From contig JAKQCX010000005.1 in the NCBI GenBank assembly GCA_029558905.1, positions 62,001 through 126,000 on the forward strand: a DNA stretch of 64,000 nucleotides, read 5' to 3'. Numbering within the stretch: the stretch's first letter is position 1; each line of letters starts with the position of its first letter. The notes under the pieces are model-generated. The model worked only from the letters and a program-made list of their open reading frames with translations, was not told the DNA's origin and did no database searches. Of the stretch, positions 1-64,000 are shown in pieces. Source of the DNA: Pseudomonadota bacterium (lineage in GTDB: Bacteria; Pseudomonadota; Gammaproteobacteria; Burkholderiales; Thiobacillaceae). The translations under genes were made by a program, and so were the position numbers.

Positions 1-1
1 G

Positions 2-82
2 GTGCTCGGCTACGTGGGCCTGGCCATCTTCGCGGCCGTCGGCCTCACGGTCGCTTTCGCCATCGCCGGGGCGGTCATCTGA
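2..82 (+). CDS. C-terminal end of a probable TraA-like pilin precursor (partial)
   Basis: Only the last 26 codons are in the window; the gene starts upstream. The visible part is one strongly hydrophobic, Ala/Gly/Val-rich segment ending in AVI followed by TGA. In F-like systems the pilin gene traA sits directly before traL and ends in a hydrophobic helix, and here traL starts 3 bp after the stop. Position and composition fit a pilin subunit inserted in the inner membrane before assembly. With no N-terminus visible, another small membrane protein is possible. Confidence 0.5.
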   Translation: MLGYVGLAIFAAVGLTVAFAIAGAVI

Positions 83-85
83 ACA

Positions 86-385
86 ATGGACGGCAGCCGC
101 ATCCTTCGGCGACTGGACGATCCCTGGAAGCTCGGGCTCTGGGAGCTGGACGTGGCCGGGACCTTCGTCTTCTTTCTCTGCCTGGGCTTCATGAAGGGCA
201 CGATGGGGGCGTTCTTCGCCGCCATCGTGGCGGGCTATTTCGTCTGCTCGCGGATATCCAAGCTGAAGGCGATGCGGCACACCGGGTTCCTCTGGCATTT
301 CCTGTTCTGGTGGCTGCCCCAGGAGGCCATGTTCATTCCACGCGACCTTCTTCCTCCCTCGCACTACCGCGAGTTGGTCGGTTGA
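86..385 (+). CDS. traL: TraL, F-type conjugative pilus assembly protein
   Basis: This 99-residue protein matches the size of F TraL (about 90-100 residues). It has a short polar N-terminus with the DDPWK-type segment typical of TraL, two hydrophobic stretches around residues 24-55 and 68-78, and a C-terminus ending PPSHYRELVG. TraL is an inner-membrane protein required for pilus tip and assembly-core formation. It is first in the canonical order traL-traE-traK-traB that follows. The ATG lies just after the pilin-like gene, consistent with cotranscription. Confidence 0.85.
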   Translation: MDGSRILRRLDDPWKLGLWELDVAGTFVFFLCLGFMKGTMGAFFAAIVAGYFVCSRISKLKAMRHTGFLWHFLFWWLPQEAMFIPRDLLPPSHYRELVG

Positions 386-401
386 TTGAGGGGAAGGAAC
401 C

Positions 402-1019
402 ATGAAGCGCGAAGCCTACGAAGCCGATGTCCAGATGCTCATCCGGCAGAACCGCTTTCTGTGGCTCAGCCTCGGTGGCATCGTCACCGCCTTGGTCCTA
501 GCCTTGTTGGTGGCCTGGGCGGGCATGGGCGCCACCCGGACAGTGGTCACGCCGCCGAAGATCGAAAAATCCTTCTGGATCACCGACAACACCGCCTCCG
601 GCGAATACATCGACCAAATGGCGCAGTGGGTGTCCTACCTGACCCTCGACGTCACGCCCGACAACGTCCAGTACAAGTCCGAACTGCTACTGAAGCTCGC
701 CCACCCGGACTATCACGGCGCGCTGCAACAAAAGCTGCGCGTCAACGCCGATAAGATCCGACGCGACAACGCCGCCACGTCCTTCGATATCCGCACCGTC
801 CGCGCCGCGCCGGATGCGCTGGCCGCGGTCCTGACCGGCCAGCTCAAGGTGCTGATCAACGGCACGCCGGTAAAGAACGAAATCCGCCACTACCTGGCCC
901 GCTTCGACCTTGATGGCGGCAAGGCCCAACTCATCCAGTTCAAGCAGGTAAAAAACGATGACGTCAAAGCCGCTCTCGCGGATGCCGCGCTCGATGCCGA
1001 AACCGACGGCAGTTTCTAG
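402..1019 (+). CDS. traE: TraE, VirB5/TraE-type transfer protein
   Basis: A 205-residue protein with one N-terminal membrane helix (about residues 20-43) and a periplasmic remainder, the layout of TraE in F-like systems (usually about 190-200 residues). TraE belongs to the inner-membrane core (VirB8-like role) needed for pilus extension. A clear ribosome-binding sequence (GGGGAAGGAA) precedes the ATG. The 3' end overlaps traK by 62 bp in another frame. Identification rests on gene order and overall pattern rather than a catalytic motif. Confidence 0.85.
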   Translation: MKREAYEADVQMLIRQNRFLWLSLGGIVTALVLALLVAWAGMGATRTVVTPPKIEKSFWITDNTASGEYIDQMAQWVSYLTLDVTPDNVQYKSELLLKLAHPDYHGALQQKLRVNADKIRRDNAATSFDIRTVRAAPDALAAVLTGQLKVLINGTPVKNEIRHYLARFDLDGGKAQLIQFKQVKNDDVKAALADAALDAETDGSF

Positions 1020-1740
1020 CGCGCTGGCCCTCGTGGGCTTGCTGTGCGTTTCGCCCGCCTGGGCGCTCCAGAAGCTGGAGATCAAACCGGACACGACGGG
1101 GATGGCGCGCATCGCCCTCAAGGAAACCTCCCGGATCAAGGTGGACGGCCTGGCCATCGTGGACGTCTTCGGGTCGGTCTACTCGCCGGACAACACCGCC
1201 GGCGAGCTGATGGTGGCCCCGGACGCCACGAGCGGTGAGCTGTATGTCATGCCATCGGCCATGGCCACGCCGGGGAAGCCGATCAACATCTTCATCAAGA
1301 CCGAGAAGGCGACCTACACCCTGTTGCTGACGCCGGTCGACATCCCGAGCGAGACCGTCATCCTGAGCGATCGCCTGACCAAGGCGAGCAGTCAGGCGGG
1401 GCCACCGCCGACCGGTGAGGCGCCGGACTGGCTGCGGCAGATCAAGAACATGATGCTGGTCCTCACCGGGGAGTCGACGCCGCCCGGCTATGTCTCGGTC
1501 CCGGTCGGCAAACCCGTGGGGCTGTGGCAGGAAACGCGTTTTCTGGAAATGCGCCGGGTCACGCATCGGCGCCTGGCCGGTTCCGTATTCGATCTGACCA
1601 ATGTCTCGGCGTCGCCCATGGTCCTGGACGAACGGGAGTTCTTCGACGCGGGCGTGGTGGCGACCGGTATCGCCAAGACCCGATTGGCGCCGAACGAATC
1701 GACCCGCGTCTATGTGATCCGGGAGAAGAGCGGTGAGTAG
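958..1740 (+). CDS. traK: TraK, secretin-like outer-membrane core protein
   Basis: Predicted 260-residue exported protein: a basic N-terminus, a hydrophobic segment (about residues 17-35) and a likely signal-peptidase site after AWA, followed by a beta-rich domain. TraK is the VirB9-like secretin-type subunit that forms the outer-membrane core with TraV and TraB. Met9 (982) or Met13 (994) could also be the true start, since no strong ribosome-binding site picks one. The stop overlaps the GTG start of traB by 8 bp, so translation is probably coupled. Confidence 0.85.
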   Translation: MTSKPLSRMPRSMPKPTAVSSALALVGLLCVSPAWALQKLEIKPDTTGMARIALKETSRIKVDGLAIVDVFGSVYSPDNTAGELMVAPDATSGELYVMPSAMATPGKPINIFIKTEKATYTLLLTPVDIPSETVILSDRLTKASSQAGPPPTGEAPDWLRQIKNMMLVLTGESTPPGYVSVPVGKPVGLWQETRFLEMRRVTHRRLAGSVFDLTNVSASPMVLDEREFFDAGVVATGIAKTRLAPNESTRVYVIREKSGE

Positions 1741-3109
1741 CGCCCAGAGCAAACCCACGGCGGCGCCCGGCGTCAGCGGGCTCAAGAATGCCCGCTATGC
1801 CCAGTTCGCGGTCATCCTGGTCGCCGTCCTGGCCCTCTGGGCGGGTTTCGTGCTCCTGCTGTCTTCCGACAAGAAGCCCAAGGTCCAGAGCGCCAACACG
1901 GACCCCGGTAAGGTGGTGGTCAAGGCCATCACAGCGCCGGGGGAGGTGGTCACCGATGCCCAGCGCTGGCTATACAAGGCCGGCGACGACATCTCCACCT
2001 TGAAGGGGCGGGTCAAGGAAAGCGAAGCGCTGAACAAGGAACTCCAGGCCCGCCTCGCGGCCTTGGAGGCCGAGGCCAAAACAAAGCCCTCCAGACCGGC
2101 AGCGGCCAAGTCCTATGATTTCCCGCCCGGCACGCCCTCGAACCCTGGCCAGGGTCAGCCGGTACCGAAGTTCATTCCGCCGCCCGTCTCCAATACGCCA
2201 CCGACGGGCGTCGGCGCACAGGCATCCACGCTGCTCCAGCCAGCTTTACCTCCACCGCCCAAGGCGGGCATCGGTCACGTCAGCCTGGCCACGGCACCCG
2301 TACTGGGTGCCGGCGGCCGGGTGCCGGGACTGGCGCCGGGCGCCGCGGGCAGTCCCACGGCGGCCCCATCGTCGAAAGGGGCTGTCGCCGGGGTATTGGC
2401 CAAGGAACGCGAAGCAGGCAAGTCCTTCCTACCTATCGGCCTGGTCAAGGCAAAGCTCCTGGGCGGCCTGGATGCACCAACGGCGGGGGCGGCCCAATCC
2501 AGCCCGCTGCCGGTGTTCATGCACCTCGAAGACCTGGCCTGGCTGCCCAACCATTGGCGCGCCAACGTCAGGGATTGCCTGGTCACGGCCGCCGGCTACG
2601 GCGATTTGTCTTCCGAGCGCGCCTATTTCCGTCTGGAAAAGCTCTCCTGCGTGCGCCATGACGGCCGCGTACTGGAGCAGAACATCTCCGGTTCGGTCTA
2701 CGGCGAAGACGGCAAGCTGGGCCTGAGGGGCCGGCTAGTGACCAAGCAAGGCCAGATCCTGGCCAACGCGCTCTTGGCCGGCGTGGTCTCGGGCATCGGC
2801 CGGGGCGTGGTCTACCAATCGTCTACGGTCGGCACCACTGCGCTCGGCACCGTGGTGACCGATCCCGACCCCGGCATGGAGTACCAGTCCGGGATCGGCC
2901 AAGGCGTGAGCAACGCCATGGATCGCCTGGCCCAGTACTACATCTCACTGGCCGACAAGACGCACCCGATCATCGAGATCGACGCCGGCCGGCTGGTGGA
3001 CCTCGGCTTTACCAAGGGCACCGCCCTGGATGTGCCCTTGCCGGAAGAGCCCGACCTGCTGGCGACGCGCCCCGGTCCACGTAACGGGCCGAGAAGGGTG
3101 GTGGAATGA
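1733..3109 (+). CDS. traB: TraB, VirB10-like envelope-spanning protein
   Basis: A 458-residue protein starting with GTG inside the end of traK. One membrane helix (about residues 22-44) is followed by a short coiled-coil-like stretch (about 75-110), a long Pro/Ala/Gly-rich linker (about 115-230) and a C-terminal VirB10-type domain containing the LEDLAWLPNHWRAN region and glycine-rich strands. TraB bridges inner and outer membranes and gates the channel with TraK and TraV. Length is close to F TraB (about 475). The stop overlaps the next gene by 4 bp. Confidence 0.9.
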   Translation: MSSAQSKPTAAPGVSGLKNARYAQFAVILVAVLALWAGFVLLLSSDKKPKVQSANTDPGKVVVKAITAPGEVVTDAQRWLYKAGDDISTLKGRVKESEALNKELQARLAALEAEAKTKPSRPAAAKSYDFPPGTPSNPGQGQPVPKFIPPPVSNTPPTGVGAQASTLLQPALPPPPKAGIGHVSLATAPVLGAGGRVPGLAPGAAGSPTAAPSSKGAVAGVLAKEREAGKSFLPIGLVKAKLLGGLDAPTAGAAQSSPLPVFMHLEDLAWLPNHWRANVRDCLVTAAGYGDLSSERAYFRLEKLSCVRHDGRVLEQNISGSVYGEDGKLGLRGRLVTKQGQILANALLAGVVSGIGRGVVYQSSTVGTTALGTVVTDPDPGMEYQSGIGQGVSNAMDRLAQYYISLADKTHPIIEIDAGRLVDLGFTKGTALDVPLPEEPDLLATRPGPRNGPRRVVE

Positions 3110-3837
3110 GGCTCCTCGCATTTCTCGCCGTCTCTATATTGCCGCTCACGGCCCTCGGCGATACCGCGGACGAGGTCAGGACGCGCCTCATGGAGCGTTA
3201 CCCGGCCACGCCGGTGGATGATGTGCGGACGACGCCGATCGCCGGGCTGTTCGAGGTGGCCATGGGCCGCAAGATCGTCTACGTCGACGCTACCGGGCAG
3301 TATTTCCTGTTCGGGCGGATCTTCGATCTGCCCGGCAACCGCGACCTGACCGAAGACCGACTGCGCGACATCTCGCGGCTGGATGTGTCCCTGATCCAGC
3401 CGGATCAGGTTCTGGAGCAGGGGGAGGGCAGCCTGGTTCTGTATGTGTTCTCCGACCCGGCCTGCGCTCACTGCAAGAAGCTGGAGCAGACCCTAGCCGG
3501 CATGCCGACGCTGAGGGTCCGGACGATCCTGTTGCCGCTACAACCGGGTTCTTCAGACCTGGCCAGGGACATCTGGTGCGCGCCGGATCGTCAGCGGGCC
3601 TGGTCCGCCTGGATGCGCAATGGTACCCGGCCCGACCGGGCACCGGAGGACTGCCACGCCGAAGTCCTGGCGCGGAACCTGGCCCTGGCCAAGAGCTTCG
3701 GCATCCGGGCCACGCCGGCGCTGGTTTCGCCGAACGGGCGCGTCTCCCTGGGCGCTATGGAAGCGCCCGCTCTCTCCGCCTGGCTGAATCCCGATCAAAC
3801 AACCGCCGTCACCGTTGCCACCGAGGTCAGCCAATGA
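3106..3837 (+). CDS. dsbC: DsbC/TrbB-like periplasmic thiol:disulfide isomerase of the transfer operon
   Basis: 243 residues with a signal peptide (about residues 1-18), a DsbC-like N-terminal dimerisation region, and a thioredoxin-fold domain with C120-A-H-C123 and a later TP cis-proline segment (RATPAL). DsbC-type proteins reshuffle disulfides in the periplasm; here the likely clients are the Cys-rich TraN, TraU, TraH and TraF encoded downstream. The position between traB and traV resembles SXT/R391- and R27-type transfer regions, which carry dsbC. It starts and ends with 4-bp overlaps (ATGA). Confidence 0.85.
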   Translation: MRLLAFLAVSILPLTALGDTADEVRTRLMERYPATPVDDVRTTPIAGLFEVAMGRKIVYVDATGQYFLFGRIFDLPGNRDLTEDRLRDISRLDVSLIQPDQVLEQGEGSLVLYVFSDPACAHCKKLEQTLAGMPTLRVRTILLPLQPGSSDLARDIWCAPDRQRAWSAWMRNGTRPDRAPEDCHAEVLARNLALAKSFGIRATPALVSPNGRVSLGAMEAPALSAWLNPDQTTAVTVATEVSQ

Positions 3838-4400
3838 ACTACCGCCATCTCATTCCATGCTTGCTGCTGCCCACATTGGTCGGCTGCGCCGGCAGCCTGT
3901 CCGGCCTGGACGGTGGAAAAAAACTCTCCTGCCCGGTCAGCGAGGGCGTGACCTGCAAGCCCATGTCCAAGGTCTACGAGGAGTCCACCCAACCGGCCAA
4001 GACCGATGCGGATGAACAGACCGCCGAGATCACGCCGCCGCCGCGCGGCCCCGTCCACGTGCCGCCAGGTGCCGAGAACGGCCCGGTGCCGCTGCGCACC
4101 CGGCCCAGCGTGATGCGCATCTGGATCGCGCCCTGGGAGGACGCCGACGGTGACCTGCACGAGGGCGCCTGGATCGCCATGCGGCTCGACGATGGCCGCT
4201 GGAACATTGACCACGTGCGCGAACGAATTAGCGATGCCTACGACGCCGCCCTGGTGCCGCCGCCGGTCAAGGAGACCAAGCCAGCCGCTCAGGCCAAACC
4301 GTCGTCGGTTGCCGCCGATGTGGCGGACGTGCTGCCGAAGAACCTGCTGCCCGGCTCGAAGGCGCTGGCCGAGCCGTTCTTCGATACCAACGCCGATTGA
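3834..4400 (+). CDS. traV: TraV, outer-membrane lipoprotein of the conjugation core
   Basis: 188 residues starting at the ATG that overlaps the dsbC stop (ATGA). The N-terminus is a lipoprotein signal with lipobox LVGC, so Cys18 should be lipidated. Two further cysteines follow in the mature N-terminal part (SCPV and VTCK), as in F TraV. The rest is Pro-rich with a short conserved block (MRIWIAPWEDADGDL). TraV anchors the TraK/TraB core to the outer membrane, like VirB7. An upstream extension in the same frame exists but lacks a signal peptide and overlaps dsbC heavily. Confidence 0.88.
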   Translation: MNYRHLIPCLLLPTLVGCAGSLSGLDGGKKLSCPVSEGVTCKPMSKVYEESTQPAKTDADEQTAEITPPPRGPVHVPPGAENGPVPLRTRPSVMRIWIAPWEDADGDLHEGAWIAMRLDDGRWNIDHVRERISDAYDAALVPPPVKETKPAAQAKPSSVAADVADVLPKNLLPGSKALAEPFFDTNAD

Positions 4401-4414
4401 GCCGGGGAGGACCG

Positions 4415-6970
4415 ATGAGCAACGCGACCGAAGCCCTGCCCAGTTGGCTGGAATGGCTTTCCCGGCTGTTCGCGCCCAAGGCCGACGTGGATGCCGGCGA
4501 CCCGCTGCAATTCTCGTCCTATCTGCCGTATCGGGGCTGGGACGAGGAGGCCCAGCTGTTCATCCTGGGCAACCAGGTCGGCTTCTGCCTGGAACTGGCA
4601 CCCCAGTCCGGTTCCGACCAGTCCATGGCGGACATCCTGGAAGGGCTGATGCACAACTGGCCGGTGGGCACGGGCATCCAGTTCCACCTGTTCGGCACGC
4701 CACACATCTACCGCCGCCTGACCCAGTACGCGAACATGCGGCTGGCCGACCCGGACATCAAGGAACGTTCCGACCGCGAGGGCCGGCCGGTGCGCAACGC
4801 GAACATCTACCGCAAGCTGGCCCGGCGCCGGGTCGAACACCTGTCCCGCGCCGCGCACCAGTCCCTCACCCGGGGCAACATCTACATGCTGCGGGATTAC
4901 CGGCTGGTGGTGTCGGTGACGGCGCCGATCCGCTTCAACGAACGCGCCCGCATCGGCGAATTCCTCAACGCCCGCGCCGGCATGGAAACGACCCTGCGCG
5001 CGGCCGGCTTCCCGTCCCGCGTCTGGGATGCCTCCGACCTGATCAACTGGTGCGCCGACTTCGCCAATCCGCACCGCCTGCATGCCGAATTGCCGCTGCT
5101 CAACTACGACGAGGGGCGGCTGCTCAACGCCCAGATGGTGGACTTCGATACGGTGCAACTGGAGCACAGCCGCGGAATCCGCTTCACAAATACCCGGCAC
5201 GACGACGTCACGGTCGAGATGCGCGCCTACGCCGTGAAGGGCTACCCGGAACGCTTCAGCCTGGCCCGCATGGGCGCCCTGATCGGCGATCTGACCCAGT
5301 CCTCGCTGCAATATCCCTGTCCGTTCCTGCTGACCATGGGCGTGTACTTCCCGGACCCGTCCGGCACCAAGGCCATGGTGATGATGAACCAGGCGCGGGC
5401 GACCCAGAACGCGGTCTCGAAGATGGCGCCGCTGATGCCCGATTCCCAGGACAAGAAGGCGGATTGGGATGAAGCCCTGCGCGTGGTCGACGGTGGTGGC
5501 GGCTTGGTGAAGGCCTACCACACCCTGCTGCTGTTCCCCGAGGAGGAGTACGCCTCGACCGCCGAGAAGGCGGCCGAATCGATCTGGCGCGACCAGGGTT
5601 TCCAGCTCTGCCACATGACCCACATCCACCGAACGATCCTGCTGGCCTCGCTGCCCATGACCCTGCACGGCGATATGCAGAAGCTCTTGACCCGGTTCAA
5701 GCTGCCCTCGACCAAGAGCTACGAGAACGTGGTCTCCCTGGCGCCGATGATCGGGGAGTGGCGCGGCACGCCCACGCCCATGCTGATCATGGGCGGCCGG
5801 CGCGGCCAGCTGACCGCCTTGGACTTCTACGACAACCCCGAAGGCAACTATTCCGTCGCCATCATCGGCACGCCGGGCTCGGGCAAGTCGGTGCTCCTGA
5901 ACGAGATCGCCTGGAGTTATCTCGGCACCGGGGCGAAAGTCTGGCAACTCGACCTGGGCAAATCCTTCCAGAAGCTCGCCGAGAAGACCGGCGGCCACTT
6001 CGTGGACATCCATGCCGGCTCCGGGCATTGCGTCAACCCGTTCACCCACGTGGTCGATTTCTCCGACGACTTCGCCATGCTGCAAGCGGTGGTGGCGAAG
6101 ATGGCCTCCCCGTTCGCCGACCTGGAGGCCTTTCAGTACCAGGCCATCGGTACGGTCATCACCCGGATATGGAACGAGAAAGGCCGGGACACCACCATCA
6201 CGAATATCCGCGACGTCTTCGCCAAGGGCTGTCTCAACGAGGGCGAACCCGAGGATGCCCGCGTCCGCGACCTCTCCGTGATGCTCTCGCCGTATTCCGC
6301 GGGCGGCGCCTACGGCGAGTTCTTCGACGGGCCGGCCAACGTCCAGTTCGACAACGACCATCTGGTCATCGAGCTGGAATCGCTCAAGCGCTCGCCGGCC
6401 CTGCACCGGGTCATCATGATGGTGCTGCTGTTCCGCATCACCTCGGAGATGTACTTCAACCGAAACCGGAAGAAGCTCCTGATGATCGACGAGCTGAAGC
6501 AGCAGCTGGGCAATGCCGGCGACTCCACCCTGGTGCTCATCATCGAGGAGGCCGCCCGGCGAGCGCGGAAATACGGCGGCTCCCTCATCACCGCCACCCA
6601 CATGGTGGAGGACTACCATGCCAGCGAGGCCCTGCACACGGCCTTCGCCCTGTCCGACTACATCATCGTCCTGCGGCAGCGCCGGGAATCCATCGAGAAG
6701 CTGGCGCAAGAGGGTAAGCTGCACATGGACGAAGGGCGCAAGCGCCTGCTGTCGTCGCTGCGCATGGAGAAGGGCGCCTACGCCGAGGCCTACCTCTACA
6801 GCACCATGGGCGAGGGCATCGTGCGCCTCATCATCGACCCGTTCAGCCTGCTGATGTTCTCCAACCGTCATGAGGACAACGCGCCCATCGACGAGTTGCG
6901 CGCCCAGGGCCATTCCCTCGACGAGGCCATCGAGATCCTCCTGGAGCGGCGCGGCGGGAGGGCGGCATGA
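4415..6970 (+). CDS. traC: TraC, VirB4-like ATPase for pilus assembly
   Basis: 851 residues from the ATG at 4415, chosen because GGGGAGG lies 7 bp upstream; an in-frame TTG at 4397 is less likely. Walker A GTPGSGKS is at about residues 485-492 and Walker B MIDE at about 690-693, followed by a conserved EEAARRARKYGGS stretch and the ATHMVEDY motif of the TraC/VirB4 family. Size matches F TraC (about 875). TraC is the cytoplasmic, membrane-associated ATPase that energises pilus extension and retraction. The end overlaps trbI by 4 bp. Confidence 0.95.
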   Translation: MSNATEALPSWLEWLSRLFAPKADVDAGDPLQFSSYLPYRGWDEEAQLFILGNQVGFCLELAPQSGSDQSMADILEGLMHNWPVGTGIQFHLFGTPHIYRRLTQYANMRLADPDIKERSDREGRPVRNANIYRKLARRRVEHLSRAAHQSLTRGNIYMLRDYRLVVSVTAPIRFNERARIGEFLNARAGMETTLRAAGFPSRVWDASDLINWCADFANPHRLHAELPLLNYDEGRLLNAQMVDFDTVQLEHSRGIRFTNTRHDDVTVEMRAYAVKGYPERFSLARMGALIGDLTQSSLQYPCPFLLTMGVYFPDPSGTKAMVMMNQARATQNAVSKMAPLMPDSQDKKADWDEALRVVDGGGGLVKAYHTLLLFPEEEYASTAEKAAESIWRDQGFQLCHMTHIHRTILLASLPMTLHGDMQKLLTRFKLPSTKSYENVVSLAPMIGEWRGTPTPMLIMGGRRGQLTALDFYDNPEGNYSVAIIGTPGSGKSVLLNEIAWSYLGTGAKVWQLDLGKSFQKLAEKTGGHFVDIHAGSGHCVNPFTHVVDFSDDFAMLQAVVAKMASPFADLEAFQYQAIGTVITRIWNEKGRDTTITNIRDVFAKGCLNEGEPEDARVRDLSVMLSPYSAGGAYGEFFDGPANVQFDNDHLVIELESLKRSPALHRVIMMVLLFRITSEMYFNRNRKKLLMIDELKQQLGNAGDSTLVLIIEEAARRARKYGGSLITATHMVEDYHASEALHTAFALSDYIIVLRQRRESIEKLAQEGKLHMDEGRKRLLSSLRMEKGAYAEAYLYSTMGEGIVRLIIDPFSLLMFSNRHEDNAPIDELRAQGHSLDEAIEILLERRGGRAA

Positions 6971-7329
6971 GCCTGCGCGACTGGCTGCTGGTCCTGCTGG
7001 CTAACTCGGTCATGTTGCTGGGTGGCATCGTGCTCTATGACACCCTGCGCGACTCGGGCAAGCCGGCCCTGGGCGTGGTCGATCTCGCCACGGTCTACCG
7101 GGAGAAGGAAGAGTCCTTCGCCAAGATCATCGGCAACGACAAGACGACCGAGGAAGAGCGCAACAAGGCGGTGGCGGCGGCCCAGTCCTTCGCCAAGGCG
7201 TTGCCGGCCGCCCTGGCGGGCCTGTCGCAAGAGTGTGGCTGCGTGGTCCTGATGGGCAACGCGGTGGCCTCGAAGACGGCCCAGGTCCACGACCTGACGC
7301 CGCTTCTGCGCGCCAGGCTTGGGCTGTGA
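6967..7329 (+). CDS. trbI: TrbI-like F-type transfer protein
   Basis: 120 residues with one N-terminal membrane helix (about residues 6-24) and a polar, largely helical C-terminal part ending near the CGCVVLMGNAV segment. Size and topology match F TrbI (about 128 residues), an inner-membrane protein that affects pilus retraction, and the position between traC and the TraF-type peptidase/traW is the usual one. Start overlaps the traC stop (ATGA) and its stop overlaps the next GTG start, indicating tight translational coupling. Confidence 0.75.
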   Translation: MSLRDWLLVLLANSVMLLGGIVLYDTLRDSGKPALGVVDLATVYREKEESFAKIIGNDKTTEEERNKAVAAAQSFAKALPAALAGLSQECGCVVLMGNAVASKTAQVHDLTPLLRARLGL

Positions 7330-7898
7330 CGCGGGCCTCGATGGCGGCGTCGCCACAATTTCCTCAATCAATACCGGCGCCACACGGGCACTTCGCTCGT
7401 TGGCGGCGCCGCGCCGGTGGCGAGCTGATTGAACTGCTGTGTCTCCCGCTGCGCTACTGGAAGGCCACGCTGGTGTTCCTTCCGGTGGCCGTCTGGTTGG
7501 CCATGCATTACCGGGTGAACCTGAGCCCCTCGATGCCCTGGACCCTGGCCAGGGTGGAGTACGGTCGGCTGCCTCACTTGGGTGAGCTCATGCTCTACGA
7601 ATACCGGGGCGCCATGCGAGGTCTGCCATCCCACACCTTCTTCAAGGAAGTGGCCGGTATTCCCGGTGACGTCATCAGTCTGGAAGGGCAGGCCGTCTGG
7701 ATCGGGGCCTGTTACATGGGCCTGGCCATGCCGGCCACCCGCGAGGGCAAGCGCCTGACACCGATCGCACCGGGCGTGATCCCACCGGGCTATTTCTACG
7801 CCAAGGGCGAACATCCGGCGTCGTTCGATTCACGCTACCGGGAAAGCGGCCTGGTGCCGTTCGACGCCGTAATCGGCGTCGCCCATCCGGTGTTCTGA
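7326..7898 (+). CDS. traF: TraF/TrhF-type S26 signal peptidase for pilin maturation
   Basis: 190 residues from a GTG that overlaps the trbI stop (GTGA); ATG at 7341 is an alternative. A membrane helix (about residues 46-62) precedes the catalytic-serine motif LSPSMPW (Ser69) and the lysine region FFKEVAGIPGD (Lys107), the Ser-Lys dyad of S26 peptidases. The C-terminal SFDSRYRESGLV block matches the GDNR-like box of the family. These proteases process or cyclise conjugative pilins in the periplasm. R27 and SXT-type elements carry such a gene (trhF) between traC and traW. Confidence 0.82.
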   Translation: MTRASMAASPQFPQSIPAPHGHFARWRRRAGGELIELLCLPLRYWKATLVFLPVAVWLAMHYRVNLSPSMPWTLARVEYGRLPHLGELMLYEYRGAMRGLPSHTFFKEVAGIPGDVISLEGQAVWIGACYMGLAMPATREGKRLTPIAPGVIPPGYFYAKGEHPASFDSRYRESGLVPFDAVIGVAHPVF

Positions 7899-7899
7899 C

Positions 7900-8520
7900 A
7901 TGCGCGGCCTGTTCGTTCTCCTCCTGCTCCTGCCTGGCGTGTCCCCGGCACACGATCTGGGTGCCTTCGGCAAGACCTACCCCATTGCCGAGCCCGATTT
8001 CCTGGTTGAGATCCAGGATGTCGCCAAGCAAAAAATGGCGAGTGGCGAATGGAAGCGCCTGGCGGTCGAGGCGCGGGGGCGCGGCCAGCGCTACTTCGAG
8101 CGTCCCCCTGCGGTCGCTGGTTTGCGCACGGCGAAGAAGGGCAGGGCGCGGCGGTTCGACCCTAGCATCACCCTCTCCGAGGATATCCGCGACGCCGACG
8201 GCCGCTTGATCTTCGCGGCCGGCACAACCGTGAACCCGGCCGACATCGCGCCGTTCCCCGGCGCGCTGCTTTACCTGTCCGGCGACGACAAGCGCCAGGT
8301 TGTCCTGGCCGAGAAGCTCGTAAAACAGAAGGGCGATGCCTTGAAGGTGATCCTGGTCGATGGCTCGCCGGCCGAGTTGATGCGTAAGTGGGCGCGACCA
8401 GTCTACTTCGACCAGGCAGGCGCCGGGGTGCGCCGCTTCGGGCTCGACACCGTGCCGGCGCTCATCACCCAGAAGAACCCAACCGACCGCTTCCTGACCA
8501 TCGAGGAGATCAAGCCATGA
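7900..8520 (+). CDS. traW: TraW, periplasmic pilus assembly protein
   Basis: 206 residues, close to F TraW (210). A signal peptide (cleavage probably after SPA at about residue 17) is followed by the conserved HDLGxFGKTYPIAE(P)D start of mature TraW. The C-terminal half has a thioredoxin-like pattern related to TrbC (GDALKVILVDG; RRFGLDTVPALIT). TraW acts with TrbC, TraU and TraF in mating-pair stabilisation and pilus assembly. The stop overlaps the start of traU (ATGA). Confidence 0.92.
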   Translation: MRGLFVLLLLLPGVSPAHDLGAFGKTYPIAEPDFLVEIQDVAKQKMASGEWKRLAVEARGRGQRYFERPPAVAGLRTAKKGRARRFDPSITLSEDIRDADGRLIFAAGTTVNPADIAPFPGALLYLSGDDKRQVVLAEKLVKQKGDALKVILVDGSPAELMRKWARPVYFDQAGAGVRRFGLDTVPALITQKNPTDRFLTIEEIKP

Positions 8521-9527
8521 TCCGGAAAGCGCTCGCCTTGGTTGCCGGCTTGCTCATGTCGCCCAGCCCGCTCCTGGCGGGTTCCTGCGAAGGGGAGTTC
8601 CCCAACCCGGTCACCGACATCTGCTGGCGTTGCATCCTGCCCTTGTCGATCGGCAGCGCCCGCATCGCCAACATCGGCAACCAGACCGACATCGACAACC
8701 CGGGCAACCCGATCTGCACCTGTGGCAGTGCCCCGCCTCATATCGGCGTCACCCTGGGCTTCTGGGAGCCGGCCTTGCTGGCGGAGGTGCCGCGCCAGCC
8801 ATACTGCTTCCCCATCCTGGGCGGCTTGCAGATGAACACCGGCGGCTACCAGCCGACCCAGCACGCCCGTTCGTCCCAGACGCCGGCCAAGCCGACTTCG
8901 ACGGCGTTCTACCACGCCCACCACTACACCTTCCCGATCCTCTATGCCCTGGGCGTGCTCCAGGATCACCCCTGCCTGGTGCAGAACAGCATCGATATCG
9001 GCTTCATGACCGAGTTCGACCCGACCTGGAACGATCCGGCCCTGTCCAGTTGGGTCAATCCGGAGGCCTTCCTGTTCGCCAACCCGGCCGCCCTGGCGGC
9101 CTGCGCGGCCGATTGTGTCGCGGCCAGCGTCGACAAGCCGCTGGCTGCCACGCCTTGGTGCGCCGGTTGTCAGGGCAGCCTCCACCCCATGCAGGGCTTC
9201 GTTCCGCACCACACCGGCGGTGTCGCTACATCGCTGCTACTGACGCAGCGACTGGAAGCCAAGATGCACAAGTTCGGGGTGGCCTGGCGTTATCACGGAT
9301 CGGACGCTCTGTGCGGGCCGTACCCCTCGCCGGTGATGGATCGCCAGGCCTACAAGACCCAGATGCTCTACCCGGTACCGAACACCCGGAAGATCAACGG
9401 CAAGTGCTGCCAGAACCTGGGCGAGTCCTCGATCCTATGGGGCTCGGCCAAGGAATTCCCCATCGCCGGCGAGGACTTCGCCTACCTCCTGTTCCGCAAG
9501 CGGAACTGCTGCATGATCTTGTTCTGA
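8517..9527 (+). CDS. traU: TraU, mating-pair stabilisation protein
   Basis: 336 residues beginning at the ATG overlapping the traW stop. A signal peptide (about residues 1-21) is followed by a Cys-rich protein with the typical opening CEGEFPNPVTDICWRC, a TCGSAPPHIG block, and C-terminal CGPYPSPVMDRQ and KCCQNLGES motifs. Length matches F TraU (330). TraU works in the periplasm with TraW and TrbC in DNA transfer and mating-pair stabilisation. Its many cysteines explain the need for the DsbC-like and TraF proteins of the same operon. Confidence 0.95.
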   Translation: MIRKALALVAGLLMSPSPLLAGSCEGEFPNPVTDICWRCILPLSIGSARIANIGNQTDIDNPGNPICTCGSAPPHIGVTLGFWEPALLAEVPRQPYCFPILGGLQMNTGGYQPTQHARSSQTPAKPTSTAFYHAHHYTFPILYALGVLQDHPCLVQNSIDIGFMTEFDPTWNDPALSSWVNPEAFLFANPAALAACAADCVAASVDKPLAATPWCAGCQGSLHPMQGFVPHHTGGVATSLLLTQRLEAKMHKFGVAWRYHGSDALCGPYPSPVMDRQAYKTQMLYPVPNTRKINGKCCQNLGESSILWGSAKEFPIAGEDFAYLLFRKRNCCMILF

Positions 9528-9534
9528 GGTGGCC

Positions 9535-10248
9535 ATGAAGAACTTGACCAGCCTCACAATCACCGCTCTGGTAGCCACCGTCCTTGCCACCGCCGCCCGG
9601 GGCCAGGATCAGGTTGACTGGCAGTCCCGGATCGACGCGGCCGTTCGCGCCGCCGAGCAGGCCGACACGGCGGCGTGGCACCAGCGCGGCGAGAAGGCCA
9701 TCCAGTCGGCCGAACAGGCGCCGGCACCGGGTATCGCCAACTGGGACAATCTGCCGACCTCAGCATCGCCCGCATCGGACGTCCTGCCGTTTGTCGAACT
9801 TTTCCAGGGTTACCTGAACCAGCAAGCCCAAGGGCAACCGGCGCCGGGTGGTCTGTCCGTCTTCGTTTCCCTGTCCATGCCGCGCGGCAGCCTGGAGTTG
9901 CTGGTCGCCGAGGCGGAGCGAACCGGCGCGACCCTGGTCCTGCGCGGCATGGTTGACCGCTCGATCTCCAAGACGATGCTCGCAGTCCAGAAACTGATAG
10001 GTCCGCGGCAGGTCGCCTGGGCCATCGATCCGGATGCCTTCGCGCGCTTCCGGGTGGAGAGCGTCCCGGTCTTCGTCATGACCCGTCAGGGCGCCCGTAT
10101 CGAAGGTTGCGGCGACGAGGCCTGTTTTACCCAGGACGACTACGTGCGCCTGGCCGGCGATGTGAGCATCCCCTATGCCCTCGACGCCATCGAGCGATTG
10201 GCGCCTCTGTTCCGTGATGACGTGGCGAAGGCGAGGGCAGGGCGATGA
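9535..10248 (+). CDS. trbC: TrbC, periplasmic F-type assembly protein
   Basis: 237 residues from the ATG at 9535 (GAGGTGG upstream; an in-frame GTG lies two codons earlier). Signal peptide ends near residue 23 (ARG-QD). The N-terminal third is helical and Ala/Gln-rich; the C-terminal part has the family pattern LSVFVSLSMPRGSL and VESVPVFVMT, a thioredoxin-like fold without a CXXC. TrbC binds TraW and is needed for pilus assembly. It overlaps traN by 4 bp. Confidence 0.88.
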   Translation: MKNLTSLTITALVATVLATAARGQDQVDWQSRIDAAVRAAEQADTAAWHQRGEKAIQSAEQAPAPGIANWDNLPTSASPASDVLPFVELFQGYLNQQAQGQPAPGGLSVFVSLSMPRGSLELLVAEAERTGATLVLRGMVDRSISKTMLAVQKLIGPRQVAWAIDPDAFARFRVESVPVFVMTRQGARIEGCGDEACFTQDDYVRLAGDVSIPYALDAIERLAPLFRDDVAKARAGR

Positions 10249-12584
10249 GGAAACGATTGGCGCCGATGGCGCTGCTGGTCTGCGCGGGTCTTGCCCACGG
10301 TGATCCGATGAGCGAGGCCCGCGCCGTCGGCCAGGGATCGGTCGATACGATTTACGGCGGGATCAACTACTCCGGGTCGGCCTGGACGCAGGACGCGGCA
10401 CAGGCCTCGACCGGCGGCAATGCACCCTATGGGGTTGATCCGAGCACCGCCAGCACGCAAGGCGCGGCCCTGCAAGCGGCATGCGCCTCGAACCCGGCCT
10501 CACGGGCCGAATGTGAGGGCTTGAACGCCAGCGCCGACACCGCGAATTCAGGCGTCTACCAGAATGCCGGCCAGATCGTGCCGCAGGACGTGTACAAGTT
10601 GAGAGAGGGTCAACTGCCCATCGATTCAGCGCTGGCCGATACGGGGATCGCTGGTGCGTACTCCGCTTGCACTACCCAGACCGTCACCCAGGGCCAGCAG
10701 TATTTCGACGAGCAGTATTGCCACGACTATTACCTGCGGGTACTCGACCAGCCTTGCACCAAGACCCTGGACGTGGAGCTTGTCTGCGAGTCGAGGGTGG
10801 TGCTGCGGGTGAATACCGCCACGGGGTGGTACTGGTGCGGGGGCTGCGCCTACAACCGGGATGGGCAGTGGAGCACCTACAAGGACCAGGTCACGAACCT
10901 GTTGCAGGCGCTCGGCAATCAAACCCAGTTCGCCGGCTCGTTGACCGCCGGGGACTATTGGGGCGTGGTCGGCACGGGCGGCGCGGCGATGACGTTCAAG
11001 GTGAACGGGCATGCCTACGGCACCGGAACCAGCTTCTGGTATTACCACATCCATATCGGACGGGGGATTTCGTACGGAATCTGCGTCAACAATAGCCCGA
11101 CCTTCCAGCAATCGGGCTGCACCGGCGCCATCAACGATTCGATGGTCGATCTGTCCGGGCAAGCGGACTGCCCCAATCCGACCTGGCGTCCGCCGACGGA
11201 GGATTATCCCGGCCACTACTATTGCCCAGGGGCGACGACGATCTCCTGCCCAGCCGGTTCGGAGGCGCAGGTCATCGACGGAAACAGCACCTGCATCGGC
11301 GATCTCCAGTGTAGCGAGCGTGATGACTGGCAGGATTCCTGTGCCGGTTATGCGTCTCGCGTCCCCCCGGGTTTGCTGCCTCCGGATGGGGTCAATCCGG
11401 ACGGCGGGCTGGTGCCGTTCCCGGTCGCCACCGGCCCGGGCCCCAAGGACAAGTGCGAGCGCACCACCTCGGTCTGCACCCAGCCAGGGGAGACACGGGA
11501 CATCGATGACCATCCGGTCACCCGCGACTGCTGGCAATACACGAACACGTTCACCTGCCTGGACCTCGATCCGAAGTCCGATTGCGACCAGCCCCGCTGG
11601 GGCAGTTGCACCACCCTCGGCACCAGCTGCATCGACAGGGACGAACTGATCCCGGACTTCTGCACGGCCGAGCAGACCCGGTTCTCCTGCATGGTGGCGG
11701 ACACCACCCGCGAGGAAACCGTCACCGATTGCGGCACACAGGTCTATCAGGACTCCAGCGGCGCGGTCTGGGACACCGGCCACGAGCCCGATAACGACCT
11801 GGCCTCGGTCGTGGCATTCATGGAGGCCGGCCGGGAGGCGGGCGGCTACATCGACCCGGATTCATTGGAGTTGTTCAAGGGCTTCGACAGCCGCTGCAAG
11901 AAGAAGCTTTTCGGCCTGGTTAACTGCTGCAACAAGGGCGGCACCAGCTCCGGGAGCATGTTCTCCAATTCCGCCATCGCGGCGGTCTCGGCCGGCGGCC
12001 AGGCAGCCGCCTCTACCTACACCTTCGATGCCCTGTTCGTGTCGGACGCGCCGAACTGGGTCATCAACGGCTTTTCGTCGGTGTTCGGCTCCGGCACCAG
12101 TTCGGCGCTCGCGGGCCTGCTGGCCGGCCAGGTCTCGGTGGAGAGTTTCCTGACCTCCCTGATACCCGGCCCCTGGAGCATCGCCATGCTGGCCCTCCAG
12201 TTCTCGGGGTTGCTGAGTTGCGAGGACCGCGACATCGAAACGGCGCTCAAGCGCGATGCCCGCTTGTGCGTCGATCTGGGCGGCTACTGCTCCAAGAAGG
12301 TGCCCATCATCGGCACTTGCCTGGAACGGACCTACAGCCATTGCTGTTTCAACTCGCTGCTCGCCAAGGCCATCAATACCCAGGGCAAGGCCCAACTCGG
12401 GATGGGGATGGGCAGCGCGAAGCAACCGAACTGCGGCGGCTTCACCGCGGCGCAGTTGCAACAGCTCGATCTGGCCGCCATGGACCTGTCCGAGTTCATG
12501 GATCAGGTCAGGCCGCAGGGGGTGTCGCCGACAGCCACATCCTGCTACTTCCAGGGAGAAACCTCATGTCCAGCCGTGCATTGA
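10245..12584 (+). CDS. traN: TraN, outer-membrane mating-pair stabilisation adhesin
   Basis: 779 residues, longer than F TraN (about 600). A signal peptide (about residues 1-19) leads into a very Cys-rich protein with clusters such as WYWCGGCAY, LVNCCNKGG and YSHCCFNSLLAK, the last two being conserved TraN C-terminal features. TraN sits in the outer membrane and contacts the recipient cell's receptors, setting mating-pair specificity. Extra length lies in the middle, where the recipient-contacting region of F-like TraN varies. The 3' end overlaps the next gene by 19 bp. Confidence 0.9.
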   Translation: MRKRLAPMALLVCAGLAHGDPMSEARAVGQGSVDTIYGGINYSGSAWTQDAAQASTGGNAPYGVDPSTASTQGAALQAACASNPASRAECEGLNASADTANSGVYQNAGQIVPQDVYKLREGQLPIDSALADTGIAGAYSACTTQTVTQGQQYFDEQYCHDYYLRVLDQPCTKTLDVELVCESRVVLRVNTATGWYWCGGCAYNRDGQWSTYKDQVTNLLQALGNQTQFAGSLTAGDYWGVVGTGGAAMTFKVNGHAYGTGTSFWYYHIHIGRGISYGICVNNSPTFQQSGCTGAINDSMVDLSGQADCPNPTWRPPTEDYPGHYYCPGATTISCPAGSEAQVIDGNSTCIGDLQCSERDDWQDSCAGYASRVPPGLLPPDGVNPDGGLVPFPVATGPGPKDKCERTTSVCTQPGETRDIDDHPVTRDCWQYTNTFTCLDLDPKSDCDQPRWGSCTTLGTSCIDRDELIPDFCTAEQTRFSCMVADTTREETVTDCGTQVYQDSSGAVWDTGHEPDNDLASVVAFMEAGREAGGYIDPDSLELFKGFDSRCKKKLFGLVNCCNKGGTSSGSMFSNSAIAAVSAGGQAAASTYTFDALFVSDAPNWVINGFSSVFGSGTSSALAGLLAGQVSVESFLTSLIPGPWSIAMLALQFSGLLSCEDRDIETALKRDARLCVDLGGYCSKKVPIIGTCLERTYSHCCFNSLLAKAINTQGKAQLGMGMGSAKQPNCGGFTAAQLQQLDLAAMDLSEFMDQVRPQGVSPTATSCYFQGETSCPAVH

Positions 12585-12940
12585 TCGTGATCCTGGCTTT
12601 GCTCGCCCAAGACGCCATGGCCCGTCAAACCGTGTCCAGCCTCAAGCCGCTGCTTGTCGAGGCGCTCAGGAAGGGAAGCGCCGAGGGCTTGCTCGCAAAT
12701 CCTGATGCCAAGGCCTTCAGCCAGACCTTCGGAAGTACCGCGCCCATCCTGATCGACGTCGTCCGCATCGGCTCGCACCAGGAGGCGGGCTGTGGCCGCC
12801 TGCGCGTGACGACGAGCCAGGCCGGTGTCGTGGAGCGTGATCAGAAGGGCCATGCGCTGCCCGCCAAGGACCAGCGCATGGTGTACCAGGTCAATTTCTG
12901 TGGGAGCGGCCGTTTTCCAATTGGGGAGGAGGGCAGGTGA
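12566..12940 (+). CDS. Small exported protein of unknown function in the transfer operon
   Basis: 124 residues; the ATG at 12566 lies inside the end of traN, after CAGGGAG. A signal peptide (about residues 1-19, AMA-R) precedes a small domain with two cysteines (EAGCGRLRV and VNFCGSGRF). I do not recognise a family. The stop overlaps the GTG start of traF, so it is translated as part of the operon and exported beside TraN and TraF. A role as a periplasmic partner of the mating-pair stabilisation complex is inference from position only. Confidence 0.7.
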   Translation: MSSRALIVILALLAQDAMARQTVSSLKPLLVEALRKGSAEGLLANPDAKAFSQTFGSTAPILIDVVRIGSHQEAGCGRLRVTTSQAGVVERDQKGHALPAKDQRMVYQVNFCGSGRFPIGEEGR

Positions 12941-13767
12941 CGCGCGCACGTCTGGGTGTGCTGGGCGCGCTTCTCTGTAGCGCCTTCGCCTCGGCACAGC
13001 CGCTGGAGGCCAAGTCGTTTCTGCTGGACAAGGAACGGGGCTGGTTCTGGTACGAGCAGGCGCCGGCACCCGTCGAGACCGCGCCGAAACCGAAGGGCGA
13101 AGCGGGGCAGGCCACCGGCAAACCGGTCGAGGTTCGGATGTATGAGCAGTTCAAGGCCGGCATGGAAGAGGCTCGGATCGTCGCCATGTTCAATCCTACC
13201 CAGGCGAACGTGGAGCGCTACGTCCAGTACCGCACCGCCCTGGTGAAGCTGGCCGATCAACTGGCCGAGGCGGGCCAGCGGGTGGTCTGGGCGAACCCCG
13301 AATACGATTTCACCCAGGCGCGGCCGGTGTCGGCCGTCGGCCTACAGGTGCATGACGCGGAGAAATCGGAACAGCACCGGCGGACCTTCGACCGCCTGGC
13401 CAAGACCCACGTGTTGTACTTCTTCTTCAAGTCGGACTGCCCCTACTGCCACGCCTTTGCACCGGTCCTGCTGGGTTTCTCGCAGGCCACCGGGATCAAG
13501 ATATTTCCGGTGTCGCTCGATGGCGGTGGTTTGCCGGAGTTTCCCCAACCGCATAAGGACCATGGCCAAGCGGCGGCGCTGGGCGCCACGACCGTGCCGG
13601 CCGTCTACCTGGCCAATCCATTGACCCACGAAATCACGCCGGTCGCCTTCGGCATCCAGTCCGAAACGGAACTGGTCGACCGCGTCATGGCCATCGCCAA
13701 TCCGGGTATGAGCGGCTTTGTCGATGCCTTGACGCCCATTCGTTCCCTGGAGGGATTAGCACCTTGA
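12937..13767 (+). CDS. traF: TraF, periplasmic thioredoxin-fold transfer protein
   Basis: 276 residues from a GTG overlapping the previous stop. Signal peptide (about residues 1-20), then the conserved ERGWFWYE start of mature TraF, a helical middle, and a thioredoxin domain. Unlike F TraF, which lacks the active cysteines, this one has an intact C-P-Y-C motif (KSDCPYCHAF) and a TTVPAV cis-proline region, so it may be redox-active. TraF acts with TraH, TraU and TraW in pilus assembly. It is distinct from the TraF-type peptidase at 7.3 kb. Confidence 0.9.
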   Translation: MTRARLGVLGALLCSAFASAQPLEAKSFLLDKERGWFWYEQAPAPVETAPKPKGEAGQATGKPVEVRMYEQFKAGMEEARIVAMFNPTQANVERYVQYRTALVKLADQLAEAGQRVVWANPEYDFTQARPVSAVGLQVHDAEKSEQHRRTFDRLAKTHVLYFFFKSDCPYCHAFAPVLLGFSQATGIKIFPVSLDGGGLPEFPQPHKDHGQAAALGATTVPAVYLANPLTHEITPVAFGIQSETELVDRVMAIANPGMSGFVDALTPIRSLEGLAP

Positions 13768-15317
13768 AAAAGACTAAGGAAGCACGTGAAACCGGTTTTG
13801 GAAATCGACCGTTGCTCCCTCACCCCTACCCCTCTCCCAGAGGGAGAGGGGAACTGCTCCCTTCCCCCTCCGGGGGAAGGGCTGGGGATGAGGGAGCAAC
13901 GTATCTATCACTTATCCGCATCCTCGTCGTCGCCCTGGTCATGGCCTCATGTCCGCCGGCCTACGCCGAGTCGCTGCAATCCCAGGCCGAATCCATGTTC
14001 ACCGGCATGGCCAATGTCACGGCGCCCCAAGCCTTCAAGGGCCAGACCATGAACACCTACACGGCTGGCTCCATGTTCGTCCGGGTGCCCAACAAGACCT
14101 ACCAGTTGCTCGCAGCGCAAGCGCCTTACCTGCGCGCGGGCAACGGCTGCTCCGGCATCGACGCCTTCGCGGGCTCGTTCAGCCACATCTCGGCCGAAGG
14201 GTTCAAGGACATGCTCAAGGGCATCACCTCGGCCCTGCCGGGCGTCCTGTTCCAGTTGGCCATCAAGTCGGTGGAGCCGCTCCTGGGCGACACCATGGAA
14301 TGGTTCAATTCCATCGCCACCATGGTCAACCGGGCCAACATCTCCAGTTGCGAGGCGGCGAAGATGGCGGTGTACGAGGGCTATCAGATGCTGGGCATGG
14401 CCACCGCCAAGAACTGCGAGCAGATCGCCTGGCTGACCGGGAAGGCCAGCGACGGCGCGGCTGCGCGGGAGTATTGCAAGAACACCGGCAACGTCGACAC
14501 GGTCATGGCGTCCGCCAACGCCTCCGCCGACCCCAACATCAAGGAACTGCCGCCCTTCCGGGGCAATCTGGTCTGGCAGTCCCTCAAAAAAATGCCCCAT
14601 CTGGACGACTCCGACCGCGAAGTCATCATGTCCGTGACCGGGACGACGATCTACCCCCAGACATACACCGACGGCTCCAACCATCCCGGCTCGCTGGGCC
14701 CGGCCGACCTGAAGACCTCCACCTTGCTCTACGCCGACGGCGGGCCGTGCGGGGCCAACAAGATCCAGCTGCTGAGCTGCGGCGGCGACACGACGGATTG
14801 CCTGAACCCAACCTATTCCTGCCGAGACTTCACCTCCATGAGTCAGCGGGTGGCGGACATCATGGCCTCCCTGGCGGGCAAGATCAGCGCTGGCAACCAG
14901 TCGCCCACGGTGACCGAGATCAACTTCGTCAACAACGTGCCGGTGCCGGTTTACCGCATCCTGGCGGTCGGCGGCACGGTCAACAACAGCGCCATCTCGG
15001 AATCGTTGCGCGCCCAGTTCAACGACTACGTGGCCGTCGAGTTCGTCCACGCCATGATGTCGCGCATGGTCAACGAGGCGATGAACGCGGGCTTGCAGAA
15101 TGCCAAATTGCTGCCGCCACAGACCGAGCAGTTGAGAAACCACATCGACCTGGCCCGCCTGTTCATCCAGCAACTCAATGCCGACCGCCAGGTGGCGGCG
15201 CAGAAGGCCCAGGTGGCCACCACCATCATCCAGCAAGTCGCCCAACTGGAACGCGACCTGCGCGCTGCCATGCCGCAGCAGGTCCGTGACCTGTTGGCCT
15301 ATTCGGCCCTGCGCTGA
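13764..15317 (+). CDS. traH: TraH, F-type pilus assembly protein with a repeat insertion in its leader
   Basis: The reading frame opens at a TTG overlapping the traF stop and runs 517 codons. Codons about 17-46 come from a 90-bp palindromic repeat (13811-13900), giving a HPYPSPRGRGE-type peptide. A hydrophobic signal core (LIRILVVALVMA, ending AYA) then leads into mature TraH (ESLQSQAESMFTGMANVTAPQAF), with the conserved Cys residues (GCSGIDAF, SCEAAKM, CRDFTSMS). TraH is a periplasmic assembly protein, about 460 residues in F. Without the repeat the leader would be of ordinary length. An internal start at ATG 13941 would lose most of the signal core. Confidence 0.88.
   Translation: MKKTKEARETGFGNRPLLPHPYPSPRGRGELLPSPSGGRAGDEGATYLSLIRILVVALVMASCPPAYAESLQSQAESMFTGMANVTAPQAFKGQTMNTYTAGSMFVRVPNKTYQLLAAQAPYLRAGNGCSGIDAFAGSFSHISAEGFKDMLKGITSALPGVLFQLAIKSVEPLLGDTMEWFNSIATMVNRANISSCEAAKMAVYEGYQMLGMATAKNCEQIAWLTGKASDGAAAREYCKNTGNVDTVMASANASADPNIKELPPFRGNLVWQSLKKMPHLDDSDREVIMSVTGTTIYPQTYTDGSNHPGSLGPADLKTSTLLYADGGPCGANKIQLLSCGGDTTDCLNPTYSCRDFTSMSQRVADIMASLAGKISAGNQSPTVTEINFVNNVPVPVYRILAVGGTVNNSAISESLRAQFNDYVAVEFVHAMMSRMVNEAMNAGLQNAKLLPPQTEQLRNHIDLARLFIQQLNADRQVAAQKAQVATTIIQQVAQLERDLRAAMPQQVRDLLAYSALR
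13811..13900. repeat. 90-bp palindromic repeat element inserted in-frame in traH
   Basis: The ends are 17-bp inverted repeats (GTTGCTCCCTCACCCC at 13811 and its near-exact complement ending 13900). Inside are two hairpins, CCCCTCTCCC/GGGAGAGGGG at 13829-13851 and CTTCCCC/GGGGAAG near 13861-13879. Sequences of this CTCTCCC/GGGAGAG type occur as dispersed intergenic palindromes in many proteobacterial genomes. At exactly 30 codons it keeps the traH frame open, in the manner of protein-coding palindromic elements. I see no other copy in this window. Confidence 0.85.
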
Positions 15318-15329
15318 CCGGGGAGCAAC

Positions 15330-18239
15330 GTGGCCGGGTACACCCTGTTCAGCTATGGCGACGTCGACACGCTGGCGTTGATCTTCAATGCCCTCGCCGC
15401 CATGACCGGCGGTTCGAGTATGGCCGGCGCCATCGCCATGGTGTTGATCCTCGGCTTCTTCGGCGCCCTGATCGCCATGGCGGTGATGAAGCACCTGTAC
15501 GGGGTCCACTGGCTGATCGCGGTGTTCCTGATCAACGGCGTGCTCCTGGTGCCCAAGACCACCGTCCAGATCGTCGACAAGACGGCGATGCAAGCCCCGG
15601 TGCTGGTGGACAACGTGCCCTGGGGCATCGGCGCCCTGGCGTCCATCGTGACCAGCCTCGGATCGGGCCTCACCGAGATGTTCGAAACCGCGTTCCAGGT
15701 CCTGCCGGCGGCGCTTTCGGGTAATAGCATCGTGACCCTGCCGGCCGATCTGACCTATGAGAAAACCGGGATGATGTTCGGGGCCACCTTGATCCGTGAG
15801 GCCGCCAAGACCCGCTTTCAAGACCCGGTGTTCGAGACCGACTTGGTCAACTTCATCGCCAACTGCACCATCTACGACATCTCCCAAGGACTGATCGACG
15901 CGAACACGTTCAACAACGCCAAGGACCTCTGGCCGTTGATGGCCAATACCAACCAGGCCCGGTTCACCACCCTGCATGGTGCCAACGGGGCGGTGGATTC
16001 GTATGCCTGCCCAACGGCCTACGCCTCCCTCGATGCCGCCATGGCCAACCAGGTGACGCAGCAAATCACCAATATGGCGGTATTCGTCAACCCGGCCCTG
16101 AGAGCCAATCTCGGCCAATCAATCACGCCGGCGATGTCGAGCGCCGCGGCGGCCGATCTGGATGCCCAACTCATGGCGGCCTACAACCGTTCCGCCTTGG
16201 GCGGCGCGGCCGCCACGACCGCGCAGATCATCCGCCAACATGGCCTGATCAACGCGGTGAACGGCGCCGGCGCGATGTTCAGCCAACGAACCAACGATCC
16301 CTCGGCGCTGATGCTCGGCATGGCCCAGGCCCAGACCACGGCCGCGCACAATGCCCAGAAGATCGTCGGCGGCAAGATAGCCGAATCGGCGCTGCCGCTG
16401 CTGCACAACGGCATCACCGCCATTGTCTATACAGCCTTCCCGCTGGTGATCCTGATCGCCTTGCTTCTGGGTGGTCTGGGCGCGATCCGCGTGCTCAAGA
16501 TGTACAGCCTGTCCCTGGTCTGGCTGGCCATGTGGCCGCCGCTCTATGCCGTGGTGAATTTCCTGCACTCCACCAAGGCCGCCAAGGCGACGGCGCTGGC
16601 TGGCTATGCCAACAGCGTGCAGGGGGTGACCCTGGCCACGGCGCCGAGCATCTACGACACCACGATGTCCGAACTGGCCATCACCAGCTGGCTGCTGGTC
16701 TCGGTGCCGGTCATCGCCAGCGCCATCGTCTTCGGCATGGACAAGCTGGCCAACGCCGGTATCGGCTTCATGACCGCAATGGGCACGTCGGCCAGCTTCG
16801 GCTCGCGCCAGGCCGGCGACTACGCGGGCAACCTCAGCCTGGACAAGATGGACCTGGCGCCGAACTACACCAGTGGATTCATGAGCCAGTACGGCAATGC
16901 CCTGGGCACCAGCACCTCGGACATGCTGACCGGGGATTACCGGTATCGTGCCAACCTTGGCCAGTCGGCTGCCTCGCTGGGCACCTCTACCGAAATCGGT
17001 AGCCGCCTATCCACGGCGTCGGCCAACGCCGAGCGGCTGGCAACCCAGGAATCGGAGGCCGCCCAGAAGGCGGATGCGGCTACCCTGGCGCATATCCTGG
17101 GCGAAACGCACAGGGAAGGGGTGGATAGCGCCTACGGCAAGGGCGCACGCCATGGCGACAGTGCCAGTCTGGGCACCAAGATCGACAAGGTTCATGAGAT
17201 CACGGATCAGCTCAAACGGGATCTGGGGATTACGGATACAAATACCGCTTCGAGCGCACTGAATTTTGCATTGGGGGTGGGATATACCAGCGCTTCAGGT
17301 CGCCAGAAGGCGGCCGAATCGGTCAAGGAAATGCTGCCGGTCAAGGCGGGACTCGATTCCCGTGGGCAACAGGCCAATGAAAACACGGTCAAGGTCGCAC
17401 TGGACAAGGCGCGTTCCGCCGCCATCAAGGCGGGCATTACCGACACCCGCTCGCTCACCGAGGAATACGTCAAGACCGAGGACTTCCAGCATCGCATCAG
17501 CCAGGGCGACGAGCGGGCTCGGCAAATACAAGTCTCGCACCAGGAAGCCCTGACGCACACCCACGCCGCCCAGAAGTCCCACGAACAGTCTCAGGAATAC
17601 CGCCAGAGTGCCGAGAAGGTCATGGCCATGGCGGCGCGGGGTGAGATCAATTGGGTGCCCGAATTCCACAATTATGTCCGCCAGCACGCCCTCAACGCGC
17701 CGGATGAGCATGGCATCCGGGACATGGGTGAGTTGACCGGCGAGAAGGCCGCCTACTGGATGAGCAAATTCTTCTCCGAAGGGGAGATGGGGCGCGCCCT
17801 GGACGGCTCGCCTGCCTGGATGGAGCGGGTCGGGTTTACGCCGACCCGGCATCCCATGGCGCCGGAGACGAACGCCGATCTTGGGTCACGCTACGCCGGA
17901 ATGGCGGCGCCGATGATCGATGGCCAGGCAGTGACACCGGAAACGGTAAGTCAGCAGAACCAGTTCGAACGGACGCTGATGCCGGGTGTTCCCGGTTACC
18001 AAGATCCGGAAGCGAAGGGCAGGGCGCTGGAGCAAAAGGTCACGGCCGGCAAGGCCGCCAACCAGTCGGCCGAGGCGGCGGTCGAGACCGAGATCGGCAG
18101 AAAAGACAAACAGCTTGATCAGCAGTACCAGACCAAGACTGAGAACCTGAACTGGGCCAACGAGGCATTCGGAACCGACGGGGTGTCGGATGCCATCAAG
18201 AAAGGCGCGAAGAAACCGGGAGCGACAGGGAAATGGTAG
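15330..18239 (+). CDS. traG: TraG, mating-pair stabilisation and entry-exclusion-related membrane protein
   Basis: 969 residues from a GTG with GGGGAGCAAC before it; F TraG is about 940. The N-terminal half has several membrane segments (about residues 30-55, 62-75, 360-385, 395-415, 450-475) with the conserved WPPLYAVVNF block. The C-terminal half is a long hydrophilic, Ala/Gln/Ser-rich periplasmic domain of helical character. TraG takes part in pilus assembly through its N-terminus and in mating-pair stabilisation through its C-terminus. It ends the transfer operon seen here. Confidence 0.93.
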   Translation: MAGYTLFSYGDVDTLALIFNALAAMTGGSSMAGAIAMVLILGFFGALIAMAVMKHLYGVHWLIAVFLINGVLLVPKTTVQIVDKTAMQAPVLVDNVPWGIGALASIVTSLGSGLTEMFETAFQVLPAALSGNSIVTLPADLTYEKTGMMFGATLIREAAKTRFQDPVFETDLVNFIANCTIYDISQGLIDANTFNNAKDLWPLMANTNQARFTTLHGANGAVDSYACPTAYASLDAAMANQVTQQITNMAVFVNPALRANLGQSITPAMSSAAAADLDAQLMAAYNRSALGGAAATTAQIIRQHGLINAVNGAGAMFSQRTNDPSALMLGMAQAQTTAAHNAQKIVGGKIAESALPLLHNGITAIVYTAFPLVILIALLLGGLGAIRVLKMYSLSLVWLAMWPPLYAVVNFLHSTKAAKATALAGYANSVQGVTLATAPSIYDTTMSELAITSWLLVSVPVIASAIVFGMDKLANAGIGFMTAMGTSASFGSRQAGDYAGNLSLDKMDLAPNYTSGFMSQYGNALGTSTSDMLTGDYRYRANLGQSAASLGTSTEIGSRLSTASANAERLATQESEAAQKADAATLAHILGETHREGVDSAYGKGARHGDSASLGTKIDKVHEITDQLKRDLGITDTNTASSALNFALGVGYTSASGRQKAAESVKEMLPVKAGLDSRGQQANENTVKVALDKARSAAIKAGITDTRSLTEEYVKTEDFQHRISQGDERARQIQVSHQEALTHTHAAQKSHEQSQEYRQSAEKVMAMAARGEINWVPEFHNYVRQHALNAPDEHGIRDMGELTGEKAAYWMSKFFSEGEMGRALDGSPAWMERVGFTPTRHPMAPETNADLGSRYAGMAAPMIDGQAVTPETVSQQNQFERTLMPGVPGYQDPEAKGRALEQKVTAGKAANQSAEAAVETEIGRKDKQLDQQYQTKTENLNWANEAFGTDGVSDAIKKGAKKPGATGKW

Positions 18240-18259
18240 TGGGAGAGCGAGCCACGAGG

Positions 18260-18490
18260 TCAGTCTTCATCGTGCCTGTGATACATGTTACCGACGAAGT
18301 TTCGGTAGGCCGGGTTCGTCACGATGTCATCGTCTCCCAGATGATCATCGGGCTGGCCAGCGGCGCCATCCGAAGCGCCAAATCGTTCAACCAGCTTGAT
18401 GACGGCCCACGTCACCAGCACCACGCCGATGAGGATGGCGAAGCGCAACGGGGTCATGTCGTCCCACGTGTACCAAGCTGTGTTGTCCAT
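18260..18490 (-). CDS. Small single-pass membrane protein, unknown function
   Basis: 76 residues on the opposite strand just after traG. The ATG (18488-18490) is preceded by GGGAGAAC at good spacing. One membrane helix (about residues 15-32, RFAILIGVVLVTWAVIKLV) is followed by an acidic, His-containing tail (YHRHDED). I do not recognise the family. It stands alone and convergent to traG, so it is transcribed separately. A role in exclusion or element maintenance would be guesswork. Confidence 0.6.
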   Translation of the reverse strand: MDNTAWYTWDDMTPLRFAILIGVVLVTWAVIKLVERFGASDGAAGQPDDHLGDDDIVTNPAYRNFVGNMYHRHDED

Positions 18491-18597
18491 GAAGTTCTCC
18501 CGGTTTCGTCGATTTCAAGCGGTTTCAGTTTAGGCCTGCGTCATGTGGCATGCAACGCATCGGCAGGCCCCATGCCTCTTCAACGAAAGGAAATACC

Positions 18598-18927
18598 ATG
18601 AAAACACGCTTTGTCACGGCTCTCATTGCCGTGGGCCTGCTTCCCTGTAGGACCACCCAGGCGGCCGAGCTGTCGGTGCCGGCCATCGTCAAGATTCAGG
18701 ACTCGATGGGGGTGGCCGCGAGGCCCCAGACGCCAACTGCCGAGCACGGGAAAATTTTGAAAAAGGGGGATGTCTGCTGGACGCGCGGCTTGCTTACCGA
18801 GGTCTGGAATTGTTCTTCTCTTGGAGGGGTAACCATCAGTCAGGTCTACGATCACGGTTGGCGGGTGGCGGACATGAATGTCGGCGTAAATGGCTCGCCG
18901 GCCTTTCTGGTGATCGAAGAACAATGA
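18598..18927 (+). CDS. Small exported protein, unknown
   Basis: 109 residues from an ATG with GAAAGG upstream. A signal peptide (about residues 1-22, TQA-A) precedes a small beta-rich region with two cysteines (DVCWTRGL and WNCSSLGG). The WTRGLLTEVWNCSS stretch suggests a small SH3-like or shufflon-type domain, but I cannot assign it. Its stop overlaps the start of the OmpA-like lipoprotein (ATGA), so the two are cotranscribed and probably both act in the envelope. Confidence 0.6.
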   Translation: MKTRFVTALIAVGLLPCRTTQAAELSVPAIVKIQDSMGVAARPQTPTAEHGKILKKGDVCWTRGLLTEVWNCSSLGGVTISQVYDHGWRVADMNVGVNGSPAFLVIEEQ

Positions 18928-19679
18928 AGCCCTCCATCCTGGTCCCATTCCTGGTCGTCCTGGCAGTCTCGGGCTGCCAGGCTATGCCCCCACAGTCCAA
19001 GGACGCAGACAAAGGGGAAGAGGGCAAAGCGTTTGTCCTGGAGCGTGGGATCGACCAGATTCGAGACGCTGACTCAGGCGAAGCCTTCCATGTGATTTGT
19101 AAGCCATGCGCGAAGCCGACTATCAAGACGCGATACCTGCCCCCTCTGCCGGCGGCCTTGACTATTGCACCCGCTATGTCTGTCCCAGCGAACCCCGTAC
19201 CGGTCTTGGTTCAGGAAATGGTGCCAGCGCCGGTTCCAACTCCTGATACGAAATCGGCAGGTCAGCCGGCCGTGTTCAAGCACTTGGTGCCATTCGCATT
19301 CGGCCGTTCAAAGCTAGGTCCACAAGGTCGCTCGGCCATGGATGCCATATTGGCGGTAGCCAGGGGGGCTACTCGCATCCATGTGCGGGGTTATACCGAC
19401 ATCATCGGGTCAATGTCGATCAACAAGCGCTTGGCCATGGCCCGTGCTGCCGAGATTCGGTCATACCTGATCAATGGGGGGGTGACTCCCGACAAGATAA
19501 CGATCAGTTACTGCATCGACTGCTTTACCGATAGCAATGAAGCCAGCGCTGGTCGTGCCGCCAACCGGCGTGGTGTCGTCATATCGCAACAAACATCTGA
19601 GGCCATGGATATAAGTTGCTTGGGTCATCGAATGTGTGCTGTATCGGTGAGCCCGAGTTCATCTCCGACAGGAAGGTGA
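18924..19679 (+). CDS. OmpA-family lipoprotein (peptidoglycan-associated type)
   Basis: 251 residues. The lipobox SGC at residues 16-18 marks an outer-membrane lipoprotein. After a Pro-rich linker (about 70-115) comes an OmpA-like domain: VPFAFGRSKLGPQGRSAMDAI, then IHVRGYTDIIGS (the GYTD peptidoglycan-binding motif), NKRLAMARAAEIRSYLI and AANRRGVVI. Such proteins tether envelope assemblies to peptidoglycan. Position after the transfer operon suggests a link to the conjugation apparatus, but this is inference. The last about 25 residues after the domain are unlike the family and may be a drifted C-terminus. Confidence 0.78.
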   Translation: MKPSILVPFLVVLAVSGCQAMPPQSKDADKGEEGKAFVLERGIDQIRDADSGEAFHVICKPCAKPTIKTRYLPPLPAALTIAPAMSVPANPVPVLVQEMVPAPVPTPDTKSAGQPAVFKHLVPFAFGRSKLGPQGRSAMDAILAVARGATRIHVRGYTDIIGSMSINKRLAMARAAEIRSYLINGGVTPDKITISYCIDCFTDSNEASAGRAANRRGVVISQQTSEAMDISCLGHRMCAVSVSPSSSPTGR

Positions 19680-19880
19680 TCAAGAAGAACCGATTCCATC
19701 AAATTGGCAATTAGTCCACACATGAGATGAGATCCAACTTGAGGTCCAACTCATGGCCTCAACTTTGTCGATGTCATCAATTGCTCTTGGCCTTGCTGCG
19801 TTGTTTCGAGTATGCCAATCCCGAAACTGGATGGCCTCAATGGTCGGCTGCTTTTACAGCTGCTTTCACCTGTACGCCCG

Positions 19881-20270
19881 TTATTTGATCGGCTTGGCCT
19901 CCACCAGTTTGAATACGCTGTCATCCTGCGCCCTACATGTGCCATGAAGATCGGGCAGGTGGCTCACCCACTCGCAGTCCAAGTGGTCGCCATCCCTGGA
20001 CTTCAGGAGGGCTTGACCTTTTTCGATATGCCGACGATGGACTTTGGACACATTCCGGTAGACGCCTCGGCATTCCACATTCAAGCAACGTTCGCTATCC
20101 CATTTACCCACATAGCGCTTACCGTCCAGCATCACCTCCATGGAATTGGCTTGGAGCCAACCGAGATGCAGGGTGCCGACGGCCTGCGTCGCATCGCTTG
20201 TATCCTTGAGCGCCACATTCGACGCGCAACCGGCCAATAGCAGCAAAGGGAGAATCGTCAACAGTTTCAT
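19881..20270 (-). CDS. Small lipoprotein, paralogue of the one at 40.1 kb
   Basis: 129 residues from the ATG at 20270, chosen over an in-frame TTG five codons earlier because GAAGGA sits at suitable distance. Lipobox LAGC gives a lipidated cysteine. The mature protein contains MEVMLDGKRYVGKWDSERC, VHRRHIEKGQALL and DCEWVSHLPD, and is closely similar over its whole length to the product at 40113-40505. Both copies end a metal-resistance operon, here the copper ATPase operon. A periplasmic metal-stress role is inferred from that repeated context only. Confidence 0.72.
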   Translation of the reverse strand: MKLLTILPLLLLAGCASNVALKDTSDATQAVGTLHLGWLQANSMEVMLDGKRYVGKWDSERCLNVECRGVYRNVSKVHRRHIEKGQALLKSRDGDHLDCEWVSHLPDLHGTCRAQDDSVFKLVEAKPIK

Positions 20271-20293
20271 GGCAATGTCCTTCAAGTGAGGTT

Positions 20294-22608
<2,315 letters not shown>

Positions 22609-22612
<4 letters not shown>

Positions 22613-23268
22613 GGCGTCCTCCCGGCATCCGTGTCGACAAGGTGTAGACGCGGCAGGAAGGCCGGCGTTCGCGCCTGGTAGTCGCGGTAGGCGTCGCCGA
22701 ATTCGGCCATGGCATCCCGTTCCTCCCGCCTGGCGAGGCGCACATAGACCGCGAGCAGGACCGGAAACATTGCCACAGTCGGCAGGGTCGGCCACTGCAA
22801 CAGGAAGCCGAACATGATGAGGATGAAGGCCGCGTACTGGGGATGCCGGATGCGCGCGTAAGGCCCTGTTGAGGCCAGGCGGTGCTCGCGCTGGGCATGG
22901 AACAGCACGTTCCAGGCCGAGGCGAGCAGCCAGAAACCGCCGAAGATGAAGATATTACTGAGCAGATGGAAGGGTCCGAAATGCGGATTTGCGCGCCAGC
23001 CAAACATGACTTCCAGCAGATGACCGGCGTCGTGGGCCAGGAAGTTGACGCCGGGGAAGCGCTGCCCCAGCCAGCCGGACAGCAGGTAGAGGGTGAGCGG
23101 AAAGCCGTACATCTCGGTGAACAGGGCGACGATGAAGGCCGAGTACATGCCCAGCCCACGCCAGTCGCGGGGGGCCTTCGGCTTGTAGAAGCTGAAGGCG
23201 AACAGGATGAACACCGCCGAGTTGAACAGCACCAGGTACCAGAGCCCGTAGGCCGGCGAGGCACTCAT
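22609..23268 (-). CDS. Isoprenylcysteine carboxyl methyltransferase-family membrane protein
   Basis: 219 residues with about five membrane segments and the C-terminal signature of the ICMT/PEMT family: [22 protein letters not shown] followed near the end by [22 protein letters not shown]. The family methylates small molecules or proteins with SAM in the membrane. In metal-resistance clusters such genes are frequent beside copper ATPases, but their substrate there is unknown. It overlaps both neighbours by 4 bp (ATGA), so it is a tight part of the copA operon. Confidence 0.85.
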
Positions 23269-23477
23269 TGATCACCCCCTTTGCCGCCGTGGCCGTGCCC
23301 GCCATGGCCGAACAGGTGCATCAGCGGGCAGGCGAGCAGGAGCAACAACGGCAGGGCGCCCAGCAGGTGGGCGCGGTGCTCGGTCCAGAGATAGAACGCC
23401 GCCACCGCGGCAAAGCCGAACCAGGCCAGCTTGGTCCGCAGCGACATGGGCGGTGTGCCGTGACGATGCCCGTTCAT
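23265..23477 (-). CDS. DUF2933-type small membrane protein
   Basis: 70 residues from the ATG at 23477 (ACGGAG upstream; another ATG lies two codons earlier). Two short membrane segments (LAWFGFAAVAAFYLW and LLGALPLLLLLACPLMHLF) are followed by a Gly/His-rich tail (GHGGHGHGG). This matches the small DUF2933 family found in copper-resistance clusters. The CPLMHLF plus His tail could bind copper, which is inference. Cotranscribed with the methyltransferase-like gene and copA. Confidence 0.75.
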   Translation of the reverse strand: MNGHRHGTPPMSLRTKLAWFGFAAVAAFYLWTEHRAHLLGALPLLLLLACPLMHLFGHGGHGHGGKGGDQ

Positions 23478-23499
23478 GGCCATCTCCGTCCACGCGGCC

Positions 23500-23646
23500 T
23501 CAACGCTGAGGTGTCCGCCCGTGTGATCCGGCACCGGGTGGAGGCGACGAGCAACAGGCATGGGATCCGGTGTGCGCATGCGCCTCCGCATTGGCCCGTT
23601 GCCAGGCGACGAAGCCTGTCCAGATTTGTTTCAGCCAGTTCAGCAT
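23500..23646 (-). CDS. 48-residue small protein of the copA operon
   Basis: A short gene with a very good ribosome-binding site (AAGGAGG, 5 bp before ATG 23646). The product starts MLNWLKQIWTGFVAWQRA, an amphipathic helix, continues with EAHAHTGSHACCSSPPP, a His/Cys cluster, and ends at TGA 23500. It lies in the 170-bp gap between two operon members on the same strand. No family is recognised. The HAH...HACC segment suggests a small metal-binding peptide, which is inference. Confidence 0.6.
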   Translation of the reverse strand: MLNWLKQIWTGFVAWQRANAEAHAHTGSHACCSSPPPGAGSHGRTPQR

Positions 23647-23647
23647 T

Positions 23648-23893
23648 TCAACCTCCTTGCGCGGGTCGGCCACGGCCTTCCAGGTCGGCGCGCTGCTTCA
23701 GATACGTTACGCGGTCAATCTCGCCCTGGGCATAGCGTTGTTCCAGAATGCCCAGGGCGCTCTTGTCTCGACGCTCCTGCCTGTTTTCGAAGAAATGACG
23801 GAGCACCAGGATGATCAGGACGAAGGGCAGCAACCAGACCAGGAGCATGCCCAAGCCGCCGATTCCCATGCCGATATGATCGATTCCGTACAT
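23648..23893 (-). CDS. SHOCT-domain small membrane protein
   Basis: 81 residues: an N-terminal membrane helix (about residues 15-33) and a C-terminal SHOCT motif (ALGILEQRYAQGEIDRVTYLKQRADLE). GGGAGA precedes the ATG at 23893. SHOCT proteins of this size are common in copper and silver resistance clusters; their biochemical role is not known. Same operon as copA; the stop lies 2 bp before the start of the 48-residue gene. Confidence 0.82.
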   Translation of the reverse strand: MYGIDHIGMGIGGLGMLLVWLLPFVLIILVLRHFFENRQERRDKSALGILEQRYAQGEIDRVTYLKQRADLEGRGRPAQGG

Positions 23894-23938
23894 GGCTTGT
23901 CTCCCGGGACCTGGTGTGCTCGAAGATCGCCAGACGCT

Positions 23939-24229
23939 TCACTTCCTGATGTTGTGAAGCACCGAGCCGTACGTGTCGCCCTGGCCCTTCTCGGGGGCAT
24001 GGCTGTCGCCTTGGGTGTGCGGGGTATGCGTTCCCTTGTCCTGGAGGACCGAGCCGTAGGCATCGCCCGACCCCTTGGCCGGCGCGTGGCTGTCGCCGGG
24101 TTTGTGAGGGAAGTGGCTGTCGTGGACGTTCAAAACGCTCTGTTTCGTGTCGGGGCTGTTGTCCATGTCGTGGGCGAAGGCCGGGGCGGTCGACAGAATG
24201 AGGGCGGTGAGTGCGATGAGAGTTTTCAT
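23939..24229 (-). CDS. Small periplasmic protein with GDTYGSVL-type repeats (copy 1)
   Basis: 96 residues: signal peptide (AFA-HD at about residue 19-20), then a hydrophilic protein with repeated units of the kind GDSHAPxKGxGDxYGSVL, seen at about residues 50-70 and 78-95. His-rich. The ATG at 24229 follows GGAAACC. It is a paralogue of the next gene upstream (24310-24603). I do not recognise a named family. Position at the head of the copA operon suggests a periplasmic copper-binding or stress role, not shown by the sequence itself. Confidence 0.7.
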   Translation of the reverse strand: MKTLIALTALILSTAPAFAHDMDNSPDTKQSVLNVHDSHFPHKPGDSHAPAKGSGDAYGSVLQDKGTHTPHTQGDSHAPEKGQGDTYGSVLHNIRK

Positions 24230-24309
24230 GATGGTTTCCTTTTCACGGGTTGATGCAGGCAGGTTGTCCGCCCGGCGAGTCGGCCCGCCGGGCACCAGGG
24301 ATAAGCGAT

Positions 24310-24603
24310 TCACCGGTCATTGAGGACCGAACCGTAGGTGTCGCCGAAGCCTTTTTCCGGGCCATGGCCGTCACCTCCCTTGTGCGGCACGTGGGTTTCG
24401 CCGGCCTGCACGTCCAGGATGATCCAGCCATAGGTGTCGCCGGTGCCGCGCTCCAGCCGGGCGGGCGAGTAGCCGGTGCCCACGAAACCGCTGGAATGGT
24501 CGTTGAGGATGCTTTGCCGCATATCGGGGTTGTCGTCCCAGTCGTGGGCGAAGGCGGAAGTGGCGGCGAAAGCCAGGACTGCGAAGGGAATGAACGCTTT
24601 CAT
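24310..24603 (-). CDS. Small periplasmic protein with GDTYGSVL-type repeats (copy 2)
   Basis: 97 residues, signal peptide ending AFA-HDW, then NPDMRQSILNDHSSGFVG and two GDTYG units (about residues 58 and 88), closing with FGDTYGSVLNDR. It is first in the minus-strand copper operon, 327 bp from the divergent protease gene. CAGGAGTC precedes ATG 24603. It and copy 1 share the signal-peptide boundary (AFAHD), the NPDxxQSxLN motif and the repeat, so they arose by duplication. Confidence 0.7.
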   Translation of the reverse strand: MKAFIPFAVLAFAATSAFAHDWDDNPDMRQSILNDHSSGFVGTGYSPARLERGTGDTYGWIILDVQAGETHVPHKGGDGHGPEKGFGDTYGSVLNDR

Positions 24604-24631
24604 GATCGACTCCTGTGAAGTTGAGGTGAGG

Positions 24632-24650
24632 ACATCACGCTTCGTGATGT
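24632..24650 (-). promoter_or_regulatory. 8-bp perfect inverted repeat in the copA-operon leader
   Basis: ACATCACG and CGTGATGT separated by 3 bp, about 30 bp upstream of the first gene of the operon. It could be an operator or an mRNA hairpin. Confidence 0.4.
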
Positions 24651-24695
24651 TGGAGTCAGTATGGACAGAGGAGTCCAACAGGAAGCTGATACGGT

Positions 24696-24712
24696 GATTA
24701 CAAATGCGTCAT
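24696..24712. promoter_or_regulatory. Candidate copper-response box upstream of the copA operon
   Basis: GATTACAAATGCGTCAT resembles the GATTACAAAAATGTCAG site found before copR and the multicopper-oxidase operon at 37.16 kb, which suggests both operons answer to the same CopR/CusR-type regulator. It lies in the 24604-24930 gap, which holds no other feature I can support apart from the hairpin at 24632 and the ribosome-binding site of the protease gene. Confidence 0.4.
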
Positions 24713-24930
24713 GCGGGGAGTCGGTGGCGCTGCATGGCGATGGGGCATGGGTCAGCTGTGCCCCCGCCCCAGAATAAGCATCAGGCCGCCCCACCGTGGG
24801 GGCCAAGTCGCTCTTGGGACGGCCTGGCGAACGACTTGAGAGGGCGGCTTTCAGGCGGTTTTCCAGGGCGTTACACTGGTTTACTCAGGGGCGTCTCCCT
24901 CTGCCCTGGGCATGACGTAGGAGTTACCGC

Positions 24931-25863
24931 ATGGCATACGGCCTGAACAAACTGCTGCTGCTTGGCCTTTGGTCGTGGACCCTGGCCGCGCTCGCGCAGG
25001 CGCCGGACTGGAACACGCGGGTCTACAAGCTGGTGGCCACCCAGGCGGACGGTACGACGGAACTCGGTTCGGCGGTGCCCTTGGGCGGTGAGCGGCTGGT
25101 CACGAATTGTCATGTGCTGCGTCAGGCGGTGCGTATCGAGGTGCATGTGGACGGCGCGGTCATGCGCGCTGAAATCGGTCGGCGCGATGCCTATCGCGAT
25201 ATGTGTTTGGTCACGTTGCCGGGCCTCTCCGCCCCGCCCATGCCGATGATCGAGGTGGGTGAGAGCCGGGTGGGGTTGGATGTGGTCGCAGCGGGCTGGC
25301 CGGGAGGCGAATTGGCCGTGAGCCGTGGTCGCATCATCGGACTGCATCATTGCGAGTGCGATGGCGGCAGGGTAATCCAGACCTCGGCGGCCTTCGACCG
25401 GGGCGCCAGCGGTGGTGGACTGTTCGACGGACGAGGCCGTCTTGTGGGCATCTTGACCTTCAAGGCCAAGGCGGGCGGCAACTTCCATTTCGCCCTGCCG
25501 GTGGGCTGGCTGAGGCATACGGCCATGGGCACGCCGGGGGTACAGCCAGCCGACTCCCCCGCCTTCTGGGAAAAGCCGGGTCGAGAGAGCGGCTATTTTC
25601 TGGCAGCCTGCGACCTTGGCGCGCAGGAAAAGTGGCTCGCCCTGCGGCGCCTGGGCCAGGATTGGATCAAGCAGGAGCCCAGTAACCCCGAAGCCTGGAT
25701 GGCATTGGGACGTGCCGAGCGCGGCATGGGACAGACGGAGCACGCCGTGGTGGCTTTTCAGCGGGCGTTGATGCTGGATTCGACCCACACCGAGGCCGGG
25801 TGGGCGCTGCGGGAGATGGAATTCGACCTGGACCGCGCCATCGGGGAACCCGACGGCCTGTGA
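24931..25863 (+). CDS. Exported trypsin-like serine protease with C-terminal TPR-like segment
   Basis: 310 residues with a signal peptide (about residues 1-22). The trypsin-like fold shows His61 (TNCHVL), Asp90 (AYRDMCLVTL) and Ser160 (DRGASGGGLF), a complete triad, with extra Cys pairs (C60, C92, HHCEC). Residues about 225-300 carry two TPR-like helices (EPSNPEAWMALGRAERGMGQ; HAVVAFQRALMLDSTHTEAGWALR). A protease plus TPR of this kind probably acts in periplasmic quality control. TAGGAG precedes the ATG. It is the only plus-strand gene between 19.7 and 37.2 kb and is not part of the adjoining metal operons. Confidence 0.8.
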   Translation: MAYGLNKLLLLGLWSWTLAALAQAPDWNTRVYKLVATQADGTTELGSAVPLGGERLVTNCHVLRQAVRIEVHVDGAVMRAEIGRRDAYRDMCLVTLPGLSAPPMPMIEVGESRVGLDVVAAGWPGGELAVSRGRIIGLHHCECDGGRVIQTSAAFDRGASGGGLFDGRGRLVGILTFKAKAGGNFHFALPVGWLRHTAMGTPGVQPADSPAFWEKPGRESGYFLAACDLGAQEKWLALRRLGQDWIKQEPSNPEAWMALGRAERGMGQTEHAVVAFQRALMLDSTHTEAGWALREMEFDLDRAIGEPDGL

Positions 25864-25942
25864 ACGCCCCCCCTCCCACAGGGGGCAAGTTACACGGGGC
25901 GGCCCTTCGTTTACTTGAGCGCTACCCAGTTCCGACGACCGG

Positions 25943-26317
25943 TCACTTCAATTGGAAGCGCATGTTTCCGGTGCCCTTGCCCGGTACGGTGACCACCGCC
26001 ACCGCCTTGACGCCCTTGCCGGACTTGAACGAGGTGGCCGCGCCCAGGGCGCTGTCGGCGACCTGCTTGAGTTCCAGTTCTTCCTTCTTGCCGCCACCCA
26101 GCAGGGTGAGCTTCCCGCTGCTGCCCTGGGCCGGCAGCATGTCGGCGTGCAGGCTGAGATAGACCTTGGCCTGGCCGTCCTTGATGACCAGTTCGGCTTG
26201 GAAGATCTCGGCATCGGCCACCACACCACCCCAGCGGGGCTTGCCGTGGTCGTCGTGGGCGAATACCGGCTGGGCCAGCAGGGCGGAGAACAGGAGGTGG
26301 AGGATGGCGTGTTTCAT
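25943..26317 (-). CDS. Small periplasmic protein closing RND operon 1
   Basis: 124 residues: signal peptide (VFA-HD), His-rich mature N-terminus (HDDHGKPRWGGVVADAE), then a beta-rich domain ending VVTVPGKGTGNMRFQLK. The same architecture occurs in the product at 40541-40924, which follows RND operon 2: both have HGGVVA or WGGVVA, a KLTLLxGG strand, and a closing VAVVxxPGK block. Such proteins are recurrent next to heavy-metal RND pumps; a periplasmic metal-chaperone role is inferred from context. Confidence 0.72.
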   Translation of the reverse strand: MKHAILHLLFSALLAQPVFAHDDHGKPRWGGVVADAEIFQAELVIKDGQAKVYLSLHADMLPAQGSSGKLTLLGGGKKEELELKQVADSALGAATSFKSGKGVKAVAVVTVPGKGTGNMRFQLK

Positions 26318-26353
26318 GGAGGATTCCTTTCAGGGGGAAGTGGATCAAGGGGA

Positions 26354-29300
26354 TCAATAAGCCTCGCCGCCATGAGCCATTTCAGCCAGCAGACGGTTGA
26401 GCGGTTTTTCGCCGAACAGCCAGAACATCACCGGGGTGAGCACTGTGTCCAGTAGGGTGGAACTGATGAGGCCGCCGAAGATGACCACGGCCACCGGATG
26501 CAGGATTTCCTTGCCCGGCGCGTCGGCGGCGAGGAGCAGCGGCACCAGGGCGAAAGCGGCTACCAGGGCGGTCATCAGCACCGGGGTCAGGCGCTCCAGG
26601 GAGCCGCGCACGATCATGGCGCGGCCGAAGGTTTCATTTTCGAAAGCGCACAGGTTGATGTAGTGGCTGATTTTCAAGATACCGTTGCGGGTGGCGATGC
26701 CGGTCAGGGTGATGAAGCCCACCAGGGCTGCCACCGACAGCGGCTGGCCGGACAGCCAGAGGGCGACGACGCTGCCCACCAGCGCCAGCGGGATGTTGCC
26801 CATGATGATGGCGGCCAGCACCGCCGAACGGTAGCGGCTGTAGAGCACCAGGAAGATCATGGCCAGCGACACCAGGGCCAGCAGGGCAATCAGGCGGGCG
26901 GCGGCCTCCTGGGCCTGGAACTGGCCTTCCAGGGCGGTGAAATAGCCTTCCGGCAAGGGCCGGGCGGCGAGTTCCGCGCGGATGTCGGCGATCACCTTGG
27001 TCATGTCGCGGCCGTCGGTGTTGGCGGAGACGACGATGCGGCGGCGCGAATTTTCGCGGCTGACCTGATTCGGGCCGTCGCTCTCCTCGACGCGCGCTAG
27101 TTGCGCCAGGGGCACGCTGCCGCCGGGCGTCTCGATCAGCAGGCCCTTGAGCGCCTCGGGACCGCGGCTGCCCTCGGGCAGGCGCACGATGAGATCGAAG
27201 CGGCGGTTGCCCTCGATGACCTGGGTGATGCGCTCGCCCTCGATCATCTGTTCCAGTGCCCGCAGCAGGGCGCCCGGCGCCACGCCCAGGCGCGCCGCCT
27301 GTTCATAATCCACGTGGATCTTGACCTGGGGGATGAGCACCTGTTTTTCGACCTGCAGGTCGGTCACGCCGGGAATTTTCGCCAGCCGCATCCGCAGGTC
27401 TTCCGCCAGGCCGCGCAGGGTGTCCAGGTCGTCGCCATAGACCTTGAGGGCGATCTGGGCGCGTACCCCGGAGAGCAGGTGGTCGAGGCGGTGGGAAATG
27501 GGCTGGCCGACGTTGCTCGTCGCCGGCAGCACGGCCAGGCGGGTGCGGATGTCGCCGATGATTTCATCCCGGCTGCGCTCGGAGGCCTTCAGGTCGACGT
27601 CGATCTCGCTGTAATGCACCCCCTCGGCGTGCTCGTCCAGCTCGGCCCGGCCAGTGCGGCGGCCGACCTGGGTCACCTCCGGCACCTCCCCGATGAGCCG
27701 TTCGGCCTGGACGCCGATGCGGTTGGACTCGGCGAGCGAAGTGCCGGGGTTGAGTAGCACGTTCACGGTCAGGGTGCCCTCGTTGAAGGGGGGCAGAAAG
27801 GATCGCGGAAACTGGCTGATGGCCGCCACCGCTGCCAGTACCAGCAGCATGGCGGCGGCCAGCAGGGTGCGGGCATGGCCGAATGACCAGTGCAACAGGC
27901 GTGTATCCCAGGCCTTCAGCCTGGACACCAGCGGGCTGTCGCCGTGGCCAAGCTGTTTCATTTTTGGCAGCAGGTAATAGGCCAGCACCGGCGTCACCGT
28001 CACCGAGACGAACATGCTGGCCAGGATGGAGACGATGTAGGCCACGCCCAAAGGCGTGAACAAACGCCCCTCGATGCCGGGCAGGGCGAACAGCGGCACA
28101 AATACCAGAACGATGATGAAGGTGGCGTAGACGATGGCCGAACGAACCTCCAGCGTGGCCTTGGCAATGACCTCGGCCACCGGCCTGGGCATGGCCTGGG
28201 CGGCGTTTTCCTTCAGGCGGCGCAGCACGTTCTCCACCCCCACCACGGCATCGTCCACCAGTTCTCCGATGGCGATGGCCAGTCCGCCCAGGGTCATGGT
28301 GTTGATGGTCAGGCCGAAGTACTTGAACACCAGCGCCGTCACCAGCAGGGAGACCGGGATGGCGGTCAGGGAGATGAGGGTGGTGCGGGCATTGAGCAGG
28401 AACAGGAACAGGATGACCGCCACCATGATGGCGCCGTCCCGCAGGGCTTCCTCCACGTTGGTCACCGAGTGCTCGATGAAGTCCGCCTGCTTGAACAGGA
28501 AGCGCGGTGCCTCGACACCCGTCGGCAGGGATTTGGCCAGGTCGGCCAGGGCCTTTTCCACCTCGCGGGTCAGGGCCACGCTGTCGGCTGAAGGCTGTTT
28601 CTGCACCGACAGGATCACCGCCGGCTTGCCGTCGTAGCCAGCGTCGCCGCGCTTGATGGCCGGGGCCAGTTTGACCTGGGCAACCTGGGAGAGCGGAATG
28701 GGTTGACCGTTCTTCACCGCCACCACCAGGTTTTGCAGGTCCTCGATACGGCTGGTGCGGCCCAGGCCGCGGATGAGGTATTCGCGGCCCTGGGCCTCCA
28801 GGAAGCCGCCGCTGGTGTTGGCGCCGAAATCGGCCAGCGCCGCTTCCAACCGCTCGCGCTCGATGCCCAGCGCCTGCAATTGCGCCGGATCAATCTCCAC
28901 CCGGTATTGCCGCACCTCGCCGCCGATGGGGATGACCTGGGCCACACCGGGAATGGTCAACAGTCGCGGGCGCATCACCCAGTCGGCGTACTCGCGCACC
29001 TGCATCGGACTCACTTTGTCCGGGTCGGCGGGCAGGGCGATCAGCAAAATCTCGCCCATGATGGAGGAGATGGGGCCGAGCTGCGGCGCGATGCCCTCGG
29101 GCAATTGCTCGCGCACCAGGTTCAGTCGTTCGCTGATCTGCTGGCGATTGCGGTAGATGTCCGAGCCCCACTCGAATTCCACATAGACGATGGACAGGCC
29201 GATGCCGGACACGGAGCGCACTCGGGTCACGCCGGGCATGCCGTTCATGGCGGATTCCACCGGGAAGGTGACCAGCTGCTCCACCTCCTCCGGGGCCATG

Positions 29301-29464
29301 CCCCCGGCCTCGGTCATCAGGGTCACAGTGGGCTTGTTGAGGTCGGGGAAGACGTCCACCGGCATCTGCTTCAGGGTCACCGCGCCATAGATGATGAGCA
29401 GCAGTGCCACGCCGAGGACGATGAGACGTTGCCGGAGACTGGATTGGATGATGTGTTCGAACAT
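26354..29464 (-). CDS. Heavy-metal-efflux RND transporter, CusA/CzcA family (copy 1)
   Basis: About 1036 residues from ATG 29464; a TTG eight codons earlier overlaps the MFP stop and is possible. Twelve membrane segments in the RND pattern, N-terminal [17 protein letters not shown], and the family block [20 protein letters not shown] in helix 4 with the proton-relay Asp residues. This helix-4 signature differs from those of E. coli CusA (AIGAMVDAA) and Cupriavidus CzcA (DFGIIVDGA). It is the inner-membrane pump of a tripartite exporter with the MFP and outer-membrane factor upstream. Copper operon context suggests Cu(I)/Ag(I), but the substrate is not readable from sequence alone. Confidence 0.9.
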
Positions 29465-29484
29465 GATGGAGTCAGAGCCGGAAA

Positions 29485-30645
29485 TCAACGCACCTGGGAC
29501 AACAGGCTGGCCCCCTCGGTGACCACCCGGTCACCGTTCTTGAGACCGTTCACCACGGCCACCGTCGCCGCGTCATGGGACTCCACCGTCACCCGGCGGG
29601 AGAGGAAGCGCTCCGCGCCGTCGCGCACCCACACCGCCGCCTCTCCGGCGCCGGTCTTGACCAGGGCGCCACGGAGCAGGAGCGCGCCGGTGTGCTGACG
29701 GCGTGTGCCGGCGATCACCTTGAGAGGCTGGCCCACCGCCACCGGCGCGTCTTTCGTCTTGATGCGGAACAGCAACGGTAGAGCCTGTTCGCGCAATTGC
29801 CTGCCGGCGCCAATGAATTGCAGATCCAACACGCTTCCGCCGGGCAGGGGCGCGGTGGCCCCGGCAATGTCCGCCGCCTGAGCCGGGTCGTAGGCCAGGG
29901 CCTCCACCGCCAGGCGCGCCGGGTCCACCACCTCGAACAGGATGGCCCCGGCCTCCACCACCTGGCCGGCCACCACATGGGTCGCGGCGATTACGCCGGA
30001 AACCGGAGCGACCAGCGCTTCCGCCGTGCCGACGCTGGCGCCGATGGCGGCGCGACGCTGTTTCAGCGCTTCCCGTTCGATACGGGCGGCCTCGATCTCC
30101 TTTTGCGGCACGGCCCCTTCCAGTTGTTCGAGACGGGCCAGGCGTTTTTCGGCGATGGCTTCCTGGGCCGCCAGCTCGGCAGCGAGCGCGCGCTGGTTGC
30201 CGCGCTCGATGCTGTTGGCGGTGGGGCGCAGTCGCGCCAGTACCTGCCCCCTGGCAACCCACTGTCCCAGCGTGGGCAAGGGCCCCTCGACGCGGCCTGG
30301 CTGATCGGCCTGGACCCGGCCGCCGGCATTGGGGTCGGCGATGACCTTGCCGTTGAATTCCGCCGTCGCGGCCATGGTGGTGATCTCGGCGATGCGGTGG
30401 CGCAGGCCGATCTGGCGCTGCACCGCCTTGGGCACGAACAGGCTGCCGTCCGGTAGACGCCTGGCCGCGACCGAATCCGTGATAACGGCGGGTTTGGTCA
30501 TCGTCGGGGGCGCCACGGAGGTCGATTTCGCATCCTGGCTATGGTCTTCGTCGCCATGGGCGCGGGCATGACCGGAATAAACCGCCACAAAGGTAAGCGC
30601 GGCCAAAACGATGTGGGGCACGGGCATCCGAAGCATTTGAATCAT
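29485..30645 (-). CDS. RND efflux periplasmic adaptor (membrane fusion protein), copy 1
   Basis: 386 residues from an ATG overlapping the preceding stop (ATGA). Signal-type N-terminus, then a His/Asp-rich stretch ([10 protein letters not shown]) that could bind metal, followed by the usual adaptor order: barrel-sandwich halves ([17 protein letters not shown] and [24 protein letters not shown]) around a helical hairpin (about residues 160-220), then beta-barrel and membrane-proximal domains. It links the RND pump to the outer-membrane channel. About the same organisation as the copy at 44095-45195. Confidence 0.9.
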
Positions 30646-31172
30646 TGGGGGACTCCCTTCATGGCCTTGCGGCGGCGGGCGAGCACGAACCCCACGGCCA
30701 CGAGCAACACGCTCGCCGCCCCGCCCCACACGGCCCATTCATCCCAGGAATGCACGTGTTCAACGGTGACCTCCGGCTCGGTGAGATCGAGACTGGCGGC
30801 GAGCAGATCGGCGGTGTCGCCGGCCTGGACGGAAAGGGTCAGCGGGTACTTGGCGGGCTTGGCGAAGGCGTCGCCCGGCAAGGCGTACAGCCCCGGCTCG
30901 GTCTCCTTGGCCACGGCCTTATATGTGCCGCTTTCCAGCTCGATCACGGCGCCGGTGACCGGGGCGTTATCGGCGTAACGGTCCAGATAGAGCAGTATCC
31001 GGCCGCCCGTCTTCAAGACGGTCAGCTCAAAGTCTTCGCTCTGCGCCACGGCGCGCGGCGCGATATCGGCGGGCGCAGCAGGTGCGGCATCGTGGCTGTG
31101 GTCTTCACCACCGTGGGGCCAGGCCATGGCGGGCAGGATGACCATGGCAAGCAAGGCAAATAGGCGTTTCAA
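30642..31172 (-). CDS. His-rich periplasmic protein with C-terminal membrane anchor, RND operon 1
   Basis: 176 residues from a TTG start overlapping the outer-membrane-factor stop, with GGGAG upstream. Signal peptide, a short metal-binding-like segment (HGGEDHSHDAAP), an Ig-like domain (about residues 45-130), HVHSWDEWAVW, then a membrane helix and a basic tail (RRRKAMKG). The product at 45192-45728 has the same plan (HDHGDAP, HTHGWQEYALW, helix, RRLRSQR). Both sit between the outer-membrane-factor and adaptor genes. The family role is not known to me; periplasmic metal delivery to the adaptor is inference. Confidence 0.75.
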   Translation of the reverse strand: MKRLFALLAMVILPAMAWPHGGEDHSHDAAPAAPADIAPRAVAQSEDFELTVLKTGGRILLYLDRYADNAPVTGAVIELESGTYKAVAKETEPGLYALPGDAFAKPAKYPLTLSVQAGDTADLLAASLDLTEPEVTVEHVHSWDEWAVWGGAASVLLVAVGFVLARRRKAMKGVPQ

Positions 31173-32395
31173 GGCAGCACTCCCAGAATTTGGTTGAAAC
31201 GGGAAACGGCCGCGCCAAAGGCGACCCGACGCGCGCCCAGCAGGGCGTCGGCCTCCAATGCGGCGGCGCGGATGCGCAACAGGGTGGTGACGTCCGACTC
31301 GCCCAGGGCGAAGGACTTCTCCGCCAGGCGCAGGCTGTCGGCTGCGAGCCGTTGGCGTTCGTTCGCCATGAGGTGCTGGCGCTCTGCGCTGTCGAGATCA
31401 AGATGGGCCTTTTGCACGTCAAGGTCCAGCTGCTGCCGGGCCAGCGCCAGCTCGGCATCGGCCTCGGCCAGCTCCGCGCGTGCGGCGGCGTGATCGGCAC
31501 GCACCTGCGGCCCGGAGGAGAACGGCAGCCTAAACTGCACACCGAGGGCATTGCCATAGGGTTCGGCGGCATCGCCCCGCTCGCGCACCAGGCGCAAAGC
31601 CAGTTCCGGTGCTTCGCGCCGGGTGGCCTCGGCAACCTTGAGCCTGGCCTGCGTCGAGCGCACGGCGGCGTCCAACGCCGCAAGGCGCGGGTGATCCGTC
31701 ACCGGTTCGTGGCGGGTGTTTCTGGATGGAGACGGCCTTTCTTCCCCGAACGCAGCGGGGGCAACCATGCCGGTGAGCTTGAGCCAGACCTGTTCCGCCG
31801 CCTTGAGGGTGAGTTCCGCCTGGCCCGTTTCAGCTTCCGCCGCAAGGCGCTCGCCTTGGGCCAGGTTGGCATCGATGCGGGAAAGATCGCCGGCCCGAAA
31901 CCGGCGCAGCACGTCCGCTTCCAGCGTACGGGCGGTGGTCAGGCGGCGTCCGGCCAGGTCGAGGGCATTGCGCGCGGCGGCCAGGTTCCACCAGGCCTCC
32001 CGCACCTCGCCCGCGACTTCCAGACGCAGGGCGGCCCGGCGCGCGGCGACCCTGGCCACGGCTGCGGCGGCCTCATCCCGGCGCGCTGTCTTCTGGGTGG
32101 GTAGCCAAAGCGGCGCGGACAGTTCGACCTCCCACTCACGCCGGCCCCGGTTGCCGGTCAGGCCGTCATTAACATGCCCCAGGGTGAGGCTGGTCGGCCC
32201 CGGTGTCAGGCCGGCCGCCACCTCGCCACGGGCTTCGGCCTCCGCCGCGCGAGCGTCGAGGGATCGCGCCTGGGGGAAGCGTAGCCAGGCTTGTTCCAGC
32301 GCGGCGGCCAGGGTGTCCGCATGCGCGGACAAGGCGGGCGCCAGGGAAAAAAGCAGGCCGGCAAGGAGCCAGCCAGCCGGCCTGCGCACCGTCAT
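31169..32395 (-). CDS. TolC-family outer-membrane factor, RND operon 1
   Basis: 408 residues, signal peptide ending AHA-D. Two long Ala/Leu/Arg-rich helical repeats typical of the TolC family: EVREAWWNLAAARNALDLA near residue 128 and a later RQQLDLDVQKAHLDLDSAERQ, each followed by an LxxGxxxxxxLL-type segment (FRAGDLSRIDANLAQGE; FALGESDVTTLLRIR). It forms the outer-membrane channel of the tripartite exporter. It overlaps both neighbours by 4 bp. Paralogue of 45746-46996. Confidence 0.88.
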   Translation of the reverse strand: MTVRRPAGWLLAGLLFSLAPALSAHADTLAAALEQAWLRFPQARSLDARAAEAEARGEVAAGLTPGPTSLTLGHVNDGLTGNRGRREWEVELSAPLWLPTQKTARRDEAAAAVARVAARRAALRLEVAGEVREAWWNLAAARNALDLAGRRLTTARTLEADVLRRFRAGDLSRIDANLAQGERLAAEAETGQAELTLKAAEQVWLKLTGMVAPAAFGEERPSPSRNTRHEPVTDHPRLAALDAAVRSTQARLKVAEATRREAPELALRLVRERGDAAEPYGNALGVQFRLPFSSGPQVRADHAAARAELAEADAELALARQQLDLDVQKAHLDLDSAERQHLMANERQRLAADSLRLAEKSFALGESDVTTLLRIRAAALEADALLGARRVAFGAAVSRFNQILGVLP

Positions 32396-32892
32396 TTCGC
32401 TTTGCCCATCTGCTGCATCATCATCTGCATCATGTCCATGCGCTTTTCCATCATCTCCATGCGCTTGGCCATCATGTCATCGGCGCCGGCGGCGCTTTGG
32501 CCCATCATGCCGCCACCCATCATGCCCATGCCGCCCGGGCCACCCATCATGCCCATGCCGGACCCCATCATGCCGCCCTTGCCACCGGACATCATCGGAC
32601 ACGAGCCATCCTGCATCATGGCTTCCATGTCCTTCATCTGGGCTTCCATGAGTTGTTTGCGCTTCTCGGGATCCTTGCTCGCACGAATCTCCATCATGCG
32701 CGCCCGCATCGCCTGCATTTTGTCTTGCGTGGCGGCGGGGGCCGCTTGAGCCGGGATGGGTGCGGCGGCTGTTTGTCCGGGGTGGTGGCCACTGTGTTCG
32801 TCCTTGGTCGCGTCGGCGGCCATCAGGGGGACGGGCATGGCCAGCGCGGCGGCCAGGGCGAGCATCAGGGTATTGCGTTGCATCGATTTCAT
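32392..32892 (-). CDS. Met-rich periplasmic protein of the copper operon
   Basis: 166 residues from ATG 32892 (CAGGAG upstream). Signal peptide ending LMA-AD, a His patch (DEHSGHHPGQ), a helical region, then an extremely Met/Gly-rich stretch (about residues 105-145, repeated GMGMMGG and GGMMG units) and Met-rich helices (MEMMEKRMDMMQMMMQQMG). Methionine clusters bind Cu(I)/Ag(I) in the periplasm. It lies between the CusF-like gene and the outer-membrane factor. A 34-codon remnant of a second copy is at 47486-47590. Confidence 0.8.
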   Translation of the reverse strand: MKSMQRNTLMLALAAALAMPVPLMAADATKDEHSGHHPGQTAAAPIPAQAAPAATQDKMQAMRARMMEIRASKDPEKRKQLMEAQMKDMEAMMQDGSCPMMSGGKGGMMGSGMGMMGGPGGMGMMGGGMMGQSAAGADDMMAKRMEMMEKRMDMMQMMMQQMGKAK

Positions 32893-32935
32893 GAAAATCT
32901 CCTGTGGGTGGAAAAAACTGTTCCTTGAGACCGCA

Positions 32936-33277
32936 TCAACGGCCAAGTTGCAGGGCGGTGACCGTCAACGCGCCGTCCTGGCGCTCGGCCACGAAGCGGA
33001 TGCGGTCGCCGGGTTTGATCTGGCTGAGCCAGATGGGATCCTTGACCCGGAACACCATGGTCATGGCGGGCATATCCAGGTTGGCCAGGGGACCATGACT
33101 GATGGTGACCTTGCCGACATCGGCGTTGATCTTCTTTATGGTGCCGTCGGCCCAGGCGGTGTCCATGGCTTGTCCGGCGGGCATGGTGTGGCCATTGTGG
33201 TCGTGGTCGGCAGCCAGTGCCTGAAATTGGGGTGCCAGGAAAAGGCCCGCGATGAGGGTGAGTGTGGTGGATTTCAT
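32936..33277 (-). CDS. cusF: CusF-like periplasmic copper-binding protein, copy 1
   Basis: 113 residues: signal peptide (ALA-AD), His-rich start (HDHNGHTMPAG), then the CusF/DUF-type OB fold with WADGTIKKINADVGKVTISHGPL, NLDMPAMTMVFRVKD and KPGDRIRFVAE. In CusF the Cu(I)/Ag(I) ligands are one His, two Met and a stacking Trp; the H, M-x-M and W positions are all present here. CusF hands copper to the CusCBA pump. Paralogue of 47630-47989. Confidence 0.88.
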   Translation of the reverse strand: MKSTTLTLIAGLFLAPQFQALAADHDHNGHTMPAGQAMDTAWADGTIKKINADVGKVTISHGPLANLDMPAMTMVFRVKDPIWLSQIKPGDRIRFVAERQDGALTVTALQLGR

Positions 33278-33294
33278 GCCATTCTCCTTTCAGT

Positions 33295-33729
33295 TCAATA
33301 ACGGGCGTAGGTTTGGGTGCCGCCATCCCGCTTCACCAGCAGGACGTCGTAGGCATCCTTGCGGTTACCCTGTTCCATACCGGGCGAGCCGATGGGCATG
33401 GCTGGGACCACCAGGCCGCGGGCGCGTGGCTTTTCCTTGAGCAAGCGCCGGATTTCCTTTGCCGGCACGTGGCCTTCCACCAGATAGCCGTTCACCTCGG
33501 CGGTATGGCAGGAACCGTGGCCGGGGGGCACGCCCAGGCGGTACTTGTGGCTCACCACGTCGTCGGTGTCATGGGCGCGCACGGTAAAGCCATTGGCCTT
33601 GAGATGGTCGATCCACTTGTTGCAGCAACCGCAAGTCGGGCTCTTGTAGACATCGATCACGGGCGAGGCCGCCCAAGCGGGCTGGATCAGGACGAAAAGC
33701 AGCAGGGTATGGAGGATGGGGGGTTTCAC
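33295..33729 (-). CDS. DUF411 metal-binding protein
   Basis: 144 residues starting with GTG (AAGGAG upstream). Signal peptide (AWA-A), then the DUF411 pattern: VYKSPTCGCCNKWIDHLKANGF with C33, C35, C36, followed by PPGHGSCHTAEVNGYLVEGHVPA. The two Cys/His clusters are the likely metal sites. DUF411 proteins are periplasmic and regularly encoded in copper-resistance operons. Transcribed with the cupredoxin and CusF-like genes. Confidence 0.88.
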   Translation of the reverse strand: MKPPILHTLLLFVLIQPAWAASPVIDVYKSPTCGCCNKWIDHLKANGFTVRAHDTDDVVSHKYRLGVPPGHGSCHTAEVNGYLVEGHVPAKEIRRLLKEKPRARGLVVPAMPIGSPGMEQGNRKDAYDVLLVKRDGGTQTYARY

Positions 33730-33807
33730 ATTGCACTCCTTGTCGAAGACGATTCCAGTATCCGGTTTTCATCCGCACGCCAAGCTGACGCGCGGATGAC
33801 ATTTCCG

Positions 33808-34260
33808 TCATGGATGCACACGAATCCGGCCGCGCATGCCCGCCTCGAAATGCCCCGGCACCAGACAGGCGAAATCGAAATTGCCGGTGCGGGTGAAAAG
33901 CCAGACCAGTTCGCCGGCCTTGCCTGGTTCAACCGTTACGGCGTTGGGATCGTCGTGCTCCATTTCCGGGAACTTGCGCATCAGGGCCGCGTGCGCTTTC
34001 AACTCGGCCAGGGTGCCCAGCACCATTTCGTGCTTCATCTGGCCGCCGTTGACCACTTTGAAGCGGATGGTCTGGCCGCGTTTGACCCGAATCTCGCTGG
34101 GCGAGAAACGCATGTCGTCGCTGGTGGCGATCTCGATGGTGCGGTCTATTTTGGCGTGGTCACCCGGTTTGCCCAGGGCCGAGGCATGGCTCGGCGAGGC
34201 CTGGGCGGCGCTGGTGGAGAGGGCGATCACTGCGAACAGAATGAGAACGTGCTTGCGCAT
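33808..34260 (-). CDS. Cupredoxin-domain periplasmic blue-copper protein
   Basis: 150 residues: signal peptide (AQA-S), then a plastocyanin-like domain with a complete type-1 copper site, His77 (GGQMKHEM), Cys132, His137 and Met142 (FACLVPGHFEAGM). It probably binds or shuttles copper in the periplasm, as electron acceptor or carrier for the multicopper oxidase encoded directly upstream. CopI-like proteins of this type are known in copper resistance. Confidence 0.88.
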   Translation of the reverse strand: MRKHVLILFAVIALSTSAAQASPSHASALGKPGDHAKIDRTIEIATSDDMRFSPSEIRVKRGQTIRFKVVNGGQMKHEMVLGTLAELKAHAALMRKFPEMEHDDPNAVTVEPGKAGELVWLFTRTGNFDFACLVPGHFEAGMRGRIRVHP

Positions 34261-34276
34261 GGCGCTTCCTTTTGGG

Positions 34277-35644
34277 TCAATGGCTTTCGTGGCCAGTGGG
34301 TTTGCGGGCCTTCAGGGTGTGTTCGTCGGCGGCCGGGCCGGACTGGCGTTCGGCGCTCGGCGCGTCACAGCCCCATTCCCACGCCACCGTGCCTTGCGGA
34401 TGCTTGAACCAGCCCGGATCGCGGTAGTCGCCGGGTTTCACGTCGTCGCGTACCTTCACTACCGTGAACATGCCGCCCATCTCCAGCGGCCCGAACGGCC
34501 CCCAGCCGGTCATCATGGGCAAGGTGTTGTCCGGCAGGGGCATTTCCATCTCGCCCATTTCCGCCATGCCCTTGCTGCCCATTTCCATGTAGTCGGGCAC
34601 CAGCTTGCCGATGCGCTCGGTGATGTCGTGCTGGTCGACGCCGATCAGGGTGGGTACGTCGTGGCCCATGGCATTCATGGTGTGGTGAGACTTGTGGCAG
34701 TGGAAGGCCCAGTCGCCCGGTGCGTCTGCGATGAATTCGATGGCACGCATCTGGCCCACCGCCACGTCCGTGGTCACCTCCGGCCAGCGCGCCGATTTCG
34801 GCACCCAGCCTCCGTCGGTGCCGGTCACCTCGAAATCCACACCGTGCAAGTGCAGCGGGTGGTTGGTCATGGTCAGGTTGCCGGCGCGGATGCGCACCCG
34901 GTCGCCAGTGCGGCACACCAGCGGGTCAATGGCCGGGAACACCCGGCTGTTGAAACACCACAGATTGAAGTCCAGCATGGTGTTGACCTTGGGAGTGGCC
35001 GCGCCCGGTTCGATATCGAAGGCGTTGAGCAGGAACACGAAGTCCCGGTCCACGCGCATGAAGTCCGGGTCTTTCGGATGCACGACGATGAAGCCCATCA
35101 TGCCCATGGCCATCTGCACCATCTCATCGGCGTGTGGGTGATACATGAAGGTGCCCGATTTTTTCATCTGGAATTCGTAGACGAAGGTCTTGCCCGGCTT
35201 GATCTGGGGCTGGGTCAGGCCGCCCACGCCGTCCATGCCGTTGGGCAGCAGGATGCCGTGCCAGTGCACGGCCGTATGCTCGGGCAGCTTGTTGGTGACA
35301 AAGATGCGGATGCGGTCGCCTTCCACGCATTCGATGGTGGGGCCGGGGCTGGAACCGTTGTAGCCCCACAGCCGGGCCTTCATGCCCGGCGCCAGCTCGC
35401 GTACGACCGGCTCTGCCACCAGGTGGAATTCCTTGACGCCATCCTTCATGCGCCAAGGCAGAGACCAGCCGTTGAGGGTGATTACGGGGTTATAGGGGCG
35501 GCCCTCCCTGGGCGCCAGCGGTGGCTGGGTGGCGGGGTCGGTGAATACGGGGGCTTCGGGCAACGAGGCCGCGCCGACGCGGGTAACCAACCCGGCACCC
35601 AAAACGGCGGCACCGGAGCGGCTGAGGAATTGGCGGCGATCCAT
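34277..35644 (-). CDS. Multicopper oxidase, periplasmic Cu(I) oxidase
   Basis: 455 residues with a Tat signal (MDRRQFLSRS, twin Arg). All four copper-ligand motifs are visible: HWH (127-129), HPH (169-171), HPLHLH (262-267) and HCHKSHH (315-321) with Met326 as type-1 ligand. Exported folded by Tat, it would oxidise Cu(I) to the less toxic Cu(II). At 455 residues it is shorter than PcoA/CopA (about 600) because the Met-rich segment is absent. GAAAGGA precedes the ATG. Confidence 0.92.
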   Translation of the reverse strand: MDRRQFLSRSGAAVLGAGLVTRVGAASLPEAPVFTDPATQPPLAPREGRPYNPVITLNGWSLPWRMKDGVKEFHLVAEPVVRELAPGMKARLWGYNGSSPGPTIECVEGDRIRIFVTNKLPEHTAVHWHGILLPNGMDGVGGLTQPQIKPGKTFVYEFQMKKSGTFMYHPHADEMVQMAMGMMGFIVVHPKDPDFMRVDRDFVFLLNAFDIEPGAATPKVNTMLDFNLWCFNSRVFPAIDPLVCRTGDRVRIRAGNLTMTNHPLHLHGVDFEVTGTDGGWVPKSARWPEVTTDVAVGQMRAIEFIADAPGDWAFHCHKSHHTMNAMGHDVPTLIGVDQHDITERIGKLVPDYMEMGSKGMAEMGEMEMPLPDNTLPMMTGWGPFGPLEMGGMFTVVKVRDDVKPGDYRDPGWFKHPQGTVAWEWGCDAPSAERQSGPAADEHTLKARKPTGHESH

Positions 35645-35658
35645 GATTTTGTCCTTTC

Positions 35659-37083
35659 TCAGTGACCGCCGGCCGCTTCGGCCGCGGGCGTGCTTTTCGA
35701 GATTGTCATGGCGCCGGCGCCGCGACCGTTGAGGGTGATCTGGAGATTGCTCTCCGCTACCCAGAATTCCTTCTGGGCCTGGATGGCGGCATTGACGGCC
35801 GCCACTTGGGAGCGGGTGTCGGCGAGCAGATCCCAGACACCGATCAGCATGCCGTTGTAGCGCAGCAGTGCCTCTTCGGAGAGGCTTTTGCGCAGTGGCA
35901 CGATCTCGTCCCGATAGCTCGCCGCCAGTTCATGGGCGGCGCGGTAGCCCGCATAGGCGTCGCGCACCTCCGATTCGGCGTTCACCGCCAGCTCGGCCAC
36001 CCGGTGCATGGCCTGGGTGTACAGCGCCTCGGCCTTAATCGTGCGCGCCCCGCCCCAGTCGAAGATGGGCAGGGACAACTCGATTTCGTATCCCCGCGCA
36101 TGGGGTTGCCCGGACACGTTGTTGTTCAAGTAGCTCACTTCCAGCACGTTGACGAAGCGGGTGGCCTTGACCAGGCCCAGGCTCTTCGCCAGTCCATCCA
36201 GTTCCCGCTTGGCCACGTCGAGATCGAGGCGACCGTCCATGGCCCGTTGCAGGACAGCTTTTTCCTCCATCAGGCTGGCGGGCAGGTCCGGCAGGCGGTC
36301 CGGCAGCGTGAAGCCGCGCTGCGCCCCGGAGAGCCCCAACACCCGCGCCAGACGTTCACGGGCGGCGCTTTCCGTCAGGCGGACGCGGGTCAGTTCGGCA
36401 CGCGTTTCGGCCTGGAATAATTGTTCCCGCTGCTGGCGCTGGCGGCTGAAATTGCCCACGTCGGCCATGCGCTTGGCCAGCATCGCGCCGGCCTCGGCGG
36501 CGGCCAGCACGTCTTCCTGGTATCGCGCCGCCTGGCGAGCGGCCACGGCCTCGAACCATGCCTGGCGGGCGGCCTGGGCCAAGCGCATCACCTCTTCAGC
36601 AACCCGCAGCTGGGTGGCCTGGAAACGGCGCTGCTCGATTTCAGATCGCGTGGACAGGGTCAGCAGCCCCATCAGATCGAACAGAAACTTGCGTTCATAT
36701 TCCCGCTCGCCGCCGCCTTCCAGACGGGCGAAAGTAAAGCCCGGATTGCGCAATCTTCCGGCCTGGACGAGATCGGCTTCCGCGATGCCCAGGTCAGCGA
36801 GGCTGGCTTGAAGACCGCGGTTGTTCAGGAGGGCAATCTTCACCGCGCGTTCCGCGTCGAGCTGCCCGTTCAGGAGCCGTTTCACTTCCGCTCCGGCATT
36901 TTCGCCGTCCTGTTCGGTCTTGATGGTTTGCGGGGCGATGCCCTGGCGCTCGCGTGTGATCGAGGCCACCTTGTCGAGTCCGCCGTCCTGGCTGAAGCTG
37001 GCGCAGCCAGCCAGCACGGTCGTTCCCAACAGCAACAGCGGCAGCCGGATTCGCATTCCTTTCTGACTTATGGATTGGGTCAT
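35659..37083 (-). CDS. TolC-family outer-membrane lipoprotein heading the copper operon
   Basis: 474 residues from ATG 37083 (GGAG 8 bp upstream); a start at 37056 is possible. Lipobox LAGC followed by two TolC-family repeats (LVQAGRLRNPGFTFARLEGG; ARGYEIELSLPIFDWGGARTI). It is the first gene after the copper-response box and is followed by the multicopper oxidase. It is more CusC-like and is not a close copy of the two other outer-membrane factors in the cargo, so the copper operon has two channels. It may serve as PcoB-like or CusC-like exit pore. Confidence 0.85.
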   Translation of the reverse strand: MTQSISQKGMRIRLPLLLLGTTVLAGCASFSQDGGLDKVASITRERQGIAPQTIKTEQDGENAGAEVKRLLNGQLDAERAVKIALLNNRGLQASLADLGIAEADLVQAGRLRNPGFTFARLEGGGEREYERKFLFDLMGLLTLSTRSEIEQRRFQATQLRVAEEVMRLAQAARQAWFEAVAARQAARYQEDVLAAAEAGAMLAKRMADVGNFSRQRQQREQLFQAETRAELTRVRLTESAARERLARVLGLSGAQRGFTLPDRLPDLPASLMEEKAVLQRAMDGRLDLDVAKRELDGLAKSLGLVKATRFVNVLEVSYLNNNVSGQPHARGYEIELSLPIFDWGGARTIKAEALYTQAMHRVAELAVNAESEVRDAYAGYRAAHELAASYRDEIVPLRKSLSEEALLRYNGMLIGVWDLLADTRSQVAAVNAAIQAQKEFWVAESNLQITLNGRGAGAMTISKSTPAAEAAGGH

Positions 37084-37142
37084 GCCTGATCTCCATGGGT
37101 TATTCATCGGTGAGGCCATTGTTGATAAGGGCATCCGTCATG

Positions 37143-37175
37143 AACCTGACGGGTGGATTACAAAAATGTCAGGTT
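37143..37175. promoter_or_regulatory. Copper-response operator between the copper operon and copR
   Basis: AACCTGAC (37143-37150) and GTCAGGTT (37168-37175) form a perfect 8-bp inverted repeat. Inside it ATTACA...TGTCAG (37157-37172) matches the general form of CopR/CusR boxes. The site lies between the divergent starts at 37083 and 37231, as expected for an autoregulated two-component system. Confidence 0.55.
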
Positions 37176-37230
37176 TGATTCGCCTCCCCATGTCTGTGGC
37201 AGGATGTCTCCATTGCGCAAGGAGGCATGT

Positions 37231-37911
37231 ATGAAAATTCTGGTGGTCGAGGATGAACCCAAGACCGGTGATTACCTGAAACAAGGCCTCACCGAGGCCG
37301 GTTTCGTCACCGATCTGGCCCGCGACGGCTGGGATGGACTGGAGATGGCCAAGGCGAATCCCTACGACCTTTTGATCCTGGATGTGATGCTGCCCGGCCT
37401 CAACGGCTGGCAGGTCCTCGAAGGCTTACGTCGCGCCGGCCTGGACACGCCGGTGCTGTTCCTGACCGCGCGCGATCAGGTCGAAGATCGGGTCAAGGGC
37501 CTGGAATTGGGCGCAGACGATTATCTGGTCAAGCCCTTCGCCTTCGCCGAATTGCTCGCCCGCGTACGTACCCTGCTGCGCCGGGGGCGGGGCGGCCTGG
37601 AGCCGACCGTGCTCAAGGTCGCCGACCTGGAACTGGACCTGCTGCGCCGACGGGCGAATCGCGCCGGCAAGAAGATCGACCTGACGGCCAAGGAATTCGC
37701 CCTGCTGGAACTGCTGTTGCGCCGCCAGGGCGAGGTGTTGCCGAGATCGCTGATCGCCTCCCAGGTCTGGGACATGAACTTCGATTCGGATACCAACGTC
37801 ATCGACGTAGCGGTTCGCCGTCTGCGCGCCAAGGTGGATGATGGATTCGAGCCCCGTCTGATCCATACCGTGCGCGGCATGGGCTACGTATTGGATGACA
37901 GCGAGCGTTAG
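37231..37911 (+). CDS. copR: CusR/CopR-type copper response regulator
   Basis: 226 residues from the ATG preceded by AAGGAGG. Receiver domain with phospho-acceptor Asp51 ([14 protein letters not shown]), the Thr in FLTARD and Lys in [10 protein letters not shown]; then an OmpR-type winged helix (about residues 130-224) with [29 protein letters not shown] and RGMGYVL. It is the heavy-metal clade of OmpR regulators and should activate the divergent copper operon at the site just upstream. A Cys-rich gene separates it from its kinase. Confidence 0.93.
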
Positions 37912-37944
37912 CGCCGGATTGAACATCGAGAAGGATTTCATCAC

Positions 37945-38160
37945 ATGACGATCACAACGGACGAGAGCAACGAACTGTGTTTCGGTTGCGTTTACTACCC
38001 GCCCAATCTGCCTCGCCATGCCTATGAGCAGGCGGACTGGGACATGCTCCAGGCCCGCTCATGCTCGTTCGAACATGAACCGGGTGACGCGCATTGCGTG
38101 GCCACGCGCAAAACCAGTTGCACGCTTGTGGATCTGGTACCCAGGGCCTCCGCGCAATGA
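37945..38160 (+). CDS. Cys-rich 71-residue protein between copR and copS
   Basis: 71 residues from an ATG with GAAGGA upstream. Five cysteines and several His: LCFGC, then RSCSFEHEPGDAHC and TSCTLVD. No signal peptide or membrane helix, so probably cytoplasmic. The stop overlaps the kinase start (ATGA), so it is translated as part of the regulator-kinase operon. No family recognised. A zinc-ribbon-like or metal-sensing accessory role is suggested by the C-x-x-C and later Cys spacing, but this is inference. Confidence 0.65.
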   Translation: MTITTDESNELCFGCVYYPPNLPRHAYEQADWDMLQARSCSFEHEPGDAHCVATRKTSCTLVDLVPRASAQ

Positions 38161-39539
38161 AGTCCCTGTCTCTGACCGCGCGGGTCAGCCTGTTATTTGG
38201 CTTGGTCGTCACCGTGGTTCTGTTCAGCCTGGGCTGGCTGGTGGCCTGGTCGGTGGATCGCCATTTCCAGGAAATGGATCGACACGAACTGGAGGGTAAA
38301 CTGGCCCTGGTAACCAATCTGTTGGCCAAGGCGAACTCATCCGATGCCCTGGATGGCGTACCCAAGGAGCTGGACGACGCGCTGGTTGGCCATGATGGGC
38401 TTTCGGTCACGCTGGTCGATGCCCAGGGCAACAAATGGTTCGCCAGCCGCGACCTGGATTTCCCCTCCGAGCTTTTCCGGGCGCCATCAGACCATGGTCT
38501 GACCGTTTGGCGGGAAGGCGAGCAGGGCTTTCGCGGCCTGAAAGCGACCGTGACGACCGGCGACGGCCGCACCCTCACCGTCGCCATCGTGCTCGACATC
38601 AGCCACCACTTGCATTTCATCGACACCTTCAAGCGCGGCGTGGCCCTCGCCATGATTCTGGCTGCCCTGCTTACCGCCGGTCTGGGCTGGCTGGCCGTGC
38701 GGACCGGTTTGCTGCCCTTGCGGCAAATGATCGAACTGGCGACCGGCCTGTCGGCCAACCGCCTTGATCAGAGGCTGCCGGAATCAGGGCTGCCGCCTGA
38801 AATCCGCAGCCTGGCCGTCGCCTTCAACGCCATGCTGGAGCGTCTGGAGGACTCCTTTGTCCGACTGTCCGAGTTCTCATCCGACATTGCCCATGAACTG
38901 CGTACCCCGGTATCCAATCTGCTGACCCAGACCCAGGTCGCGCTTTCCCATCCCAGAACGGCCGCCGAGTATCGCGAAGTGCTGCAATCCAGTGCCGAGG
39001 AGTATGAGCGTCTGGCCCGGATGATCGGCGACATGCTGTTCCTGGCCAAGGCGGACAACAAGCTCCTGGCGCTTAACCATGAAAACGTGGATCTGGGCGA
39101 GGAAGCAGGAAAATTGGTCGAGTTCTACGGCATCCTGGCCGAAGAACAAGGTGTCAGGCTTGAGGTTGCCGGATCGGCCACCACGCGAGGCGACCGGCTC
39201 ATGTTGCGGCGGGCCATGTCCAACCTGCTGTCGAATGCCATCCGGCACAGTCAGGCTGGCGGCACCGTGGCGATCAGACTAAGCGGAGATGCTACCCACG
39301 CCACACTGGTAGTGGAAAATCCCGGTTCAATTCCCCCCGAGCAGTTGCCTCGCCTGTTCGACCGTTTCTATACCGGAGACCCTTCCCGCCGCGCCGGTGG
39401 CGAGGGGGTCGGGCTTGGACTGGCGATTGTGCGTTCCATCATGAAGACACACGGGGGCTCAGTCGACGTCACGTCACAGCTGGGGCTTACTTGCTTTGTG
39501 CTGCGTTTGCCAGGTCAGGAAGACCAACAGTCAACCTGA
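38157..39539 (+). CDS. copS: CusS/CopS-type sensor histidine kinase
   Basis: 460 residues. Two membrane helices (about residues 12-33 and 162-182) flank a periplasmic sensor of about 125 residues containing a His cluster near its end (DISHHLHFIDTF). HAMP follows, then the phospho-acceptor His246 (FSSDIAHELRTPVSNL), the N box (NLLSNAIRHS) and G boxes (GVGLGLAIVRSI). This is the heavy-metal sensor kinase family that detects periplasmic Cu(I)/Ag(I) and phosphorylates the CopR-like regulator upstream. Confidence 0.92.
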   Translation: MKSLSLTARVSLLFGLVVTVVLFSLGWLVAWSVDRHFQEMDRHELEGKLALVTNLLAKANSSDALDGVPKELDDALVGHDGLSVTLVDAQGNKWFASRDLDFPSELFRAPSDHGLTVWREGEQGFRGLKATVTTGDGRTLTVAIVLDISHHLHFIDTFKRGVALAMILAALLTAGLGWLAVRTGLLPLRQMIELATGLSANRLDQRLPESGLPPEIRSLAVAFNAMLERLEDSFVRLSEFSSDIAHELRTPVSNLLTQTQVALSHPRTAAEYREVLQSSAEEYERLARMIGDMLFLAKADNKLLALNHENVDLGEEAGKLVEFYGILAEEQGVRLEVAGSATTRGDRLMLRRAMSNLLSNAIRHSQAGGTVAIRLSGDATHATLVVENPGSIPPEQLPRLFDRFYTGDPSRRAGGEGVGLGLAIVRSIMKTHGGSVDVTSQLGLTCFVLRLPGQEDQQST

Positions 39540-40112
39540 CGTGAAAGTCGCGGCAGCGGCTCTCGTTGCCTCCTTCAATGAGTGATCGAAGGGGCATATA
39601 CCTGCCCCTCGTGGACCCAAGAGAGAAATCTTGCGATCAAGCAAAGATTCAAGGATGACCACTGGGAAGCACAATCTAATGCTCTGGATTACCCCCTAGC
39701 ACGAATGCCACGTCCAGTCTGGGTCGCCCCAGCACCGCCAATTCCAAAAGGCCAGACGTTGCTCTCGCCTTTTTTACGTCTGCACACCGTGCTAGTGCTA
39801 GTGCTGGTGTTGGTTCCTGGATTCGTGCGAAGGGCGGCACCAACCCGAAAACCCTGGTTTCGGCGGCTTTCCTGCTCTCTGTGCTCTCCGTTCTCTGTGC
39901 CTTTCGTACGATCCCCAGTGTTTACGCGGGTTCCGGGCCGTGAGTCTGAACAATATATTGGGGGTCGAAGGCGACAAGATCCGTTTTGCCGATGTCCATC
40001 AAGGGTAAGCAACGTAGCCCGTTGCTCCTGACCTTGCGAGGTCGCTTGGCGTGTAAATCACGACCCAGTCTGTGTTGGGTCAACGGATGGGCTGCTCCAG
40101 CCTGCACACCCA
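39540..40112. other. 573-bp gap between copS and the lipoprotein gene
   Basis: No convincing gene on either strand. Short reading frames here lack ribosome-binding sites and family resemblance. The stretch at 39793-39813 is a low-complexity CTAGTG/CTGGTG run, and overall composition is less GC-rich than its surroundings. The plus-strand copS and minus-strand lipoprotein genes converge here. It may hold decayed sequence. Confidence 0.5.
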
Positions 40113-40505
40113 CTATTTGGTCGGCTTGGCCTCCTCCAGACGGAACGTTCTGCCATTCTGAGTCCGACACGAGCCCTTAACATCAGGTAGGTGGCTTACC
40201 CACTCGCAGTCCAGGCGATCGCCTTCCTTGGTCTTCAAGACAGCTTGACCTTCCCTGATATGCCGTCGATGGACTTTGGACATGGTGCGATAGGCACCAC
40301 GGCATTCCGCGTCCAAACAACGCTCGCTATCCCATTCGCCTACATAGCGCTTGCCATCCAGCATCACTTCCATGGAATTTGGCTGCAGCCAAGTCAAAGT
40401 TAGCGTACCCACTGCCTGCGTGGTGTTTGAGTCGTCCTTGAGGGCCACGTTGGAAGAACAGCCAGCCATGGCAATCAGGGGCAGGATCAGCATCAATCGT
40501 TTCAT
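40113..40505 (-). CDS. Small lipoprotein, paralogue of the one at 19.9 kb
   Basis: 130 residues from ATG 40505 (AAAGGAG upstream). Lipobox MAGC; mature part with MEVMLDGKRYVGEWDSERC, KVHRRHIREGQAVL and DCEWVSHLPDVKGSC. It closely matches 19881-20270 in protein and DNA. It is last in RND operon 2, just as the other copy ends the copA operon, which suggests the gene moved or was duplicated with a metal operon. Function unknown. Confidence 0.72.
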   Translation of the reverse strand: MKRLMLILPLIAMAGCSSNVALKDDSNTTQAVGTLTLTWLQPNSMEVMLDGKRYVGEWDSERCLDAECRGAYRTMSKVHRRHIREGQAVLKTKEGDRLDCEWVSHLPDVKGSCRTQNGRTFRLEEAKPTK

Positions 40506-40540
40506 TTCGATCTCCTTTCGATGGGTAGGTGTTGTCGGCA

Positions 40541-40924
40541 TCAGCGCAGTACGAAGCGCACGGTCAGGGCGGGTTTGCCTGGCAGGTTCACGAGAGCCAC
40601 CGCCTTGGCTCCGGTTACCTTGAACTGGCCCATGGCCTCAAGCTTGTCGCCAGCGGGCTTGAGCGCGACTTCCTGTTTCACGCCACCGGCCAGCAGGGTT
40701 AGCTTGGCGCTGGCCTTGGCGACATCGACCGGCTTGCCGTGGTCACGCACATGGAGGCGCAGGCTGTCCGGCTTGGCGACCAGTTCGAAGTCGATGTCCT
40801 TGGCCTCGGCCACCACGCCGCCGTGCAGGGCGGTGTGTTCGTGAGCATGATCGTGACCGCCGGCCGCGAAGGCGCCGTTGCTCAGTCCGAAGGCCAGGGC
40901 GGTAAGTAGATGGATAGGTTTCAT
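40541..40924 (-). CDS. Small periplasmic protein closing RND operon 2
   Basis: 127 residues from ATG 40924. Signal peptide (AFA-AG), His-rich start (GGHDHAHEHTALHGG), a beta-rich domain with AKLTLLAGGVKQEVALK and the closing ALVNLPGKPALTVRFVLR. Same layout as 25943-26317 after RND operon 1. A periplasmic metal-binding role is likely from the His cluster and repeated operon position. Confidence 0.75.
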   Translation of the reverse strand: MKPIHLLTALAFGLSNGAFAAGGHDHAHEHTALHGGVVAEAKDIDFELVAKPDSLRLHVRDHGKPVDVAKASAKLTLLAGGVKQEVALKPAGDKLEAMGQFKVTGAKAVALVNLPGKPALTVRFVLR

Positions 40925-40964
40925 GGTGTTTCCTTTCCTTGGGGGATGTGAACGAAGGTTGGCA

Positions 40965-43900
40965 TCACAACGCCTCGGCATCGCGGTCGGCGAGCAGACG
41001 CTCGGCATCCCGGCGCCCGAACAGCCAGAACAGCGCGGGGGTGAGATATGTGTCGAGCAGGGTGGAGCTGATGAGTCCGGAGAAGATGACCACGGCCACC
41101 GGGTGGAGGATTTCCGTGCCGGGTCGTTCCGCCTCGAACAGCAGCGGGGCCAGGGCGAAGGCGGTAACCAGGGCGGTCATCAGCACCGGCGCCAAGCGCT
41201 CCAGCGAACCGCGCACGATCATCGTGTGATCGAAGTCCTCGCCTTCGCGGCGCATCAGGTTGATGTAGTGGCTGACCTTGAGGATGCCGTTGCGTACCGA
41301 GATGCCGGCCAGGGTGATGAAGCCGATAAGCGCCGCCACGGAAAGCGGCTGCCCGGATAGCCACAGCCCCAGCACCGCGCCCACCAGGGCCAGCGGGATG
41401 TTGGCCATGATCAACAACGACAGCCGCGCCGACTTGTAGCGGCTGTAAAGCACCACGAACATCAGCGTGAGCGACACGATGGACAACAGGCCGACCAGCT
41501 TCGAGGCCTCTTCCTGGGCCTGGAACTGGCCGCCCAGGGTGACGAAGTAGCCCTCGGGCAGTTTCGTGCCCCCGACCGCCTTGCGGATGTCGGCCACCAC
41601 CTCGGACAGTGCCCGGCCCTGGGCGTTGGCCGAGAGGACGATGCGGCGCTTGCCGTCGTCGCGGCTGATCTGGTTGGGGCCGTCGCTATCCTCGATGGTG
41701 GCGATGCGCGACAGGGGCACGCTGCCGCTCGGAGTGCTGAACTGGATGCGACTTAAGCCCTCCACCGTGCGCGCCGATTCCGGCAGACGCATGACCAGGG
41801 CGAAACGCCGGCCGCCCTCGACGATCTGGGCGGATTTCTCGCCCTCCACCAGGCCTTGCAGCATGGCCAGGATTTGCGGCGTCGGCACGCCGTATTGCGC
41901 CGCTGCCGCATAGTCGATGCGCACCTTGATCTGGGGTGCGAGCACCTGCTTTTCGATTTGCAGGTCGGCCAGCCCGGGGATGCCGGCAAGCTTGCCGCGC
42001 AGCAGGTCGGCCTGGGCGCGCAGGGTATCCAGGTCATCGCCGTAGATCTTGATGGCGATCTGCGAGCGCACACCGGACAGCATGTGGTCGATGCGATGCG
42101 AAATGGGCTGGCCGATTTCGATGGCGGCGGGCAGGTTGATGAGGCGCCCGCGGATGTCGGCCTTGATGTCGTCCAGCGGTCGGGTCAATTCGGCGGCAGG
42201 CTTGATGCCCACGTCCAGTTCGCTGACATGCACCCCCTCGGCATGCTCGTCCAGTTCGGCGCGGCCACTGCGCCGTCCGACATGAACCACCTCCGGCACC
42301 TGGCGCACCAACACCTCGGCCTGCCGCGCCAGGGCGGACGATTCGGCCAGGGTCACCCCAGGATTCAGGCGCAGACCGATGAGCAGGGTGCCCTCGTTGA
42401 ACGGCGGCAGGAAGGTGGTGGGGAAGAACGGCACCGCCACCGCCGCTACCAGCACCGCCGTAGCCCCCGCCGCCAAGGCTGCACGGGGTCGGTCCAGCAC
42501 GGCTTGCAGGCTGCCGCGATACCTGGACTTGAGCCAGGCCAAGAGCCGCGTATCGCCGTGGTCGAGGGACTTCATTCGGGGAAGGAGGTAGAACGCCAGC
42601 ACCGGGGTGATGGACACCGACACCACCAGGGAGGCCAGGGTCGAGACGATGAAGGCGATCCCGAGTGGCACGAACAGCCTGCCCTCCATGCCGGGCAGGG
42701 CGAACAGCGGCAGGAATACCAGCACGATGATGAGCGTGGCGTAAAGGATGGCGGAACGTACCTCCAGGGTGGCGTGGGCCACCAGCTCGATGGGATGCAG
42801 GCGATGATCAGGGTGCTTGGCCCGGTCTTCCTTAAGCCGTCGCAAGACGTTCTCGATGCCCACCACCGCATCGTCCACCAGGCCGCCGATGGCGATGGCG
42901 AGTCCCCCGAGGGTCATGGTGTTGATCGACATGCCGAAATACTTGAACACCAATGCGGTCATGAAGATCGACACCGGGATGGCGGTGAGTGCGATCACGG
43001 TCGGGCGCAAGGTGCCCAGGAAGAAGAACAGGATCACCGCGACGAACACCGAGGCGCCGATCAGCTTGCCCTTCAAGGTATCGATGGAGGCCTCGATGAA
43101 GCTGGCCTGGCGGAAGGTGACACGGGGCTCGGCCATGCCCGCTGGAAGTCCCTGCTTGAGCGAGCCCAGGGCGTCCTCGATGGAGCGGGTCAGCCCGATG
43201 GTGTCCGCCGTGGGCTGTTTCTGGATGCCCAGGATCACCGCCGGGCGGCCCTCGAATCCGGCGTCGCCGCGCTTGATGGCCGGGGCGAAGGTCACCTCGG
43301 CGATCTGGCGCAGCAGGATGGGTTGGCCGCTGCGCGCAGTCAGCGCCAGATTCTTCAGGTCTTCCAGGCGCGAGGTGCGGCCCAGATTGCGGATCAGATA
43401 TTCCCGGCCGTTGAGTTCCAGGAAGCCCCCCGACGAGTTCGAGGAGAAGCCGCGCAGGGCGCCGTCGAGTTGGTCGTGATTGACACCCAGTTCCGCCATG
43501 CGCACGGTATCCGGCTGCACCTGGAACTGGCGCACCTCGCCGCCGATGGGGATGACCTGCGCGACGCCGGGGATCGCCATGAGGCGAGGCCGGAGTACCC
43601 AGTCGGCGTATTCGCGCACCTGCATGGGGGTGATCTTTCCCGTGTCGATGGGGATGGCGATCTGCATGATCTCGCCCATGATCGAGCTGATCGGCCCCAT
43701 GCGCGGCGTCACCCCATCGGGCAGACCTTCTTCCATGGAGGTGAGGCGTTCCGAGACCATCTGCCGCGCCCGGAAGATGTCGGTGCGCCAGTCGAAGGTG
43801 ACGTAGATGAAGGACAGTCCGGCGCTGGACACCGAACGCACGCTCTCCACCCCAGGCAGGCCGTTCATGGTGGTCTCCAGCGGGAAGGTGATGAGTTGCT

Positions 43901-44084
43901 CCACCTCCTCCGGGGCCATGCCGCCCGCCTCGGTCATCAGGGTGACGGTGGGCTTGTTGAGGTCGGGAAAGACGTCCACCGGCGTCTGCATCAGGGTGAA
44001 TGCGCCGTAGGCCATCACCACCAGGCTGGCGATGATCACCAGCAGCCGGTTGGTCAGGCTGTTGTCGAGTAGCCACTTGAACAT
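40965..44084 (-). CDS. Heavy-metal-efflux RND transporter, CusA/CzcA family (copy 2)
   Basis: 1039 residues from ATG 44084. Same domain order and signature blocks as copy 1 ([55 protein letters not shown]), with twelve membrane helices. Helix 4 carries the DDA pair rather than the CusA or CzcA consensus. The operon is headed by a CzcI-like gene and lies next to a CadR-controlled CDF gene, which suggests divalent cations (Zn/Co/Cd), while the CusF-like neighbour at 47.6 kb points to copper; the substrate is therefore open. Confidence 0.9.
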   Translation of the reverse strand: MFKWLLDNSLTNRLLVIIASLVVMAYGAFTLMQTPVDVFPDLNKPTVTLMTEAGGMAPEEVEQLITFPLETTMNGLPGVESVRSVSSAGLSFIYVTFDWRTDIFRARQMVSERLTSMEEGLPDGVTPRMGPISSIMGEIMQIAIPIDTGKITPMQVREYADWVLRPRLMAIPGVAQVIPIGGEVRQFQVQPDTVRMAELGVNHDQLDGALRGFSSNSSGGFLELNGREYLIRNLGRTSRLEDLKNLALTARSGQPILLRQIAEVTFAPAIKRGDAGFEGRPAVILGIQKQPTADTIGLTRSIEDALGSLKQGLPAGMAEPRVTFRQASFIEASIDTLKGKLIGASVFVAVILFFFLGTLRPTVIALTAIPVSIFMTALVFKYFGMSINTMTLGGLAIAIGGLVDDAVVGIENVLRRLKEDRAKHPDHRLHPIELVAHATLEVRSAILYATLIIVLVFLPLFALPGMEGRLFVPLGIAFIVSTLASLVVSVSITPVLAFYLLPRMKSLDHGDTRLLAWLKSRYRGSLQAVLDRPRAALAAGATAVLVAAVAVPFFPTTFLPPFNEGTLLIGLRLNPGVTLAESSALARQAEVLVRQVPEVVHVGRRSGRAELDEHAEGVHVSELDVGIKPAAELTRPLDDIKADIRGRLINLPAAIEIGQPISHRIDHMLSGVRSQIAIKIYGDDLDTLRAQADLLRGKLAGIPGLADLQIEKQVLAPQIKVRIDYAAAAQYGVPTPQILAMLQGLVEGEKSAQIVEGGRRFALVMRLPESARTVEGLSRIQFSTPSGSVPLSRIATIEDSDGPNQISRDDGKRRIVLSANAQGRALSEVVADIRKAVGGTKLPEGYFVTLGGQFQAQEEASKLVGLLSIVSLTLMFVVLYSRYKSARLSLLIMANIPLALVGAVLGLWLSGQPLSVAALIGFITLAGISVRNGILKVSHYINLMRREGEDFDHTMIVRGSLERLAPVLMTALVTAFALAPLLFEAERPGTEILHPVAVVIFSGLISSTLLDTYLTPALFWLFGRRDAERLLADRDAEAL

Positions 44085-44094
44085 GATGGCGCCC

Positions 44095-45195
44095 CTACCT
44101 GACCTGATTGACCAGCGTCGCGCCACGCACCACCACCCGGTCGCCCGCCTTCAGGCCGGTGGTCACCACCACGTTCGCACCGTCCAGGGGTTCCACCGTC
44201 ACCGTGCGCGGTTCGAAGCGTTCCGGCGCGGTCTTGACCCAGACGATGGCCTGGTTGGCCGGGTTTTTCACCAACGCCGCCGCCGGCACGCGATAGCCCT
44301 GCACGGTGCTCCGGGTCAACGCGAAAACCTTGACCGGCTGGCCCAACGCCAGATTGGCCAAGGCATTGCCCTCGCCACGGAACATCAGGGGCAAGGCCTG
44401 TTCGCGCAGGCTGCGGGCAGCGCCGACGAAGGCCAGCGGCACCCGCGCATCGCCTACCGCCAGGCTGCCGGAAACCACGTCCAAGGCCTGTGCGGTGTCG
44501 TAGGCAAGCGCTTCGACGCGCGAGCGGTTGGGATCGACCACCTCGAACACCGCCTCGCGTGCCTCGACTACCTGCCCAGCCACGGCATTGCTCATGGCGA
44601 CCACGCCTGTGACCGGCGCGACCAGGGCATCGCGGTTGGAAAGTCCGGCACCCAGGGCGGCGATGCGCCCGTTGAGGCTATCGACCTCGCTCTCAGCCGC
44701 CTCGATCTCCTTTCTCGGGATGGTGTCGGCCAGTTCCTTCAGGCGGGTCAGCCGCTTCTCGGCCAGACCCTTGGTGGCACGCAATTCCGCCAGTTGAGCG
44801 GACTGGTTGGAGCGCTCGATCATGCCGGCGGACGGCACTACCCAGGCCAGCACCTCGCCTTTGTTGACCCGTTGTCCGAGGCTGGGGAAGCCGCGCGGGC
44901 CGGGCTCCAGCCTGCCGGCGATGAGGGCCTGAACCTTGCCGCCGGCATTGGGGTCCATGACCACCTTGCCGGAGAGTTCGAAGGCACGGGGCAGCGCGCC
45001 TTCCTCCACTGGCTGGGTGCGCACACCAATCTGGCGTTGCGCTGGCTTGGGCATGAAGACGCCGCCATCGGGCAGCCGCTTGGGGCCGCTACTGTTGGCG
45101 GCCGGAGAGGCGTCGCCGTGGTCGTGGCCCTCACCGGCATGGGCACCGGACACCAAGGCCAGGCAGAAGATGGCTATAAGGGCGAGCGGTTTCAT
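44095..45195 (-). CDS. RND efflux periplasmic adaptor, copy 2
   Basis: 366 residues. Signal peptide (AHA-GE) and a short metal-binding-like start (GEGHDHGDASP), then barrel-sandwich halves (GGKVQALIAGRLEPGPRG and [23 protein letters not shown]) around a helical hairpin, with C-terminal domains ending KAGDRVVVRGATLVNQVR. Closest in the window to 29485-30645, whose C-terminus also ends SQVR/NQVR. It overlaps the upstream His-rich gene by 4 bp. Confidence 0.9.
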   Translation of the reverse strand: MKPLALIAIFCLALVSGAHAGEGHDHGDASPAANSSGPKRLPDGGVFMPKPAQRQIGVRTQPVEEGALPRAFELSGKVVMDPNAGGKVQALIAGRLEPGPRGFPSLGQRVNKGEVLAWVVPSAGMIERSNQSAQLAELRATKGLAEKRLTRLKELADTIPRKEIEAAESEVDSLNGRIAALGAGLSNRDALVAPVTGVVAMSNAVAGQVVEAREAVFEVVDPNRSRVEALAYDTAQALDVVSGSLAVGDARVPLAFVGAARSLREQALPLMFRGEGNALANLALGQPVKVFALTRSTVQGYRVPAAALVKNPANQAIVWVKTAPERFEPRTVTVEPLDGANVVVTTGLKAGDRVVVRGATLVNQVR

Positions 45196-45728
45196 GCGGC
45201 ACCTCCCAAGCGTTGGCTGCGAAGGCGACGGATCAGCGCGGCCAGGCCGGCCAGTGCCGCGCCAGCGATGGCGGCCCAGAGGGCGTATTCCTGCCAGCCA
45301 TGGGTATGCGCGGCCTCGGCAGCTTCGGCTTCGGCGTGGATATCAAAATCGCCAGCCAGTAGGTCGGCCTCCTCACCGGCATACACGGTGGCGGCAACCG
45401 GGAATTCCCCCGGCGTGAGCGGCTTGGCCAGGATGGCCTCGAATTCCCCTTCACCGTGGACCTTCACTGGCACCTTGATGCCGCCGAGTTCCAGTTCGAG
45501 CTTGGCGTCCTTGACCGGGCTGTTGTCGGCGGCATGGTCGAGCCAGAGGGTCAGATGTTTGCCGTCGAGCACGCCGACCAGTTCGAAGAGATCGGACGTG
45601 GCGGCAAAGCGCGGCAACGTGGAGCCGGCAGTGGCGGCGGGGGCGTCGCCATGGTCGTGTCCATCACCGGCCCAGGCTGGCGAAGCGACGGCCAGGCTCA
45701 GGGCCGCCAGGATATGTTTGGGGTTCAT
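45192..45728 (-). CDS. His-rich periplasmic protein with C-terminal membrane anchor, RND operon 2
   Basis: 178 residues from ATG 45728, preceded by AGGAGG. Signal peptide (AWA-GD), GDGHDHGDAPAA, a beta domain (about residues 42-125), AAHTHGWQEYALWAAIAG, a membrane helix and basic tail (RRLRSQR). The upstream in-frame extension overlaps the outer-membrane-factor gene and lacks a leader, so it is not used. Paralogue of 30642-31172. Likely delivers or senses metal at the pump; this is inference. Confidence 0.78.
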   Translation of the reverse strand: MNPKHILAALSLAVASPAWAGDGHDHGDAPAATAGSTLPRFAATSDLFELVGVLDGKHLTLWLDHAADNSPVKDAKLELELGGIKVPVKVHGEGEFEAILAKPLTPGEFPVAATVYAGEEADLLAGDFDIHAEAEAAEAAHTHGWQEYALWAAIAGAALAGLAALIRRLRSQRLGGAA

Positions 45729-45745
45729 GGGTGTTTCCTCCTGAA

Positions 45746-46996
45746 TTATTCGGGTAGCAGGCCCAAGGCCTGGCGCAGGGCGGAGACCGATGCGGCCAGT
45801 TCGACGCGGGCACGGGCGGCCTCGCGTTCGGCCTCGGCCGCTTCGCCCTCGATGCGCAAACGGGTGGGCAGGTCGGTCTCGCCCAGGCGGAAGGATTTCT
45901 CGAAGAAGCCGCGCGACTCGTTCGCCAGCTGCGCCCGCTGCTCGGCGGCAGCCAGCCAGGCACGGGCCGCTTCTTCGCGCTGACGGGCGGCGTCGATCTC
46001 GGCGGCGATGCGTTCCTGTTCGACGGCCAGTTGAGCCTCCACCTCGGTTTCCTCGGCGGTCGCCGTGGCGACACGGACGCGCTGCCGGCTGTCGGAGCCG
46101 AAGGGGATGCGCACGCCCAGGGTGAGGGTGTTGGACCAGGCATCGCCCGCAGCCGCACGGTCGCGGGTTGCAGCCAGGCGTAGTTCCGGGTTGGCGCGGC
46201 TTTGCACACCGGCCAGGTTGCGAGCGGCGCGGGCCGTCTCGACACGGGCGGCCATATCCTTCAAGAGCGGATGTACGTCCCCCTCGTTGGCTTGGGATGG
46301 GGTGGGTTCGGTGGCAGCGGATACAGCACCATTCACCGTTACGCCCGTAAGGCTGCGCAGGCGCTTGGCCGCTTCGGCCAGTGCCCCGCGTGACCGCGCG
46401 ACTTCGGCGACGGCCCCAGCCACGGCGGCGTCGGCCTGGTGCCCATCGGCCCGCGACAGGTCGCCCGCCTTGACCCGCCGGGCCACGTCGGCGGCCAGCC
46501 GTTCGGCGTTTTGCCGGCGGGCCTCGGCGGCCTCCAGATCGATACGCGCCAAGGCCAGGGACCACCAGGCCTCGCGTACTTCGCCCGCCGTACGCAGTTG
46601 TGCAGATTCCAACCGCCATTCCAGCGCGGCGCCTTCGACTTCGGCCAGGGCGCGTTGACCGGCCCGCTCGCCTGGCAACCAGAGCGGCATGGCGAGGCCG
46701 ACCTCGTATTCCCGGCTGCCCTGGTCGTGATTGAGCTGGTCGGTTTTGTAGGAAACATCCAGGCTGGGCGGCTCCGCCAGCCAGCTGTCGGCCGTCTGCC
46801 GACGTGCGCCGACGGCATCGCGTCGCGCCCTGGCGGCACGCGCCTCCGGCTGACGTGCCCAGGCGGCCTTGAAGGCCTGTTTGAGAGTTGGAGACGTTTC
46901 CACAGCCTGGGCAGGGGGAATCAGTGCGGCAAATGGGATGGCCCATGCCAGCAGCCAGAGGGAAGCACTTCCCCTAAAGCGGAACACAATGTTCAT
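45746..46996 (-). CDS. TolC-family outer-membrane factor (CzcC-like), RND operon 2
   Basis: 416 residues from ATG 46996. Signal peptide (AQA-VE), TolC repeats with EVREAWWSLALARIDLEAAEA and a later EQERIAAEIDAARQREEAARA, and the paired LxxGxxxxxxLR segments (VKAGDLSRADGHQA; FRLGETDLPTRLRIE). It is the outer-membrane channel of the second tripartite pump and a paralogue of 31169-32395. The CzcI-like gene lies 129 bp upstream. Confidence 0.88.
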   Translation of the reverse strand: MNIVFRFRGSASLWLLAWAIPFAALIPPAQAVETSPTLKQAFKAAWARQPEARAARARRDAVGARRQTADSWLAEPPSLDVSYKTDQLNHDQGSREYEVGLAMPLWLPGERAGQRALAEVEGAALEWRLESAQLRTAGEVREAWWSLALARIDLEAAEARRQNAERLAADVARRVKAGDLSRADGHQADAAVAGAVAEVARSRGALAEAAKRLRSLTGVTVNGAVSAATEPTPSQANEGDVHPLLKDMAARVETARAARNLAGVQSRANPELRLAATRDRAAAGDAWSNTLTLGVRIPFGSDSRQRVRVATATAEETEVEAQLAVEQERIAAEIDAARQREEAARAWLAAAEQRAQLANESRGFFEKSFRLGETDLPTRLRIEGEAAEAEREAARARVELAASVSALRQALGLLPE

Positions 46997-47124
46997 TTGA
47001 AGCCTCGTCCTGATGCGGCCGCCCACGTCGAGGGCAGCCGGGAATAACGCAAATACTTACGTCAAATCCGGCGAGGTAATCGCGACAACGAGGGAATCGA
47101 GGGACGCGCCAACCTGCCGGAGCT

Positions 47125-47475
47125 TCAGGCGAGGTCGACTAGAGGGGGGCGAAACAGGGAGCTTGGCGGCGGGGTGGGCAGGAAGGCCCGGTAAGCCATG
47201 GCAGCACGGACTTGCGAAACCGGAAGCATGGGCGAATCGGCGTCGATGACGGCTTGCGCGAAATGCGCGTGGCAACTCGGGCAGTCGGCATCGAAATCGC
47301 TATTGCCGGAATCGCTGTCCGTTTGGGCAGCGCTGGCCTGATGTTCATGCGCGTGGTGGCCGATGTGCTGCTGGGCTGGACCATCCGTTTCGTGCAGGCA
47401 ATAAGCTGCCACCGCCGCAGTGGTCCACTGCAGCGGCAGGATAAGCAGGAAAAGGATGGCTACAAGCTTGCGCAT
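47125..47475 (-). CDS. czcI: CzcI-like periplasmic protein
   Basis: 116 residues with signal peptide LPLQWTTAAVAAYC, in which Cys follows the hydrophobic core as in CzcI (LPLQ...AAYCxHE). The mature part is His-rich (HIGHHAHEHQ) with a C-x-x-C-H-A-H cluster (DCPSCHAHF). CzcI-type proteins are encoded before czcC in cobalt-zinc-cadmium efflux operons and are thought to modulate expression. No clear ribosome-binding site is seen before the ATG. Confidence 0.7.
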   Translation of the reverse strand: MRKLVAILFLLILPLQWTTAAVAAYCLHETDGPAQQHIGHHAHEHQASAAQTDSDSGNSDFDADCPSCHAHFAQAVIDADSPMLPVSQVRAAMAYRAFLPTPPPSSLFRPPLVDLA

Positions 47476-47485
47476 GTCGGGGAAG

Positions 47486-47590
47486 CTAACACAGCGCGCG
47501 CGTGCCGCACAACCGCAAGACCTGGGTGGCTATCAGGGTGGCGGGCATGGCCAGGGCGAACATCAGGGTATTGCGCTGCATCGATTTCAT
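47486..47590 (-). pseudogene. Remnant of a Met-rich protein gene (copy of 32392-32892)
   Basis: The first ten codons (MKSMQRNTLM) equal the start of the Met-rich protein gene at 32892, and the following FALAMPA resembles its signal core, but a stop arrives after 34 codons and the His/Met-rich body is missing. It occupies the same position relative to the CusF-like gene in both clusters (cusF then Met-rich gene). This shows that the two metal clusters derive from one ancestral arrangement. Confidence 0.7.
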
Positions 47591-47629
47591 GTCCCCCGTG
47601 GGTAGGAAAAGTCGCTCATTGAGACTGCC

Positions 47630-47989
47630 TCAGCGGCCGGGTTGCAGCGCGGTAATCGTTAAGGCGCCATCCAGGCGTTCCACCACGAAACGGATGCGGT
47701 CGCCGGGTTTGACCTGGTCGAGCCAGGCGGGATCCGTAACCCGGAACATCAAGGCCAAGGCGGGCATGTCCGGATTGTCCGGATCCAGGTTGGCCAGTTG
47801 GGCCAGGCGCACATTGCTGACGGCGATCTTGCCGATATTGGAGTTGATTTTCTTCACGGTGCCGTCGGTCCAGACCCTGTCCTTGGCTTGTTCGGCATGC
47901 ATGACGTGGCCGTTGTTGTCGGCGGCCAACACCGGAAGTTGGGGCGCCATGAAGAGGCCCGCAATAAGGGTGAGCGTGATGAATTTCAT
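47630..47989 (-). CDS. CusF-like periplasmic copper-binding protein, copy 2
   Basis: 119 residues from ATG 47989 (TGGAGAA upstream). Signal peptide (VLA-AD), then VWTDGTVKKINSNIGKIAVSN, MPALALMFRVTD and KPGDRIRFVVERLDGALTITALQPGR. Against copy 1 it has an insertion of about eight residues (AQLANLDPDNPD) and the key M-x-M pair is changed (MPAMTM to MPALAL), and the His before the strand is Asn-Val, so copper binding may be lost. It may be drifting after duplication. Confidence 0.8.
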   Translation of the reverse strand: MKFITLTLIAGLFMAPQLPVLAADNNGHVMHAEQAKDRVWTDGTVKKINSNIGKIAVSNVRLAQLANLDPDNPDMPALALMFRVTDPAWLDQVKPGDRIRFVVERLDGALTITALQPGR

Positions 47990-48063
47990 GCCGTTCTCCA
48001 TTCAGTTCAATCATAAGTTTGGGCATTACCATGGTCCATGGCGGAGAAATTTCCGCCCTATTG

Positions 48064-48086
48064 GAAGCGGGGGTTACCCCCGCTTC
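48064..48086. terminator. Strong 10-bp hairpin between the CDF gene and cusF copy 2
   Basis: GAAGCGGGGG, loop TTA, CCCCCGCTTC is a perfect stem. It lies downstream of the CDF gene stop (48118). There is no T-run on either side, so termination or transcript-end protection is only a suggestion. Confidence 0.45.
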
Positions 48087-48117
48087 GCTGTGCATTTGCT
48101 GACCCGGAAACTGGGGG

Positions 48118-48750
48118 TTAATGCAGAGGAACAGCCAGAACCAACTCGGCACGCGCGTGCCGCACAACCGTGACCGAGGCCGTCAAGGCCAGAGTCGCCA
48201 TCACGCCCGCCACCAGCAGATCGGGCCAGGCCGAGCCGGTGCCGAATACGCCTAGGGCGGCGAGGGCCACCGCCACGTTGCCGATGGCGTCGTTGCGGCT
48301 GCACAGCCAGACGGAACGCATGTTGGCGTCACCGTTGCGCCAAGCGTAAAGCATGATCGCCACGCCGACATTGACCGCCAGGGCCAGCAGGGCCACCAAT
48401 CCCATGGTCATTGGCTCGGGCGGGATGCCCAGTGAGGCGGCCCAGGCGGTCTTAGCCAATACCAGGATGCCGTAGACGCCCATAGTGACGCCCTTGACCC
48501 AGGCTGCACGTGCCCGCCAGGCCAGTCCCATGGACAGTACCGCCAATGAGAGGCCGTAGTTGGCGGCGTCCCCCGCGAAATCGACTGCATCGGCCAACAG
48601 GGACACCGATCCGGATTGCAGGCCGCCGCCGATTTCCACAAAGAACATCACGGCGTTGAGGACAAGCGCCACCCACAATACACGCCGGTAACGCGGTGAC
48701 ACGGCGGTACTGGAGGACTCACAACTTCCGGTGCAGGAGCAACCTGACAT
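48118..48750 (-). CDS. Cation diffusion facilitator (CDF) transporter
   Basis: 210 residues with a Cys-rich N-terminus (MSGCSCTGSCESS) and about six membrane segments. CDF family motifs are LLADAVDFAGDAANYG in helix 2 and SRNDAIGNVAVALAA in helix 5, giving Asp-x3-Asp-type zinc-site positions. It lacks a long cytoplasmic C-terminal domain, so it is a short CDF. These proteins exchange Zn2+/Cd2+ for protons at the inner membrane. A MerR-type promoter with 19-bp spacing drives it from 48781-48811, divergent from the CadR-like gene. Confidence 0.85.
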   Translation of the reverse strand: MSGCSCTGSCESSSTAVSPRYRRVLWVALVLNAVMFFVEIGGGLQSGSVSLLADAVDFAGDAANYGLSLAVLSMGLAWRARAAWVKGVTMGVYGILVLAKTAWAASLGIPPEPMTMGLVALLALAVNVGVAIMLYAWRNGDANMRSVWLCSRNDAIGNVAVALAALGVFGTGSAWPDLLVAGVMATLALTASVTVVRHARAELVLAVPLH

Positions 48751-48780
48751 GGTTATGAATTTCGGTGATGAGATGGCCGC

Positions 48781-48811
48781 ATTGAAAACCCTGGAGCCGC
48801 TCCGGGGTCAA
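48781..48811 (-). promoter_or_regulatory. MerR-type promoter/operator for the CDF gene
   Basis: Read on the minus strand: -35 TTGACC (48806-48811), 19-bp spacer and -10 TTCAAT (48781-48786). The spacer holds a near-perfect palindrome, ACCCCGGAGC and its mirror GCTCCAGGGT, at 48788-48808. An overlong 19-bp spacer with a central dyad is the hallmark of MerR-family activation by DNA untwisting. Confidence 0.8.
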
Positions 48812-48846
48812 GAGGGTAAAGTCATGTTCTTGATTTGGAGTGAGCC

Positions 48847-49323
48847 ATGCGCATCGGTGATCTGGCGAAAGCCACCGGGGTGGATATCGAGACCATCCGC
48901 TATTACGAGAAGGCCGGACTGCTGCCCGAGCCCGGACGCGAGGCCAATGGCTACCGTGCCTACCAGCAGGCTCATCTGGAACGACTGGCCTTCATCCGTC
49001 ATTGCCGGGCATTGGACATGCCCCTGGAGTCGATCCGACGCCTGCTGGATTTCGTCGCCCACCCAGAGGCGGAGTGTGGCGACATCAACCGGCTGATCGA
49101 CGAGCAATTGGCTCGTGTGCAGGCGCGGCTCAACAGCTTACGCGCACTGGAGAGCCAACTTGCTGCGTTGCGGGCGCAATGCGGAGAAAACCACAGCGCA
49201 CGGGAGTGCGGTATTTTGCATGAATTGGTGGCAGCAGCACATGGCGAGGCTTGTGCATGCCATTTCGATGCTAAATCTGGCAGTCATTATTTACTCATGG
49301 GGAAACAAAAAAACCGCCCATGA
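48847..49323 (+). CDS. cadR: CadR/PbrR-type MerR-family metal regulator
   Basis: 158 residues. N-terminal MerR helix-turn-helix (MRIGDLAKATGVDIETIRYYEKAGLLPEPGR), a dimerisation helix (about residues 80-118), and metal-site cysteines C77, C112 and C121, the pattern of the Cd(II)/Pb(II)-responsive clade. It should activate the divergent CDF gene on Cd, Zn or Pb. The last codons (MGKQKNRP) are read from a transcription terminator of the opposite strand, and the His-rich tail common in CadR is absent, so the C-terminus may be a junction product. Confidence 0.88.
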   Translation: MRIGDLAKATGVDIETIRYYEKAGLLPEPGREANGYRAYQQAHLERLAFIRHCRALDMPLESIRRLLDFVAHPEAECGDINRLIDEQLARVQARLNSLRALESQLAALRAQCGENHSARECGILHELVAAAHGEACACHFDAKSGSHYLLMGKQKNRP

Positions 49324-49331
49324 GGGCGGTT
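49301..49331 (-). terminator. Rho-independent terminator ending the 49-60 kb minus-strand block
   Basis: AACCGCCC (49312-49319) and GGGCGGTT (49324-49331) form an 8-bp stem with a 4-nt loop. On the minus strand the stem is followed by a run of about seven T. It lies about 100 bp after the stop of the last minus-strand gene (49428) and overlaps the 3' end of cadR. Confidence 0.8.
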
Positions 49332-49427
49332 GAAGACCCCGAGTTGCTCGGGGGTGGGGATATCATTGAATAGACTCTACACAACAGTTTAGCTGATCAA
49401 ACAATAGAGGCATGGCGGTACACCTCC

Positions 49428-49628
49428 TCATCCCTCTGGCGATTCACGCGTTACCACGCACAGACGATCCAGCCGGGTGTGCAAGGCCACGATTTCCTCC
49501 AGGAGTCCATAGCCAATGTCCGCCAGGAGCGGGTTGTCGGCCCGACTCAGATCCAGCAGATCCTGCTGCAATAACTGGGCCGCCTGAGCGGCTTTATCGA
49601 GCCGTTCTTGATCCGGATTCGTCAACAT
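49428..49628 (-). CDS. Small helical protein, unknown
   Basis: 66 residues from the second of two adjacent ATG codons (49628), which has GGAGG at 5 bp. The product is almost entirely helical and acidic (NPDQERLDKAAQAAQLLQQD; ADIGYGLLEEIVALHTRLDRL), without signal peptide or cysteines. It is the last gene of the minus-strand ICE-backbone block, following the helicase gene. No family is recognised. Confidence 0.6.
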   Translation of the reverse strand: MLTNPDQERLDKAAQAAQLLQQDLLDLSRADNPLLADIGYGLLEEIVALHTRLDRLCVVTRESPEG

Positions 49629-49684
49629 CATCACCTCCAATTCTGTAATGAACCCCGGCACGCCTTGAGGCGCGCCGAGGAAGA

Positions 49685-52381
49685 TCAGGCCACCAACTGC
49701 CTGGCCAGTGCCACTTCGATGGAATCACCCGACTGGTTCAACACGTCCAGCCCCGACTCGGGCATGTCGCCCGAAGTCGATTGAGCCACGGCGATCTTCT
49801 TCGCCATCAGCTCAAGGCAGGCCAACTGCGCCGTGCCCTGGTAGCCCAGGAAAACCACGTCCACTGCTTGCTTCTGGCCGATCCGCCAGGAACGGCGGGC
49901 GGCCTGTTGCAGGGTGTAGACGTTGTACCCGGACTGTAGGAACACGATGGTCGGAAACTCCAGCAGGTCGAGACCGGTTTTCACCAGCTCGGGGTTGGTT
50001 ACCAGCACGTCGATGCCGCGGTCGACCTGGTCGGCGACCCAGTCTTCACGCTTCTCGGCGGCCACGCTGGCGCTCAGTGTTGCCACCTTGAGACCTTCGG
50101 CCGAAAGCAGGGCCTTGAGTCTTGCCGTGGTGTCACGGGTGCCCGTATAGACCGTGTAGACCAGGACACGACGTCCCCTGGCTTTCTCGGCCTTCACGCG
50201 CTCGATGAGCATGCGCTCCTTCGGCATCGGCTCCGAACCGTCGAACAGCGCCGGCACATGAGCCAACACGCGGTCGCGACGATGCGGGTGGACCACGTGC
50301 TCCTCGCGGAACGCGCAATCCGGCCACGCCAGCAAGGCGTTGAGCACCACCCCCAACAGGCTGTGGTCACCGGCACGCAAGGCATCTTTCAATGCCTGTT
50401 TCAACGCGCCTTCCAGCTTTCGATACCACTCTTGCTGGATCGGCGTCATGACCACCCCGTCGAAATGTTCCTCGTAGGGAGGCAGGACATTGCCGCCGAT
50501 CTGCTTGAGCTTCAGGAACGCGCTGATCGGCACCACATAGCGCATGATGCCGTTCGGCCCGAAGCCCGGTCCCTTGGTCGCGCGATGCATGGTCTGTCGA
50601 CCGCGCGCCGTGCGATGGGATCGGGCTTCGTCGTCACTTTTGGACTTGTAGATGTCCTTGATGACGCCATGGGCTCGCAGGAAGCCCATGGAGGCCGGCC
50701 CGAGTGAGCCGCGCCGCGAATAGCCGAAACCGTCCTCCATCATCGCCTTGGGTTGTAGCCGCCAGAGCAGGTAGAAGAGATCGTCGGCATAACCGCCCAT
50801 CAGCGTTCCGGTCAGGAGCAGCGTTTTGCTGCATTTCCTGGCCAGCACGCCGAAGGCCTGGCCCTGGGCGGAGCCCTCGTTCTTGAACTCGTGACCTTCG
50901 TCGACGATGAGCAAGCCGAAGTAGCCCTGAGGCAGATAGCGCTTGATGAACTCGGTCGGCTGGTAGCCGCCTTGCCCAAAGCTGAACTCGGAGTTGGCCA
51001 TGGCCCGCTCCATCCTGGTCGCCTGGCGATCGGAGAAGAACAGGTCGCCATCCTCGTCCATCAGGTTGATGAACTCGTAGACGTTGTCCTCCAGCATGTC
51101 GCCCAGCATTGTGGCGCCGAACTTGCCCAGCAAACGCTGGGCTGTCTTGGCGCCGATCGTCGGCAGTTGCTGCATGGCCGCGAGCACCATCTCCTCCCGC
51201 GACTTCGCCGAGGCCTGCGGACGGGTCAACGTCCACAAGGCACCGTGGCAATGCGGGCAGAAACGGCGTTCCTTGGCCAAGTGCATTTCCGCCAGGGCGG
51301 GATTGAGGGACGCATCGTCCCCATCCGTTACCCAGGCGTAGCAGCTCGGACAGCAGGCGACCTGAGTCCCGCCTGGAATCGTCGTCTCGCCGGCCTCGAC
51401 CGTTTCGACGACGCGCTTGATGATGAAGGCAGGCTTCCAGTGGTAACCCATGCGCATCCGCACCCTGCCCATCACGAAGAACTCGGGATGGAGGGGCGCC
51501 TCGCGCATCTGCCGTAGCGTCAGGAGCTTCTTGAGCGTGTCGGGGCCGTTCAGCACCCAGACCCGCGCATTCGGCACCGTCTGCTTGATCTCCCGCCGCC
51601 ACTTGTAGACCAGGTGGGGAGGGCAGATCACCAGGCTGCGTGGATAGCCTTCGGCATGGGCGACCGCGGCGGCCGCGATGGCCATCATGGTCTTGCCCGT
51701 GCCCATCTCGGCGTTGATGATGCCGGCCGGATCGTTTTCATCGAAGAGCAGCGCGGCGATGGCTTGCACCACCTCGCGCTGGGCAGGGAAGGGCGCCCGG
51801 GTGAGGGCGTCCATCACCGCCTCCCGCCGGGCATCCGGCAAGCCGGAATACACGGGCGGGTTCTGCCTGCGCACGGCTTCGAGCAGGCCCGAGCCGAACG
51901 ATGAAACGAACTCCGACAAAGACAGCACCGACGGATCCGCGAGCGGGGCGATGTCGCCATCGAACCGCTCTTCTTGCATCCTGACGCCCTCGTTGGTCCG
52001 CTGGTAATACGCGGTCACGGCCTCGTCCTTGGTGCGGGGCTGGAAATACCGGTCTACCTCGATGCGCGGCGCGGACCCCGGCAACCCGGACAGACCGGCT
52101 TGCAGTTCGGCCAGCTCGTCGATGGAGACGGTGCCCCATTCGTCGTAGTGCAGGCCGGTGACGAAGCCGAAGCCGATCCGTCCCTCGGCGTCGTATTCGG
52201 TCAGCCACCAGGTGGCCGAGCCGAAGGCGTCGAAGAGCTTGCAGATGACCCACTGTTCCGGGGCATCGGCCGGCTTCGGATGTGCGGCGATGAACGCCAG
52301 GATGTCCGTGTGGAGCGCGTTATCGGCGCCCACTGGGGCGATGGACGTGGTGACATGAAGGGTATGGTGTTCTACGTGCAT
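49685..52381 (-). CDS. SNF2-like DEAD/DEAH-box helicase with zinc ribbon
   Basis: 898 residues from ATG 52381. An N-terminal region of about 200 residues precedes a superfamily-2 helicase core: Walker A MGTGKT (226-231), DEGH box (494-497), SAT-like LTGTLMGG, and in the second lobe TNPELVKTGLDL and QAARRSWRIGQKQAVDV, the SNF2-type motif VI. A four-Cys zinc ribbon (C344-x2-C347, C375-x2-C378) is inserted between motifs I and II. Such large ATPases are common in ICE backbones; nucleic-acid remodelling or defence interplay is possible. A structured leader precedes it. Confidence 0.85.
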   Translation of the reverse strand: MHVEHHTLHVTTSIAPVGADNALHTDILAFIAAHPKPADAPEQWVICKLFDAFGSATWWLTEYDAEGRIGFGFVTGLHYDEWGTVSIDELAELQAGLSGLPGSAPRIEVDRYFQPRTKDEAVTAYYQRTNEGVRMQEERFDGDIAPLADPSVLSLSEFVSSFGSGLLEAVRRQNPPVYSGLPDARREAVMDALTRAPFPAQREVVQAIAALLFDENDPAGIINAEMGTGKTMMAIAAAAVAHAEGYPRSLVICPPHLVYKWRREIKQTVPNARVWVLNGPDTLKKLLTLRQMREAPLHPEFFVMGRVRMRMGYHWKPAFIIKRVVETVEAGETTIPGGTQVACCPSCYAWVTDGDDASLNPALAEMHLAKERRFCPHCHGALWTLTRPQASAKSREEMVLAAMQQLPTIGAKTAQRLLGKFGATMLGDMLEDNVYEFINLMDEDGDLFFSDRQATRMERAMANSEFSFGQGGYQPTEFIKRYLPQGYFGLLIVDEGHEFKNEGSAQGQAFGVLARKCSKTLLLTGTLMGGYADDLFYLLWRLQPKAMMEDGFGYSRRGSLGPASMGFLRAHGVIKDIYKSKSDDEARSHRTARGRQTMHRATKGPGFGPNGIMRYVVPISAFLKLKQIGGNVLPPYEEHFDGVVMTPIQQEWYRKLEGALKQALKDALRAGDHSLLGVVLNALLAWPDCAFREEHVVHPHRRDRVLAHVPALFDGSEPMPKERMLIERVKAEKARGRRVLVYTVYTGTRDTTARLKALLSAEGLKVATLSASVAAEKREDWVADQVDRGIDVLVTNPELVKTGLDLLEFPTIVFLQSGYNVYTLQQAARRSWRIGQKQAVDVVFLGYQGTAQLACLELMAKKIAVAQSTSGDMPESGLDVLNQSGDSIEVALARQLVA

Positions 52382-52448
52382 GATGATCTCCAGAGAGTGC
52401 GGAGACACCCTGCCCCTAGCGGGAATGGCGTCCCCGCGAGGGTGGTTG
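52382..52448 (-). promoter_or_regulatory. Structured leader L1 (Shine-Dalgarno hairpin) of the helicase gene
   Basis: In RNA order: CCC-TCGC-GGG stem, CCC-GCTA-GGG stem, then TCTCC (52401-52405) pairing with the Shine-Dalgarno GGAGA (52387-52391), then ATC and ATG. One of nine similar leaders in this block. Confidence 0.7.
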
Positions 52449-52465
52449 AAGCTGAAAAAGGCAGA

Positions 52466-53203
52466 TCAGGCCGCGAGCGACATGTCCTGCCGGTTGGTTG
52501 CACCGGTTTCGGCCTGGCGCGTGAGCACCCGGCGTTTGACCAGATCGGAAATGGCCTGGGCAAAGTGCTCGCCCAGATCGATCAGCGAGGCCTGGACAGG
52601 CCCCAGGGTTGGCCAAGTGACCCTGGCCAGGTTTTGCGGACTGAGTTCCGTGATGATGGAATCGCCCAACTGCTCAAGTACCGGCGACATCCAGCCATCG
52701 CCCAACGGCACCGGCGAGATGCGCTGGATCATCGACCAGACCGATTGCAGATGGTCTTGGCCCTCGTTGCCGAGGGTCAGCACCCAGGCCCGGCCGTTGG
52801 CCGTGTCCGGTTCGATCACCTGCGGGTCGTAGATGAAGACATGCGAGACCGGCCCGAACAAGGACCGACGCGGCAGTTTGCCGGCCAGCTTGGTCAGCCG
52901 CGAGGCGTCGCCGATGAAGGCGACACCCCGAGGGTCATCCCCGGCCGGCGCTTCGGGATGCAGCGGAACCACGCCCGCCACGCCGTCACCCAGCCGAGGC
53001 GGGGCCTCGACCTGTTTCAGGGTGATGCGGTCGACGCCGCCCGATGAAACCGGCAACGAGAACGCCGCCAACAACTGCTGTATGGCGGTGTCCCGGCCAT
53101 ACAGCGAGGCGAACATGAGCTGGCCCGCTTCGTTGCGGACCAGCGCGTCGAGAAAGACATCCGAAAACTCCCGAATGCCCCATAAAGGTGAAGATGCAGC
53201 CAT
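52466..53203 (-). CDS. Unknown 245-residue protein of the ICE backbone
   Basis: 245 residues from ATG 53203 (GGAGG at 7 bp, inside leader L2). No signal peptide or membrane helix. The sequence contains FASLYGRDTAIQQLLAAF, VAFIGDASRLTKLAGKLPRR, a SHVFIYDPQVIEP strand, and AWVLTLGNEGQDHLQSVWSMI, suggesting an alpha/beta cytoplasmic protein. I recognise no family. It is cotranscribed with the helicase gene (18 bp between its stop and the leader) and has both the short and the long leader module upstream. Confidence 0.7.
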   Translation of the reverse strand: MAASSPLWGIREFSDVFLDALVRNEAGQLMFASLYGRDTAIQQLLAAFSLPVSSGGVDRITLKQVEAPPRLGDGVAGVVPLHPEAPAGDDPRGVAFIGDASRLTKLAGKLPRRSLFGPVSHVFIYDPQVIEPDTANGRAWVLTLGNEGQDHLQSVWSMIQRISPVPLGDGWMSPVLEQLGDSIITELSPQNLARVTWPTLGPVQASLIDLGEHFAQAISDLVKRRVLTRQAETGATNRQDMSLAA

Positions 53204-53479
53204 GACGAGCCTCCAATGAATCGTGAGGCTCGCCCCGGTGGGGGCGTGCCCCACAAGGGTTGATGATCGACGGGGAAAACCGCCTTGTTCCCGGCGCCAG
53301 GCGCCCGATCCGGTTTCAGGGATGACCGGACCTCGATGCTTACGGCATCGGCGGGTCGAAAACCGTTCGACCAGCGGTGGTGCCCGCTATGGCCAAGGGC
53401 CTTTTTGCAGCGTCCGCAGGATGGCGGACGCTGTAGAAAGACCCCTCGAAGAGGGGTAAAGGGAGGAGCCGGATGAAGC
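53204..53479 (-). ncRNA. Long structured leader module, copy C (includes leader L2)
   Basis: The whole 276-nt intergenic region is structured. Near the ATG, CGAGCCTC (53206-53213) pairs perfectly with GAGGCTCG (53225-53232), sequestering the Shine-Dalgarno; CCCC-CAC-GGGG and CCC-TTGT-GGG stems precede it. Further out: a stem with loop TTTCAGGGATGA between TCCGG and CCGGA (about 53311-53332), GGTCGA/TCGACC around AAACCGT (53354-53372), a 17-bp hairpin (53401-53440) and ACCCCTC/GAGGGGT (53441-53457). Confidence 0.65.
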
Positions 53480-54580
53480 TCAGCGTATGGTCAGCACGTC
53501 CCCGAAGGTCATGCTCCCGGCCGTGAAATCGATGGCCCGGATCACCGGCACGAAGCGATCGGTCAGGATGCGCGTCTCGGAGACGTTGCCCTTCGCATCG
53601 GTCTCATGCTGGACCGTCACTTCCTTTTCCTTGTAGGTCGCGCCCTTGATCAGAAAGGTGCGGCCATCCTGTGCGTCCACGAAGCCGCCGATCTGGCCCG
53701 CCGCCAATCCCAGCGCCAGGTGCCAGTCCGACAGCATCCGCAAGGGACGCCGATGGGCCTGAGCCTGGGCGCTGAAGGTGCGCGGGAAACTCGGCCAGAG
53801 CGTGCTGGCATGATGCTTGACGATCTCCGCCGCCAGTTCCGGTCCGTTCAGACGAATCGCCTGGAAGACCAGATCCTCGCCGACGGCCGCTTCCGGTACC
53901 AAGAGCGGCGCATGCGGCCAGGCCTCGGGCAGTTCAGGCGGCAGAGTGTCCTTCACCGCCATCAAGGCCTCGACCTGCCCCTTGGTGGGGGCGGCCGGCC
54001 GGCGCTTGATGCCGAACACCACCATCTGCTTGAACTGCCGTTCCGGAGCCGACCAGGCCGTGAGGTTGGAGAAATGCCGGCACAAGTAGTTGGCCATCTC
54101 CTCGCTCATGACAGTGTGCGGCACGATGAAGACCAGCACTCCGCCGGCCTGGAGCCATCCCGCCGTCTTGCGCAGGAACATCAGCTCCAGCCGTTCGCTG
54201 TGTTTGCCATCCCCGGTCTGCCCGGTATCGGCCACGGTCTGGCCATAGGGCGGGTTCAGGAACAGCAGGCCGGCCGACCTGGCGGATACCCAGGCATCGT
54301 TCATATCGGCATGGAGCACGGTGTCGAGCAGTTGCTTGGCGTGCCAGGCACGTTCGGCGTCGAACTCGATCCCCAGCGCTTCGACCATGGCGCCGGCTTC
54401 GGTCAATGCGTTCTTGACCTCGGCCAGGGCCACGCCTTCACCGCAGCACGGGTCCGCGATGCGTATCCGGCTGCCGGTGATGTCCAGCGCGTTGAGGATG
54501 CGGCCGAGCGTGACCTCGTCGGTCGGGAAGTAGCCGTTTTTTATAAAGTTGCGGGCGAGCCGCGAGAACATGAGTCCCAT
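53480..54580 (-). CDS. DUF6094-like N6-adenine-type DNA methyltransferase
   Basis: 366 residues from ATG 54580 inside leader L3; the longer in-frame extension crosses the next gene and is not used. SAM-binding motif I is DPCCGEGV (43-50) and the catalytic motif is NPPY (109-112, LFLNPPYGQT), the order of an N6-adenine methyltransferase. No obvious restriction partner or target-recognition domain is adjacent, so it is likely an orphan enzyme of the element, protecting transferred DNA or modifying it for regulation. Confidence 0.8.
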   Translation of the reverse strand: MGLMFSRLARNFIKNGYFPTDEVTLGRILNALDITGSRIRIADPCCGEGVALAEVKNALTEAGAMVEALGIEFDAERAWHAKQLLDTVLHADMNDAWVSARSAGLLFLNPPYGQTVADTGQTGDGKHSERLELMFLRKTAGWLQAGGVLVFIVPHTVMSEEMANYLCRHFSNLTAWSAPERQFKQMVVFGIKRRPAAPTKGQVEALMAVKDTLPPELPEAWPHAPLLVPEAAVGEDLVFQAIRLNGPELAAEIVKHHASTLWPSFPRTFSAQAQAHRRPLRMLSDWHLALGLAAGQIGGFVDAQDGRTFLIKGATYKEKEVTVQHETDAKGNVSETRILTDRFVPVIRAIDFTAGSMTFGDVLTIR

Positions 54581-54711
54581 GATGGTCTCCAGGAAATGCG
54601 GAGACACCGAACCCCAGCCGGGGAGGTATCCCCGCGAGGGTTGAGAAAGGATTGAGCCCCGGACCTTGCGGCAGGGACAGTCGGGCGGTGCGTAACTGGT
54701 TTCGAAACGAA
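54581..54711 (-). promoter_or_regulatory. Structured leader L3 of the methyltransferase gene with partial long module
   Basis: GTCTCC (54600-54605, read on the minus strand) pairs perfectly with the Shine-Dalgarno GGAGAC (54585-54590). Upstream stems are CCCC-GGCT-GGGG and CCC-TCGC-GGG. Further out is a GCC-GCAA-GGT stem with a GNRA loop and CACCGCC, as in the long modules, but the other hairpins are missing. Confidence 0.7.
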
Positions 54712-55248
54712 TTACGTGGCAAAACGCTGTTCGACCACCTTGGCCAGGATTCGGGGAGGAATGCGGTACCGACAGCCGCCGTACTCGCCCACGAGGCGTC
54801 GACCTTGCTTGGAAACGATCTTGACCTCGGGGATCGCAAGACCCTCGAAGATCAACACATCGCCGATTTCGACCTTGCGGTTGCGCGCGGCATGCCAGGC
54901 GCGCACTTGCTCCCGCCATGCCGCGTTGGCCACCGGCACCATGTCCAGGTAGGACAAGGGACAGGTGTAGTAGCAAGGCCCCATGCTTTCGCAAAGATCC
55001 TTGTAGCCCCAGCCTTCGCCTTTCCTGCCCGGCGCCAGCAAGTCGCAGCCGATATAGCGATAGGGCGCCCTGTAGGCCATGGGCGGCTTCGGCTCGGCGG
55101 GGGTGACCACCCATACCGTCCAGAGCACATTGCCTACCGCCGTGTGGCGCAGGCATTCCCAGCGGGTGCCATCGGCTTGTGTGGCCGACCGGGTGCGCTC
55201 TTGGATGAGCTGCTTCCGGTTGCTATCGAAGGTAATGGTCCATCCCAT
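54712..55248 (-). CDS. Unknown 178-residue protein of the ICE backbone
   Basis: 178 residues from ATG 55248 (GGAGGAA in leader). The protein begins GWTITFDSNRKQLIQERT, contains VLWTVWVVTP and CDLLAPGRKGEGWGYKDLCESMGPCYYTCPLSYLDMVP, with four cysteines around residues 83-117, and ends with an SH3-like segment (VEIGDVLIFEG, IPEVKIVSKQGRRLVGEY). No family is assigned. It reads as a cytoplasmic protein with a possible metal site. The long leader module precedes it. Confidence 0.72.
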   Translation of the reverse strand: MGWTITFDSNRKQLIQERTRSATQADGTRWECLRHTAVGNVLWTVWVVTPAEPKPPMAYRAPYRYIGCDLLAPGRKGEGWGYKDLCESMGPCYYTCPLSYLDMVPVANAAWREQVRAWHAARNRKVEIGDVLIFEGLAIPEVKIVSKQGRRLVGEYGGCRYRIPPRILAKVVEQRFAT

Positions 55249-55530
55249 GATGATTTCCTCCATGCTGAGCCGAAGGAAACGCGCGCCCTCCAGGGCGGCG
55301 AAGCACCCCGGCGGGTTGAGATAAAACCCCGGATGGGGCGAATTTAATGAAGTCCCGGACCTTGCGGCCGTGTTCGTTTCAGGGACTGACGAACGGCGAT
55401 CCTTGACGGGGAACGGGCGGGCTGTAACCGACAGCCGGCGGTGGAACACGGGTGGCGCTAGGCCTTTCCTGGGCCGTTGCGGCGGCGGCCCAGGAAAGGC
55501 CCCTCGATGAGGGGCCATATTGAAGAAGGA
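55249..55530 (-). ncRNA. Long structured leader module, copy A (includes leader L4)
   Basis: 282 nt between two genes. Near the ATG, TTTCC (55275-55279) pairs with GGAAA (55254-55258). Then GCCCT/AGGGC and CCC/GGG stems, a GGCC-GCAA-GGTC stem, GTTCG/CGAAC around TTTCAGGGACTGA (about 55372-55394), GGCTGT/ACAGCC (55420-55436), a perfect 15-bp hairpin (55461-55475 with 55487-55501), and GGCCCCTC/GAGGGGCC (55498-55516). The last two share 4 bp and cannot both form. Confidence 0.68.
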
Positions 55531-56376
55531 TCAGGACTCCGATATTTCCCGGAGAGCGATCTGCACAATACAATCGAGGTTCAGATTGTCGATGGATCGG
55601 CATTTGGACTCCGCGCGTTTGCACGCGTCGAGAACCGCCTGGGCGACATGCATTACGACCCGCCCATGGTTCGCCATTTCCCCATCGCCGACCTTATGGG
55701 TAACGACGTGGGTGGATGATGAATAGCCGCTTTCCGATTCCGCATTCCATACTCCGGCGACGAAGTCGGGATCGACAGCCACGCCATGGGAGATGATCGT
55801 GGCCAAGGTGGGCGAGCCACCGCTCTGCGGTACCTCGACGGCGCCTTCCGCCACATCGTCCATGTCGTAATCGAGCACGATGAGTTCCACCGGCATGTCG
55901 GACGACGCACCTTGGACCAGTCCGCCCTCGACACCGACCACGACGCAGGGTCGGGGCGGCTCAGGCATCCTGGTTGGATGGCCTTCCACCGCCATTCGTG
56001 CCAGTCGATATGCGGTTTCGACGAGCGATTGCTCATAGGCACTGGGCGTCGGACCGTTCTTGCCGCGCATCGACTCCTCCACCACCAGTAGACGGCAGGC
56101 CTCCATGGCATTCGCCGTGCGGCGTTGCTGGAGCACGCTGGCATCCGAAGTCGGCCAGGCGTCCACCGTGGCCACCACTTGGAAGTCCAGCGTTTCGCCT
56201 TCCTTCTCCTCATAGTCATCGAAGAGGAGGGGCATTTCCGGGGTGTCGTCCCATATCGTGCCGTCATCGAAGGCGGCCTGCGCCTTGGCGATGGCCTCTT
56301 CGTCGCTATCGGACGGGATGCCGACCTGTACCCGGTGGGCGTAATCGATGGTGTACTCGACGATGCGCAGGTTCAT
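55531..56376 (-). CDS. Unknown 281-residue protein of the ICE backbone
   Basis: 281 residues; the ATG overlaps the stop of the small upstream gene (ATGA). The N-terminus (LRIVEYTIDYAHRVQVGIPSDSDEEAIAKAQAAFDDGTIWDD) resembles a small alpha/beta domain; it continues with DTPEMPLLFDDYEEKEGETLDFQVVATVDAWP. A second part (PPRPCVVVGVEGGLVQGASSDMPVELIVLDYDMDD) is typical of short ICE proteins of unknown function. It ends with a Cys-containing helix (CKRAESKCRSIDNLNLDCIVQ). No signal peptide. The function is not known to me. Confidence 0.72.
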   Translation of the reverse strand: MNLRIVEYTIDYAHRVQVGIPSDSDEEAIAKAQAAFDDGTIWDDTPEMPLLFDDYEEKEGETLDFQVVATVDAWPTSDASVLQQRRTANAMEACRLLVVEESMRGKNGPTPSAYEQSLVETAYRLARMAVEGHPTRMPEPPRPCVVVGVEGGLVQGASSDMPVELIVLDYDMDDVAEGAVEVPQSGGSPTLATIISHGVAVDPDFVAGVWNAESESGYSSSTHVVTHKVGDGEMANHGRVVMHVAQAVLDACKRAESKCRSIDNLNLDCIVQIALREISES

Positions 56377-56609
56377 GACGTGCCCTCCTGTGCCAGTTCA
56401 AGCTCCTTGGCGCCAAACAGCGCGATGCGTTGTTTGGCGCGGCGCGTGGCTTCGAGCTGGACATACCAGTACCCGCCCGAGTCGCGGCCGAATGGGTTTT
56501 CACGGACGACGATGCCGATGCGGCCGGGATACTGAGGCCCGCCGAGGCGGTCTTGCTTGCGCTTGACCTTGACCCTGTCGCCGATGGCGATGGTTGATGA
56601 TTCACTCAT
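56373..56609 (-). CDS. Small KOW/SH3-like protein
   Basis: 78 residues from ATG 56609 (GGAG in leader L5). The sequence IAIGDRVKVKRKQDRLGGPQYPGRIGIVVRENPFGRDSGGYWYVQLEATRRAK has the basic, Gly-turn pattern of a KOW/SH3-like barrel, which often binds RNA or protein. It overlaps the 281-residue gene by 4 bp. Since it is short, basic and co-expressed with genes under structured leaders, RNA binding is an attractive but unproven idea. Confidence 0.65.
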   Translation of the reverse strand: MSESSTIAIGDRVKVKRKQDRLGGPQYPGRIGIVVRENPFGRDSGGYWYVQLEATRRAKQRIALFGAKELELAQEGTS

Positions 56610-56672
56610 GATGTTCTCCAAGAAAATGCGGAGGCACCCTGCCCCGGCAGGGCAAGGCGCCCCGCGGGGTGA
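56610..56672 (-). promoter_or_regulatory. Structured leader L5 of the KOW-like gene
   Basis: CTCC (56630-56633, RNA sense) can pair with the Shine-Dalgarno GGAG (56616-56619), the weakest of the set. Upstream stems are GCCC-TGCC-GGGC and the palindrome CCCCGCGGGG. Confidence 0.6.
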
Positions 56673-56683
56673 TGAAAAAACGC

Positions 56684-57298
56684 TTAGATCAGACCTCTTT
56701 CCGCCATGGAAAGAGTCTGGTTGCCGGCGACGATGAAATGATCCAGAACCTTGACGTCGACCAGGCTGAGCGCTGCTTTCAGCTGATCGGTCAGCCAGCG
56801 GTCGGCCTGGCTGGGCTCCATCGTTCCGGATGGATGGTTGTGGCAGAGGATGACGGCACAGGCGTTGTATTCCAGGGCGATCTTGATGACCTCCCTGGGG
56901 TAGACGCTGGTCTGAGTCAGCGTGCCGCGAAAGCACTCCCGCGAGGCGATCAGCCGGTTCTGCGCATCCAGAAACAACACGACGAAGGCTTCGTGAGGCA
57001 GGTGCGACAGCGAGGTGATCAGATGGCTGCGCACGGCCCCCGGAGAGGACAACGCATCCCGATGACGCAAGGCCTCGGCGAAGCCCCGCGTGACCAGCTC
57101 GCGAGACACGTCGAGGATCCGCCGGACACGGTTCCATCCATCCTCGGCAGCGGCTTCACAAACCCGATGATCCACCGCGGACAGGCTGAACAGCTGGTAC
57201 AGCGATCCCTGGTTTTCCTGCAGGAGATTCTCGGCGGCTTGGGTGCCGACCAGAACCCCCAGCAGATCAAGGTCCGACATTTGAGAGGAGAGAGGCAT
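56684..57298 (-). CDS. radC: RadC-family JAB/JAMM-domain protein
   Basis: 204 residues from ATG 57298 inside leader L6. The C-terminal domain carries the RadC JAMM motif: Glu103 (PHEAF), HNHPSG (153-158) and Asp166 (PSQAD), ending [19 protein letters not shown]. The N-terminal helical part is divergent from chromosomal RadC and lacks a clear HhH. RadC-like proteins are frequent on ICEs; a role in DNA repair, recombination or anti-restriction has been suggested. Its presence under the leader type described here fits the radC RNA motif literature. Confidence 0.9.
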
Positions 57299-57365
57299 GA
57301 TGGTCTCCGATGAGGTGGAGACACCTTGCCCCCGAGCGGGAACCGTGTCCCCGCGTGGGTTGAAG
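57299..57365 (-). promoter_or_regulatory. Structured leader L6 of radC
   Basis: GTCTCC (57317-57322, RNA sense) pairs perfectly with Shine-Dalgarno GGAGAC (57303-57308). Upstream: CCC-GCTC-GGG and CCC-ACGC-GGG stems. Confidence 0.72.
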
Positions 57366-57408
57366 GAAATATTTCGAAAGTACAGAGAGGCTTGACTCGG
57401 ACGGACGC

Positions 57409-57588
57409 TCAGGCAGGTGTCCAATTGCCGTCGACCAAGGCTCTTGCGGCGTCCAAATAGGTCGGATAAACCTCTTCGGATACCCGGCAGTAGCACTGCA
57501 AGTCCTCGTCGTCGGCATAACCGGCAATGAAAAAGCCTCTTCCGGGGGCGTAACTGATGATCAGCTCCGGTAGCGTTTCAATATCCAT
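57409..57588 (-). CDS. 59-residue protein, short paralogue of 57994-58209
   Basis: 59 residues from ATG 57588 (CAGGAG upstream). Sequence: acidic N-terminus ([20 protein letters not shown]), then [27 protein letters not shown]. The segment [21 protein letters not shown] matches SEEYFPSLEAAEAALESGNWT of the 71-residue protein encoded 400 bp upstream, so the two are paralogues of a small ICE family. No function known to me. Probably cotranscribed with the 29-residue micropeptide. Confidence 0.65.
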
Positions 57589-57647
57589 CTCGGTCTCCTG
57601 GGTGCAAAGGTGCGGCAAGCGAAATGCCTGCTCTTTCGGGGGAGTGG

Positions 57648-57737
57648 TCAAATCCAACCGGCCCGATACAACACCGGCCGAATCAAGCTGAAATACAGGG
57701 TGAGCCCGAAGGCCGCGCACAAGGTGAAAGCGAACAT
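57648..57737 (-). CDS. 29-residue single-helix membrane micropeptide
   Basis: ATG 57737 is preceded by AGGAGG at 8 bp and the open frame ends at TGA 57648. The product is MFAFTLCAAFGLTLYFSLIR followed by nine residues ending RAGWI: one hydrophobic helix with a basic end. It is too short for usual gene callers but has an excellent start region and the complete 256-nt leader module. Membrane micropeptides of this kind can regulate transporters or act as toxins; nothing in the sequence decides. Confidence 0.6.
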   Translation of the reverse strand: MFAFTLCAAFGLTLYFSLIRPVLYRAGWI

Positions 57738-57993
57738 GGTGGATCCTCCTGGAAAGCGGAAACACCATGCCCCTGGCGGGGAACGGAATCCCCGCGTGGG
57801 TTGAGATGAAGTCCCGGACCTTGCGGCCGTGCTCGTTTCAGGGACTGACGAGCGGCGATCCTTGACGGGGATCGGGCGGGCGGAAACCGTCTGCCGGCGG
57901 TGGAACAAGGACAAGCCAAGCTGGCCTTTCTTCAGGGCGGTCCCTCAAGAAAAGCCCCTGGGTGGAGGCGTGGCATCCACCCAGGGCGAGGCT
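57738..57993 (-). ncRNA. Long structured leader module, copy B (includes leader L7)
   Basis: 256 nt, nearly identical to copy A for about 100 nt (57805-57905). Paired changes relative to A: GCTCG/CGAGC in place of GTTCG/CGAAC around the same loop TTTCAGGGACTGA. Other elements: GGCGGA/TCTGCC (57879-57895), a near-15-bp hairpin (about 57922-57954), and CCCTGGGTGGA/TCCACCCAGGG toward the upstream gene. Near the ATG, TTTCC can pair with GGAGG. Confidence 0.68.
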
Positions 57994-58209
57994 TCAGATT
58001 TCGTACTCAAGCTGAGTCCAATTCCCCGATTCGAGCGCCGCCTCGGCGGCTTCGAGGCTGGGGAAATATTCTTCCGACTCGCGGCTGTAGGGCCCGTCTT
58101 GGGGATGGACGGTGCCGATGAAATAGCCCGTCTCGCTCCGGCAAACCTGGAGGGGCAGGGCGACGTTGAAACACAGTTTGGCCAGATGGCCGATCTTTTC
58201 GGGTGACAT
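57994..58209 (-). CDS. 71-residue protein, paralogue of 57409-57588
   Basis: 71 residues from ATG 58209 (AAGGGAG upstream). Begins MSPEKIGHLAKLCFNVALPL, then VCRSETGYFIGTVHPQDGPYSRESEEYFPSLEAAEAALESGNWTQLEYEI. A small alpha/beta-type protein with two cysteines, no signal peptide. Its C-terminal half resembles the 59-residue protein nearby. No recognised function. It has no SD-hairpin leader of the common type. Confidence 0.65.
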   Translation of the reverse strand: MSPEKIGHLAKLCFNVALPLQVCRSETGYFIGTVHPQDGPYSRESEEYFPSLEAAEAALESGNWTQLEYEI

Positions 58210-58598
58210 GCTTACTCCCTTCTATTCTCTTGATTGGAACTGGGTTCCGGTTGCAATTATGCCGCGCGCCTGTCGGTGCGTACTGTTTCAGTGGCGCCAG
58301 TACATTTCGGGTGGCCACGAGGGCCGGAGAAACTCGGCATCCGCCAGCCGGCTCACCGGAACCGGCTTGCGGATGCCCTGGGGGCGGGATGCAACGGAGT
58401 GGGGCGCTGAGATCGTGCCTCCAAGCGGCCACGGAACAGGCGCCGCCGCGTCCGGCAAGGGAGGCCTGGACGCGCAGTTAAGGGATGCGGTTCGGGACAA
58501 CCGCCAACCAGGCTGCAATCGCCGCTCTTCGGGCTCACCCCGGAGGCCTCGTTCAGGCCGCCTGGGTGAACCCGCCTGAGCGGGTTCGAAGGTTGAGA
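58210..58598. other. 389-bp gap holding a hairpin and no clear gene
   Basis: GAACCCGC/GCGGGTTC with loop CTGA (58568-58587) is a strong stem just after the DUF3275 stop and may terminate its transcript. A minus-strand reading frame of about 110 codons crosses the rest but lacks a start region and family match. Its last codons (FLRPSWPPEMYWRH) look protein-like, so a degraded gene is possible. The 58.2 kb end holds the ribosome-binding site of the 71-residue gene. Confidence 0.5.
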
Positions 58599-59141
58599 TT
58601 ACGCAGCAGGCAGTTCCCACATTTGCGTGCTGGCATCGAACCGGTAGCCATGCCCCTTGAGGGCATCGCGTTGAGCCCGGAACAGGCCGCGATCCACGGT
58701 GGGATCGAGCTTGACGGCTTTGCCGGCTTCGATGAGACCATGGGTCTCGGCATCGAACAACGAGGTCTCGGTCGGCGCCGCCAGTAGCTCGTCGGAAACG
58801 GGCGTAGCGGCAGTTTCCTGCACCGGGCGATTCTCGTTCGCCGGATCGGGTTCGACCGACTCCGGCAACGTCTCGGTGTCAGGCGTTTCGGGTTCGCTCT
58901 CGACATGAATCGCCGACAGTCTGGCCCGCACCTCGACCCAGACCTTCCCGCGCCAGGTGTAGCTGGATGGGAAAATCTCCTCGATGACGAACGTCCCGTC
59001 GTAATCGCCGGGGCTGTACTGGTCGAGAATCGCGTCCTTGACCTTGAAGGTGCCCACGCTGGTGGACAGGTCGCCGACGCAGAAAGAACCCTTGCTGCCG
59101 TTGACCGCTTTGATGCTGAGTGTTCCGGTGATGCTGATCAT
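58599..59141 (-). CDS. DUF3275-type ICE protein
   Basis: 180 residues from ATG 59141 (GGAGG in leader L8). N-terminal beta-rich domain MISITGTLSIKAVNGSKGSF, LSTSVGTFKVKDAILDQY and GDYDGTFVIEEIFPSSY; acidic linker (about residues 85-125); C-terminal block AVKLDPTVDRGLFRAQRDAL followed by YRFDASTQMWEL. I recognise this as the DUF3275 pattern, frequent on integrative elements of the SPI-7/PFGI-1 type. Function unknown; the beta domain could bind DNA or protein. Confidence 0.85.
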   Translation of the reverse strand: MISITGTLSIKAVNGSKGSFCVGDLSTSVGTFKVKDAILDQYSPGDYDGTFVIEEIFPSSYTWRGKVWVEVRARLSAIHVESEPETPDTETLPESVEPDPANENRPVQETAATPVSDELLAAPTETSLFDAETHGLIEAGKAVKLDPTVDRGLFRAQRDALKGHGYRFDASTQMWELPAA

Positions 59142-59225
59142 GATGTGCCTCCAGGATGAAAAATGAAGCCCAGCCGGAAGGCGCCACTCCCCTTGGGGAG
59201 CGGACGCACTCCCGGTAGGGATGGG
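59142..59225 (-). promoter_or_regulatory. Structured leader L8 of the DUF3275 gene
   Basis: GCCTTCC (59176-59182, RNA sense) pairs with Shine-Dalgarno GGAGGC (59147-59152) with one bulge. Upstream: CTCCCC-AA-GGGGAG and CCC-TAC-GGG stems. Confidence 0.62.
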
Positions 59226-59293
59226 TAAAACACGAAGCCAAGCGGAGAAATCCGAATGGCGGGTAGGGCAGGGTGCTGCGAGCTCGCCTGGGA

Positions 59294-59728
59294 TCAGGCG
59301 GCAAACCGCATTTCAGCGAAATCGACGGGCATGCCGTCGATCTTCGCGGAAGCGATCTTGAGCAACCTTCCCTTGATTGAAACACCGGTCTGGCCCTGCT
59401 TGGGACCGGACTGGTAAACGAAGGACTCGGGATAGATGTCACCCAAACGGAAGGCAACCGTCACCTTCTGGTTGGCGTTGACCGCGCTCTTGAGGAATTT
59501 GACCCTCTCAAGCGCCTCGGCGCCTTCGATCTTGACATCGAAGTAGGTGGTCTCGGGTGCGTCGATCGAGCCATGCAGTGCGGCGATGGAACAAGCCCAG
59601 AACGAGCCTTTCTTCACCTTCACTTCACGGACGCGATTCAGATACCCGATCCCGTTCACATGCAGATCGAGATGCGTCTTCGGCTTCTCGGCGGCAGCGG
59701 CGGTGGTTTCAGCAGCGGTGGTGTTCAT
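59294..59728 (-). CDS. STY4534-type (DUF3577) ICE replication-associated protein
   Basis: 144 residues from ATG 59728. After an Ala/Thr-rich start, the family pattern follows: HLDLHVNGIGYLNRVREVKV, FWACSIAALHGSID, YFDVKIEGAEALERVKFL and VTVAFRLGDIYPESFVYQSG. I recognise STY4534/DUF3577 proteins of SPI-7-like integrative elements, linked to element replication. It is probably the first gene of the minus-strand backbone operon, next to the 600-bp divergent region. Leader L9 precedes it. Confidence 0.87.
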   Translation of the reverse strand: MNTTAAETTAAAAEKPKTHLDLHVNGIGYLNRVREVKVKKGSFWACSIAALHGSIDAPETTYFDVKIEGAEALERVKFLKSAVNANQKVTVAFRLGDIYPESFVYQSGPKQGQTGVSIKGRLLKIASAKIDGMPVDFAEMRFAA

Positions 59729-59850
59729 AGCGATCTCCTTGATGAAAAAACAAAGGGAGACCACTACCCGCGAGGGGAGTAAGCCTCCCCAGTGGGATGT
59801 GGGTCTTGCGACCCGTTGAAACCGGTTGCCCGGCGGTGGTTGAAATGGTT
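59729..59850 (-). promoter_or_regulatory. Structured leader L9 of the STY4534-type gene
   Basis: GGTCTCC (59756-59762, RNA sense) pairs with Shine-Dalgarno GGAGATC (59732-59738) with one G-U pair. Upstream: CCC-TCGC-GGG and GGGGAG/CTCCCC stems, then GGGTC-GCAA-GACCC with a GNRA loop and the CCACCGCC block shared with the long modules. Confidence 0.68.
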
Positions 59851-60334
59851 TTCCGAAGCGGTGATGACTTCCCCGATCCTATTCAGCGAAATTTCCGCCT
59901 GCGGATGTGGAGGCCAGGAGTGTCGTGCTATCGGAATGAGCCCCCATCAGGGGATGGAGGTGACCTGTTGGGATGCAATCCCGCGCGGTCAAAGAAGGGA
60001 TGTGGCCTCGGCTCTTGCGAGCGTCGCGGTGTCAGAGGCTGACCGCGATCAGGGGACTGGAATGACGCACCAGAAGACGAATCGCGTTACATGCGATTAG
60101 GCGAGCCCGGAGGCCAGAAGGTGCAAAATAGTCGAACAGAAGTGGTGTTGCATGTCAAGGGCTTCAACGGGAACGGCAGCATACGCGCGAGAAAGTCCAG
60201 ATCATCCGACAGACCATGAGGCTCAACTATTGAGCATGGGGTCGAGTAGCATTACAAAAAATTCAAGAAAGGAGTGTGGGGAGTGTTCAGTGAATCCGAT
60301 AGCCAAGTAGTGCGCAGGTCGCGAAGGTAGTTTC
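59851..60334. other. Divergent intergenic region between the ICE-backbone operon and the SMC-like operon
   Basis: No gene is supported. Start signals for both directions must lie here. For the plus-strand operon a weak promoter can be read as TTGAGC (60230-60235), 17 bp, TACAAA (60253-60258). The region is less GC-rich than average toward 60.3 kb. Confidence 0.45.
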
Positions 60335-61702
60335 ATGGAATGGGTCACATTAATCGCCTCAACCTTGAGGTTGATTGACCTCCACGACAGCGATCGCGCA
60401 TACGGTAGCCCTCCGCATTTCACGCGCGAGTCGCGGACTGGGCATGCTGATGGGGTATATCTCGACATTGCTTTCCAGGTCATCCATCGGCTCAAGCTAC
60501 TCGATCAAAGTGCTAATCAGGATTACTTGCCGCTCTCCACTATCCTGTACGCAATCCAGGATGACATACCAGAGGTTGCCGGCGAAGCGGATGTGCAATA
60601 TGTCCTCAATGTTTTGCGGCGGCCGGCGGAGTTTTTCTACCTCACGAGTGTTGCCGGCACTTCTTCGAAGGCATGCCACTCAGAGAAGCGCGAGACAGCG
60701 CTCATCGAGAAGACCGACTTCGCTGACGAATACAGGCTTTCCGCCTCCGGAAGGATGTTGCTATCCCTGGCGAATGCCGCCCGAGATGCCACCTATATCC
60801 GAGGGGATGCATACAACCTTCTGCACGCTATTGAGTTCAACGACTTCCCGAAAATTCTCACGTTCTCGGATGGCATCGTTGCCCAACTCCGAAATGAGAT
60901 TCTGGAAATACGTTCAGCCCTGGAACGTGTCGGGCGAACTGAAAGCATCGACAAATACCTGGATCGCCTCGACCAGTACCGAAAGGTCGTTGAGGATACC
61001 ATCGACATCGCCCGGCAAGCCGAAGCAAAACTGGAAAACGCTGAGACGCTGGAAGCCTTCGAGCAGTGGCAGGATTCTTCCGGCGTCGACATCACCTTCG
61101 AGCACCTGCACCACAAGATCAACCATGTCCGCCAGGTTCTGCTGATCTTCAACAGGCTCCTCTCCGAATTGGTGAGTATGTCCTTGCAAGGGGCTCGCTC
61201 GGCCGTCCCGCCACCTTCGTTTATCGACGCCGCCTCTCACTTTGTGAGCCACCCTCTCACGTCCCAGCAGAGCGATTTCTTGCTCGCCCAGTGGGGTGCT
61301 ACGAGCTTGGCCACGCCATTTCATTCGGTGCTCGATGGCCTCGGCGCGGTGAAGCTGCGCACGAAGGCTGAGCAGCCGGCACCCCTGACGTTTGCAGAAG
61401 AGGAAGTGGAGCCGGTCTCCCAACTTGGCAAGGCGCGGTTCCTGGAGCGATATGGCCAAGACATCGCCGCCGCACTCGCAACGGGCCCCTTGTGCCTGTC
61501 CGAAGCGATTGAGCGCGGCTGGTTCCTGGTGGATCAGGAAATGATGCTGGGCGACCTTGTGGGCGTATTCGCTGCGCCAAGCAGTATCCCCGTCGCCGGC
61601 AGGATCATGATCGGCGTAGGCACTTCACTCGACACGAAGAGCGTAGGCCTGGACGAATTCCTGTTTACAGACATTGAGATCACCGTAGTGGAGGTAGCGT
61701 GA
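60335..61702 (+). CDS. Kleisin-like MksF/JetA-type subunit of an SMC system
   Basis: 455 residues from an ATG with GAAGGT upstream. The N-terminal part looks like a winged helix (DIAFQVIHRLKLLDQSANQDYL; EYRLSASGRMLLSLANAARDA), the middle is helical/coiled (EIRSALERVGRTESIDKYLDRLDQYRKVVEDT), and the C-terminal part is a second compact domain. This order and size fit MukF/MksF or Wadjet JetA (DUF3375-like, about 450-500 residues), the kleisin bridging the ATPase heads. First of three coupled genes in the order JetA-JetB-JetC. Assignment rests on operon structure and pattern. Confidence 0.6.
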   Translation: MEWVTLIASTLRLIDLHDSDRAYGSPPHFTRESRTGHADGVYLDIAFQVIHRLKLLDQSANQDYLPLSTILYAIQDDIPEVAGEADVQYVLNVLRRPAEFFYLTSVAGTSSKACHSEKRETALIEKTDFADEYRLSASGRMLLSLANAARDATYIRGDAYNLLHAIEFNDFPKILTFSDGIVAQLRNEILEIRSALERVGRTESIDKYLDRLDQYRKVVEDTIDIARQAEAKLENAETLEAFEQWQDSSGVDITFEHLHHKINHVRQVLLIFNRLLSELVSMSLQGARSAVPPPSFIDAASHFVSHPLTSQQSDFLLAQWGATSLATPFHSVLDGLGAVKLRTKAEQPAPLTFAEEEVEPVSQLGKARFLERYGQDIAAALATGPLCLSEAIERGWFLVDQEMMLGDLVGVFAAPSSIPVAGRIMIGVGTSLDTKSVGLDEFLFTDIEITVVEVA

Positions 61703-62481
61703 ATAATTCCGAGATGGGGCGAGTCCACGCCTGGTTGCTGCGCCACCGCATTGTCGAGAGCCGATCCGAGCGACGCTCTGTGGGCAAGGAGGAGCGCGAG
61801 ATCGCAGGCCTTCTCCTCAACGCCGACTATGCCGTGCGCCGCCAGTTCGAGGAAATCCTCGATGGCCAGGGCCTGCAACTGGTCACACTCACGTCCCTTG
61901 ACGCGAAGGGCGTCGCCTCTGGCGCCACGGTGTTCATGCTGGCCAGGAAACCTGATTCCGCCGCTCCCTTCTGGGGAACGGAACGGCTTGTGATCCGGAT
62001 GATGCAGTCCAAGGGCATCAACACCGAGACCGAGGCGAGGACTTGGTTCACCCAACTCTGGTTCCTGCTCTTGGATCTCCTGTACACCCGCAAGAACCGA
62101 AGCCCCAATGCAATGCAGGACTGGGTGGACACCTCCTTCATCAAGGAGGTCTTCATCGATTCGGTCAAGGATTACTTGAATGACCAGGTCAGGAAAATAG
62201 ACCCATCAACCCTGGAAACCGACCGCGTCTACAGGATACTGACCGGGCTGAAGGAAGGCGGGATCGCCATGGCCTGCAATGCCTTCCTGGAGTTAATGGT
62301 CGATGCCGGCCTCCTTGAGGAAGTCGGCGAGGAAACCTATCGGCAGAGCCTGCTGTTCGCCTACGAGATGAAGAACAATTTCGACAGGCAACTCAAACCC
62401 CTGCTGCCTGCGCAAGATCCGTTCGGCGCCGCGACTGAGATCCTGGTCGAGCGTACCGATGAAGATACGGAGGTCGACTGA
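61699..62481 (+). CDS. MksE/JetB-like (DUF4194-type) subunit
   Basis: 260 residues from a GTG overlapping the previous stop (GTGA). A helical and winged-helix-type protein: VRRQFEEILDGQGLQLVTLTSLD, then RLVIRMMQSKGINTETEART and RVYRILTGLKEGGIAMACNAFLELMVDAGLLEE. It has the size and position of MukE/MksE/JetB, which binds the kleisin. Its stop overlaps the ATG of the ATPase gene by 1 bp. A DUF4194 match is expected but cannot be tested here. Confidence 0.58.
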   Translation: MNNSEMGRVHAWLLRHRIVESRSERRSVGKEEREIAGLLLNADYAVRRQFEEILDGQGLQLVTLTSLDAKGVASGATVFMLARKPDSAAPFWGTERLVIRMMQSKGINTETEARTWFTQLWFLLLDLLYTRKNRSPNAMQDWVDTSFIKEVFIDSVKDYLNDQVRKIDPSTLETDRVYRILTGLKEGGIAMACNAFLELMVDAGLLEEVGEETYRQSLLFAYEMKNNFDRQLKPLLPAQDPFGAATEILVERTDEDTEVD

Positions 62482-64000
62482 TGGCGGCGATATCACGAAT
62501 CCAGGTTGCCAATTTCCTCACGGACGGCTTTGCCCCAGGGAAGGAATGGGCCCCACTCTACCGGGGTGAGACCTTCCGCCTGTTTGGTCAGCCTACCGCC
62601 ATGCAGATCGACAACGGCGGCGGCAAGACCAGCCTCACCGAAGCCTGCCTCTACATGCTGACCCGTGACCGGCGTCTGAGGAACCGAGTGGAAGACAGGG
62701 TTGCCCCGGTCGACAAGGGGTGGACCCATGTCCGGATGGAGTTCGTCGAGAAGCCACATGCAAAGGACATTCTGCAAGCCGATCTGATCACTCGTGATCC
62801 CCTGGAGATGCCTGGCAGCCTCTACGTGGTCGGGATGTGCTGGAGCCGCACCAAGGATCCCTATTTTTACTCCTACCAAGGCGCTCTGGACGATGCCCCC
62901 TGCTACACCCAAGCCCCTAAAGGGCTGACCCTCATCGGGAATGAAGCCTTCCGGAAATCCGTGGAACGGCTGCCTGGCGCAAAGTGGAACCGTTGGAGCA
63001 ACCAAGCGACGTGGCTCGACGAGATCAAGCAGTTCACCAACATTGAGGTGCTAAAGCAGAACGTCGAGTTCCAGATGGAAGGGGCCGGTGATTACTCGGC
63101 CATGATCAACAAAGTTAAGCCTGAAGGAGACGAAACATATGACACTGCCTTCTTCCGGCAATTCGTTGCCCCTGAACTGCTCAGGCATGCCATGGGCACG
63201 GAGGGCGACTCGGATGAGGATAGATTCGAGGACACAATCCTGAAGACCCTGAAGCCGGCTGCAGATGCCCTTCTGGACATTAACAGGCGCCAGCGTGAAC
63301 TCGACGACACCCAGGAAGCGCTAAGGCAGTTTGAACCCGTCCTGGAGAAGGCCTCCGAGGTTGTCAGTGCCAACGCGGACTACGAGAGGGAAATGGTAGC
63401 GCTCGCCCAAAACGCGGCAACCGTTCAGTCCCTGGTTGGGAGAACGCCCATCCCCGGGATTCCCGTGATCCCGGCGGGTACACAGTGGGCATCCGACAAG
63501 CGTGTCATGGCTGCGCTCGGGCACATGGTCATCGACAAGAAGCACGGGGCCGTGATCACCGATGAGGGGTTGGCAGAGTTGATCGGTGTCGAGACCGGAC
63601 GGGTCAATCAGTATGCAAGGGATAAGCACGTAGAGACCTTGACGTCAGACTTGCAAGCCATTGAATTGCAAGATGTTATCAAACGAGCGCAGGGCAATAG
63701 CGAACCAGTTTCTGGCACGCACAACGACTCACAACACATTGAATATAAAGATGTTATCAAGTTGCAGAAGCACGGTGGGCGCCGAAAGGCGGTACTGTGT
63801 TATGACCTCGAATCTGCATTATCGCTAGTGTCAGCAACCTCAAACCTTGCAGGCGCCAAGACATCCGGTTTGTCCGATGTCCTCACCAGGGCCTTCGGCA
63901 TCGCTTCCGACGAGATCGACACCAATCCGTACCGCAGGCATCTGCGCAAGCTAGGCTTAGACTTGTCCAGGGAGAAGAAACGCCAAAAAGAAGCCGAAAC
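62481..64000 (+). CDS. SMC-like ATPase, MksB/JetC-type, 5' part (runs off the window)
   Basis: 506 codons are visible with no stop before 64000. N-terminal ATPase head with P-loop IDNGGGKTSL (43-52), where the usual first Gly is Ile, and QVANFL at the start as in SMC/MukB proteins. A coiled-coil start is visible at about residues 270-325 (LLDINRRQRELDDTQEALRQFE). From about 330 the sequence changes to a compact, helix-turn-helix-like part (VITDEGLAELIGVETGRVNQ) before returning to helical, Lys/Glu-rich sequence. Presumed partner of the two upstream gene products in a DNA-loop-extruding complex. Confidence 0.6.
   Translation, partial: MAAISRIQVANFLTDGFAPGKEWAPLYRGETFRLFGQPTAMQIDNGGGKTSLTEACLYMLTRDRRLRNRVEDRVAPVDKGWTHVRMEFVEKPHAKDILQADLITRDPLEMPGSLYVVGMCWSRTKDPYFYSYQGALDDAPCYTQAPKGLTLIGNEAFRKSVERLPGAKWNRWSNQATWLDEIKQFTNIEVLKQNVEFQMEGAGDYSAMINKVKPEGDETYDTAFFRQFVAPELLRHAMGTEGDSDEDRFEDTILKTLKPAADALLDINRRQRELDDTQEALRQFEPVLEKASEVVSANADYEREMVALAQNAATVQSLVGRTPIPGIPVIPAGTQWASDKRVMAALGHMVIDKKHGAVITDEGLAELIGVETGRVNQYARDKHVETLTSDLQAIELQDVIKRAQGNSEPVSGTHNDSQHIEYKDVIKLQKHGGRRKAVLCYDLESALSLVSATSNLAGAKTSGLSDVLTRAFGIASDEIDTNPYRRHLRKLGLDLSREKKRQKEAE

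Follow-up and report, generated by a model that had tools for sequence, protein, structure and literature searches.

Most genes of one minus-strand block in the window (the whole stretch of 64,000 nucleotides analysed here) open with leaders of a single kind, which are about 65 to 80 nt long, modular and not tied to gene type. What does such a leader do, and does it belong to an RNA that is already described? We propose that it folds on the mRNAs of mobile elements as an RNA latch, a prediction drawn from sequence.

Nine leaders are recognisable by eye, all on the minus strand. Five served as seeds for a covariance model of the leader (R1): those of an SNF2-type helicase gene (ATG 52381; leader 52379-52446, 71.1 bits), an unknown gene (ATG 53203; 53201-53264, 45.2 bits), a DUF6094 methyltransferase gene assigned by Pfam (ATG 54580; 54578-54645, 71.2 bits), radC (Pfam RadC, ATG 57298; 57296-57364, 60.9 bits) and a 29-codon ORF directly behind a radC-like RNA (ATG 57738; 57736-57805, 61.1 bits). 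R1 recovers eight of the nine at E ≤ 1e-4, these five seeds included; the others are the leaders of an unknown gene (ATG 55248; 55246-55322, 24.4 bits), a 78-aa unknown gene (ATG 56609; 56607-56676, 46.7 bits) and a DUF3577 gene (ATG 59728; 59726-59802, 31.1 bits). The divergent leader of a DUF3275 gene (ATG 59141; 59139-59224), identified by eye, falls below this cut-off. Compared with 200 dinucleotide shuffles, fold z-scores run from -1.69 (55248) to -4.46 (59728), with 59141 at -4.09 and eight of the nine below -2.6.

A preliminary description of the locus had placed a leader before nearly every gene; most genes of the block do carry one, but none is visible at the ORF starts 58209, 57588 and 56376. 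The six hairpins that it quoted with their positions are there letter for letter, and at 53203 the Shine-Dalgarno (SD) hairpin has 8 bp (CGAGCCTC/GAGGCTCG). Of the several ways to divide the 5' part, its two short stem-loops (CCC-NCGC-GGG and CCCC-loop-GGGG) are not the best: the minimum free energy folds of most copies contain one long hairpin, which joins CCC to the far GGG and TCCCCGC to GCGGGGA. As to the compensatory pairs, those of the window alone are inseparable from G/C-rich chance, but covariation does appear in a wider set of leaders.

This wider set was obtained with R1, which has 27 seeds. With this model, the leader was found to recur widely, in 78 of 80 related loci. In all there were 395 matches in 85 sources, 373 of them opening an ORF, and 165 crude protein clusters are encoded behind them. 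Among the 274 genomes sampled from the class, 26 have the family, the window's own genome counted. No family of Rfam 15 matched the leader in the sequences scanned, nor was it found in the literature searched, which covers few subscription journals. The leader is an RNA separate from radC RNA, and it appears to be a large cis-regulatory RNA family on many genes of a big family of mobile elements.

Two competing folds can be drawn. In the closed one, a 5' hairpin would hold strands 1 (CCC) and 2 (GCGGGGA...), and the SD region (strand 4, GGAG...) would be masked by strand 3 (GGTGTCTCC), often as far as the start codon. In the alternative fold, strand 3 would be taken by strand 2 to form a longer 2:3 hairpin, leaving the SD exposed. 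This second helix, overlooked in the preliminary description, excludes the SD hairpin: because strand 3 is needed by both helices, the two folds are mutually exclusive. The overlap of the helices on strand 3 has a median of 9 nt, and of 140 leaders 85% show an overlap of 4 nt or more.

Both helices covary. In an alignment-free swap test, each strand was scored with its own and with swapped partners, the pair of strands 2:4 serving as control. For leaders chosen without regard to structure (CAACC, SD, ATG and ORF; 153 of 230 used), z was -11.3 for 3:4, -13.0 for 2:3 and +0.7 for the control; for leaders found by the covariance model (190 of 264 nonredundant ones used), the values were -16.1 and -22.1, and the control was itself non-zero at -2.7. 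Upstream regions other than leaders also give weak signals (3:4, -3.5; 2:3, -2.0). Covariation of 2:3 is thus at least as strong as that of 3:4 in this test. In the columns of 142 distinct rows, cells changed on both sides numbered 287 for the closed fold versus 127.5 in shuffles, and 129 versus 72.5 for the 2:3 helix, which the covariance model used for alignment does not contain. The covariation of 2:3 was 0.343, and at most 0.190 when slid (0 of 500), although two of the five column measures for 2:3 were no higher than in shuffles (double-change pairs, 6 versus 6.0; pair types, 26 versus 24.6). Just 54% of cells hold a pair in the outer part of 3:4. At a covarying position, strand 2' is a repeat of strand 3 (column 40 versus 71, z 6.2; 39 versus 70, z 2.9; controls 0.5 and 1.7); strands 2 and 4 should also be alike, but show little or no sign of it (z -0.3 to 2.8). 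RNAalifold returned no structure on a 133-row MAFFT alignment. The conserved SD and GGGG cores are nearly invariant and carry little covariation information. By swap, shuffle and slide tests, covariation across homologues is significant, and swap test and column counts together bear out the claim of a covarying fold that buries the SD before most genes of the block. A plain SD-sequestering hairpin is nevertheless insufficient, because the 2:3 helix covaries as well.

How would the two folds share the RNA? On the full-length RNA, the closed fold has a median advantage of 5.9 kcal/mol (n = 140), whereas in an RNA ending at the U-tract that follows the 2:3 hairpin, 2:3 exceeds the 5' hairpin in stability in 86% of 94 leaders. 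The folds lie within 3 kcal/mol of each other in only 24% of 140 leaders, and within 5 in 41%. Among the window leaders, the closed fold wins by as much as 15 kcal/mol (59728) and loses by as much as 7 (59141), and the two are nearly equal at 52381 (-29.3 and -29.1 kcal/mol), so that not every copy need be switchable. We consider it rather probable that the leader is a gene-agnostic, two-state translational latch, with a possible role as attenuator, which serves radC-type mRNAs and further genes. It would be shut by default on the full-length mRNA and would open once strand 2 wins strand 3; where the U-tract is good, as in a third of members, the 2:3 hairpin may also pause or terminate RNA polymerase. 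While the helices, their overlap, the position of the U-tract and the radC neighbourhood are read from the letters themselves, we infer which fold is on, the blocking of the SD in cells and any trigger.

The U-tract raises the possibility that transcription, rather than translation, is what the leader controls. The 2:3 hairpin would then be an intrinsic terminator before each gene and the 5' hairpin its antiterminator, 3:4 would silence read-through mRNA, and something early in the unit, possibly radC RNA, would let polymerase pass. The U-tract follows directly on the end of the 2:3 helix, and among leaders with long linkers it is tied to that end more than to the SD. In those found by the covariance model (19 of 94), U frequency is.68,.79 and.58 at positions 2 to 4 past the helix versus.16,.16 and.32 just before the SD; in those found without it (23 of 140),.74,.30,.65 and.70 past the helix versus.26,.39,.39 and.35 before the SD. 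These U's are not an extension of the SD hairpin, since the tract persists where CTCC precedes GC. The basal 2:3 pairs beside it covary (columns 9:71 and 11:70), conAn sets a precedent by letting polymerase pass in multi-terminator conjugation operons (PMC8955417), and the 56607-56676 leader, which prefers the 2:3 fold (-35.7 versus -30.3 kcal/mol), is called terminator-like. A U-tract suited to termination would make 2:3 the off state, however, and both folds would then be off. Moreover, only 34% of 256 leaders score as terminators and most fall short of the cut-off, C frequently interrupts the U-tract, and terminator-like sites in the window block number 11 versus 6.9 in shuffles (sd 3.0). 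We regard a pure attenuator as possible but doubtful.

What lies upstream of the leaders bears on the remaining alternatives. The preliminary description had suggested that the leader is, or extends, the radC RNA motif. It is not radC RNA itself, but an adjoining, separate module downstream of it: the six radC RNAs that Rfam found, on two plasmids (L123 and L124), all end 8 to 29 nt upstream of a leader. In the window, cmscan gave no match to the radC motif, and none at E ≤ 10 within 49-64 kb; the leader had no match to RF01754 of at least 40 bits. A class-wide search with RF01754 hit nothing, not even its controls, and carries no weight either way. The window does carry divergent radC-like RNAs in the place of radC RNA, upstream of leaders and on the same strand. 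Three were seeds for a second covariance model (R2): 57806-57910, upstream of the 57738 leader (106.2 bits at 57806-57903); 55347-55451, upstream of the 55248 leader (102.6 bits at 55347-55444), a repeat 92% identical to the first; and the divergent 53284-53390, upstream of the 53203 leader (53.2 bits at 53284-53380). As RF01754 none of the three reached 40 bits or matched at E ≤ 10. Some 200 nt separate the 59728 leader from a weak non-seed match upstream of it (60000-60076, 22.5 bits, E 0.005), and a fragment resembling the 3' part of these RNAs, noted by eye, lies at 54655-54682 upstream of the 54580 leader, where it overlaps repeat D7. Located in the sequence, also on the minus strand, are a terminator-like inverted repeat with a T-tract (57947-57985, partly recovered in the scan for terminator-like sites) upstream of the 57.9-kb RNA, and the inverted repeat CAGCGTCCGC/GCGGACGCTG (53402-53436) upstream of the 53.3-kb one.

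In the radC-like RNAs, the loop of the 3' hairpin pairs downstream in a pseudoknot whose helix covaries in 22 copies; the window copies have both this pseudoknot and the upstream position. A simple pseudoknot descriptor was uninformative (49 of 150 versus 20 in shuffles), and a Halomonas element is not significant alone against RF01754 (25.2 bits, E 0.87). Of 97 non-seed matches to these RNAs, 57 have a leader no more than 60 nt downstream (2.4% expected), and 79 of the 395 leaders stand behind such an RNA. Sigma-70 promoters in the window block received no support (1 found versus 1.9 expected). At other loci, 11 of the 15 best-scoring sites upstream of radC-like RNAs had their -10 box 2 to 21 nt before the element, but scores of at least 8.5 occurred upstream of only 24% of 92 radC-like RNAs (shuffles 13%, random places 12%). 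The PesA sRNA of PAPI-1 was considered as a terminated radC/leader transcript, which is not supported: it adjoins pilM2 and is a processed RNA.

Leaders that stand alone on genes could have a passive function. Most commonly they lie 12 to 17 nt behind the upstream stop codon, and 63 of the 310 without an R2 match begin at this distance past the nearest upstream ORF end, an approximate count, as ORFs of at least 60 codons in any frame were used. Given the footprint of a terminating ribosome, this is just beyond it. The leader might then merely block reinitiation and leaky translation from upstream genes, with 2:3 complementarity preventing misfolding of the nascent RNA, and no signal involved. 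Such insulation is unlikely: a covarying, mutually exclusive second helix exceeds what it needs, the 79 leaders mentioned above come after radC-like RNAs instead, and some leaders may begin at a promoter.

Alternatively, an OB-fold protein encoded by the element (DUF3577 or DUF3275) could bind the leaders and repress or activate translation, in the manner of T4 gp32 and M13 gene V protein, and entering or replicating single-stranded DNA would titrate it and open the whole regulon. When 70 representatives of the clusters behind leaders are counted, the helicase excluded, DUF3577 (12) and DUF3275 (7) lead the named families; with phmmer they turn up in 47 and 67 of the 101 scanned loci, many of which are short, and the leaders have a U-rich flank at -8 to -4. 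Both proteins have a predicted OB fold of the order b-b-b-a-b-b, and SSBs make up most of their best matches among solved structures. OB folds are common, however, and the structural matches are weak: at E ≤ 0.001 there are two for DUF3577, of which one is not an SSB, and none for DUF3275, and among the matches listed TM-scores do not exceed 0.42 by query and 0.56 by target. We find this scheme improbable. That the leaders are radC RNA itself, or a chance similarity of G/C-rich hairpins, is next to impossible, for although their gene neighbourhood is that of radC RNA, the radC RNAs are distinct and upstream, and shuffles, slides and swaps contradict chance.

At some transcription units, the two-state latch would act as the expression platform downstream of a radC-type RNA, and other genes would carry it by itself. 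The radC RNA would thereby gain a downstream platform whose strands are defined and could be disrupted and then re-paired, which would make its function testable with ordinary reporters; the literature searched since its description in 2010, mostly outside subscription journals, gave no function for it. The leaders also suggest how integrative elements may hold early genes quiet and then switch them jointly.

Several known systems resemble parts of this arrangement. The DUF3577 RNA (RF02954) takes its name from a gene with this leader, and was rejected as the leader's identity: no match of at least 42.6 bits occurs in 185 genomes, the window's own genome has none at E ≤ 0.01, the loci scanned hold none at gathering level, and the single weak match inspected (L050, 29.2 bits) falls on the end of a gene and on terminator-like sequence. 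In translational attenuators of the ermC type, pairing of four strands as 1:2 and 3:4 excludes 2:3, strand 4 holds the SD, and the ribosome stalls on a short leader peptide. The leader has the same pairing scheme, but differs by the U-tract after 2:3, by inner strands 2' and 2'' that re-pair, and by its many copies per element; in an unsystematic look, no leader peptide was noticed. Riboswitch or TRAP-type dual attenuators likewise build terminator-like and SD-hiding hairpins on a common strand, as the leader does, although no aptamer was recognised within it. radC RNA itself is found with the same kind of mobile-element genes and adjoins the leader in cis, but it is a separate module, and the leader also occurs without it; the radC-like RNAs of the window have, by inspection, the 3' pseudoknot topology of RF01754, although the Rfam model does not reach them. 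Finally, in the antitermination systems conAn, put and EAR, an RNA element stands at the start of units with many terminator-like hairpins (PMC8955417), and to that extent radC RNA and its leaders recall them, whereas the leader hairpins are mostly weak and gene-proximal, and antitermination by radC RNA is only putative. We give slim chances to a two-part system in which the unit opens with radC RNA as a processive antiterminator that acts on RNA polymerase and each gene behind it has a terminator and SD latch, shut for spurious transcripts and open for those begun at radC RNA. If true, radC RNA and the leaders would be an RNA counterpart of conAn in Gram-negative mobile elements.

Nine leaders of about 65 to 80 nt can be recognised by eye on the minus strand of the window, and the six hairpins proposed in the preliminary description lie exactly at 52387-52405, 53206-53232, 54585-54605, 55254-55279, 57303-57322 and 59732-59762. 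Each leader is built of four strands, the Shine-Dalgarno (SD) sequence lying within strand 4, and RNAfold yields two structure families, near equal in energy for some leaders. In the closed family, the 5' half forms one long hairpin of strands 1 and 2 (CCC:GGG outer, GCGGGGA:TCCCCGC inner) and the SD is held under anti-SD strand 3 (3:4 helix). In the other, a small hairpin separates GCGGGGACACC from its partner GGTGTCTCCGC, strand 2 capturing strand 3 in a 2:3 helix that ends at a U-tract, and the SD is unpaired. The closed minus alternative energy ranges from about -15 to +7 kcal/mol in the nine window leaders. Full-length leader RNA prefers the closed fold by a median of 5.9 kcal/mol (n = 140), the two folds lying within 3 kcal/mol in just 24% of 140 leaders, and RNA ending at the U-tract prefers 2:3 in 86% of 94 leaders.

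As relatives we took the best 80 of 510 loci from a helicase alignment, mostly Beta- and Gammaproteobacteria as judged by titles. A simple leader pattern matched these loci 123 times, 119 of them on the helicase strand. Of 452 candidate leaders with a CAACC start, 261 were stable (z below -1.5). The plus strand carries 230 of these and the minus strand 31, with the window and its own minus-strand leaders counted in; a U-rich stretch precedes the CAACC start (positions -8 to -4, 38 to 58% U in a nonredundant set). At E<=1e-4 a covariance model, R1, built from 27 seeds and containing the closed fold only, gave 395 matches. The 80 loci account for 368 of these, four plasmid regions for 19 and the window for eight, where R1 found 8 of the 9 leaders, five of those being seeds. 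Strand was as expected for 388 of the 395 and opposite for 7; an ATG, as the model requires, stands at the end of 383, and 373 lead into an ORF that has 40 codons or more or runs to the contig end. At least one match was present in 78 of the 80 loci, and three or more in 62. Since L072, L073 and L074 have leaders and radC-like RNAs on the minus strand, opposite to the helicase, the system is not bound to one direction.

Genome-wide, the source genome holds ten R1 matches below E=1e-4, eight in the window block and two in a second helicase-bearing fragment. The window itself is G000:C18:62001-126000; at G000:C27:1-16000 the genome has a second, partial helicase with three leaders, either a remnant or a second element. 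With the window's own genome included, a sample of 274 genomes from the class gave 26 with matches (E<=1e-6), and one of 349 from the phylum gave 18, including two from outside the class, of which one is marginal. Leaders were also seen on elements with partly different gene sets (L130, L134 in genome G107, L140 in G249, L138 in G247); they lie on a 320-kb contig in G107, and G247 has three leader-bearing sites of equal score.

To avoid alignment bias, the duplex energy of a leader's own segments was compared with that of swapped segments matched for G+C. In leaders picked without regard to structure (153 of 230 long enough), z was -11.3 for 3:4, -13.0 for 2:3 and +0.7 for the unrelated pair 2:4; in non-leader regions (168 of 230 sampled controls long enough) it was -3.5, -2.0 and 0.2, and in leaders found by the model (190 of 264 used) -16.1, -22.1 and -2.7. 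The covarying, SD-burying fold of the preliminary description is thus upheld in both leader sets. Column covariation was 0.264 for the closed fold, to which the alignment was fitted, against at most 0.117 when slid, and 0.343 against at most 0.190 for the 2:3 helix, which is absent from the model. The outer 3:4 pairs are formed in only 54% of this alignment, and for 2:3 neither pairs with double change (6 versus 6.0) nor pair types (26 versus 24.6) exceeded shuffles. The seed alignment by itself is less clear, with double-change cells above shuffles and the number of such pairs not above. In the main, the column counts agree with the swap test. The same part of strand 3 serves both helices; strands 2' and 3 vary alike where strand 2 varies (z 6.2 and 2.9), and the corresponding test for strands 2 and 4 gave a weak result (z -0.3 to 2.8).

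How might such a leader act? We lean towards a two-state translational leader, in which, going by SD accessibility, the closed fold would be off and the 2:3 fold on. The U-tract supports an additional transcriptional layer: U stands at 63 to 77% in four positions after the 2:3 helix in the model alignment, and with linkers of at least 13 nt (19 of 94 leaders) the U's track the helix end, not the SD. Because the R1 consensus is itself U-rich, this was repeated on leaders found without the model; with long linkers (23 of 140), U was.74,.30,.65 and.70 after the helix versus.26,.39,.39 and.35 before the SD, a contrast that is smaller over all linkers (.61 versus at most.54). The U's are kept where the helix end is GC. 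The 2:3 hairpin and U-tract are arranged like an intrinsic terminator, but a terminator score is positive in just 34% of 256 leaders. Pure attenuation seems less likely than a two-state translational leader; the translational and transcriptional layers do not exclude each other.

The suggestion that the leader might be the radC RNA found no support in Rfam 15: at gathering thresholds none of its families matched the window, and up to E=10 there was no relevant match in 49-64 kb. In pKLC102 and a Stutzerimonas plasmid, all six Rfam radC RNAs end 8 to 29 nt upstream of a leader; the other two of the four plasmid regions have no Rfam radC RNA. At the same place, the window and many loci carry a compact element with the radC-type 3' pseudoknot topology. 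In 22 aligned copies, with the structure read from one of them, 90% of pairs are formed, pseudoknot included (0 of 500 shuffles). A second model, R2, found 119 such elements, with a leader within 60 nt downstream in 79 (2.4% expected), farther in 5 and no R1 match in 35, of which 9 retain a core resembling the leader, SD and ATG included, and others clearly do not; as the 22 seeds were chosen in front of leaders, the non-seed figure is 57 of 97. Of the 395 leaders, 79 have an R2 element upstream, and 63 of 310 without one begin 12 to 17 nt past the previous ORF end. Because R2 recovered none of the six RF01754 copies and RF01754 none of the R2 copies in the window, kinship rests on topology (by inspection), place and a Halomonas element scoring 25.2 bits with RF01754 (E 0.87). 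Directly upstream of radC-like RNAs we repeatedly saw, by eye, a long inverted repeat, in many cases ..CCTTTCC/GGAAAGG.. or GGTTCCC/GGGAAACC (window 55461-55503; L050 about 9713-9748; L027, L057, L079), which may be a terminator, an insulator or an RNA element. The motif table of Weinberg et al. 2010 (PMC2864571) lists radC (RF01754, Proteobacteria) with the marks Y, y and ?; we take the second as cis-regulatory, the Rfam type being Cis-reg. The literature considered also includes PMC8955417 (conAn), PMC5493400 (PesA) and PMC3349714. The literature searched, mostly outside subscription journals, contained no description of the leader.

The block (49.7-60 kb, minus strand) encodes an SNF2-type helicase, a DUF6094 methyltransferase, RadC, DUF3275 and DUF3577 proteins (Pfam) and unknowns; the closest helicase in the genome collection is that of a Thiobacillus denitrificans MAG (95% identity). 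We take it to belong to an integrative and conjugative element, because pKLC102, assigned to the conjugative MOBH type, has a matching stretch annotated as STY4534 family ICE replication protein (DUF3577 by phmmer), DUF6094 protein and helicase. Adjoining it, at 40965-49323, are ORFs resembling by eye an RND-type metal efflux system, a CDF-like transporter and a MerR-like regulator. The 360 proteins behind leaders form 165 crude k-mer clusters, the largest being the helicase (58); among 70 representatives of the others, Pfam recognised DUF3577 in 12, DUF3275 in 7, RadC in 5, DUF6094 in 3 and antirestriction in 1, most having no match.

In AlphaFold models of DUF3577 (mean pLDDT 86, pTM 0.73) and DUF3275 (82, 0.45) the strands follow the OB-fold order, and the best structural matches among solved proteins, weak ones, are mostly single-stranded DNA-binding proteins, so that both may be considered candidate leader-binding factors and nothing more; a sequence search for solved relatives gave none. 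A 78-aa protein with a leader (56373-56609), KOW/SH3-like by eye and with no Pfam match at E<=0.01, is a possible nucleic-acid binder. The leader may be triggered by the radC RNA, by an OB-fold protein or by co-transcriptional kinetics, or it may act as a passive insulator. Known systems for comparison are ermC and TRAP for the leader, and gp32 and gene V protein for an OB-fold protein that would bind it.
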